A stretch of DNA of 31,214 nt. It comes from a virus. A program made the position numbers and the translations under genes. Below, piece after piece: positions 1 through 31,214 of the stretch; the first letter of the stretch is position 1; each line of letters begins with the position of its first letter. The notes below the pieces were generated by a model. That model was not told where the DNA came from and did not search any database. It worked only from the letters and a program-made list of their open reading frames with translations. The stretch is from the IMG/VR virus record IMGVR_UViG_3300034018_001973, positions 1-31,214 of that record; one strand, written 5' to 3'.

Positions 1-1
1 T

Positions 2-1432
2 ACTCCACACAATAGTTGGGGTTTTGAGTCTACTAAGATTCTGCCACGTATACCTGACGCGTTTCGTATTACTATTGCTGATGAAGAAAAAGGTTATCAA
101 GCAAATGAATACCGTGTATATAACGTAAGCAAAACCGAAGCTAACTCTGAGTTATTTGAAGAACTAAGTTTGCCCGGTGTAACTAATTTTGATCAAGCCA
201 AGCATATTGCCAGATGGCATATGGCACAATTAAAATTGCGTCCAGAAATGTATTCACTAAATGTTGACTTTGAATACTTAGTTTGTAATCGTGGTGATCT
301 TGTTCGTGTTACACACGATGTTCCATTATGGGGCAACGGTAGTGGTAGAATTAAGTCTTGTCAAAATGGCAGTGCAATTATTACGCTAACAGAATCAATC
401 TATCTGGAAAGCGGCAAAACTTATAATATTCGAGTAAGAACTAACGCTGGCGCAAGTGTGCTAAAAACATTAACAGCAATAACTGCTACAGCATTTTACG
501 ACACAATAAGTGTTACCAGCGCACTAAGTGTTGGTGATAATATAAACCCAGATGATTTATTTATGTTGGGTGAGGTGTCTAAGGAATCACAAGAACTTAT
601 TGTATTAAGTGTTGAAACTTCAAATAATATAACTGCAAAACTTATGTTAGCTGATTATTCTCCACAAATTTATACAACAGATTTATCACAGTTCCCTGCT
701 TTTAATGCAAATATTACTACTACAGCAAATTATTTAGTTAATAGCATCATTTCGGAATCGCCTACTATTACTTCAGTGAATAGTGATAGTGCACTTAGTG
801 AGCAAATTAGTAACGGTAACTACACTAATACTGCTATTATTAGTTATAGCAATAGTGCTCAATTAAATAAAAGCGCAGAACGTGTAGAACTACAAGTAGT
901 GGCTGGCGATGTAATGTTTGAAGGAAGTTCTTCACTTTACTATGCGCCAAAAGATAGTTCCAGTATAACTGTTCAACAGCTTATTAGCGGAGTTATTTAC
1001 AAAGCCAGAGTGCGGTATACAAATAGTGCTGGCAATATAGTTGGGCCTTGGTCCGAAATCTTTTGGTTTACAAATTCAGGAAAAAATGTCAACGGTTCAG
1101 CAGCTCCGCTACTATCAGTTGACCTAGAAAATACTTTTATTGTAGCAAAACCTAATGTTACCCTACAAACTCCTGACTTTTTAACTTATGAGTATAGACT
1201 ATATAAGGACACAGGTTCAGAAGATTTTTGGGAACTAACTCCAGATACAACAAACAATATTAAAGTTGTTAAAAGTACTGGCGATGCAAGGTTTGATCTT
1301 CGAGATCAACCTATACCAAGAATCTCTTCTACAGGTGTTACATACAGAATAGCTTGTCGAGCACTTGACAAGCAAGGAAATTATAGTACTCAAAGTACTC
1401 TTGGAACAATAGTTGTTAAAACTATTACTTAA
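2..1432 (+). CDS. Tail tip / host-specificity protein J-like (TipJ), C-terminal part
   Basis: The frame is open from base 2, so the gene enters from the left edge and 476 residues are visible. The TTG at 170 inside the frame is not a real start. The visible start (RITIADEEKGYQ, then LSLPGVTNFDQAKHIARWHM and the stretch CNRGDLVRVTHDVPL) is the signature of the conserved part of lambda J-type tail tip proteins, which cap the tail, hold the tail end together and often contact the receptor. After this comes a beta-rich insert and, at about 900-1090, a fibronectin type III-like segment ending in PWSEIFWFTNSG. A second Ig-like segment runs to the stop. Full-length J proteins usually exceed 1000 residues, so more than half is missing here. 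The next gene starts 9 bases downstream, which implies one operon. The family call is firm; receptor binding by this particular C-terminus is inferred. Confidence 0.9.
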   Translation, partial: TPHNSWGFESTKILPRIPDAFRITIADEEKGYQANEYRVYNVSKTEANSELFEELSLPGVTNFDQAKHIARWHMAQLKLRPEMYSLNVDFEYLVCNRGDLVRVTHDVPLWGNGSGRIKSCQNGSAIITLTESIYLESGKTYNIRVRTNAGASVLKTLTAITATAFYDTISVTSALSVGDNINPDDLFMLGEVSKESQELIVLSVETSNNITAKLMLADYSPQIYTTDLSQFPAFNANITTTANYLVNSIISESPTITSVNSDSALSEQISNGNYTNTAIISYSNSAQLNKSAERVELQVVAGDVMFEGSSSLYYAPKDSSSITVQQLISGVIYKARVRYTNSAGNIVGPWSEIFWFTNSGKNVNGSAAPLLSVDLENTFIVAKPNVTLQTPDFLTYEYRLYKDTGSEDFWELTPDTTNNIKVVKSTGDARFDLRDQPIPRISSTGVTYRIACRALDKQGNYSTQSTLGTIVVKTIT

Positions 1433-1441
1433 AGGATAAAT

Positions 1442-4400
1442 ATGGCGGCACACTTATACCCAGGCATAAAATCATTAAAACTGGTATTAGATACCCCTTA
1501 TGATACTATTAGAACAGCGGATATTAGAGATGATCTAATATCCGTTAAGGTATGGTACTCTGCGACTTCTGGCTTCAATCCAGAAACGCAGGGCATAGTT
1601 GTACCTTCTGGAAATAGCTTAAACGTAGATATTCCTAATTTAACGCCCAATACTACTTATTATGTTAGATACGCTTTTATTAGTGCAATTGATCCAGCTG
1701 TATACACAATATCTAATCAATTAAGTGAAACCGTACTCGAAGAAAACGTTAGTGTCTATGGATATTTAACCAATGACCCAACACCTATTGTTACTCAAGC
1801 AGATGGAAGTGGCGGTAGTTTTACCTCAGCCAATGGTGTTTTCAAAGTATTTAATTTAAGTACAGAAGTAACAGGTGCTGGACCTGCGTATTCAATAAAA
1901 GCAAATAGTACTACAGGTATTACTACTCCAACAATAAATGCTACAACAGGTGTATATAGCTGTAGTGGATTAACTGAGGATGTGGGTACCGTTACTTTTA
2001 GAGCTGTATATAATGGCGTAACTATTGAACAAGTATGGAATGTTTACAGAGCTAAAGCTGGGCAGACCGCTCCGCTTTTACAACTTAGCGCTACTACTAC
2101 TGAGTTTGTTTACAAAGATCAATCTGCTGCAAGTTCTTTAACTCCACAAACAGTTATTACAGCAAGATTAGTTAATCTTACAGGCAACCCTACTTTTACA
2201 GCCGAAGGATTTACACGAGACGGTACTAGTTTAGGTACTATTAACTTTACTCAAACCAATAATGTAATAACTATTACTCAAGCACAGTTTGATGCTCGCG
2301 GTGTTACTATAGGAAATGTACGAGTTACGGCTACACTAGGTAGTGCAACTGATGTTATTACTATTTACAGAATTAATGATGGTACAGAGCAAATAACCGT
2401 TGAGTTAAGTAATGAAGCCCATGTGATTCCTGCTGATAGTAATGGGGATACTGTTGAGGCAAATTATATTGGTAGTGGAACCACTATTAAGGTAAAACAA
2501 GGTAATACATACTTACTTGTAGATAATGTTGCAGATCCTACTACAGGTCTTTTTGATGTAGGTACTTGGAGAGTTACTACTATTACTAGTGTAGGCATTA
2601 CTTGTGATACTACGCCTGGAGTATATACTAATTACATAGAGTACGATAAGCACTCAGCAATGACTGCTGATGTGGCTACTATTACTTATACTATAACAGG
2701 TACTACTACAACAGGTGCGACTTTTAGTATTAACAAAGTACAGAGTTTTAGCAAGACTACAGACGGAGTAAACGGTACTTCACCACTAATATATAGTATC
2801 AATCCTAGCGCTCCAGTAATTACTAAGCAAGCTAAAGACGCAGCTACTGCAGGCGTTCACTCAAGTATTACTATTCAAGGTAAGAGATATAATGGCGTTA
2901 CTACTACGAATTATGGCTGGGTAACTGTAACTTCTAATCTTGGAAGCGAAGCTGCAACGCCTACTGATACTGCAAGTACACCTGCTACACTATCTCCAGC
3001 TGATAATGCCGGAGTATTATTTTATACAGTAAAACTGTATAAAGAATCTACTATATCTGCAGCTAATTTAGTCGATACTCAAGTAATATACGTGTTGTTT
3101 AAAGGAGCCACAGGAGTTGACGGAGCACCCGCAATTTCAGCTATTTTAGGCAATGAAACTCACATATTTCCTGCAGCTTTTGACGGAACAATATCAGCTC
3201 CTAGCTATGCAGGTAGTGGCACTACTATTAGAGTTTATGAAGGTGCACAGGAATTAGTTTATACTGGTACTGGAACTAGCGTTCCTACTAATGAACCAGG
3301 TACTTGGAAACTATGGGTATACGAACAAGGTGGATTTAGTAATATTAGTATTGGTACTTTTACAGATAGTGGAAACTATGCTACAGTTGGAGATCATTCA
3401 GGTGTGGCAGCAGGAATTGACACATCTAGTATAACGTACAATATTTACGGTAGAAATTCGTTAGGTACGCAGTTTAATATTACCAAAACTCAAACATTTA
3501 GTAAATCAAAAACAGGTGCTCCAGGGGCTAATGCTACTGCATATTGGTTAACTGTATCAGACGGGGCTTTAAGAAAAGCAAAAAGTGGTACTATAAGTCC
3601 TGCTAGTATTACTGTATACGGATACTCTGCTACAGGTACTGGAGCACCAGTAGCTTATGCAGGTAGATTTATAATTTATGAAAATGGTAGTGCAACTCCT
3701 GTGTATACTTCTGCAGCAAATGAAAGTAGTAAGTTATATACATTATCAAGTAATAATGTAACTAGTGTAAAAGTAGAACTATACTTAGCAGGCGGGACTA
3801 CTACTAAATTAGACGAGCAGTCTATACCTGTACTGGTCGATGGTTCTGATACAGTCACAGCCATTCTTAGTAATGAGTCAGCTACCGTTCCAGCAGCAAA
3901 TAATGGTGATGTTAGTTCGTTTGCCGGTGCAGCTACAACAATGAGCGTATTTATAGGAGCTACTGACGATAGCGCTAACTGGACATATGCTGCAGTAAAA
4001 AGCGGAACTACTATAACTTTTACAGAAGCGACTAATAGCCGAACCCAAACTGTATCAGCTTTAACAGCTTCATCAGGTCACATAGATATTACTGCTAGTA
4101 AAACAGGGTATCCAAGTATTACTAAGCGATTCAATGTTAGTAAAGCTTTTGCTGGAGGTAAAGGCGATAAGGGTGATCAAGGCGACCCTGGGGCAACCGG
4201 AGTTTCAAACTATAGGATCTATAAAGCATCAGCTAATTCCGCAACACCTCCTACTACTAATAATGTAGCACCGCCTGCCACAACAGATGGAGCAGCACCC
4301 AGTACATGGTCACTTACGCCAGTTACTTTAACTGCTGGCCAAGCACAGTGGCAATCGGACGGAGTTAGAGCAGCAGGTACTACAGGCGTTGCAAATAATA

Positions 4401-4615
4401 CTACTTGGAGTGTACCTTATCTTAGTTACTTTAAGGTAGACACTCTTGAAGCAATAACCACAAATACTGGTAAATTAAATGTAAATGATACCATTAAGGT
4501 TGGTACTGTAACAGTAAATGCTCAGGACAATCCTGTTGATGGTGTACTAATTACTACTAGCGGTATTAAAATTTATAATGCTGGTATTTTACGAGTTAAC
4601 TTAGGAAGTATTTAA
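1442..4615 (+). CDS. Large Ig-rich tail protein with collagen-like tract (central fibre-type)
   Basis: This 1057-residue protein directly follows the J-like gene; AAAGGA overlapping the previous stop is its ribosome binding site. Residues 1 to about 95 look fibronectin type III-like (LTPNTTYYVRYAFISA). The middle is a chain of Ig-like modules. Three related ones begin near residues 318, 564 and 804 with xVELSNEAH, SAILGNETH and TAILSNESA, and run about 115-245 residues each. Each module ends in a QxFSKxxxG-type linker. A short collagen-like Gly-X-Y tract (KGDKGDQGDPGATG) lies at about 906-920. The C-terminus, from about 985, resembles the end of lambda-like central tail fibre proteins (SYFKVDTLEAITTNTGKLNV; later GITTSGIKIYNAG-like). 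No enzyme motif is visible. The likely role is a tail tip extension or fibre. Its last base is shared with the next start codon, so the two are translationally coupled. Confidence 0.75.
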   Translation: MAAHLYPGIKSLKLVLDTPYDTIRTADIRDDLISVKVWYSATSGFNPETQGIVVPSGNSLNVDIPNLTPNTTYYVRYAFISAIDPAVYTISNQLSETVLEENVSVYGYLTNDPTPIVTQADGSGGSFTSANGVFKVFNLSTEVTGAGPAYSIKANSTTGITTPTINATTGVYSCSGLTEDVGTVTFRAVYNGVTIEQVWNVYRAKAGQTAPLLQLSATTTEFVYKDQSAASSLTPQTVITARLVNLTGNPTFTAEGFTRDGTSLGTINFTQTNNVITITQAQFDARGVTIGNVRVTATLGSATDVITIYRINDGTEQITVELSNEAHVIPADSNGDTVEANYIGSGTTIKVKQGNTYLLVDNVADPTTGLFDVGTWRVTTITSVGITCDTTPGVYTNYIEYDKHSAMTADVATITYTITGTTTTGATFSINKVQSFSKTTDGVNGTSPLIYSINPSAPVITKQAKDAATAGVHSSITIQGKRYNGVTTTNYGWVTVTSNLGSEAATPTDTASTPATLSPADNAGVLFYTVKLYKESTISAANLVDTQVIYVLFKGATGVDGAPAISAILGNETHIFPAAFDGTISAPSYAGSGTTIRVYEGAQELVYTGTGTSVPTNEPGTWKLWVYEQGGFSNISIGTFTDSGNYATVGDHSGVAAGIDTSSITYNIYGRNSLGTQFNITKTQTFSKSKTGAPGANATAYWLTVSDGALRKAKSGTISPASITVYGYSATGTGAPVAYAGRFIIYENGSATPVYTSAANESSKLYTLSSNNVTSVKVELYLAGGTTTKLDEQSIPVLVDGSDTVTAILSNESATVPAANNGDVSSFAGAATTMSVFIGATDDSANWTYAAVKSGTTITFTEATNSRTQTVSALTASSGHIDITASKTGYPSITKRFNVSKAFAGGKGDKGDQGDPGATGVSNYRIYKASANSATPPTTNNVAPPATTDGAAPSTWSLTPVTLTAGQAQWQSDGVRAAGTTGVANNTTWSVPYLSYFKVDTLEAITTNTGKLNVNDTIKVGTVTVNAQDNPVDGVLITTSGIKIYNAGILRVNLGSI

Positions 4616-5001
4616 TGGCAACATATGGTTTAACAACATACAAGTCAGATGGCACAACCGTAGTTTTGCAAAACTCTACCAAAGGTGGAGTTTTTGCACA
4701 AGCTTTTGAGTGGGACACTAGCGGTCTTGGGCCCAATGTACGGTTTAAATCTTTCGACCCTGCTAATCCACAATTTGGCGGTTATCTTCTAAGAGACTTT
4801 CCAGAATATGCTGGCAGAACTATAAGAGTTTTTCAACTAAGGCCGGGTATTTCAACTTGGTCTGTGGACTACGAAAACGGAGTTCCTTATATTGCATTTT
4901 TCACAAGTCTTTCTCCCGCAGACTATTTAACTCCAAGAAGCATACCAGTTCCGGAGGATCTTAACTGGGGCTCCACAGTTTTATTTATTTTTGTTATATA
5001 A
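4615..5001 (+). CDS. Small tail protein, related to the N-terminus of the next gene
   Basis: A 128-residue protein whose ATG overlaps the previous stop by one base (TAATG). It opens with MATYGLTTYKSDGTTVVLQN and ends in a hydrophobic strand, STVLFIFVI. The start MA-YGL and the general beta-rich layout match the first 150 residues of the following 1906-residue protein (MAYGLRVINDASEILVDSN). The two may therefore share an attachment domain, probably of the phage tail family I know as DUF6453, although that name is from memory and unchecked. There is no signal peptide or catalytic motif. Position between a central-fibre-type protein and a giant surface protein suggests a small structural part of the tail tip. 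Function is otherwise unknown. Confidence 0.7.
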   Translation: MATYGLTTYKSDGTTVVLQNSTKGGVFAQAFEWDTSGLGPNVRFKSFDPANPQFGGYLLRDFPEYAGRTIRVFQLRPGISTWSVDYENGVPYIAFFTSLSPADYLTPRSIPVPEDLNWGSTVLFIFVI

Positions 5002-5010
5002 GGCACACTT

Positions 5011-8000
5011 ATGGCATATGGCCTCAGAGTTATTAATGACGCATCAGAGATATTAGTTGACAGTAATTATATTAACCCAACCTTTATAAAAAAAGTAGAG
5101 TTTAATGCTACCGCTACCAGTACAGCAGCAGGTTCACCGTTGTTACACTCTGGGTATGTAGCCAGATCATATACTACCCCAGGTTTAGGTATTACAGGTA
5201 ATTGGATAGTTTTATGGGCTATCCCAAGTAATACACAAGACGTATGGTATAAACTTCCACAACAACCTTTGTATGGTTCTAGTAATGTTACAACTTTATC
5301 TTGTACAGTGTATGCAAATAGTAGTGGACAGGCTTTAAGTTATAGTTTGCCTACAGCATATATTTTTGGAGTAGACTCATTGACTATAGGGGCCTTGCCG
5401 TCAACAGGCCCAGCTTTACGACTATACAGCGATACAGGACAAAAAACATTTGACAGTAATCACTTGCAACTACTGCCCTACTCTATTAGCAATGAAGTAG
5501 AAATACCTGCGCCTGATAATATTCTTGCACCTAACCAGCCTGAGTCTATCAAAAGTTTATTAATAGACGTTCCTGGCACTAACCCAATATTTTTATTACC
5601 GCATGCTCAATATTTTCAAGCATCAGATGATATTTACTTTTCAGGGTTTAGTCCAGGCATACCTGGTACAGATTTTTCTGCTACATCAGTTGTATTTAAA
5701 AGAGAGCCTTCAACACAATCTGGAAAAGCACTGATAAAATTAAAATCACTGTTTACTTATTATAAAAATATTACTCCAAGAAATGAATATGACAGTGCAT
5801 TTTTAACAAGCGGAAACACTGTTCAATTATCGGTTTTGTGTGCTGACGGAAATTTTTACGCAACAGCAGGTGCCGGAACTGGAGGAGGAGCTAATCCACA
5901 ATATGAATTAAGCGCTAATTATTCTAGTGTAAATGAAGGTACGATAGTAACTGTAACGCTAAATACTACTTTAGTCAGTGATAATACTTTAGTGCCTTAT
6001 ACAATTACTGGCATAAGTGGGGAAGACTTAGTAAGTGGAGGATTAACAGGAAGCTTTAACGTAGTTAGCAATACTGCTAATGCACAGTTTATTATTAAAA
6101 ACGATAGCGTAACTGAAGGGCCAGAAACATTTACCCTTACTTTAAACGGTTTAGCTGTTAATACTAGTTTTACTATACTTGATACTAGTATTGCAGCAGC
6201 TCAATATAGTTTTGGAACTGTACCCTCAGTTAATGAAGGTGGAAACTATATTATACCTTTTAGTGCTACTAATGCTGGAGGTCAAGAAGTAAGTTTTACT
6301 ACTATTACTGCTACAACGGGCACATATTGGAACCAAGGTGTGCGCCTGGATGGAGCACTACTCACAAGTAGTTTTGTAGTTCCTGGTAATTCTACGGCAA
6401 CCACTAATGTGAGTTTTACAACTTATAAAGACTTGATGACAGATGGGCAAAAAACATTCAGGATTCAAGCATCGGTAAATGGTACAGTAGTAGCTACTAG
6501 TGCAAATATTTTTATTACCGATACATCTACGTCTTCAATAACAGCTCCTGATACTATATTAGAACTAACTCCAAGCACCGAGATTACTATTTCAGTTGCA
6601 AATGGATATGACCTGGGAGAACTTAGTAATATAAGAATTGAGTCAAACAGTAATAAATTGTTTGTTATACCTGGACAACCTAACAATTGGACAATTAATA
6701 GTAATAGCTTTTCAGCTACTACATATTTATACGCAGCAAGTGTTACAGAAGACACACCTGTAACACTTTCTCTTATAGGTGGTGGGGGCAACATTACTCC
6801 ACTTGCAGAAAAAACAATTACAGTTATTAATGCTACCCCTTCGTATAGCTGGGAAATTCCTTCAGCTATAAATGAAGGAAGTACTGGTTCTTTACAGTTT
6901 AACTACAGTAATGCTGCAAATACAACAATATACTTTGCCATAAGTCCTGGAGCTAATGTTACTAGTTCTGACGTTACTTTAAATACTACTTCTCACACAG
7001 TTGGTAATAGCAACGCCGCAGGATCTGTTAGCGTAAGTTATTCAGTAAGTGCAGATGCTTTTACTGAAGGCGTGGAGAGTTTTACACTTAGCGGAGCAGG
7101 AGTATTTTCTCAACCTATTACTATTAATGATACAAGTACTACTCCAGAACCTGCTTATAGTATTACTGCTAATAGTACTCCTTGGAATGAAAGCTCTACA
7201 AGAGTTTGTAGTGTTTCCGTTCAGAACGCAGCAGGCACTACACTAGCTTTGGTTTCTGACAATGCTAGTGTAACTAGTCAGGTTGCAACTATATACATTA
7301 ACAGTAACAATTATTCAACTCTTACTTATTGGAATGTTGGAGATGTTGCAGCCGATGTTACTGTAAACATGGCACTAAAAATAAATGGTACTGGTACTGC
7401 TGGCGGATACAATGGTACTTTAGTTGCAACAACTTCCGCTTTAGTTAGGAACATAATCCCTGCAGGAACTGTATTAAGATATTTTTGTAGTGGAGTAGAT
7501 AGGTATGTGGTAAAAGCTGACGGTACGTATAATGGAGAGTATACCGAACTCTATGAAGCAAATAGTTTAATTTGTGGATATATTCCACCAAGCTGGGCAT
7601 TATCTGCGTCGCCTACAAATATTAATGAAGGTGGTAGTACTACAATCACTTTAACAACTAATCAAAGTGGTAATTTTGCGTATACTATTTCAGGAGTTAG
7701 TAGTGCTGATATAGGTGGTACTAGTTTAACAGGTGTTTTAGCGAACGGTGGCTCACGCGTTATTACGCTTACTGCAGACAACTTAACAGAACCAACAGAA
7801 ACCCTTACTTTAGCATTAAATAATGGGCAGGCCAGTGCTTCAGTAACCATAAACGATACTTCTAGAAGTTCCGTAGAGATACTGCAGTCTGGTAATATCA
7901 ACGGTACTGTTGGCACATCTTTTTCTAGTACTTTTACAGTAGAGGTTAATGGTAGCCAGTATCCTGCTATTTGGAGTTATTCTGGAACACTACCCCCTGG

Positions 8001-10731
8001 ACTAAATTTAACGGCTAGTTCAAATACTTTTAGTAGTTACTATATGGTATATGTTTTAAGTGGCACCCCCACTACAGCAGGTACTTATAATTTTACTATA
8101 ACTGCAACAGCAAGTACTAGTCCTGCAGATACTGTTTCCGTACCTTTTAGTGTAACAATCTACGAAGCTTTTGGAGTTTATTATAGTCAATACTGTAGCG
8201 GTGTTGATCTTTACTACAGATACCATAATGGAAGTGGTGGTTTCTTTGATAGTTTATATCAGGCTAATAGTCCTAGTTGCGGATATATAGCTCCTACATA
8301 TTCATTGTCTGCGTCTCCTACAAATGTTAATGAGGGTAGCAGTACTACTATTACGCTAACAACTAATCAAAGTGGAAATTTTGGTTACACTATTACAGGT
8401 GTCACTAGTGCTGATATAGGTGGAACAAGCTTAACTGGCACTTTGGCTAATGGTGGTACTAGAGTTATCAATGTAACAAACGATTCATTAACAGAAGGTA
8501 CAGAGACACTTACCGTATCCCTAGACAATGGTCAAGCTAGTACAGCTGTAACAATCAATGACACTTCTAGAAATGTTTTATCTATTAATCAAAGCGGTAG
8601 CTCTTCAGGTACAGTAGGCAGCTCTTTTAGCACAACCTTTACTGTAACAGTTAATGGTAGCCAGTATCCTGCTGTCTGGAGTTATTCAGGATCAATACCT
8701 CCTGGTACATCTTGGAGCCAATACCCAGAAGTTTTTAGTGGCTTTTATCTAGTTTACGGTCTATCAGGAACACCTACAGTTGCAGGAACTTATACATTTA
8801 CTGTAAATGCTACAGCTAGTACTGGTGATTCTGTTTCAGCATCGTTTACTGTAACTATAGCTCCTGCTCCCACATACTCATTAACACGTAGTGTAGCTAG
8901 TGTTAACGAAGGCGGAAGTTTTACTATAAGTTTTTCAACTAATCAAAGTGGAAATTTTGGTTATACTATTTCAGGAGTTTCAAGCGCTGATATCAGTAAT
9001 GCAAGTCTAACTGGAACGATTACTAATGGTAGTGTACTTACTTATACTGCCGCAGCAGATTTAACTACTGAAGGTGCAGAAACATTTAATATAGCGTTAA
9101 ATAATGGGCAAGCTAGTACATCTGTAACTATTAATGATACTTCTACAACTCCTCCTACGTATGCACTAACTCGCAGCGCAGCTAGTGTTAACGAAGGCAC
9201 TATTATTACTATTACATTAACGACTACTTCAGTTAGTGACGGTACATCAATACCTTATACAATTACTGGAATTTCGACTGCAGACTTAGTCAGTGGCGGA
9301 TTAACAGGTAACTTCAGTATCAGCAGTAATTCTGCTAATGCTCAGTTTATTATCAAAAATGATAGTTTAACAGAAGGTACAGAAACATTTACCTTAGCGT
9401 TGGACAACGGCCAAGCTAGTATTTCGGTAACAATTAATGATACTTCTATAACTCCCACATACTCATTAACACGTAGTGTAGCTAGTGTTAACGAAGGCGG
9501 AAGTTTTACTATAACTTTTTCAACTAATCAAAGTGGAAGTTTTGGCTACACTATTACAGGGGTTTCAAGTAATGATATTAGTTTAGCATCGTTAACTGGA
9601 ACTGTTACTAACGGTACTGTACTTACTTATACTGTAGCAGCAGATGCCATTACAGAAGGTGCAGAAATATTTGGTATAGATTTAGATAACGGGCAGGCGG
9701 GTACTTCGGTAACCATAAACGATACTTCAACCAGTACATTAGGTATTGAGCGGGGAGGCGATAGTTTTGGAACTGTAGGAACATCATTTAGTTCGTTCTT
9801 TAGATTTATGGTTAACAGTACGCAAACAGGCGCTGCTTGGAGTTACACTGGTACACTGCCTCCAGGGTTGACGTTAACAGAAACCGCAGGATATTCTGGT
9901 GCTTATCAAATATATAGTCTAGCCGGAACACCTACTACAACAGGTGTTTATACTTTTACTATAACTGCAACGGCTGGTTTAAATTCCACTTCGCAACAGT
10001 TCAGTATTAATATAAGTAATCCAAGTCCCAACTATTATTTAGCTAATACCTGGACAAGTTTAGCAAATGGATCAAGCAGTACTTTTACAGTAACTAGTAA
10101 TTATGCTAATGGTGTTACACTTACACCTTCAATTAGTGGAACAGGTTCAGCCCGAGTTAGTATAGACCCCACTAGTAGGACTATAAGCGGAAATGGTACT
10201 GTAAATAATAATTTTACAGTAACTGCAACAACACCTACTGCAACAATTGCTGAGCAATCTGTAACAATTAGTGTTGCAGGTACATCGTTTACTTTTACTG
10301 TACCTGCTTATACTTTTGTACCTACTGCGCCTATTGTAACTTCAGTAACTATGAGTGACATTACATACCCTCCTGGACTTGGAGTACAGGGTTCTATTAA
10401 CTTTAGTGGTCCTATAACCGCAAACACTTATGTAAATGTAAGATTTGTTTACGCAGGAAATACTACTTATCTTCCAAATAATTCTTCTACTCAAGGAGCT
10501 AGTCCTCCAGGAGCTTACGGTTATTATGGAGAAGATCTAACGTTAACTATAGGTCAAACAAGTGCTACTTTTTTACTACCAGCTGCTAATACAGAAAGTG
10601 ATCAGTTCAACAACAGAGTTTCTGCAAAAACAGTAACCGCACCTACTGGCGGTTCTGACAGACAGGCTTATGTTGAAGGAGGTGCATTTACTCTCTTAGG
10701 CTCTGGCGGCGGTGGTAATCAAAACCAGTAA
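5011..10731 (+). CDS. Giant Calx-beta / putative-Ig surface protein of the tail
   Basis: A 1906-residue protein. Residues 1 to about 170 (MAYGLRVIND...) look like a tail attachment domain shared with the preceding gene. From 297 to 1571 it is mainly Calx-beta-like domains of about 95 residues: each has an N-terminal VNEGxxxTITL strand, then TEGxETFTL, and closes with SVTINDTS. Clear units are at about 297-393, 394-507, 611-710, 862-952, 1096-1187, 1288-1379, 1383-1480 and 1483-1574; those at 508-609 and 711-820 are degenerate. Three putative-Ig (He_PIG type) domains with a LPPGL...LSGTPTTAGTYTFT core lie at about 954-1052, 1189-1284 and 1576-1669. Two copies of a two-cysteine module sit at C826/C855 and C1062/C1090. 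The C-terminus (1771-1906) is a separate domain ending in glycines. Calx-beta and He_PIG domains are typical of adhesive extracellular proteins. A host-surface or environment-binding role is inferred, and no catalytic residues are seen. It is the last gene before a strong terminator. Confidence 0.85.
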   Translation: MAYGLRVINDASEILVDSNYINPTFIKKVEFNATATSTAAGSPLLHSGYVARSYTTPGLGITGNWIVLWAIPSNTQDVWYKLPQQPLYGSSNVTTLSCTVYANSSGQALSYSLPTAYIFGVDSLTIGALPSTGPALRLYSDTGQKTFDSNHLQLLPYSISNEVEIPAPDNILAPNQPESIKSLLIDVPGTNPIFLLPHAQYFQASDDIYFSGFSPGIPGTDFSATSVVFKREPSTQSGKALIKLKSLFTYYKNITPRNEYDSAFLTSGNTVQLSVLCADGNFYATAGAGTGGGANPQYELSANYSSVNEGTIVTVTLNTTLVSDNTLVPYTITGISGEDLVSGGLTGSFNVVSNTANAQFIIKNDSVTEGPETFTLTLNGLAVNTSFTILDTSIAAAQYSFGTVPSVNEGGNYIIPFSATNAGGQEVSFTTITATTGTYWNQGVRLDGALLTSSFVVPGNSTATTNVSFTTYKDLMTDGQKTFRIQASVNGTVVATSANIFITDTSTSSITAPDTILELTPSTEITISVANGYDLGELSNIRIESNSNKLFVIPGQPNNWTINSNSFSATTYLYAASVTEDTPVTLSLIGGGGNITPLAEKTITVINATPSYSWEIPSAINEGSTGSLQFNYSNAANTTIYFAISPGANVTSSDVTLNTTSHTVGNSNAAGSVSVSYSVSADAFTEGVESFTLSGAGVFSQPITINDTSTTPEPAYSITANSTPWNESSTRVCSVSVQNAAGTTLALVSDNASVTSQVATIYINSNNYSTLTYWNVGDVAADVTVNMALKINGTGTAGGYNGTLVATTSALVRNIIPAGTVLRYFCSGVDRYVVKADGTYNGEYTELYEANSLICGYIPPSWALSASPTNINEGGSTTITLTTNQSGNFAYTISGVSSADIGGTSLTGVLANGGSRVITLTADNLTEPTETLTLALNNGQASASVTINDTSRSSVEILQSGNINGTVGTSFSSTFTVEVNGSQYPAIWSYSGTLPPGLNLTASSNTFSSYYMVYVLSGTPTTAGTYNFTITATASTSPADTVSVPFSVTIYEAFGVYYSQYCSGVDLYYRYHNGSGGFFDSLYQANSPSCGYIAPTYSLSASPTNVNEGSSTTITLTTNQSGNFGYTITGVTSADIGGTSLTGTLANGGTRVINVTNDSLTEGTETLTVSLDNGQASTAVTINDTSRNVLSINQSGSSSGTVGSSFSTTFTVTVNGSQYPAVWSYSGSIPPGTSWSQYPEVFSGFYLVYGLSGTPTVAGTYTFTVNATASTGDSVSASFTVTIAPAPTYSLTRSVASVNEGGSFTISFSTNQSGNFGYTISGVSSADISNASLTGTITNGSVLTYTAAADLTTEGAETFNIALNNGQASTSVTINDTSTTPPTYALTRSAASVNEGTIITITLTTTSVSDGTSIPYTITGISTADLVSGGLTGNFSISSNSANAQFIIKNDSLTEGTETFTLALDNGQASISVTINDTSITPTYSLTRSVASVNEGGSFTITFSTNQSGSFGYTITGVSSNDISLASLTGTVTNGTVLTYTVAADAITEGAEIFGIDLDNGQAGTSVTINDTSTSTLGIERGGDSFGTVGTSFSSFFRFMVNSTQTGAAWSYTGTLPPGLTLTETAGYSGAYQIYSLAGTPTTTGVYTFTITATAGLNSTSQQFSINISNPSPNYYLANTWTSLANGSSSTFTVTSNYANGVTLTPSISGTGSARVSIDPTSRTISGNGTVNNNFTVTATTPTATIAEQSVTISVAGTSFTFTVPAYTFVPTAPIVTSVTMSDITYPPGLGVQGSINFSGPITANTYVNVRFVYAGNTTYLPNNSSTQGASPPGAYGYYGEDLTLTIGQTSATFLLPAANTESDQFNNRVSAKTVTAPTGGSDRQAYVEGGAFTLLGSGGGGNQNQ
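7459..8871 (+). repeat. Tandem duplication of a cysteine module + Calx-beta + putative-Ig unit
   Basis: Within the giant surface protein gene, the order two-cysteine module, Calx-beta domain, putative-Ig domain occurs twice in a row. The first unit starts near 7459 and the second near 8167, about 708 bases (236 codons) apart. Protein similarity is high throughout: CSGVDRY against CSGVDLY, SASPTNINEGG against SASPTNVNEGS, and NGSQYPAIWSYSG against NGSQYPAVWSYSG. The DNA is also close, for example GTAGCCAGTATCCTGCT-type stretches in both putative-Ig parts. The duplication is in frame and intact. Confidence 0.85.
8867..8929 (+). repeat. 63-base perfect direct repeat, copy 1
   Basis: This stretch begins CTCCCACATACTCATTAACA and encodes the start of one Calx-beta unit. 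It is identical, base for base, to 9452-9514. After one mismatch the match continues for 23 more bases, so 86 of 87 positions agree. Identity at third codon positions suggests recent duplication or gene conversion. Confidence 0.9.
9452..9514 (+). repeat. 63-base perfect direct repeat, copy 2
   Basis: Identical to 8867-8929. The offset is 585 bases, exactly 195 codons. Recombination between the copies would remove or add two Calx-beta domains without breaking the frame. Confidence 0.9.
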
Positions 10732-10742
10732 CTTTTATAGCC

Positions 10743-10780
10743 AAAATACCCTGTCCATTAATTGGGCAGGGTATTTTTTT
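10743..10780 (+). terminator. Strong intrinsic terminator after the Calx-beta giant
   Basis: A 14-base-pair stem with one G-U pair joins 10743-10756 (AAAATACCCTGTCC) to 10764-10777 (GGGCAGGGTATTTT) across a 7-base loop. An unbroken run of seven T ends at 10780. It lies 12 bases after the stop codon. It should end the tail tip transcript and separates it from the promoter that follows. Confidence 0.93.
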
Positions 10781-10783
10781 GCA

Positions 10784-10818
10784 TTGACAACTCTGCGCCC
10801 TTGTGGTATAATATACCA
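10784..10818 (+). promoter_or_regulatory. Consensus sigma-70 promoter driving the fibre/lysis unit
   Basis: TTGACA at 10784-10789 and TATAAT at 10807-10812 are both perfect consensus boxes with the ideal 17-base spacing. The -10 box lies in a short inverted repeat, TGGTAT-AAT-ATACCA (10804-10818). Transcription should start near 10819, giving a leader of about 115 bases before the gene at 10936. Its place right after a terminator supports it as a true transcription start. Confidence 0.9.
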
Positions 10819-10935
10819 AAATGTCAGAACATTTCAATATTTTTTCTTGACAAGCTTTTACCTTAATCTAAAGGGCAAGCTCTTTGTTTAGAATATAATT
10901 AAATATACAACCACTGCTAATAAGGAGATCTGATT
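10819..10935 (+). other. Leader region upstream of the 10936 gene
   Basis: The predicted untranslated leader of the promoter at 10784. It holds a 9-codon open frame at 10821-10850 (MSEHFNIFS, TGA stop), which would begin almost at the transcript's 5' end. It also has a weak hairpin at 10870-10885 (AAAGGG, loop CAAG, CTCTTT) and an AT-rich stretch with an isolated TATAAT at 10894-10899. The ribosome binding site AAGGAG at 10922-10927 sits 8 bases before the ATG at 10936. I assign no regulatory function. Confidence 0.4.
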
Positions 10936-11292
10936 ATGGTGGAGATTGAAAATCATAGCCTCATACAGACAGTTTCAATAGTTGCGTTAGCAGTAGTTGC
11001 TTTCTCAGTTGGAATACAGAAACTGCTAAAAGACTGGAAAAGTACAAGTGCGGAAACTAGCGTTATTACTTTAATGCATACAGAACTCGAGCGTATGAGT
11101 GAACAAAACGGTTTACTAAGCACTGAGTTAAATCGCCTGCAACAAGAAATGATTGTTTTAAATGCACAGCTATCACAGTTATGTATAGAAAATCAACGTT
11201 TACAAACAGAAGTTGTAGCACTTACAGATGAAGTTAGCAAGCTGAGAAACTCAGATGCTGTAACATCTAGCAAGAAAGTTAAGGTGGGCTAA
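10936..11292 (+). CDS. Small membrane-anchored coiled-coil protein
   Basis: 118 residues, preceded by a good AAGGAG ribosome binding site. Residues about 11-28 (VSIVALAVVAFSVGIQKL) form one likely membrane segment. From about 43 to 105 there is a long heptad-rich coiled coil (MHTELERMSEQNGLL and on to EVVALTDEVSKLRN). The end is short and lysine-rich. It is the first gene after the consensus promoter and overlaps the next start by one base. I recall similar short proteins next to phage tail genes, but no function that I can name. A membrane or virion-internal role is possible; a holin is less likely because only one membrane segment precedes a long coiled coil. Confidence 0.75.
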   Translation: MVEIENHSLIQTVSIVALAVVAFSVGIQKLLKDWKSTSAETSVITLMHTELERMSEQNGLLSTELNRLQQEMIVLNAQLSQLCIENQRLQTEVVALTDEVSKLRNSDAVTSSKKVKVG

Positions 11293-11888
11293 TGCAACCA
11301 GCAAAAATTAACTATAAAATATACCAAGGTAGTACTTTTCAAGAAACCCTGCGTTGGGAATCAGAAACAAAAGGATATGCTACAATTAGTGCTATTACAA
11401 AAGCTGCACCTTGTGTAATTACTACTACTGCTAATCATACAATTCCCGTTGGATGGAGAATTAGAGTTGTAGGTGTAGGTGGTATGAAAGAAATTAATTC
11501 ACTAGGTGATGATAGTTTTTATTTAGTAACAGGTACTACAGGCACTACCCTTAGTCTAAACAGAGTAAACAGTTTAGGTTATACTGCTTATACCAGCGGT
11601 GGGGTTATTGAATATAACACACCTGTTCCGCTAACAGGCTATACTGCACAAATGCAAATTCGTGAAACACTAGAAAGTACCGCAGTTATTCATCAACTAA
11701 CTACTGGCGGCAATGGTATTGTAATCAATACTTCCGACAGTACAATTTTTGTAACTATACCAGCAGCAGTTACAAGAAATTTTACTTTTGATACGGCTGT
11801 GTACTCACTAGAACTCACAGACTCCAGCGGAGTTGTAACACCTTTTATAGCTGGTAATTTAACACTGGTAAAGGAAGTTACAAGATGA
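11292..11888 (+). CDS. Phage tail protein with E1 FCCH-like insert
   Basis: 198 residues. The ends form a small tail domain: the start KINYKIYQGSTFQETLRWE and the later LTGYTAQMQIRETLESTAVI, then YSLELTDSSGVVTPFIAGNL and a closing EVTR, match a common phage tail or baseplate fibre family. Residues about 28-106 are an insert (ITKAAPCVITTTANHTIPVG, GMKEINSL, YTAYTSGGVIEY). It resembles the module in phage proteins annotated as ubiquitin-activating enzyme E1 FCCH domain. This concerns fold resemblance only; nothing suggests ubiquitin chemistry. The ATG overlaps the previous stop by one base, and the stop overlaps the next start in ATGA. Confidence 0.8.
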   Translation: MQPAKINYKIYQGSTFQETLRWESETKGYATISAITKAAPCVITTTANHTIPVGWRIRVVGVGGMKEINSLGDDSFYLVTGTTGTTLSLNRVNSLGYTAYTSGGVIEYNTPVPLTGYTAQMQIRETLESTAVIHQLTTGGNGIVINTSDSTIFVTIPAAVTRNFTFDTAVYSLELTDSSGVVTPFIAGNLTLVKEVTR

Positions 11889-12154
11889 CAACACAAGTAG
11901 TGCTTTCAGATAACAAGAACACAAATGTTATTGTTACTGATCAAAATAACACCGTTGTTGTAGATACAAGACAACCAAAAGTAGTAATAAGCGGTATGAT
12001 TGGCCCTGTAGGAGTTACAAACTTATCAGGTTTAATGGATATTAATCTTAACCAACTAGCCGCTGGAAGCGTGTTAGTTTACAATGCTGGAACAGAAAAA
12101 TGGACGGCAACAAATACGCTAGAACAGCAAATTGTTGAGTCTGGACAGTTTTAA
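11885..12154 (+). CDS. Short virion structural protein, fibre-region
   Basis: 89 residues, coupled to the previous gene through an ATGA overlap. The N-terminal half is made of short polar beta strands with alternating V and N/D (VVLSDNKNTNVIVTDQNNTV). The middle, MIGPVGVTNLSGLMDINLNQ, is followed by AAGSVLVYNAGTEKWTATN, a motif common in phage fibre-associated proteins. No transmembrane or catalytic feature is present. It probably belongs to the fibre attachment apparatus; exact function is unknown. Confidence 0.7.
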   Translation: MTTQVVLSDNKNTNVIVTDQNNTVVVDTRQPKVVISGMIGPVGVTNLSGLMDINLNQLAAGSVLVYNAGTEKWTATNTLEQQIVESGQF

Positions 12155-12166
12155 AGGAACATAGTT

Positions 12167-13492
12167 ATGGCTTCTATAGTAAGAATTAAACGCAGCGAAG
12201 TAAGCGGCAATCCAGCAGTATTAGGTGCAGGTGAGTTAGCTTATTCCGCTTTATTAGACAATGGCTCAAACGGTGGAGATAGACTCTATATCGGTATGGG
12301 CGTAGAAACTGCAGGTAATGCAGTAAACCACATCGTAGTTGGCGGTAAGTTCTTTACCGACATGATTACAGCAGCCACGCCTAACAATACTGCTAGTACC
12401 CTAGTACGTCGTGATGCAAATGGAGATTTTTCTGCAGGCAATATCACAGCAGCTTTAATCGGTAATTCTGCAACAACCACAAAATGGTTAAATGCACGCA
12501 GCTTAGCTTTAACAGGTGACGCAACAGCAACTTTTGCAAGTGTAGACGGTACAGCAAACGTTAGTACAGCTATTACTTTCGCAACAGTTAATTCAAACGT
12601 TGGTTCGTTTGGCTCTACAACTCAGATTCCTGTTTTTACAGTTAATGCAAAAGGTTTAATAACTGCTGCTTCAACAGTAGATGTTGCTACTAATTTGTCA
12701 ATTGCTGGTGGAACTGGCACAGACACAGTTAGCTTGTTAAACGATACGCTGACCTTTGAAGGCGGCACTGGTGTAACAACTACTGTAACCAACAACAAAG
12801 TTAGTTTTGCAATTGGTCAACCAGTTGCTACAACAGACAACGTTACTTTTAACAACGTAACAGTTAATGGAACATTCTCCAGTAACGATATTACTGCTAC
12901 CAACGTTACCATTGACGGCAACGCAATTATTGTTGGTAACTTAACTGTTCAAGGTTTAACAACCACAGTAAATTCTACAACTGTGGCAATTGGTGATGCA
13001 AATATCACATTGGCCAAAGATGCAGCAGATGCTGCACAAGCTGACGGCGCAGGCTTAACAATTGCAGGTGCTGCAGCTACATTTACATATACCGCGATTG
13101 ATAATCGTTGGAATCTTAATAGAGATTTAAATGTTGCTAATGTATACGCTGCCTTAAGAGGTAACGCAGACACAGCTACTAAGTGGGCTACTGCACGTAA
13201 CTTGAGTTTAACAGGCGACGCAACCGCAACCTTAACTAGTGTCGACGGTACAGCAGCAGTTTCAGCAGCTTTAACACTTGCAACAGTAAATGTGGATGTT
13301 GGTACTTTTGGTAATTCAGTAACAGTACCTACTTTTACAGTTAACGCCAAAGGTTTAATAACCGCAGCCAGTTCAACAGCAATACCTTTTGCTAGTACAA
13401 CAGTAAAAGGTTTAGCAAGTTTTGACGGAACTCAGTTCTCCGTTACAAGTGGTGCAGCTACCCTTGTTCAAGTTGACGGTGGAACATACTAA
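12167..13492 (+). CDS. Fibre-like structural protein with internal repeats
   Basis: 441 residues, with AAAGGA just after the previous stop as ribosome binding site. The start IVRIKRSEVSGNPAVLGAGE-LAY is the same kind of attachment head seen in the next gene (IKVKRSAVAGRIPATTDLQL). A related fold caps the major tropism determinant of other phages, but I have not tested that link. Two 65-66-residue repeats follow, starting at KWLNARSLALTGDATATF (near residue 106) and KWATARNLSLTGDATATL (near residue 339), each ending VNAKGLITAAS. Between them is a strand-rich region with the series DITATNVTIDGNAIIVGN. The C-terminus ends in a short cap. It is likely a short fibre or a base for the long fibres. 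There is no S74 domain here. Confidence 0.75.
   Translation: MASIVRIKRSEVSGNPAVLGAGELAYSALLDNGSNGGDRLYIGMGVETAGNAVNHIVVGGKFFTDMITAATPNNTASTLVRRDANGDFSAGNITAALIGNSATTTKWLNARSLALTGDATATFASVDGTANVSTAITFATVNSNVGSFGSTTQIPVFTVNAKGLITAASTVDVATNLSIAGGTGTDTVSLLNDTLTFEGGTGVTTTVTNNKVSFAIGQPVATTDNVTFNNVTVNGTFSSNDITATNVTIDGNAIIVGNLTVQGLTTTVNSTTVAIGDANITLAKDAADAAQADGAGLTIAGAAATFTYTAIDNRWNLNRDLNVANVYAALRGNADTATKWATARNLSLTGDATATLTSVDGTAAVSAALTLATVNVDVGTFGNSVTVPTFTVNAKGLITAASSTAIPFASTTVKGLASFDGTQFSVTSGAATLVQVDGGTY
12482..12676 (+). repeat. Internal repeat of the 441-residue protein, copy 1
   Basis: Encodes 65 residues from KWLNARSLALTGDATATF to VNAKGLITAAST. Clearly homologous to 13181-13378. Such LTGDAT...FTVNAKGLITAAS units are common shaft modules of phage fibres. 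Confidence 0.8.
13181..13378 (+). repeat. Internal repeat of the 441-residue protein, copy 2
   Basis: Encodes 66 residues from KWATARNLSLTGDATATL to VNAKGLITAASS and mirrors 12482-12676, with divergent third positions, so it is an older duplication than the repeat in the Calx-beta giant. Confidence 0.8.
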
Positions 13493-13534
13493 AATATTTA
13501 ACCCCGCTATATAGCATTAAAAAGGGACGCCCAT

Positions 13535-16500
13535 ATGGCAACAGCATCAATTAAAGTAAAACGCAGTGCAGTAGCTGGTCGTATACCAGCTACCACTGAT
13601 TTACAGTTAGGCGAAATAGCAATCAACACATATGATGGTGTTGCTTATATCAAGAAAAATGTCAACGGCACTGAAACCGTTGTTAATCTTGGTGGTACTG
13701 TAGAGCTTAGTCAAAACTTACAAAATCGTTACCAGTACACAGCTACTAGTAATCAAACAACTTTTGCAGCCGTTTATTTAGCGCCTTTTGTAGATGTTTT
13801 CTTGAATGGTGTTAAGTTAGTGGCTGGTGTCGACTATACTGCTACTAATGGTACTAGTATTGTACTAGCCACAGGTGCTACTGCTGGTAATATACTTGAT
13901 ATTGTTGCTTATACAACTTATACAGCAAATGCTAATTATGCCGACTTTGATAACGCAATTGTTGTTAATGCTCTTGGCTATACTCCTTATAATGCTACAA
14001 ATCCAAGTAATTATATTACTTTGGCACAAGCACGTTCAGGCATTTCAGCAAGTGGAAGTTTAGCTTATGATTCCTCAACTGGTGTGTTCAGCTATACAAC
14101 TCCCTCAACTACTGGAATTACCGAAGGTACGAATCTTTATTTTACAGATGCACGTGCACGTAGTGCATTAAGCGCCAGTACTGGTATTAGCTATAATTCT
14201 ACAACGGGTGCAATCAGTTCTACGATTACTCAATACACAGATGCTTTGGCACGTGGTGCGGTATCGGCAGCTGGAAGTTTAAGTTATAATTCTACTACTG
14301 GTGTGTTCAGCTATACAACACCGACTACTAGTGGTATTAGCGAAGGTACAAATCTTTACTTTACAGACGCACGTGCTCGAGCAGCACTAAGTGCTAGTAC
14401 TGGTATTAGTTATAATTCCTCAACGGGAGCTATCAGCTCAACAATTACTCAATACACAGATGCGCTTGCACGTGGAGCAATCTCTGTTACAGGTTCTGGT
14501 TCTTATGATTCTACAACTGGTGTTATTACAGTTACAGGAGGTGTTACAAGTGTAAACACTCGTACCGGTGCCGTTACTTTAACCAGTTCAGATGTTGGAT
14601 TAGGCTCAGTTGAAAATAAAAGCTCTGCTACTATTCGTGGTGAGTTGACCTCAGGAAACGTTACTGGTGCACTTGGTTTTACACCAGAAAATTCCGCAAA
14701 TCGTGGAGTTGCCAATGGTTATGCAAGTTTAAATAGTTCTGGGCAAATTCCTAGTGGTCAACTACCAAGTTATGTAGATGACGTACTTGAAGCCGCAAAC
14801 TTAGCCAGTTTTCCCACCACAGGCGAAACAGGCAAAATTTATGTTGCACTAGACACCAACAAAACTTATCGTTGGAGTGGTAGTGCTTATGTTTATATTA
14901 CTAGTGGAGCAGTTGATTCAGTAGCTGGTAAGACTGGTGTTGTTACATTAACTAATTCAGATGTTGGTTTAGGTAGTGTAGAAAATAAAAGTTCTGCTGC
15001 TATTCGTGGAGAAATTACTAGTTCGAATGTTACTACTGCTTTAGGATTTACACCATATAATGCAACTAATCCTAATGGTTATATAACTGGGATTACTAGC
15101 AGCAACGTTACTACAGCATTAGGTTTTACGCCATACAGCGCAGCTAACCCTAGCGGGTACATTACAAGCGCTGCTTTAGGTAGTTATTTGCCTTTGGCCG
15201 GCGGAACGCTGACAGGTGCGTTGAATGGAACTACTGTTGCTACAACTGGTAATATTGCGGTTGGTACTACGCTGTCAACTTTTATCAGTGGGTGGTACGC
15301 CCTTGAAGTTGGTAAGAACGCATCGATCCAAACTACAACCGCAGATAACTTGTTTGTTGGGTTCAATTCAGTTTTTAACTCAGCAGGTTATGTTAATAAA
15401 ACAGCAAATCAGGCGTCAGGCGGATTCTTTTTTGGCACTGACGGAAGCGCATCTATTCGCTACGCGGCAGCTCAAACAGCTGTAGGTACTGCAATTAGTT
15501 TTACAACTCCATTTACATTTGTGGGGGCTACCGGTGCATTTAATGCTTCCGGCGCAATTACCCAGAACGGCAATCAAGTCCTTCACGCAGGTAACTACAC
15601 AAGCTACAGTCCATCTCTGACTGGTTCCGGTGCAAGCGGCACTTGGGGTATTAGTATTAGTGGAACCGCAGAACGAACCAAAGGTGTTAGCACATCAGAC
15701 CCTTTTATTGGTACTGGCGGTTTGTGGGTTACGTCTGCAACTGGTTTAAATATTGCACGGAACGGCACAGCGTATCTTGGGCTTGATGCTGGCAACTACA
15801 CAAGCTACGTAAACCCAAAAGGTGGCGGATGGTACGGCTCTGGTTTACCCGGAAGTCGTTGGGGCGGATACTCCGTCAGTGGTGGTGAAATTTCATTTGG
15901 TGATGGTTTGCCCAACGCTGGTCAAATGGGTATTTTAGTAGACGGATGTTATGTAGCTGGTGAAAATAATGGTTTTTGGTCAATGGGCAGCGATAACACT
16001 TGGGGTTCGCGCCGTGGTATGTACTGGGATGGAACCTACTTAAACTTTACGACCAACAGTGCCACGGCTTACTTTACCAATGCGTTAATTGGTGGGAATC
16101 AAATTTTCCATGCAAGTAACTATACCGGCTACAACGGCATTGTTCGAGCCTTGGGTGCTCCATCCTCTAGCAATGACTGGAACAGCCTAGGTAATACATA
16201 CGCTAACAGCATAATCCAAGTTGACCCATCAAACTTTTCAAGTACAAGCAATGGCCCAACAGCAGCTTCGTACACTTACGGCACGTTGCTGAATTTTGCA
16301 ACTAACGCAAGTTCACAGTCGCAAATTTTTATCAGCCACGCTGGCAATGATTTGATTTTCCGTGGCGGTTGGAATGGCAATAGCTGGCAAACATGGAACA
16401 AGGTTCTAACTAATCAGAACTACAACAGCTACAGCCCAACATTAACGGGGGGTAATGCTTCTGGCACTTGGGGTATTAACGTAACAGGAACAGCCTCTGG

Positions 16501-19480
16501 TGAAAATCTTGGTACGGTAACAGCTAGAAGTGGATATACAGGCAGTGCAGTTACTCTAGCAAGTGGAGCAAATCACTATCAAGGCCATTTTTATTACGAC
16601 TCATACGATGCTGCAGGTAATCACTATCCTCACTTTACAGATGGTGGAAATGCTTCTGGTGTTAAAGTAAATTGGAGACTTTATACTGGCGGTACTAATT
16701 CAGTAACTCACTATTGGGGGACTGATACAGCTCAGTTTGCAACAAAATTAGAATCAACTGTACGTATTGACGCTCCAATTTTCTACGACAGGAATGACAC
16801 AGCCTATTATATTAACCCTAATGGTTCATCCCAAGTAAGCGGAAGTAATTTTTACTTTGGTTCAAAGGGTCAAATTTATGACGACGGTAATTTCCATATT
16901 GACGGAAGAAATTCTCCAGTATGGATTAACTCATTAAATAATGATGTAATATACTTAAATAGCCAAACTTCTGGTCACACTGTAATGGGTAACAGTGCAA
17001 GGTCGCCAATTTTTTACGACAGCAACGACACAGGGTATTACTTAAATCCTAATGGTGGTAGTCTTTTTAGTAGCCTAGCACTCAATGGTGATTTTAGAAC
17101 TGCTTTTGTAAGTGGCGCAGGCGGTTCGACTTTTGGTGCAAGTCACTACTCTATGGGTAAAGATATTGCCAATGGCGGTTGGTCACACCCGCACTACTCT
17201 GACTTAATCATTGGATACCATACCGGTATTCGTATTGGTGCTCATTATTCTGGTATTAGGTTTTACAACAACTCACCAACAACTGACGCAAACAATGACG
17301 GCAATGGTGATGCTGGTGAAGCGCTATTGATGACAATTGGTGGTTATGTTGGTACAGCAAATCATAGTGATGTGTATGTCAATAACCATCTTTTTGCTGG
17401 CGGATCGATGCGCTCGCCAATCTTCTACGACAACAACGACACAGCGTACTACTGCAACCCAAACAGTTTCTCGCAGCTTTCGTACGCCAATTTTAATGCT
17501 TCGCCAAACGGACGTACGTTGTCTCTTGGTGGCGATGAAACTGACCGGATTATTAACGACCCTGCCCGATCTAGTTTAGTAATTAATGCTACGTTGTATC
17601 CGCATCTGTACATTAACGCAACTGCAAACGCAAGTAATACTAACCACGGCCCTGTTTTTTCCATGACTGGAGTGTTGACAGCTGGCGGTTATAGAAGATG
17701 GGGTATGGGTATTGCTAATACCAACCCAGATTGCTTTAGTTGGGGTTATTACGATAACGAAACAAACCCTCATTATGGTGTAGGTGGTACTTTTGGATAT
17801 ACCGCCACCAATTCAAAAATGTGGTTAAACACTGGCGGTTCTTTATGGACTACTGGTGATATGCGTTCACCAATTTTCTATGACAGTAATGACACTGCAT
17901 ATTATGTGGATCCCAATTCGTCTGGAACTTGCTTTAGAGGTTATGGCACAGTAGATTCACGAGTTGGATTTGTTAGTAATGGTAACCCTTGGGGTACAGC
18001 TAATAGTGCATACTTCCCAAATGGTATTACAACAGCTGGTGGCACTAATTGGGTTTACGGTTTTACTTATATTGGCAATGCTCCTTCAAATGGATCAGGT
18101 CACGAGTTTGGTTCTGATGGTACTATGCGTAGTACAGGGTCGCATAGAGCATCTATATACTACGAGGACAGTAATACCTCATATTACGCAGATCCAAATG
18201 GTATGTCCTCAATGTTTGGTGTTGCTATCCGTGGTGATAATGACTCAACAGGAACGTCAAACCAACTCTTTTTGTGGGGTGCTGGCAACACTACAACTTC
18301 TTCAATTGGCTTTAAAGCTAGTGGTGGCGCTTTCCCTAACCCAACTGGTAATGGTGATGGTTATAACACTTACTTTACAATGGATAGCAACGGGCGTGGT
18401 TGGGTGTTTCGCAGAGGTGTTGGAGGCAGTGATTTCAGTTCATCATTTACTTCTGGTTGGATTACAAACAATGGTACTTGGCAATCTAATGGGTCAATGC
18501 GTGCACCAATCTTCTATGATAGTGATGATACCGCCTATTACATAGATCCATCAAATGGTGGCTTTAATTTAAGGGGTGGGTCAGGCAATCGTTTAACTTA
18601 TTTTACTAATGACAGTGGTATTATTATAAATAATGCTGAGGGTAGTGGGTCTAATGTAAGAGTAGGAGCGGCCTGGGGTCTTCCAGGAATTTATAATGGT
18701 GGCAATATCCATTTAATGTCTGAGGGTAGTGTAGTTTTCCGCACACAGAACATTGAACGGGGATACATGGATTCTAGTGCAAATCTGTTTGCGTACGGTT
18801 CTATGCGAGCACCAATTTTTTATGATCAAAACGATACAGCACGTTATGTAGACCCTAATAGTGAATCTAGACTTAGCACACTACGATTGTCTGGTGGACG
18901 TTTAATTATTAATGGTGGCGATCCAACTATTCAATTTGTAGATTCGGACCAACGTGGTGCTGCATTACACAACAATTCTAACTTATTTTATATCCTTAGT
19001 TCTAATGGTGTCGGTGGTGAAAGCTGGTCAACCAATAATGGTTACTGGCCTTTTTATATTGATTTAAATAGCAATGACTCTACCTTTGGCGGAAGCATCT
19101 GGGCGGCAGGAAATATTACTGCATATTCAGATGTAAAACTCAAAGAGAACATTCAAACAATTGATAGCGCACTTGAAAAAGTACTCAAGCTTCGTGGTGT
19201 ATACTATACACTTAAACGTGATGAAACTAAGACCAGAAAAATTGGTGTAGTTGCTCAGGAAGTCCAAGAAGTTCTTCCTGAAGTAGTTGTGCTACACAAA
19301 GATATTGAAGATGAAGAAGGTACTCTTGCAGTTGATTATGGCAATATCAGTGGTCTTTTAATTGAGGGTATGAAAGAGCAAAACCAAGAAGTAGTAGATT
19401 TAAAGTCTAAACTTAATCAACAACAATCAGAACTAGATGAGTTAAAATCACTAGTCAAATCCTTGTTAGCGAGCCGATAA
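13535..19480 (+). CDS. Giant tail fibre A with C-terminal S74 self-cleaving chaperone
   Basis: 1981 residues; AAGGGA lies upstream of the ATG. An attachment head (residues 1 to about 150, IKVKRSAVAGRIPATTDLQL) is followed by five 35-40-residue shaft repeats at about 161-336 (TEGTNLYFTDARARAALSAS type). Next come two copies of SDVGLGSVENKSSA and a series of GFTPYNA/GFTPYSA turns. From about 1080 onward, seven copies of an IFYDSNDTAYYxxPN motif separate modules of roughly 100 residues. The end is a Peptidase_S74 domain, the intramolecular chaperone of endosialidases and many fibres. Ser1865 and Lys1870 in AYSDVKLKEN match the Ser-Lys dyad, so cleavage just before Ser1865 would release a 117-residue trimerising chaperone with a C-terminal coiled coil (SKLNQQQSELDELKSLV). 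This is a probable receptor-binding fibre. The receptor cannot be read from sequence. Confidence 0.9.
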   Translation: MATASIKVKRSAVAGRIPATTDLQLGEIAINTYDGVAYIKKNVNGTETVVNLGGTVELSQNLQNRYQYTATSNQTTFAAVYLAPFVDVFLNGVKLVAGVDYTATNGTSIVLATGATAGNILDIVAYTTYTANANYADFDNAIVVNALGYTPYNATNPSNYITLAQARSGISASGSLAYDSSTGVFSYTTPSTTGITEGTNLYFTDARARSALSASTGISYNSTTGAISSTITQYTDALARGAVSAAGSLSYNSTTGVFSYTTPTTSGISEGTNLYFTDARARAALSASTGISYNSSTGAISSTITQYTDALARGAISVTGSGSYDSTTGVITVTGGVTSVNTRTGAVTLTSSDVGLGSVENKSSATIRGELTSGNVTGALGFTPENSANRGVANGYASLNSSGQIPSGQLPSYVDDVLEAANLASFPTTGETGKIYVALDTNKTYRWSGSAYVYITSGAVDSVAGKTGVVTLTNSDVGLGSVENKSSAAIRGEITSSNVTTALGFTPYNATNPNGYITGITSSNVTTALGFTPYSAANPSGYITSAALGSYLPLAGGTLTGALNGTTVATTGNIAVGTTLSTFISGWYALEVGKNASIQTTTADNLFVGFNSVFNSAGYVNKTANQASGGFFFGTDGSASIRYAAAQTAVGTAISFTTPFTFVGATGAFNASGAITQNGNQVLHAGNYTSYSPSLTGSGASGTWGISISGTAERTKGVSTSDPFIGTGGLWVTSATGLNIARNGTAYLGLDAGNYTSYVNPKGGGWYGSGLPGSRWGGYSVSGGEISFGDGLPNAGQMGILVDGCYVAGENNGFWSMGSDNTWGSRRGMYWDGTYLNFTTNSATAYFTNALIGGNQIFHASNYTGYNGIVRALGAPSSSNDWNSLGNTYANSIIQVDPSNFSSTSNGPTAASYTYGTLLNFATNASSQSQIFISHAGNDLIFRGGWNGNSWQTWNKVLTNQNYNSYSPTLTGGNASGTWGINVTGTASGENLGTVTARSGYTGSAVTLASGANHYQGHFYYDSYDAAGNHYPHFTDGGNASGVKVNWRLYTGGTNSVTHYWGTDTAQFATKLESTVRIDAPIFYDRNDTAYYINPNGSSQVSGSNFYFGSKGQIYDDGNFHIDGRNSPVWINSLNNDVIYLNSQTSGHTVMGNSARSPIFYDSNDTGYYLNPNGGSLFSSLALNGDFRTAFVSGAGGSTFGASHYSMGKDIANGGWSHPHYSDLIIGYHTGIRIGAHYSGIRFYNNSPTTDANNDGNGDAGEALLMTIGGYVGTANHSDVYVNNHLFAGGSMRSPIFYDNNDTAYYCNPNSFSQLSYANFNASPNGRTLSLGGDETDRIINDPARSSLVINATLYPHLYINATANASNTNHGPVFSMTGVLTAGGYRRWGMGIANTNPDCFSWGYYDNETNPHYGVGGTFGYTATNSKMWLNTGGSLWTTGDMRSPIFYDSNDTAYYVDPNSSGTCFRGYGTVDSRVGFVSNGNPWGTANSAYFPNGITTAGGTNWVYGFTYIGNAPSNGSGHEFGSDGTMRSTGSHRASIYYEDSNTSYYADPNGMSSMFGVAIRGDNDSTGTSNQLFLWGAGNTTTSSIGFKASGGAFPNPTGNGDGYNTYFTMDSNGRGWVFRRGVGGSDFSSSFTSGWITNNGTWQSNGSMRAPIFYDSDDTAYYIDPSNGGFNLRGGSGNRLTYFTNDSGIIINNAEGSGSNVRVGAAWGLPGIYNGGNIHLMSEGSVVFRTQNIERGYMDSSANLFAYGSMRAPIFYDQNDTARYVDPNSESRLSTLRLSGGRLIINGGDPTIQFVDSDQRGAALHNNSNLFYILSSNGVGGESWSTNNGYWPFYIDLNSNDSTFGGSIWAAGNITAYSDVKLKENIQTIDSALEKVLKLRGVYYTLKRDETKTRKIGVVAQEVQEVLPEVVVLHKDIEDEEGTLAVDYGNISGLLIEGMKEQNQEVVDLKSKLNQQQSELDELKSLVKSLLASR
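14015..14541 (+). repeat. Shaft repeats near the N-terminus of fibre A
   Basis: Five consecutive repeats of about 35-40 residues. The recurring parts are TEGTNLYFTDARARxALSAS or TQYTDALARGAxS, then GISYNSSTGAISSTI or SLSYNSTTGVFSYTTPT. The first and last copies are degenerate. Closely related repeats occur in fibre B at 20516-20998, so the two fibres share shaft-building units. Confidence 0.85.
16772..18861 (+). repeat. Seven IFYD-type motif repeats in fibre A
   Basis: Copies of a roughly 17-residue motif with the pattern (R/D)(A/S)PIFYDxNDTxYYxxPN start near 16772, 17000, 17411, 17863, 18147, 18499 and 18806. The spacing is uneven, about 230-450 bases. The copy at 18147 is the most divergent (RASIYYEDSNTSYYADPN). 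The motif marks the joints between variable modules. Confidence 0.88.
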
Positions 19481-19494
19481 GCTCGCTAACTTTT
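19465..19494 (+). terminator. Perfect hairpin overlapping the fibre A stop codon
   Basis: GTTAGCGAGC (19465-19474) pairs perfectly with GCTCGCTAAC (19481-19490); the loop CGATAA carries the last codon and the stop of fibre A. Four T follow. It has a stable 10-pair stem but a short T run, so it may be a partial terminator, letting some transcripts into the genes behind, or an RNA processing or stability element. Confidence 0.65.
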
Positions 19495-19518
19495 AAATAG
19501 CCAATTTTGGAGAAAATA

Positions 19519-19887
19519 ATGGCAATTACTTATACATGGAAAATCACTTCTTTAAAAACCAAAACCGAAAACGGTAATGAAGGTGCAGTTGTTCAAACTT
19601 ACTGGACCAAAACTGGAGTAGACGAAGACAATCACGAAGGTACGTTTTCAGGAGCAACTCCTTTTAGTTCACTTAACATGCCTGAAGGCTCTACTTTTAC
19701 CCCGTTTCAAGACCTAACAGAAGAAATCGTACTAAACTGGATTAAAGCAGTGGTTGTGGGTGGTTACGAAGAACACGTTAATGCTCAAATTCAAAAGCAA
19801 ATTGACGAAAAGCACAACCCCATCACAGAAGCTACAATGCCCTGGGCACCTCCTTCTGCTCCAGCTCCTGCCCCAACAACACCTTAA
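19519..19887 (+). CDS. Fibre-associated small protein 1 (DUF7936-like)
   Basis: 122 residues from the ATG at 19519, chosen because GGAG at 19509-19512 sits at proper distance; an upstream in-frame TTG at 19507 would overlap that site. The protein starts AITYTWKITSLKTKTENGNE, contains VVQTYWTKTGVDEDNHEGTF and TPFQDLTEEIVLNWIKAVVV, then an amphipathic helix (EEHVNAQIQKQIDEKHNP), and ends TMPWAP plus a proline/alanine tail. This matches a small phage protein family I recall as DUF7936; the family name is unverified. It and the next gene are paralogs and lie between two S74 fibres. A fibre-assembly or minor virion role fits the position but is inference. Confidence 0.78.
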   Translation: MAITYTWKITSLKTKTENGNEGAVVQTYWTKTGVDEDNHEGTFSGATPFSSLNMPEGSTFTPFQDLTEEIVLNWIKAVVVGGYEEHVNAQIQKQIDEKHNPITEATMPWAPPSAPAPAPTTP

Positions 19888-19896
19888 AGGGTACTT

Positions 19897-20265
19897 ATGA
19901 CTGAACAAGTTACACCTAATTTTACCGCTACATTTACGATTAAACCAACAGGTATTCGTACAGCTACTGTTGGCAATCGTACAAATGTTGTTAAACAAGT
20001 AGAGTGGACAATGGTCGGTGAAGAGGCTGAGCAAAAATTTGAATTACCACAAACCACAACTCTTGAAGATCCCAACGGCCAAGAATTTATTGAGTTAGCC
20101 AACTTAACTGAAGCTAATGTTGTTGCTTGGATTCAAGCAACCGACACACGTATTCCTGGCATCAAAGCACACATTCAATTTGTGTTAGATAAGGAAGTGG
20201 CCAAAAGCGCTTTAGCTACCACAGCAATGCCTTGGGCACCAGTGGTTGAAACACCAACACCTTAA
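19897..20265 (+). CDS. Fibre-associated small protein 2, paralog of the preceding gene
   Basis: 122 residues, with AAAGGG just behind the previous stop as ribosome binding site. The layout repeats that of the preceding gene: an N-terminal strand pair (FTATFTIKPTGIRTATVGNR), VVKQVEWTMVGEEAEQKF, a LANLTEANVVAWIQ segment matching DLTEEIVLNWI, a helix (IKAHIQFVLDKEVAKSA), then TAMPWAP and a proline-threonine tail. The PWAP ending is shared by both genes. Sequence between them has diverged a lot, so the duplication is old. The function is unknown; one partner per fibre is an attractive but unproven idea. Confidence 0.75.
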   Translation: MTEQVTPNFTATFTIKPTGIRTATVGNRTNVVKQVEWTMVGEEAEQKFELPQTTTLEDPNGQEFIELANLTEANVVAWIQATDTRIPGIKAHIQFVLDKEVAKSALATTAMPWAPVVETPTP

Positions 20266-20332
20266 ACCAAAACAAAAATGCCTTTGTTGCTGCAATGGGC
20301 CGCAGTTTTAAAAATACAAAAAGGGGTAGTCA

Positions 20333-23300
20333 ATGAGTACACCACGTAATTTATCAAAATTAGCAGAAAACACAAACTCTAGTGGTGTATTAGGTATTGC
20401 AAGTGGCGGTACTGGTGGAACCACCACTACCGCCGCCAAAACTGCATTGGGTTTGCACGAAGTGGCCTCTACCGGAAGCTACACAGATTTAGACAACAAG
20501 CCTACCACAACGCAAATCACCGAAGGCACTAACCTTTACTTTACAGATGCGCGGGTACGTGCCGCAATCAGTGCCAGTGGAAGTTTAAGCTATAACTCTA
20601 GCACAGGTGTGTTAAGTTATACAACTCCTAGTACAACTGGTATTACTGAAGGTACTAACTTATACTACACAGATTCACGTGCCCGTGCTGCTTTTAGTGC
20701 AGGCACTGGCATGAGTTATAATAGTTCTACTGGTGTGATCACAACCACAATCACACAGTATACTGATGCGCTAGCACGAGCTGCTGTAAGTGCAGGCACT
20801 GGATTAAGTTACAATAGCTCTACTGGTGTGTTTACAAATACGATCACACAGTATACTGATAGTTTAGCACGTGCTGCTGTAAGTGCATCAGGAAGTTTAA
20901 GCTACAACTCCACCACAGGTGTGTTCAGTTATACAACTCCCACTACTAGTGGAATTGCCGAAGGCACTAACTTATACTACACAGACGCTCGTGCAATTTC
21001 AGCTAATACTTCAGCAATTGCCACAGCAAAATCCGAAGCTATCAGCACAGCTGCCACAGATGCTACTGCTAAAGCCAACGCGGCTCAAGCAGCTGCTATC
21101 GCTGCCGTTACTAATGGAGCAGGTGCTGCGTTTGATACGCTCAAAGAAATTCAAGATGCAATGGCAACGGATCAAGAACTTGCCGCTGCTATTGCTGGAC
21201 TTACTATTGGCAATGCCACACAAACTATAAGCACAGGCACTGGGTTGTCAGGCGGTGGATCATTTACTGCCAATCAAACTTCACCAAGCACAGTTACCCT
21301 CGGCTTAGCTACTGCAGGTACTGCAGGAACTTATACCAAAGTAACTACAGATGCTTATGGTCGTGTTACTAGTGGCACTACTCTATCCAGCGGTGATATT
21401 CCTTCGTTATCAGGTTTATATTTACCACTAACTGGCGGAACGCTAACTGGTGGACTAATTATTAACGCTGGTGGTGGCTACCCAATTCAAGCCACCTCAA
21501 ATCAGCGTTATCAAATTGGCATTAAAAACACATCAGCATCAGCACAAACACAAGGCTGGTGGTTTGCTCACGACACTGGTGGCAACTTAGTTGTTCACGC
21601 AGACTCAAATGGTGACAAAGTTTCTATTGCAAGCAGTGGCTTTGGTTTGCAAGTAGGTGTAGCATCAACATACGACAATCCTGGTGGATGGAATGCAAAC
21701 GTTGTTGCATCTGGCACACACCACGCTCGCGTTCGTGTTAAAGGAACTTCTCACAACAGCAGCGGCGACAACGAAGCTTACTTGTGGGTTGATAATACTT
21801 TGGGGGGACATAGAACCGGGTTGTATAGTTCAACCAATTTTAACATCAACGTACCTAATTTGTATGAGTCAGGTAGTCGAGTTCTAAACTCCAGCAACTA
21901 CAACAACTACTCTCCAACACTAACTGGTGGAAATGCAAGTGGTACTTGGAATATTAATATTACAGGGTCTGCTGGTTCTGCTGGCTCGGTTGACTACAAC
22001 AATCTAACAAACAAAGCTGGCGGTACAGGCACATACACAACCAGCGGCGACTACCGCGCACCAATTTTCTACGACAGCAACGACACAACTTACTATTTAG
22101 ACCCAAATTCAACTACTGCTGCACTTCTTGCAGGTAGTATAGGTGTTGGTACTACCAGCCCAGTTAATTCCGCTTGGGGGACTGCTAGTAGTACTAAACA
22201 GATAACAGTTTATGGGTCAGCCTACGGCGTAGTCAATATCCGCGGTGATAGCACAACAGCTACTCACTATTCAATGGGTGTAGGCGATGGACGCTTTTAC
22301 GCTGCATATGACAACGTTGCAGCAATCCACAGGCTTGTTTTTTTCGGTAGCTTCACAGGTCTTAACTATGGAAGTTCTCCTGCTTACAATTTACATTTAG
22401 GTGGTACTGGACTCGCAACTGATGATTGGCGTGCTCCAATTTTCTACGACAGTAACGACACAAGTTATTACGTAAACCCGAATGGTGATTCCAGACTTTC
22501 CGGATTAAGTGTGGGTAGAGGGCCCGGAGGTTCAAACGCTGGTAACCTATATATCCAAGGAAATCACAATTGGCGCTGGATCGCAGGCTTCGCACCTGAT
22601 TATGGTGTTGGTAACGGTTTTGGTCTGTATTCTGATACCAATAGTGCATACTACCTGTCTTTGTCAACGGCAGGCAATTGGTGGTTTGGTGTAAACGACC
22701 ACAGTTCATCATACAGGGTCAGCATCAACGGCACTGGGTACGCATCAAGTGATTTACGCGCACCAATCTTCTACGACAGTAATGACACTTCTTGGTATGT
22801 CGACCCACATACAAATAGTAGACTAAATCAACTTGGAGTTGGTTCTAACAATACTGGTTATACATTTTATAACAACGGTACATCGTATTTAAATGGCGCT
22901 GTCACCATCGACGACACAGCTGCATTTACTGCGGGAAATCAATTGCAGTTTTATACCAGCGCTGGTAGTTTACGTGGGTATATAAATGTAACTGACACGG
23001 ACGACAATCATTTCCAGATTGCCACTTCAGGTGGAGAGGACATCGTATTTAAAGACTCCGGGTTGTCTGGAACAAGAAATCTTGTTATACGTGGCTCAAA
23101 TGCAGGTACTGAAGCCTATGGTTCAATGCGTTCGCCCATTTTCTATGACAGCAACGACACTGGATTCTATGTAGACCCTAATAGCACTTCACGGCTAAAT
23201 GGCGTTAGTGTGTACACTAGCGGTTCTTGGGGTTTTGTAAACGCAGCAAGAGGTAGCTATTACGGCTACTCAAGCAGCTACGGCACAGTTATTTATGGTG

Positions 23301-25648
23301 CTACAAGCGGAAGCATCACACCATGCTTTAACGTTGACCCCATTAATAACCCAAGTGGTTCTTTCAACGGCAATGGCGGCGAAGTCATGTTCCGTAATGG
23401 CGTGCAGTTCATTTCGCCAAACAGCTCCAATAACGGGTACAACAACTATTTTGTTTTGCAAGATGGGTATGCTGCAGCAAATAACAGTTTCCGCGCACCA
23501 ATCTTCTACGACAGCAACAACACAGGTTATTACGTAGACCCAAATGGCAACAGTGCCTTAACTACTGCAATATTTTATGTAAATGGGTCTTCTGAAATAA
23601 CGCTTACGTCAGCTGGCACAAACGCTTCTATGATAAAAGCGGGCTCTGGCGATGAGTTGTACATTGGCGGTAATAACACTTGGCAAATGCGGTTTAGTGG
23701 CGCTAATGTTTTAATGGATAACGGTGGTTATTTGTTAAATGGCGAATCTATTAGAGCACCAATCTTCTACGACACTAATAACACAGCTTATTACATAGAC
23801 CCAGCAGCTACTGTTTCAGGCTCTTTTGCAGGGTTTGTCGGTATTGGCGGCAATTATGGCAGCGATGATGGTGGCTGGGCGGCGCGACTGAATGTAGGTG
23901 GAACTCCTCACGCACGGCTTGATGTGCGAGCCGCCGGTGACGGAATTATCACCACTATGTACAGCCACAACGGTCAAAACCGAGGTTTTGTCGGCACGAT
24001 GTCGAATCACCGACTGGCGCTGGCTGTAAACGGCAGTGAAGTTCAATCGATTTTGAGTAGCTACTCAGAATCAATAGGTTCGTACCGAGCACCAATTTTC
24101 TACGACAGCAACGACACAGCCTATTACACCGACCCAAATAACACATCTAGAACAGCGGATATCCATACCAATCGTATTGGTATAGGACAAGGTGTAAACG
24201 CTTCTTGGCCGTTAATTGTTTCTGGTAATGCGTACTTAAATGCAAATGGCTATGGCCAAGCCGAAGGTTCATGGCGAGCGCCAATTTTCTACGACAGCAG
24301 CGACACTGGTTATTATGATGACCCCAACGGAACGGGTAATATAAGTTCGTTAAATATTCGCGGGACTCTAAGATTGTTTAGCAGTGAAGCTCTTCAAATC
24401 ATAGCCCCCAATCAAGCTCGTCAACGGGCAGATAGTCGAGACGAAAGCTCAGCTTCAAGAACACACTGGTATGGCTTGCTTACCGATGGCAATACAAGTA
24501 ATTTTCGCCATGCTTGGTACGACGGTTCAGCGTACTTTAATGTAACTGCTAGCGGCGGTGAAGTATCGTTTAATCGTGTTGGCGGCGGTGGATATGTTTC
24601 ATCAAATGAATCTTTACGTGCCCCAATTTTCTATGATCTTAACAACACATCCTACTATTGCAACCCAGATAATATTTCGGTTTTATGGGGATTAACGCTT
24701 GCGGGTGGTTCTTATTTCAGGCCACAAAACTGGATTCAGATGGATGGGTCATATGGAATCTATTGGCCAAACCACTACGGCGCACACCTTTACCCAAATG
24801 CTGGTTCTACGTACACACAGCTGCAGATAGACGGCAGCAAAAATTCGTACAGCGGCATGTATATTTCCCACAGCGCTGTTAATGGGATGATGTACGACGG
24901 TGGCGGTAACGGTGGTGTTTACCGCGAAGCTCAAGGCAGATGGTACTTTTATCACCACGTTGGCAACAACTGCATGGGGGTTGGAACGTCTAGTACAAGT
25001 TCTGCTTTTGGTATTTATGTTGTTAAAGGCGGTTATTTTGACGGTCGTGTTGATGCCACCATTCATTACGATGCAAGTGACACAGGGTACTACTTAGACC
25101 CAAACTCTACAACAGCCTTAAGAACCGTTGGCTCTTGGAGAGCAGATTCGGCTTCTTGGGATGGTGAATTTTCAGGCAAGATTCAATACCACAGCAGTAA
25201 TTGGTACTTCCAATACGCGGGTAGTATGCTTTTCCGCAATTCTGGCGGCAGTAATGTATTCACTGTTGACCAAAGTGGCAATGCTGTTGCTAGCGGCAAC
25301 GTTACTGCTTACTCGGATGCTCGCCTCAAAGAAAACGTCGTAACAATTGATTCGGCTTTAGACAAAGTTTTAAAATTGCGCGGTGTCTATTACAACAAAA
25401 TTGGCAACCCAGAACGCCGTGTGGGTGTCATTGCGCAAGAAACTGAAACGGTGTTGCCAGAAGTTGTTCGTTCGGTTTCAGACACCAACCCATCAACTGG
25501 AGAGACTCAAGAGTTGTTGGCGGTGGATTATGGAAACATAACAGGACTGCTTATCGAAGCTATAAAAGAACAAGACACGGAGATCACAGATTTACGAAAT
25601 TGCGTAGCCGAATTAAAGGCTCTTATTAACAAATTGATTAAGGAATAA
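20333..25648 (+). CDS. Giant tail fibre B with C-terminal S74 self-cleaving chaperone
   Basis: 1771 residues; AAGGGG precedes the ATG. The head differs from fibre A and carries a GIASGGTGGTTTTAAKTALG motif common at the base of phage fibres. Shaft repeats follow at about 62-222 (TEGTNLYFTDARVRAAISAS type), then an alanine-rich coiled-coil helix at about 223-292. Next are a YLPLTGGTLTGG turn and ten IFYDSNDTxYYxDPN motifs from about residue 575 to 1592, separating modules of roughly 60-145 residues. The C-terminus is a Peptidase_S74 domain: Ser1661 and Lys1666 in AYSDARLKEN fit the catalytic dyad, so a 111-residue chaperone should be cut off after trimer folding. It is similar to fibre A in its end and shaft but different in its modules, so it is likely a second receptor-binding fibre. 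Confidence 0.9.
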   Translation: MSTPRNLSKLAENTNSSGVLGIASGGTGGTTTTAAKTALGLHEVASTGSYTDLDNKPTTTQITEGTNLYFTDARVRAAISASGSLSYNSSTGVLSYTTPSTTGITEGTNLYYTDSRARAAFSAGTGMSYNSSTGVITTTITQYTDALARAAVSAGTGLSYNSSTGVFTNTITQYTDSLARAAVSASGSLSYNSTTGVFSYTTPTTSGIAEGTNLYYTDARAISANTSAIATAKSEAISTAATDATAKANAAQAAAIAAVTNGAGAAFDTLKEIQDAMATDQELAAAIAGLTIGNATQTISTGTGLSGGGSFTANQTSPSTVTLGLATAGTAGTYTKVTTDAYGRVTSGTTLSSGDIPSLSGLYLPLTGGTLTGGLIINAGGGYPIQATSNQRYQIGIKNTSASAQTQGWWFAHDTGGNLVVHADSNGDKVSIASSGFGLQVGVASTYDNPGGWNANVVASGTHHARVRVKGTSHNSSGDNEAYLWVDNTLGGHRTGLYSSTNFNINVPNLYESGSRVLNSSNYNNYSPTLTGGNASGTWNINITGSAGSAGSVDYNNLTNKAGGTGTYTTSGDYRAPIFYDSNDTTYYLDPNSTTAALLAGSIGVGTTSPVNSAWGTASSTKQITVYGSAYGVVNIRGDSTTATHYSMGVGDGRFYAAYDNVAAIHRLVFFGSFTGLNYGSSPAYNLHLGGTGLATDDWRAPIFYDSNDTSYYVNPNGDSRLSGLSVGRGPGGSNAGNLYIQGNHNWRWIAGFAPDYGVGNGFGLYSDTNSAYYLSLSTAGNWWFGVNDHSSSYRVSINGTGYASSDLRAPIFYDSNDTSWYVDPHTNSRLNQLGVGSNNTGYTFYNNGTSYLNGAVTIDDTAAFTAGNQLQFYTSAGSLRGYINVTDTDDNHFQIATSGGEDIVFKDSGLSGTRNLVIRGSNAGTEAYGSMRSPIFYDSNDTGFYVDPNSTSRLNGVSVYTSGSWGFVNAARGSYYGYSSSYGTVIYGATSGSITPCFNVDPINNPSGSFNGNGGEVMFRNGVQFISPNSSNNGYNNYFVLQDGYAAANNSFRAPIFYDSNNTGYYVDPNGNSALTTAIFYVNGSSEITLTSAGTNASMIKAGSGDELYIGGNNTWQMRFSGANVLMDNGGYLLNGESIRAPIFYDTNNTAYYIDPAATVSGSFAGFVGIGGNYGSDDGGWAARLNVGGTPHARLDVRAAGDGIITTMYSHNGQNRGFVGTMSNHRLALAVNGSEVQSILSSYSESIGSYRAPIFYDSNDTAYYTDPNNTSRTADIHTNRIGIGQGVNASWPLIVSGNAYLNANGYGQAEGSWRAPIFYDSSDTGYYDDPNGTGNISSLNIRGTLRLFSSEALQIIAPNQARQRADSRDESSASRTHWYGLLTDGNTSNFRHAWYDGSAYFNVTASGGEVSFNRVGGGGYVSSNESLRAPIFYDLNNTSYYCNPDNISVLWGLTLAGGSYFRPQNWIQMDGSYGIYWPNHYGAHLYPNAGSTYTQLQIDGSKNSYSGMYISHSAVNGMMYDGGGNGGVYREAQGRWYFYHHVGNNCMGVGTSSTSSAFGIYVVKGGYFDGRVDATIHYDASDTGYYLDPNSTTALRTVGSWRADSASWDGEFSGKIQYHSSNWYFQYAGSMLFRNSGGSNVFTVDQSGNAVASGNVTAYSDARLKENVVTIDSALDKVLKLRGVYYNKIGNPERRVGVIAQETETVLPEVVRSVSDTNPSTGETQELLAVDYGNITGLLIEAIKEQDTEITDLRNCVAELKALINKLIKE
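20516..20998 (+). repeat. Shaft repeats near the N-terminus of fibre B
   Basis: Four full repeats and a fifth partial one, built from TEGTNLYFTDARVRAAISAS or TQYTDALARAAVSAG and LSYNSSTGVxSYTT. They are homologous to 14015-14541 in fibre A and end at the start of the alanine-rich helix. Confidence 0.85.
22055..25108 (+). repeat. Ten IFYD-type motif repeats in fibre B
   Basis: Copies begin near 22055, 22430, 22757, 23129, 23492, 23753, 24086, 24275, 24617 and 25052. The common DNA is CACCAATTTTCTACGACAGC followed by AACGACAC, almost unchanged in most copies, also at third codon positions. The last copy is divergent (DATIHYDASDTGYYLDPN). Confidence 0.9.
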
Positions 25649-25651
25649 AAA

Positions 25652-26242
25652 ATGGCAGGATACCTACCCGGCAGTGGTGCACTTGCATTTTCAACCATCA
25701 ACTCAGTGTTTGATGGTCGCGGTTTAAATTTAAACGCTTATCGCGGTACGCAGTGGTACACGGCTGGGGGTGGCTCCGGCACGTTTCCAACCGGCGCAAT
25801 TTCGTTTAGTGATTTTTATAACAAAGGACCAAGCCCCGCCATTACAATTTCTTTAGCGTCACTTTCTGCTCTTTACGGCTCTAATCCAGGTGGCTATGCT
25901 TTTGCATACTATTTGTTTAACTCTAATGGTTTAATAAGGTATTGGCAGACTGGTACTAATGACGGAGCAGTTGGTAACTGGGCATCACCTACGACTACTG
26001 GAATTGGTTCAAGTTATTGGATTAGATTTACTCAAACTGGTAGTTTTGGCAGTGTGGCCGAAACAGGTAGTGCTAGAGGGTCTTGGATTTCGTTGTCAAT
26101 TAGTCCAACTTTTGGTGTTGAGAAACCAACCGCTGGTTATGGAGAACGTACATACACTGTTCAAATTGCAACTGATAGTGGGGGCTCTAACATAGTAGCA
26201 ACTAAAACTGGCGTTATACTAAGCGCTGAATATGTATTTTAA
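25652..26242 (+). CDS. Short tail/fibre tip protein
   Basis: 196 residues; AAGGAA before the ATG, 3 bases after fibre B. The N-terminal part contains the SGTFPTGAISFSDFYNKGP motif, which is widespread in phage tail proteins (GAISLSDFYGK type). The rest is a beta-rich, glycine/serine-rich domain (SYWIRFTQTGSFGSVAETGS, later YTVQIATDSGGSNIVATKTG) resembling a small Ig-like or carbohydrate-binding fold. There is no signal peptide or enzyme motif. A virion part at the tail end, perhaps binding at a fibre or tail tip, is likely from motif and place. Confidence 0.72.
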   Translation: MAGYLPGSGALAFSTINSVFDGRGLNLNAYRGTQWYTAGGGSGTFPTGAISFSDFYNKGPSPAITISLASLSALYGSNPGGYAFAYYLFNSNGLIRYWQTGTNDGAVGNWASPTTTGIGSSYWIRFTQTGSFGSVAETGSARGSWISLSISPTFGVEKPTAGYGERTYTVQIATDSGGSNIVATKTGVILSAEYVF

Positions 26243-26250
26243 AACAGGAA

Positions 26251-26272
26251 GTCACCGCCTGATCTCGGTGAC
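26251..26272 (+). terminator. Short hairpin after the fibre block
   Basis: GTCACCG (26251-26257) pairs perfectly with CGGTGAC (26266-26272) over an 8-base loop. Only AATTT follows, so it is a weak terminator at best; it lies between the fibre block and the lysis-side genes and may mark a processing point. Confidence 0.4.
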
Positions 26273-26290
26273 AATTTAAAAGGAAATAAA

Positions 26291-26521
26291 ATGGGAAAAA
26301 ATGAAAAGACACCCGTTAATATTGATGGTGTTGAATACAAATACGAAGACATGACACAAGAACAACAAATCTTGTTGAATCATGTTGCAGACTTAGATCG
26401 TAAATTAGATTCAGCAAAATTTAACGTAGATCAACTGCAAGTAGGTCGCAATGCGTTCTTTGAGATGCTCAAGCGAGCCTTAGAAGCAAAACCTGAAGAA
26501 GCTGTAGAAGTACTACAATAA
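26291..26521 (+). CDS. DUF6447-like small phage protein
   Basis: 76 residues, with AAAAGGAAAT upstream of the ATG. It begins with a basic stretch, then VNIDGVEYKYEDMTQEQQIL, followed by a helical heptad region (NHVADLDRKLDSAKFNVDQL) and the closing QVGRNAFFEMLKRALEA. This strand-plus-long-helix pattern matches a family I know from cyanophages and other aquatic phages as DUF6447. Function is not established. It is not membrane-bound or secreted by sequence, and it stands just ahead of the spanin genes. Confidence 0.72.
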   Translation: MGKNEKTPVNIDGVEYKYEDMTQEQQILLNHVADLDRKLDSAKFNVDQLQVGRNAFFEMLKRALEAKPEEAVEVLQ

Positions 26522-26537
26522 CTTGAGCAAATAACTT

Positions 26538-26954
26538 ATGTGGATTTTACAATTTTTACCAAATTGGATATTTTATCTACTGTTATTTGCAGGAATAGTA
26601 ACATTTTTAGTAACTAAATTTGTTACTATTCTGCCTCAAGCAAAACTAATTCAAGCTGCAAGTATTGCAGCGGTTGCTATAAGCATCTATATGATAGGTG
26701 CTATTAGCAATAACGATGCATGGTTAGCTCGTGTGCAAGAGTTGCAAACAAAAGTAGCAGAAGCAGAAGCCAAGTCAGCAACAACTAACACAGATATTGT
26801 GGAAAAAACAGTTATAAAAACTCAAGTAATTCGTGAACGTGGTCAAGATACCATCAAGTACATAGATCGCGAAGTGGTTAAATATGATACCACTTGTGTT
26901 ATTCCACAAGAATTTGTACAAGCACACAATCGTGCAGCAGAGGCACCAAAATGA
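26538..26954 (+). CDS. Rz-like inner-membrane spanin (i-spanin)
   Basis: 138 residues. Two hydrophobic segments lie at about 10-30 (IFYLLLFAGIVTFLVTKFV) and 39-57 (AASIAAVAISIYMIGAI). A periplasmic coiled coil (LARVQELQTKVAEAEAKSA) and then IKYIDREVVKYDTTC with PQEFVQAHNRAAE follow, the C-terminal pattern seen in i-spanins of many Gram-negative phages. I-spanins span the periplasm with an outer-membrane lipoprotein and fuse the two membranes at the end of lysis. The next gene encodes that lipoprotein and starts inside this gene's stop (ATGA). The extra membrane segment is unusual, since lambda Rz has one. The ribosome binding site is weak. Confidence 0.82.
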   Translation: MWILQFLPNWIFYLLLFAGIVTFLVTKFVTILPQAKLIQAASIAAVAISIYMIGAISNNDAWLARVQELQTKVAEAEAKSATTNTDIVEKTVIKTQVIRERGQDTIKYIDREVVKYDTTCVIPQEFVQAHNRAAEAPK

Positions 26955-27217
26955 AAATCCTAGCACTATCACTAATTTTACTACTCAGTGGGTGTTCTAC
27001 AACTGTGCCAGTTACAGCAAAATTTCCAGAAGCACCAGGCACATTAGTGCAAGAACCTTGCCAACAATTAAAAAAGCTTGAAGACACGGCTAAATTATCG
27101 GATGTGGCAAAAACTGTAACAGTTAATTATTCAGAATACTATTTGTGTGCTGTTAAGCTAGAAGCATGGCAACGTTGGTATCGTGAACAAAAAACAATAT
27201 ATGAAGGACTAAAATAA
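26951..27217 (+). CDS. Rz1-like outer-membrane spanin lipoprotein (o-spanin)
   Basis: 88 residues from the ATG at 26951; the same frame extends upstream to 26894, but that would bury the signal peptide. Residues 1-14 form a hydrophobic signal followed by the lipobox LLSGC, with Cys15 as the lipidated residue. The mature part of about 74 residues has two more cysteines (EPCQQL, YYLCAV) and a WQRWYREQK end. A lipoprotein directly overlapping an i-spanin and followed by an endolysin is the classic spanin pair. It is longer than lambda Rz1. It ends with TAATG, the stop sharing one base with the endolysin start. Confidence 0.85.
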   Translation: MKILALSLILLLSGCSTTVPVTAKFPEAPGTLVQEPCQQLKKLEDTAKLSDVAKTVTVNYSEYYLCAVKLEAWQRWYREQKTIYEGLK

Positions 27218-27831
27218 TGGAATTACGATTAGATCAACTAAAACAAATTATTCCAAAAAATCCATATGTAGAACATTGGCATCGTGCATTAAAACAATTG
27301 TTACCTGAGTACGAAATCAATACTCCGCAACGCATGGCAGCTTTTTTAGCACAATGTGCGCACGAATCGGGCGGTTTCACCGCTATCAAAGAAAATTTAA
27401 ATTATCGCGCAGTTACACTCCGCAAGATTTTTCCTAAATATTTTCCCACAGACGAAATGGCACAACAGTTTGCCAACAAGCCAGAAAAGATTGCTAATCG
27501 TGTCTATGGTAATCGCATGGGCAATGGCGACGAGGCCTCAGGCGATGGTTATCGTTACTGCGGTCGTGGACTAATTCAGCTAACAGGCAAAGACAACTAC
27601 TTTTGGTTTGCTGCTAGTATTGACCTAACACCTGAACAAGCATCAGAATACATGGAAACCTTTGAAGGAGCAGCGCAGTCAGCATGCTGGTTCTGGGAAA
27701 CCAACAATCTTAATCAGTGGGCAGATAAAGGCGATATTGTAACCCTTACAAAACGTATCAATGGCGGTACAATTGGACTAGCCGATAGACAAAAGCATTA
27801 TGAACATGCTTTACACATTTTTGGAGCCTAA
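27217..27831 (+). CDS. GH19-type endolysin
   Basis: 204 residues, a single glycoside hydrolase family 19 (chitinase-like) domain that cuts the sugar backbone of peptidoglycan. The catalytic helix contains AFLAQCAHESGGF, with His49-Glu50 as the expected catalytic site. A second acid, Glu59, lies in IKENLNYR. The core motif YCGRGLIQLTGKDNY is at about 114-128, and ACWFWETNNLNQWAD and KRINGGTIGLADRQ complete the family pattern. There is no signal peptide, so it needs a holin to reach the wall. It starts within the o-spanin stop (TAATG). Length is normal for single-domain phage GH19 endolysins. Confidence 0.93.
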   Translation: MELRLDQLKQIIPKNPYVEHWHRALKQLLPEYEINTPQRMAAFLAQCAHESGGFTAIKENLNYRAVTLRKIFPKYFPTDEMAQQFANKPEKIANRVYGNRMGNGDEASGDGYRYCGRGLIQLTGKDNYFWFAASIDLTPEQASEYMETFEGAAQSACWFWETNNLNQWADKGDIVTLTKRINGGTIGLADRQKHYEHALHIFGA

Positions 27832-27851
27832 GCGGTGTTTGCCGCTTGGCT
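27825..27851 (+). promoter_or_regulatory. Hairpin covering the start of the 45-residue gene
   Basis: AGCC (27825-27828) pairs with GGCT (27848-27851). After one bulged T, AAGCGG (27830-27835) pairs with CCGCTT (27842-27847) across the loop TGTTTG. The stem holds the endolysin stop and the first base of the GTG start at 27835, and its left foot overlaps the ribosome binding site GGAG. It could limit initiation of the small gene or be a weak terminator; no T run follows. Confidence 0.4.
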
Positions 27852-27972
27852 ACTTTCAATAACATTAAGTTATGCTAAACCTGACGAATACGAATGTGTT
27901 AGGTGGGCATGGACTGGAGACGTATACAATCGAAAAGTAATTTGTTTAGAATGGCGTAAAAAGCGCCGATAG
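27835..27972 (+). CDS. Small secreted or membrane protein, GTG start
   Basis: 45 residues starting MFAAWLLSITLSYAKPDEYE and ending VICLEWRKKRR. The GTG at 27835 has GGAG at 27823-27826 with 8 bases between. Residues 1 to about 14 make a short hydrophobic signal with a possible cut after SYA. The mature part, ECVRWAWTGDVYNRKVICLE, has two cysteines and is tryptophan-rich. I recall near-identical small proteins in other phage genomes, always unnamed. It follows the endolysin at once and the next gene starts 8 bases later, so it belongs to the lysis-side operon. Function is unknown. Confidence 0.7.
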   Translation: MFAAWLLSITLSYAKPDEYECVRWAWTGDVYNRKVICLEWRKKRR

Positions 27973-27980
27973 GAGGTAAA

Positions 27981-28478
27981 ATGATAGATCCGATGACCGC
28001 ACTAGCGGGTATACAATCGGCCATTTCAATGGTTAAGAAAGCAAGCGCAGTTGCTAACGATTTAGGGTCATTGGCCCCAATGATTGGCAAAATGTTTGAT
28101 GCTAAGAGCACAGCTACAAAAGCTTTAATGGAAGCTAAACGTAGTGGCAAAGGCAATAACATGGGCACGGCCTTACAGATTGAAATGGCACTAGAGCAAG
28201 CCAGAGCATTTGAAGAAGAACTTAAAATGTTGTTTATGCAAACTGGCAAAATAGATGTATGGAATAAAATCAAAGCCCGTCAAGCTGAAATGGATGCAAA
28301 TGACGCAAATGAGCTAAGATTGTTTAATGCTGAAGAACGTAAGCGTAAACAAAAAGAAGAAGAAATGCAAGAGTGGGCAATAATTATTGGCGTTACTACT
28401 TTTGTTTTATTCTTGCTATTTATTGGCGGCTATGAACTAATGCAATATTGCCAGACAGGTAACAGGTGTGGCAGATGA
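27981..28478 (+). CDS. C-terminally anchored phage membrane protein
   Basis: 165 residues, with the strong ribosome binding site AGGAGGT before the ATG. It begins MIDPMTALAGIQSAISMVKK, has a helix-rich middle (QARAFEEELKMLFMQTGKID, then many Glu/Lys/Arg), and ends with one membrane segment, about 132-152 (WAIIIGVTTFVLFLLFIGG), and a short cysteine-containing tail. This type (MIDP start, long charged helix, C-terminal anchor) occurs in many phages next to lysis or structural genes. It is not a typical holin in length or charge. The stop overlaps the next start (ATGA). Function is unknown. Confidence 0.75.
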   Translation: MIDPMTALAGIQSAISMVKKASAVANDLGSLAPMIGKMFDAKSTATKALMEAKRSGKGNNMGTALQIEMALEQARAFEEELKMLFMQTGKIDVWNKIKARQAEMDANDANELRLFNAEERKRKQKEEEMQEWAIIIGVTTFVLFLLFIGGYELMQYCQTGNRCGR

Positions 28479-28624
28479 ACGAGTATCAAAAAACCTTTGA
28501 TTTAGCCTTAAGAATATTTGTTTATGGTTGCGTAGCGCTTTATTTTTTAGGATTCTTAAAGTTTTTACCAGACGATTTATCAGACAAGATTGTTAACTTA
28601 TTACTAGGAAAAATAGGCTTATAG
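28475..28624 (+). CDS. Small single-span membrane protein
   Basis: 49 residues, starting at the ATG that overlaps the previous stop in ATGA and ending in TAG. It begins MNEYQKTFDLALRIFVYGCV, has a hydrophobic segment at about 12-30 (ALRIFVYGCVALYFLGFLK), and ends in a short amphipathic helix (DKIVNLLLGKIGL). Translational coupling and full use of the gap between neighbours support it as a real gene. A holin or antiholin-like role is possible but not shown. Confidence 0.65.
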   Translation: MNEYQKTFDLALRIFVYGCVALYFLGFLKFLPDDLSDKIVNLLLGKIGL

Positions 28625-28626
28625 AA

Positions 28627-28932
28627 ATGCACAATGATTTAAAACTTTTTAAATGGGCAATAATACTACTATTATTTCCTGTGGCACTAGCATTTTTTGG
28701 CAAAGATAGTTTTCGCTATCCTTGTCAAAATCCTGAAAATTGGGACAAAGATTTTTGTAAGATGCCAGTATGTGACGTAACCCGAACTTGCCCAGAACAT
28801 ATTTTCAAAGGTCAACGCGACCCAAGACTTGGACCACCTAAAGATGGACAAACTCAAACACCTAATCAATCGTTTGCACCAACAGGTGCTTGCACAGCAC
28901 AACAAACACAAGGAGCTAATTGTGGAAAGTAA
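28627..28932 (+). CDS. Cysteine-rich exported or membrane-anchored phage protein
   Basis: 101 residues, starting 2 bases after the previous stop. Residues about 9-24 (KWAIILLLFPVALAFF) are a membrane or signal segment. Then comes a conserved-looking cysteine region, FRYPCQNPENWDKDFCKMPV and CDVTRTCPEHIFKGQ, with Cys33, 44, 49 and 55. The C-terminal tail is proline/glutamine-rich with two more cysteines. I recall proteins with this YPCQxPENWD pattern in other phages, without a known function. Disulfides in the periplasm are plausible. Its end overlaps the next gene by 11 bases. Confidence 0.75.
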   Translation: MHNDLKLFKWAIILLLFPVALAFFGKDSFRYPCQNPENWDKDFCKMPVCDVTRTCPEHIFKGQRDPRLGPPKDGQTQTPNQSFAPTGACTAQQTQGANCGK

Positions 28933-29374
28933 GACAATTATCTATACTGAAGATCAGCTAATGGCGCGCCTAAAATTCTTTATTGGCATTTGTTTAGCTC
29001 TTACCCTAACAGGCATTGTATTTGTAGTTCTATACTCAATTATTTTTATTACTCAGCCACTAAACGCTATCAGCCCAATTGACCAAAAGTTTTTTGAAAT
29101 GATTATTCCAATTGCTACTTTTTTAACAGGTACATTGAGTGGAATTATGCTAGCTGGTGGTAGTAAAGAAGAAATGGAAATGAAACGGGATATGATGAAA
29201 CAAGCACAAGAAAGCTCAAACACTTATGCTAAAGCTAATCCAGTTAAAATAGAGCCTTCATTTAATCCAGGGTTATCAACCACAGCTGGATTTAATGGAA
29301 CTAGTGCTAGTCCTAGTATTACTTATATTAACGGCAAGCCAGCTCCTGTTCAAGCACCTCATCCAGAGATTTAA
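28922..29374 (+). CDS. Two-span membrane protein, GTG start
   Basis: 150 residues from the GTG at 28922, chosen because AGGAG at 28911-28915 lies 6 bases upstream; a much earlier ATG at 28829 would overlap the preceding gene by about 100 bases. Two membrane segments lie at about 19-43 (FFIGICLALTLTGIVFVVLY) and 60-80 (IIPIATFLTGTLSGIMLAGG). A charged, methionine-rich stretch (SKEEMEMKRDMMKQAQES) and a flexible proline/serine tail follow. The layout would allow a holin-like or membrane-anchor role, but the long polar tail is unusual for a holin. Unknown function. Confidence 0.72.
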   Translation: MESKTIIYTEDQLMARLKFFIGICLALTLTGIVFVVLYSIIFITQPLNAISPIDQKFFEMIIPIATFLTGTLSGIMLAGGSKEEMEMKRDMMKQAQESSNTYAKANPVKIEPSFNPGLSTTAGFNGTSASPSITYINGKPAPVQAPHPEI

Positions 29375-29593
29375 ATGAAACAGTTAAATTGTATGTTATC
29401 ACAAGACCCTGGTATCAGCAGTAAACGCGTAGTTACCTTTTTAGCATTTTTACTATGTGCTGGTGCTTTTATAGCAATGATACTAGGCTACCAAATAGAT
29501 CAAAAACTATTTGATTCTATGATGTATATTGTAATTGCAGGATTAGGATTTACAGCAAGCGAAAAGTTTGCACCAACCAAGGAAAATAAATGA
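29375..29593 (+). CDS. Small two-span membrane protein, holin candidate
   Basis: 72 residues, starting directly after the previous TAA. It has the start MKQLNCMLSQDPGISSKRVV, two hydrophobic segments at about 18-38 (VVTFLAFLLCAGAFIAMILG) and 47-62 (SMMYIVIAGLGFTASE), and a short charged end (KFAPTKENK). Small size, two spans and a charged tail match class II or III-type holins, and no other product in this window fits a holin better. The endolysin, though, is 1.5 kb upstream, and the genes in between are also membrane proteins. The call stays a candidate. It overlaps the next gene in ATGA. Confidence 0.62.
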   Translation: MKQLNCMLSQDPGISSKRVVTFLAFLLCAGAFIAMILGYQIDQKLFDSMMYIVIAGLGFTASEKFAPTKENK

Positions 29594-29799
29594 AAAAACT
29601 TATTGTAGCAATTGTTGCTAGTTTCGCACTTGTTTCTGCTTTTGCCGAAGCAGAGACCAAAAAAGTCTGTAAAGAAAAAACAGACAAAGCAGGTAAAGTT
29701 ATCCTAGATAAAGAAGGCAAGCCTCAACAAGAGTGTAAAACTATTAAAGTGCACCAAAAACTTGAAGGCACTAAAGTCGAAGACGCCAAGAAGAAGTAA
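29590..29799 (+). CDS. Small secreted lysine-rich protein
   Basis: 69 residues. A clear signal peptide covers residues 1-19 (KKLIVAIVASFALVSAFA, cut before Glu20). The mature part of 50 residues is lysine-rich with two cysteines, Cys27 and Cys49, that could form one disulfide around the segment TDKAGKVILDKEGKPQQE. It is coupled to the preceding gene through ATGA and is the last gene before the PhoH promoter. Similar short exported proteins occur in other phages; their function is unknown to me. Confidence 0.7.
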   Translation: MKKLIVAIVASFALVSAFAEAETKKVCKEKTDKAGKVILDKEGKPQQECKTIKVHQKLEGTKVEDAKKK

Positions 29800-29807
29800 A
29801 TTTATAT

Positions 29808-29836
29808 TTGACAAGCATACCTAGGTCTGCTATAAT
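29808..29836 (+). promoter_or_regulatory. Consensus sigma-70 promoter of the phoH unit
   Basis: TTGACA (29808-29813) and TATAAT (29831-29836) are both perfect consensus boxes, 17 bases apart. The promoter starts 9 bases after the previous stop. Transcription should begin near 29843, some 36 bases before the PhoH start. No terminator lies upstream, so read-through from the lysis-side genes is also possible. Confidence 0.9.
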
Positions 29837-29851
29837 ATAAATTGGCAGACC
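29824..29851 (+). promoter_or_regulatory. Operator-like inverted repeat over the -10 box
   Basis: GGTCTGC (29824-29830) and GCAGACC (29845-29851) form a perfect 7-base inverted repeat with a 14-base centre that contains the TATAAT box. Because the left arm precedes the expected transcript start, it cannot fold in the transcript and is better read as a DNA-binding site for a dimeric regulator. The binding protein is not visible in this window. Confidence 0.6.
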
Positions 29852-29878
29852 GATTTTATCAACCTTACAAGGAAGTTT

Positions 29879-30565
29879 ATGGCAAGTGGTAAAAGAGCAA
29901 GACGCGACAATGTAATTCAATTGGAACGCAACCCAATAGAGTATGGATTTACAGATGTAAAACCATTAAACTTTATACAGGCGGAATATCTAAGAGCAAT
30001 TCAATCTAATCAAATAGTATTTGGTGTAGGAAGTGCTGGAACAGGTAAGACGTATGTAGCAGCAACATATGCTGCGGGAGAACTCTTTCATAGACGTATT
30101 CAGAAGATTATTCTGACTAGACCCAACGTAGAAACAGGACGTGGGCTAGGATTTTTACCAGGTACACTAGAGGAGAAATATGCTCCATATCTAGAACCTT
30201 TTGATAACGTGTTTACTCGTAGCCTTGGAAAAGGTTTTTATGAGTACGCATTAAAAGCAAAAACTATTGAGCCTAAACCACTGGGCTTTATGCGAGGTGC
30301 AACATTTGATAATTGCATCGTTCTTTTAGATGAAGCACAAAATGCCACACGAGAAGAAATGAAAATGCTGTTATCACGAATTGGTAAAAATTGTAAAATG
30401 ATTATTTCAGGAGATGTAGATCAAGCAGATATTCCAGATTCAGGACTATCTGATGCAATTAATAGGTTAGACCGAATTCCAGATATTGAAGTTGTCAGAT
30501 TTATGGATGACGATATTGTTAGGTCTAAAATGTGTAAACAAATTATTTTAGCTTATAGAGATTAA
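29879..30565 (+). CDS. phoH: PhoH-like P-loop ATPase
   Basis: 228 residues, with AAGGAA upstream of the ATG. The P-loop NTPase motif GVGSAGTGKTYVA gives Walker A at about 51-58 with Lys57. Walker B is CIVLLDEAQNAT, with Asp151-Glu152, and the later GDVDQADIPDSG (178-189) matches the conserved GDxxQxD motif of the family. The length is the usual short phage form, lacking the extra domains of bacterial PhoH2. PhoH-like genes are common in phages and were first linked to phosphate stress in E. coli, but their role in phage infection is not settled; helicase or RNA-handling functions have been suggested. The gene has its own promoter and is followed 2 bases later by another gene. Confidence 0.93.
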   Translation: MASGKRARRDNVIQLERNPIEYGFTDVKPLNFIQAEYLRAIQSNQIVFGVGSAGTGKTYVAATYAAGELFHRRIQKIILTRPNVETGRGLGFLPGTLEEKYAPYLEPFDNVFTRSLGKGFYEYALKAKTIEPKPLGFMRGATFDNCIVLLDEAQNATREEMKMLLSRIGKNCKMIISGDVDQADIPDSGLSDAINRLDRIPDIEVVRFMDDDIVRSKMCKQIILAYRD

Positions 30566-30567
30566 CA

Positions 30568-31203
30568 ATGGCAAAAACATATAAACCAACATCAGGTATG
30601 GCAAGTGCAGCCAAACGTGCACTAAAGTGGAAGAGTGAGGGTGAGCCAGGCGGTACACTAGTTGGTTTAGCACGAGCAAATCAATTAAAAGATCGTGAGC
30701 CTTTATCAGCGTCAACTGTACTACGAATGTACTCGTTCTTTAGCCGACATGAAGTAGATAAACGTGCCACAGGCTTTAACAGTGGCGAAGAAGGTTTTCC
30801 AAGCAAAGGTCGTGTTGCTTGGGATCTTTGGGGCGGCGATGGTGGCTACTCTTGGAGTACTGCCAAGCGTAACCAAATTATGCGCGAACGAGAAAGCAAA
30901 GCCTTACAATTAGTAAAATTGAGTCAAAAAGGTATTGTACCTAAAGTTGACCGCATGGTAGCCGCACAAGTAATCGAAAATTATGCAAATCAAAATATCA
31001 GTGAAGAACTAGAAGCATTCGGTCAGTTTATGTACCATGCTGAGTTATTACGAAATGATCATTTAGATGTATATTTAGTAGATTTGCACATGGTAGACCA
31101 GCCTTATCGCGATATGCTAGTTAATGTATTTAGTGAGCTTGATAGCATGGATGGTGACAACACCATTGATGACGAAGACAGCGACGAAGATACTCCAACA
31201 TAA
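30568..31203 (+). CDS. Conserved phage protein with KPTSGMASAAKRAL / HEVDK motif
   Basis: 211 residues, starting 2 bases after phoH with a weak ribosome binding site. Residues about 5-100 hold a motif series known from several large-phage virion or DNA-associated proteins: KPTSGMASAAKRALKW, SASTVLRMYSFFSRHEVDK, GFPSKGRVAWDLWGGD and YSWSTAKRNQI. A helical region (AAQVIENYANQNISEELEAF) and a very acidic end (SMDGDNTIDDEDSDEDTPT) follow. The N-terminal motif is sometimes found fused to prohead proteases or other capsid genes, but its function is not established. It looks complete: its stop lies 11 bases from the right edge. Confidence 0.72.
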   Translation: MAKTYKPTSGMASAAKRALKWKSEGEPGGTLVGLARANQLKDREPLSASTVLRMYSFFSRHEVDKRATGFNSGEEGFPSKGRVAWDLWGGDGGYSWSTAKRNQIMRERESKALQLVKLSQKGIVPKVDRMVAAQVIENYANQNISEELEAFGQFMYHAELLRNDHLDVYLVDLHMVDQPYRDMLVNVFSELDSMDGDNTIDDEDSDEDTPT

Positions 31204-31214
31204 AGAAAAAGCCC

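What the first reader, a model, noticed from the sequence alone, without database searches (positions are those of the whole stretch)
16772..25108. Seventeen IFYD motif copies act as DNA-level homology blocks between fibre modules
Seven copies in fibre A and ten in fibre B mark module borders, and many copies share nearly the same DNA (CACCAATTTTCTACGACAGC then AACGACAC), including third codon positions, while the sequence between copies is unlike. The pattern fits recombination at short conserved tracts to swap, add or delete receptor modules within a fibre, between the two fibres and with other phages. Similar motifs exist in other phage fibres; their conservation at DNA level here is the part worth testing.
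Basis: partly seen in the sequence, partly recalled or inferred. Interest (0 to 1): 0.7.

Follow-up and report, generated by a model that had tools for sequence, protein, structure and literature searches.

The report
Tail-fibre modules swapped at shared motifs
Two giant tail-fibre genes of an uncultured bacterial virus are chains of interchangeable blocks separated by one short repeated motif, and related viruses carry the same blocks in other orders with many of the joins lying in the motif, so it marks a main place where these viruses trade pieces of their probable host-binding fibres.

Summary
In detail: 17 IFYD-type motifs (7 in fibre A, 10 in fibre B) separate dissimilar modules. DNA-level sharing of the core P-IFYDSNDT is real in fibre B (codon identity 0.68 against 0.43 expected from codon usage and context) and between A and B, but absent among A's own copies.

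The central inference is borne out. Among 317 non-redundant motif-bearing fibre ORFs from IMG/VR, ends of shared DNA blocks (>=85% identity) in the motif region lie at the motif in 277 of 398 cases; shifted motifs give 104. Seven of fibre B's nine modules recur in other contigs, in other orders. In L003 against L005/L008, a single-module gain or loss, the join lies inside the motif core.

Not supported: special synonymous constraint (orthologous motifs are, if anything, less conserved synonymously than their flanks) and exchange within one fibre or between this window's two fibres. Homology-directed recombination is the likeliest mechanism, but inferred: most motif pairs share under 23 bp of exact identity, and about half of all block ends lie elsewhere. 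T-even adhesin swapping is the precedent: a new variant of a known kind.

The parts
13535..19480 (+). Fibre A, 1981 aa, 7 motif copies, C-terminal Peptidase_S74 chaperone domain
   Evidence: PF13884, E 2.7e-15; PHROG long tail fiber distal subunit / tail fiber
20333..25648 (+). Fibre B, 1771 aa, 10 motif copies, C-terminal Peptidase_S74 chaperone domain
   Evidence: (PF13884, E 2.9e-14)
16772..16825 (+). IFYD motif A1 (APIFYDRNDTAYYINPNG)
   Evidence: block end +22 against L208
17003..17056 (+). IFYD motif A2
   Evidence: block 16776-17042 shared with L208 ends +33
17414..17467 (+). IFYD motif A3
   Evidence: L110 block ends +31, L208 block starts +18
17867..17920 (+). IFYD motif A4
   Evidence: L208 block ends -13, but there L208's ORF runs off its contig, so this is not a breakpoint
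18149..18202 (+). IFYD motif A5, degenerate (IYYEDSNTSYY)
18503..18556 (+). IFYD motif A6
18809..18862 (+). IFYD motif A7
22058..22111 (+). IFYD motif B1
   Evidence: blocks start -5 (L008) and -9 (L377)
22433..22486 (+). IFYD motif B2
   Evidence: L005 block ends +43, L003 block starts -9; change-point estimate -4 against L005
22760..22813 (+). IFYD motif B3
   Evidence: L003 block ends +22
23132..23185 (+). IFYD motif B4
   Evidence: L001 block starts -9
23495..23548 (+). IFYD motif B5
   Evidence: blocks shared with L002, L003, L004, L005, L006, L008 start at -10 to -24
23756..23809 (+). IFYD motif B6
   Evidence: the same six blocks end at +41 to +43; L001 block starts -6
24089..24142 (+). 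IFYD motif B7; 30-bp exact tract shared with B1
   Evidence: L001 block ends +40
24278..24331 (+). IFYD motif B8
24620..24673 (+). IFYD motif B9; the nearest exchange borders lie +87 to +145 nt downstream, not in the motif
25055..25108 (+). IFYD motif B10, degenerate (IHYDASDTGYY)
   Evidence: L010 block ends +41
22112..22432 (+). Module B1 (family f96), 99% DNA identity to the first module of L005
22487..22759 (+). Module B2 (f94), 90% to the module gained or lost in L003 relative to L005/L008
23186..23494 (+). Module B4 (f93), 85% to L001 module 2
23549..23755 (+). Module B5 (f1), 92-97% to modules of L002, L003, L004, L005, L006, L008
23810..24088 (+). Module B6 (f92), 92% to L001 module 1; order relative to f93 reversed in L001
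24332..24619 (+). Module B8 (f97), 83% to L007 module 3
24674..25054 (+). Module B9 (f4), 80-89% to modules of L001, L003, L005, L010
16826..17002 (+). Module A1 (f20), 91% to L208 module 3
19127..19288 (+). Peptidase_S74 intramolecular chaperone domain of fibre A
25313..25471 (+). Peptidase_S74 intramolecular chaperone domain of fibre B
21895..21990 (+). SPTLTGGNASGTW element of fibre B, candidate second type of exchange border
   Evidence: element at 21920; left end of the L005 block at 21895

Best explanation
The IFYD motif is a repeated ~16-residue joint between interchangeable modules of long, S74-chaperone-terminated tail fibres. Being conserved in protein over ~50 nt, it gives modules similar DNA on both sides. 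During co-infection, phage or host recombination (most likely annealing at short, partly mismatched homology) pairs non-corresponding motif copies and crosses over at scattered points inside the motif; the join stays in frame and leaves a whole motif, so single modules are replaced, inserted or deleted without breaking the fibre. Shown here: the joints, the concentration of block ends at them, modules in changed order and number among relatives, and joins resolved inside the motif. Inferred: homologous recombination as the agent, co-infection as the setting, receptor change as the effect.
For: Block ends at the motif (-45..+60 nt of IFYD) within the motif region: enlarged set, >=85% identity, 277 of 398 ends in 122 ORFs against 104 (sd 11, max 142 of 1000) with motif positions shifted; at >=90%, 63 of 82 left and 58 of 76 right ends against 0.25-0.27 expected; first set at >=90%, 36 of 37 and 27 of 33. 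Identity profile at junctions: 41 left junctions go from 0.27-0.45 before -12 to 0.76-0.90 after +30, 31 right junctions from 0.80-0.93 before the motif to 0.27-0.41 beyond +54. Estimated change points fall in -12..+54 in 28 of 41 and 24 of 31; on simulated chimeras the estimator's medians were within 3 nt and its 5-95% ranges within about 16 nt of the truth. Base-level case: L003 against L008 and L005. Shared and reordered modules of window B. Motif pairs with >=23 bp exact identity: 2.6% of 3527 within ORFs, 1.9% of 4550 non-orthologous pairs between ORFs sharing a module, 0.3% of 18181 between unlinked ORFs. Codon excess in fibre B.
Against: Over whole ORFs only 121 of 246 block ends at >=90% lie at the motif (null 13%), 118 of 246 at none of the three elements tested. 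Of 19 window-B blocks in the motif region, 11 run from motif to motif, 8 have an end elsewhere. The near-perfect share of the first set fell in the enlarged set (against 48). The newest swap (L305/L372) has one border at or just after the motif and the other at a different element. Median exact tract between motif copies is 9 bp, under the 23-27 bp quoted for Red-beta in PMC3945230. In L003 the two motifs around the extra module differ from each other at many sites, and one position on each side of the join must have changed independently. No RecT, ERF or Rad52-family match in 12 related fragments; RecA-like in 1, AAA_24 in 3, 2 over the cut-off. Donor test negative (24 of 37 against 0.615 in control).
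Confidence: 0.66

Rival explanations
1. The motif is only a structural joint. Recombination, homologous or illegitimate, falls anywhere, and selection keeps the joins at module borders because others misfold. DNA similarity is a by-product of protein conservation.
For: No synonymous excess between fibres of different contigs (0.454 vs 0.466) or among A's copies; most motif pairs share <15 bp exactly; core codons of orthologous motifs are not extra conserved; block ends also occur away from the motif.
Against: Joins are resolved inside the motif with both parental halves in register, which illegitimate joining plus selection would give less readily; >=23-bp tracts are about 6 times as frequent between fibres that share modules as between unlinked ones (1.9% vs 0.3%), though shared ancestry adds to that; fibre B's z of 7.8.
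Confidence: 0.26
2. Codon-level constraint (translation speed, RNA structure) keeps the motif DNA similar.
For: Context preferences at the motif over all fibres, e.g. TTC at F 432 seen against 217 expected and GAC at +12 305 against 169.
Against: With codon context in the null, no excess between contigs; orthologous motifs have lower synonymous identity than matched flanking codons, -0.087, 95% interval -0.146 to -0.028, though only 5 of 9 independent groups are negative.
Confidence: 0.05
3. A site-specific recombinase acts at the motif.
For: Repeated near-identical tracts at borders.
Against: Change points spread over ~60 nt, not one position; no recombinase among the 15 window proteins scanned against PHROGs. 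Inversion was not tested: comparisons were plus strand only.
Confidence: 0.03
4. Metagenome assembly joined unrelated strains at the repeat, making false mosaics.
For: All mosaic cases are metagenome contigs; the one cultured phage found with the motif, Synechococcus phage DSL-LC03, was not compared with relatives.
Against: Module f1 occurs at >=92% in six contigs of five metagenomes; four of them share one context (f18-f1-f10), L002, L004 and the window have others. L003, L005 and L008 come from three metagenomes, and L005 and L008 agree with each other at the join. Exact tracts of <=30 bp are shorter than usual assembly k-mers (general knowledge).
Confidence: 0.05

Closest known systems
T-even distal tail fibre / gp38 adhesin swapping at conserved motifs (Tetart, Desplats and Krisch 1998, J Mol Biol 282:543)
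   Same: Short conserved motifs alternate with variable segments in a receptor-binding protein and serve as exchange points (only the paper's title was seen, in reference lists; four hypervariable segments and five glycine-rich motifs of gp38 are described in passages of PMC12529663).
   Different: Different motif (P-IFYDSNDT-YY-DP), different protein (very long S74-terminated fibres, up to 14 copies per ORF), modules of about 100 aa, no gp38 match among the families found.
Contemporary domain mosaicism of phage receptor-binding proteins (PMC10684548)
   Same: Ongoing shuffling of protein fragments in tail fibres (abstract and passages seen).
   Different: That work is at protein-domain level in the passages seen; here one repeated joint and base-level joins are found.
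Flexible gene modules of cryoconite phages (PMC7468147)
   Same: Near-identical genomes with tail-fibre variants exchanged by recombination (abstract and passages seen).
   Different: No repeated joint motif appears in the passages seen.
Relaxed homologous recombination by Rad52-like phage recombinases (PMC3945230)
   Same: A mechanism that could act on short, diverged tracts; quotes minimal pairing segments of 31-34 bp for RecA and 23-27 for Red-beta (passages seen).
   Different: No such recombinase was identified in the 12 fragments examined here.

Membership tests
T-even-type motif-guided adhesin swapping | Conserved motifs alternate with dissimilar segments | tested here: met
T-even-type motif-guided adhesin swapping | Exchange breakpoints concentrated at the motifs in related phages | tested here: met
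T-even-type motif-guided adhesin swapping | Protein is a gp38-type adhesin with glycine-rich motifs | tested here: not met
   Pfam and PHROG hits are S74 fibres, none named gp38; the motif is not glycine-rich
T-even-type motif-guided adhesin swapping | Swap changes receptor specificity | not testable with these tools
   uncultured virus
S74-terminated long tail fibre | C-terminal Peptidase_S74 domain | tested here: met
   both fibres over the curated cut-off
S74-terminated long tail fibre | Similarity to long tail fibre families | tested here: met
   (phrog_11011, phrog_21722); one search finds solved structures (6f45_A, 7dc3_A) only over the chaperone end
S74-terminated long tail fibre | Trimeric fibrous fold of the motif region | tested here: inconclusive
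   AlphaFold2 of module B5 with both motifs gave mean pLDDT 42
Site-specific fibre switching (Gin/Min type) | One fixed crossover point | tested here: not met
Site-specific fibre switching (Gin/Min type) | Inverted repeats and invertible segment | not tested
   no inverted-repeat search was run; comparisons were plus strand only
Diversity-generating retroelement | Reverse transcriptase with template and variable repeats | not tested
   variation seen is block replacement; no search for a reverse transcriptase was run

The most novel reading that the evidence does not exclude
The motif is a selected recombination-promoting tract: its DNA is homogenised among copies of a fibre and among phages that trade modules, by ectopic exchange at the motif, so that the fibre works as an open-ended array into which a shared pool of environmental host-recognition modules can be plugged. 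Lower synonymous identity of orthologous motifs than of their flanks, with higher identity among non-orthologous copies in some fibres, is what such turnover would leave.
Probability: 0.16. Interest if true: 0.8.

Novelty: new variant of a known kind. Interest (0 to 1): 0.57.

Why it matters
It gives a nucleotide-resolved picture of how uncultured phages reshuffle probable host-recognition modules: one repeated joint, single-module gains or losses, replacements and reorderings, and a pool of modules shared by contigs from different metagenomes. The joint can be searched for as a marker of exchangeable modules, and it makes a question testable that is hard to reach in nature: whether conserved joints in receptor-binding proteins are kept for structure alone or also because their DNA helps recombination.

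Tried and rejected
Naive synonymous test was kept only as a first look: one search showed codon-context preferences at the motif over all fibres, so searches used a context-aware null and a placebo on matched dipeptides outside the motif. On the placebo the null under-predicts (observed 0.529 against 0.502 within ORFs, 0.545 against 0.486 between linked ORFs; unlinked 0.451 against 0.464), so the family-wide within-ORF excess (0.586 against 0.503) is small once corrected, and the linked-ORF excess (0.567 against 0.484) is barely above its placebo. The linked placebo is itself raised by shared sequence. Fibre B's own excess (0.678 against 0.432; placebo 0.464 against 0.427) stands.

Own-gene copies as donors of changed motifs: no signal. 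Structure of module B5: too poor to use, no fold search made. Vibrio T4-like fibres as cultured examples: in the four regions checked no copy of the motif pattern. Recombinase search: RecT, ERF, Rad52 0 of 12; RecA 1 of 12; AAA_24 3 of 12, 2 over cut-off; all fragments. L232/L233, listed by the script as a replacement, is rather a continuously homologous stretch with a degenerate motif. Of five indel triads, two share L003 and L285/L349 is clear only on its left side: at most four independent events, three clear on both sides. The 22 replacement pairs were not all inspected; L305/L372, L232/L233 and L340/L376 were. Module pairs by context: at >=90%, 42 of 212 pairs differ on at least one testable side, 85 are the same on both (many near-identical contigs); at 80-90%, 77 of 110 differ. 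'Differing neighbours' for 65 of 69 module families counts unshared single modules and fibre ends as different, so it is an upper figure. Change points outside -12..+54 (20 of 72) include gap effects of an ungapped comparison and real non-motif borders. Rows dropped before counts: eight loci of the window itself and six same-contig duplicates; contained or >=90% overlapping ORFs. Motif ORFs were selected by a motif pattern, so protein conservation of the motif in that set is partly by construction. The genome-contig scan (23 stretches) was not followed up. On this recheck the confidence was lowered by 0.02 and the structural-joint and assembly rivals raised accordingly, because only 11 of 19 window-B blocks run from motif to motif and DSL-LC03 was never compared with relatives.
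Full report
What is there. The window is a 31,214-base IMG/VR virus fragment; megablast of its first 25 kb found no match among 50,697 phage records. It holds a central-tail-fibre-J-like protein at 2-1432 and an endolysin at 27217-27831, phoH at 29879-30565, and two very long fibre genes. Fibre A (13535-19480) and fibre B (20333-25648) each end in a Peptidase_S74 chaperone domain and match long-tail-fibre PHROGs. The motif A/S-P-I-F-Y-D-S-N-D-T-x-Y-Y-x-D-P-N occurs 7 times in A and 10 times in B, two of the 17 being degenerate.

Is the DNA more alike than the protein requires? Pooled over the 17 copies, yes: 0.599 against 0.446 over the core, with no clear excess in neighbouring positions. The same columns show strong codon-context preferences over all fibres (TTC at F, GAC at +12), so a null with codon context was built from 186 non-redundant motif-bearing ORFs. 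Under it fibre B's ten copies share codons at 0.678 against 0.432 (z 7.8, the highest of 92 ORFs with at least four copies), A against B 0.582 against 0.442, and A's seven copies 0.471 against 0.478, that is nothing. Thirty-one of the 92 ORFs have z above 2, none below -2. Random pairs from different contigs show no excess (0.454 against 0.466). A placebo on matched dipeptides outside the motif shows that the null under-predicts a little (0.529 against 0.502 within ORFs); this leaves fibre B's excess standing and makes the family-wide one (0.586 against 0.503) small.

Is it held by constraint? Where both neighbouring modules are shared between two fibres, the motif lies in orthologous DNA. There the core has lower synonymous identity than the same amino acids in the flanks, by 0.087 (bootstrap over 9 independent groups: -0.146 to -0.028; 5 of 9 groups negative; 43 comparisons of 26 ORF pairs). 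A codon-level constraint would give the opposite sign. Turnover by exchange at the motif would give this sign, but a search for own-gene donors found no signal (24 of 37 against 0.615 in control).

Are modules shuffled, and where? Seven of nine window-B modules have relatives in other contigs, best matches 83-99% in DNA. Their orders differ: window B reads f96 f94 - f93 f1 f92 - f97 f4; L005 f96 f9 f42 f17 f18 f1 f10 f4; L003 - f17 f94 f18 f1 f10 f4; L001 f92 f93 - f41 f4, with f92 and f93 in the reverse order ('-' is a module without a relative in two or more ORFs). The blocks shared with L002, L003, L004, L005, L006 and L008 start 10 to 24 bases before the fifth B motif and end 41 to 43 bases into the sixth; the L001 blocks are 23129-23541 and 23756-24135, again from just before one motif to +40 of the next. 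Of 19 window-B blocks at >=80% in the motif region, 11 run from motif to motif; the other 8 have at least one end elsewhere, six of them at a border 87-145 bases after the ninth motif.

Over the first set at >=90% identity, 36 of 37 left ends and 27 of 33 right ends lie at a motif (null 0.24 and 0.28). In the enlarged set of 317 non-redundant ORFs the figures are 63 of 82 and 58 of 76 at >=90%, and 277 of 398 at >=85% against 104 (sd 11) when motif positions are shifted within each ORF. These counts concern ends within 150 bases of the span from first to last motif, and 'at the motif' means about 45 bases before to 45-60 after the I codon. Over whole ORFs the motif takes 121 of 246 ends at >=90% against 13% expected. 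The motif is thus the main border, not the only one.

Where in the motif? At 41 left junctions identity is 0.27-0.45 before -12 and 0.76-0.90 after +30; at 31 right junctions it is 0.80-0.93 before the motif and 0.27-0.41 beyond +54. Estimated change points fall within -12..+54 in 28 of 41 and 24 of 31; on simulated chimeras the estimator's medians were within 3 bases of the truth and its 5-95% ranges within about 16, so the spread across the motif speaks against one fixed crossover point. The clearest single event is L003, which has module f94 (the relative of window module B2) between f17 and f18, where L008 and L005 have f17 directly joined to f18. The single motif of L008 equals L003's upstream motif through +7 and again at +9 to +14, and equals L003's downstream motif from +12 on, apart from one difference at +24; the downstream motif differs from it at +11 and at four places before that. 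One later point change, at +8 or +11, has to be allowed. The join therefore lies between about +7 and +15, inside the codons for Y-D-S-N of the core. Five such triads exist in the enlarged set, at most four independent events, three clear on both sides. In L305 and L372, loci 99.7-99.9% identical outside the change, a segment of about 1 kb is replaced by one of about 0.8 kb: the first difference is at +23 of an IFYD motif, similarity is lost by about +96, and the right border lies in a different repeated element, TLTGVSIDGNAAT.

How it probably works. A motif of ~50 nt conserved in protein supplies similar DNA on both sides of each module. Pairs of motif copies that share at least 23 bp exactly make up 2.6% of 3527 within ORFs, 1.9% of 4550 non-orthologous pairs between ORFs that share a module and 0.3% of 18181 between unlinked ORFs. 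Minimal pairing segments quoted in PMC3945230 (passages) are 31-34 bp for RecA and 23-27 bp for Red-beta, and recombination by such phage enzymes is described there as tolerant of divergence. So exchange by annealing at a few well-matched copies at a time is plausible. No RecT, ERF or Rad52-family match was found in 12 related fragments; a RecA-like protein was found in one and AAA_24 (the Sak4-like label is recalled) in three, two over the cut-off. The rival, that joins fall anywhere and only those at a structural joint survive, is not excluded. It predicts no dependence on nucleotide identity; the assay in the next steps would decide.

The border role and the exchange with other phages are borne out. 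Exchange within one fibre or between A and B of this window is not seen: one module pair within any ORF passed the cut (>=72% over >=60% of length) among 1074 modules, and no window module matched another window module in DNA. Movement between fibre types is suggested by L208, whose N-terminal part is 89.6% identical in protein to that of L005's fibre over 720 residues, while 120 residues before its first motif and module f20 match window A (80% in protein, 91% in DNA). The expected special synonymous conservation is fibre-specific, not general.

What is known. Swapping of T-even adhesin specificity by recombination at conserved motifs is in print (title of Tetart et al. 1998 seen in reference lists; the gp38 layout in passages of PMC12529663). 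Domain mosaicism of receptor-binding proteins and recombination-driven flexible modules in metagenomes are also described (PMC10684548 and PMC7468147, abstracts and passages). The strings IFYDSNDT and FYDSNNT occur in no paper of the held open-access library, so I found no description of this joint there; subscription papers and other spellings are not covered. Of 50,697 GenBank phage records, a 34-residue motif query matched one, Synechococcus phage DSL-LC03, which has at least four copies. Hence: new variant of a known kind.

Noticed in passing
15617, 16442 (fibre A) and 21920 (fibre B); L305/L372 fibre ORFs near 3157/2974: A second repeated element, SPTLTGGNASGTW / TLTGVSIDGNAAT, also borders exchanged blocks; block ends near it are about twice as frequent as expected but few (5 of 246 at >=90%, null 1.1%; 37 of 1711 at >=80%, null 1.2%).
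   Followed up: partly
24713-24771: A recurrent exchange border 87-145 nt after the ninth B motif, in the WIQMDGSYGIYWPN stretch, shared by L001, L007, L010, L011, L012 and L013 blocks.
   Followed up: partly
14126, 14345 (A); 20525, 20651, 20963 (B): GTNLYFTDARAR repeats in the N-terminal halves of both fibres; the regions before the first motif of A and B are 64% identical in protein over 156 aligned residues.
   Followed up: no
5011-10731: A 1906-aa protein with many similar repeats (SVNEGG...TITLTTNQSG...TINDTS) and no PHROG match at E 0.001.
   Followed up: no
motif copies in 186 fibre ORFs: Strong context-dependent codon choice at the motif over all fibres: TTC at F before Y (432 seen, 217 expected), GAC at D before P (305 seen, 169 expected); naive synonymous tests on such motifs mislead.
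   Followed up: partly
L007, L010 and others: Some fibres replace DP after the motif by DGA or similar, a variant of the joint.
   Followed up: no

Follow-up and report, generated by a model that had tools for sequence, protein, structure and literature searches.

In phages that carry DUF7936 proteins, the tip of the upstream fibre is often swapped in one piece with its Peptidase_S74 (S74) domain while the DUF7936 gene is left behind, and two types of DUF7936 protein, here called P1-type and P2-type, can replace each other downstream of one and the same fibre end. As far as our search shows, both the exchange pattern and the interchangeability are new. P1 and P2 themselves lie in the window, the whole stretch of 31,214 nucleotides of viral DNA analysed here. 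We tentatively propose as their most likely role, at a confidence somewhat short of even, that P1 and P2 act as fibre-agnostic accessories in the folding, trimerisation or mounting of large trimeric fibres. The features of the window that bear on this proposal are as follows.

P1: 19519..19887, + strand; DUF7936 protein of 122 aa, MAITYTWK... to C-terminal MPWAPPSAPAPAPTTP (PF25590, E = 2.3e-23; AlphaFold pLDDT 80).
P2: 19897..20265, + strand; divergent DUF7936 paralog of 122 aa, C-terminal MPWAPVVETPTP (PF25590, E = 3e-11; AlphaFold pLDDT 90).
Fibre A: 13535..19480, + strand; 1981 aa, with Peptidase_S74 near the C-terminus at residues 1865-1918 (PF13884).
Fibre A, C-terminus: coiled-coil end ...ELDELKSLVKSLLASR, common to slot-A relatives (C-terminal end comparison).
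Fibre B: 20333..25648, + strand; 1771 aa, with Peptidase_S74 near the C-terminus (PF13884; tail fibre matches in PHROGs).
196-aa gene: 25652..26242, + strand; directly after fibre B, and in relatives after the slot-B DUF7936 gene (synteny, scores).

The two 122-residue proteins that the earlier note had placed at 19519-20265 are both encoded there with ATG starts. On sequence inspection a Shine-Dalgarno-like GGAG precedes the P1 ATG, and a TTG start at 19507, which would give a longer P1 frame, is unlikely. The paralogy proposed for the pair is borne out by BLASTP (29% identity over 110 residues, E = 9e-11). Both are additional members of DUF7936, a family already in Pfam whose PHROG counterpart is PHROG 7802; they score 83.3 bits (P1) and 44.4 bits (P2) against a curated gathering cut-off of 27 and cover profile positions 1-103 and 3-103 of 103, with P2 forming a divergent branch within the family. 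No NCBIfam model matches either protein, bacterial genome contigs searched with P1 gave no close copy, and a literature search found no mention of DUF7936. In comparison with L081, the nearest relative of the window (L-numbers denote loci), dS is 0.20 and dN 0.06 for P1, and dS is 0.36 and dN 0.08 for P2. These low dN values relative to dS support P1 and P2 as real genes, and show them to be under purifying selection.

AlphaFold models with 87 homologs as input place three strands before two helices in both proteins (E-E-E-H-H; pTM 0.62 for P1 and 0.75 for P2), so the common layout stands with slightly more than the strand pair and helix originally read; the C-terminal tail is the lower-confidence part of both models. 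The LTExxVxxWI segment (LTEEIVLNWI in P1 and LTEANVVAWI in P2) sits at the start of helix 1, and its tryptophan, W74 in P1 numbering, is invariant across the 87 aligned members, in which T6, W29, G33, F60, L66, T67, V71, P108, and W109 are nearly invariant. The conserved tail of the earlier note survives in part. MPWAP is present in both P1 and P2 and PW lies near the C-terminus of 107 of the 110 unique members, but PWAP is found in 65 and no more than four residues follow PW in 22 of the 107 PW-bearing members. The proline tail is thus a trait of some members, while the near-universal signal is [M/L]PW only, which may act as a binding or self-packing element. A BFVD fold search with P1 returned many DUF7936 proteins at probability 1.00 as well as weak matches to Leuconostoc phage proteins. 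The PDB fold search gave nothing at E <= 0.001 for either model, with no match to solved chaperone or adaptor folds, and PDB sequence searches found no homolog of P1 or P2 among solved structures. A 90-aa protein encoded between a baseplate gene and the holin of Leuconostoc phage Ln-9 (L118, 25751-26023) may be the source of the weak BFVD match; since Ln-9 has no DUF7936 profile match, this protein is a lead only.

The link between DUF7936 and fibres holds well beyond the window. Among loci picked for carrying DUF7936 (viral contigs found with four DUF7936 queries, plus annotated isolates), an S74 gene stands directly upstream of 64 of the 126 non-redundant members (51%), compared with 3.5% of the other genes in the same loci, and directly downstream of 7 of the 126, the S74 profile and gene calling being simple and absence at a contig end meaning little. 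Among members without an adjacent S74 gene, nearly all of those with enough upstream sequence have a long non-S74 gene one to four genes upstream. Isolate phages of several kinds agree, with a fibre gene just upstream of DUF7936 and a tail fibre annotation on several of the long non-S74 genes. What holds throughout is therefore a position behind a fibre gene, with or without S74, in a family with a wide distribution across cyanophages, roseophages, and uncultured aquatic phages. Two more specific partners were considered and rejected: S74 itself, as many members follow non-S74 genes and most sampled S74 genes have no DUF7936, and, as a general rule, the FYD..T.YY.DP-type shaft repeat, of which only 31 of the 135 long genes upstream have two or more copies.

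The position behind fibres could reflect a shared transcription slot rather than a shared function. DUF7936 could be a passenger of the late module with a host-directed or lysis-timing role, placed between the fibre and the lysis or packaging genes, although we regard this as quite unlikely. Lysis or terminase genes are found shortly downstream in several isolates, some isolates have DUF7936 annotated as lysozyme, and an exchange of the fibre tip that leaves DUF7936 in place is also what a passenger would predict. However, DUF7936 is likewise found behind internal fibres with another fibre gene next (L002-L005, L009, L010), Pfam and NCBIfam scans give no enzyme link, and the lysozyme label looks mistaken.

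Genes so labelled occur in CRP-901 (L108, 8001-8348), S-EIVl (L109, 2654-2962), and DSL-LC07 (OQ999402, 10596-10880), and this analysis found no support for the label in any of the three. Other small proteins follow DUF7936 in some groups. In roseophages this is a weakly DUF6447-like coiled-coil protein of 72-73 aa (L112, 8336-8554; L108, 8376-8597), close in size to gp57A, the fibre chaperone of T4. In aquatic contigs (L026, L029, L030, L031, L037, L048, L049, L051) it is a family of 60-68 aa with an LN.V.A.L..LP core and, in many cases, a GPLS.K end; the two examined had no Pfam match.

Gene order in the window and in L081 is fibre A-P1-P2-fibre B. The pair does lie exactly between the two fibres here, as first described, but this is not the rule for the family, and a DUF7936 tandem upstream of the second fibre was seen in these two loci only. 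L003 and L005, whose fibre B N-terminus (MS[TI]PRNLSKLAE) resembles that of the window, have fibre A-P1-fibre B-P2-ORF200, with L004 and L002 similar; fibre A-P1-fibre B is the order throughout L002-L005, L009, and L010. The window order therefore looks rearranged, and is marked as such by the 196-aa gene, which sits directly behind fibre B instead of behind a slot-B DUF7936 gene. A loose family to which this 196-aa gene bears a resemblance (MALPATG.ISM..VR.YFG / MTLPASGNSISLSQVNTELG; L302-L371) is found directly behind many S74 fibres without DUF7936, includes short forms of 52-62 aa, and may be another group of small proteins linked to fibres. Elsewhere in the window, a 138-aa protein at 26538-26954 has weak PHROG matches to Rz-like spanins and starts a possible lysis region, and a 1906-aa protein at 5011-10731 has no PHROG match at E <= 0.001.

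Evidence for the exchange comes from close pairs of loci, which were compared in place of a rank correlation between the similarity of DUF7936 and that of the fibre N-terminus, S74, and the neighbours; the correlation was highest for S74 (0.41), but many values at the floor made it hard to read. In many close pairs DUF7936 is 91%-99% identical and the upstream neighbour is at 0.86-1.0, while the 145 residues before S74 are only 10%-24% identical and S74 itself about 50%-60%. Fibre N-termini and neighbours are near-identical in many of the tip-swapped pairs, and in some pairs the N-terminus of the fibre is different as well (DUF7936 vs N-terminus identity of 0.98 vs 0.31 in L100/L103 and 0.95 vs 0.28 in L084/L086). 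At the DNA level, four pairs including window/L081 pass from background identity to 98%-100% at a boundary that lies 60-120 bp ahead of the DUF7936 start, inside the final coiled-coil segment encoded by the fibre ORF. Nothing speaks more strongly against a dedicated cap, adhesin or partner of S74 than this exchange of tip and S74 without DUF7936, and a cap matched to the tip, one of the roles originally suggested, is disfavoured by near-identical DUF7936 proteins downstream of tips that are unrelated and S74 domains that differ. Interchangeability is seen at slot B: with ...LESLINKLIGD as a constant fibre end and an unchanging downstream family, the DUF7936 protein is P2-type in, for example, L083, L084, and L086, and P1-type in L099, L100, L101, and L103. 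L089 carries a P1-type and a P2-type gene in tandem behind a similar fibre end.

The pairs with divergent fibre N-termini bear on a fairly unlikely alternative, in which DUF7936 is a minor virion component that serves as an adaptor or decoration between the fibre base and the baseplate or tail. Its tight position in the tail module, its conservation across tail types, and its combination of a small beta-alpha domain and a conserved motif in the tail are all consistent with such a role. Nevertheless, the N-terminus is the mounting end of the fibre and can differ strongly behind near-identical DUF7936, as in L100/L103; solved structures offer no sequence homolog; and the literature search found no virion mass-spectrometry data for any phage carrying DUF7936.

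The exchange pattern also largely refutes the idea that DUF7936 is a cognate tip chaperone, cap or adhesin in the style of T4/S16 gp38 or Mu Tfa, with one protein for each fibre, and we consider this very improbable. Pam3 gp25 and Mu Tfa are described as chaperones with a variable N-domain that binds the fibre (PMC9608196), and the chaperones of Alteromonas phages V22 and A5 as being shared together with their fibres (PMC10579305). DUF7936 resembles these as a small protein encoded beside, and typically directly downstream of, a tail fibre gene, and its beta N-terminal and helical C-terminal parts are loosely like those described for Pam3 gp25 (PMC9608196). In contrast to the variable Tfa N-domain and the travelling Alteromonas chaperones, DUF7936 stays when the tip is exchanged, and a gp38-type adhesin or cap, which would travel with the tip it binds, differs in the same respect because tip and S74 are swapped behind a near-identical DUF7936. 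Pfam and NCBIfam scans and PDB sequence searches with P1 and P2 found no Tfa-type family, and no Tfa fold is among the 50 PDB matches listed for either model. S74 offers another comparison, as a chaperone that is likewise linked to trimeric fibres and ends both fibres of the window. However, S74 is built into the fibre chain, whereas DUF7936 is a separate protein of unrelated sequence that occurs with and without an upstream S74; PF13884 matches only the fibres and is absent from P1 and P2.

Copy numbers point in the same direction. DUF7936 and S74 genes number 2 vs 7 in record G008, 1 vs 4 in G016, and 1 vs 3 in G005 and G009, while in some records DUF7936 genes equal or outnumber S74 genes. 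Small-protein and S74-fibre copies, whose co-occurrence the earlier note had put forward as a check, differ widely in counts per record, and its hypothesis of one small protein per fibre fails on these unequal numbers, on the gene order of relatives, and on the swap of P1-type and P2-type at one slot. Of 42 non-redundant S74 genes sampled with the S74 query alone, regardless of DUF7936, and fetched with about 3 kb on each side, 7 are followed by DUF7936 and 31 have no DUF7936 in the fetched sequence on either side. Synechococcus phage S-CREM2 has a 4971-aa S74 fibre that was detected in virions by mass spectrometry (PMC10665884). This phage carries two S74 genes but gave no match to the DUF7936 profile, and its ORF127, a virion protein encoded beside a short tail fibre, is not DUF7936. 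The 31 S74 genes without a DUF7936 neighbour, together with a giant S74 fibre mounted without one in S-CREM2, argue that DUF7936 is not generally required. These results go part of the way towards the phages with functional fibres but without these genes that the earlier note had held would count against its proposal; the S-CREM2 fibre is without the FYD-type shaft repeats of the window fibres and therefore does not settle the matter for fibres built just like them.

Since DUF7936 follows many kinds of fibre and is unchanged when the tip is swapped, general fibre accessories describe P1 and P2 better than dedicated partners. According to the proposed role, the DUF7936 protein would be produced from the module that also encodes the fibre and would act on some general property of fibres or of the way they are mounted instead of on the receptor-binding tip, so that its target would be the fibre or fibre assembly.

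The exchange pattern ties DUF7936 to the fibre slot and not to fibre specificity, which narrows the roles that the family may have, and our findings question the lysozyme label of some of its members. It is conceivable, though unlikely, that DUF7936 is a promiscuous assembly factor working alongside the self-cleaving S74 chaperone. Phages could then swap tips freely because the helper need not be exchanged along with the tip, and the conserved start of the DUF7936 gene would double as the right-hand flank when tips recombine.
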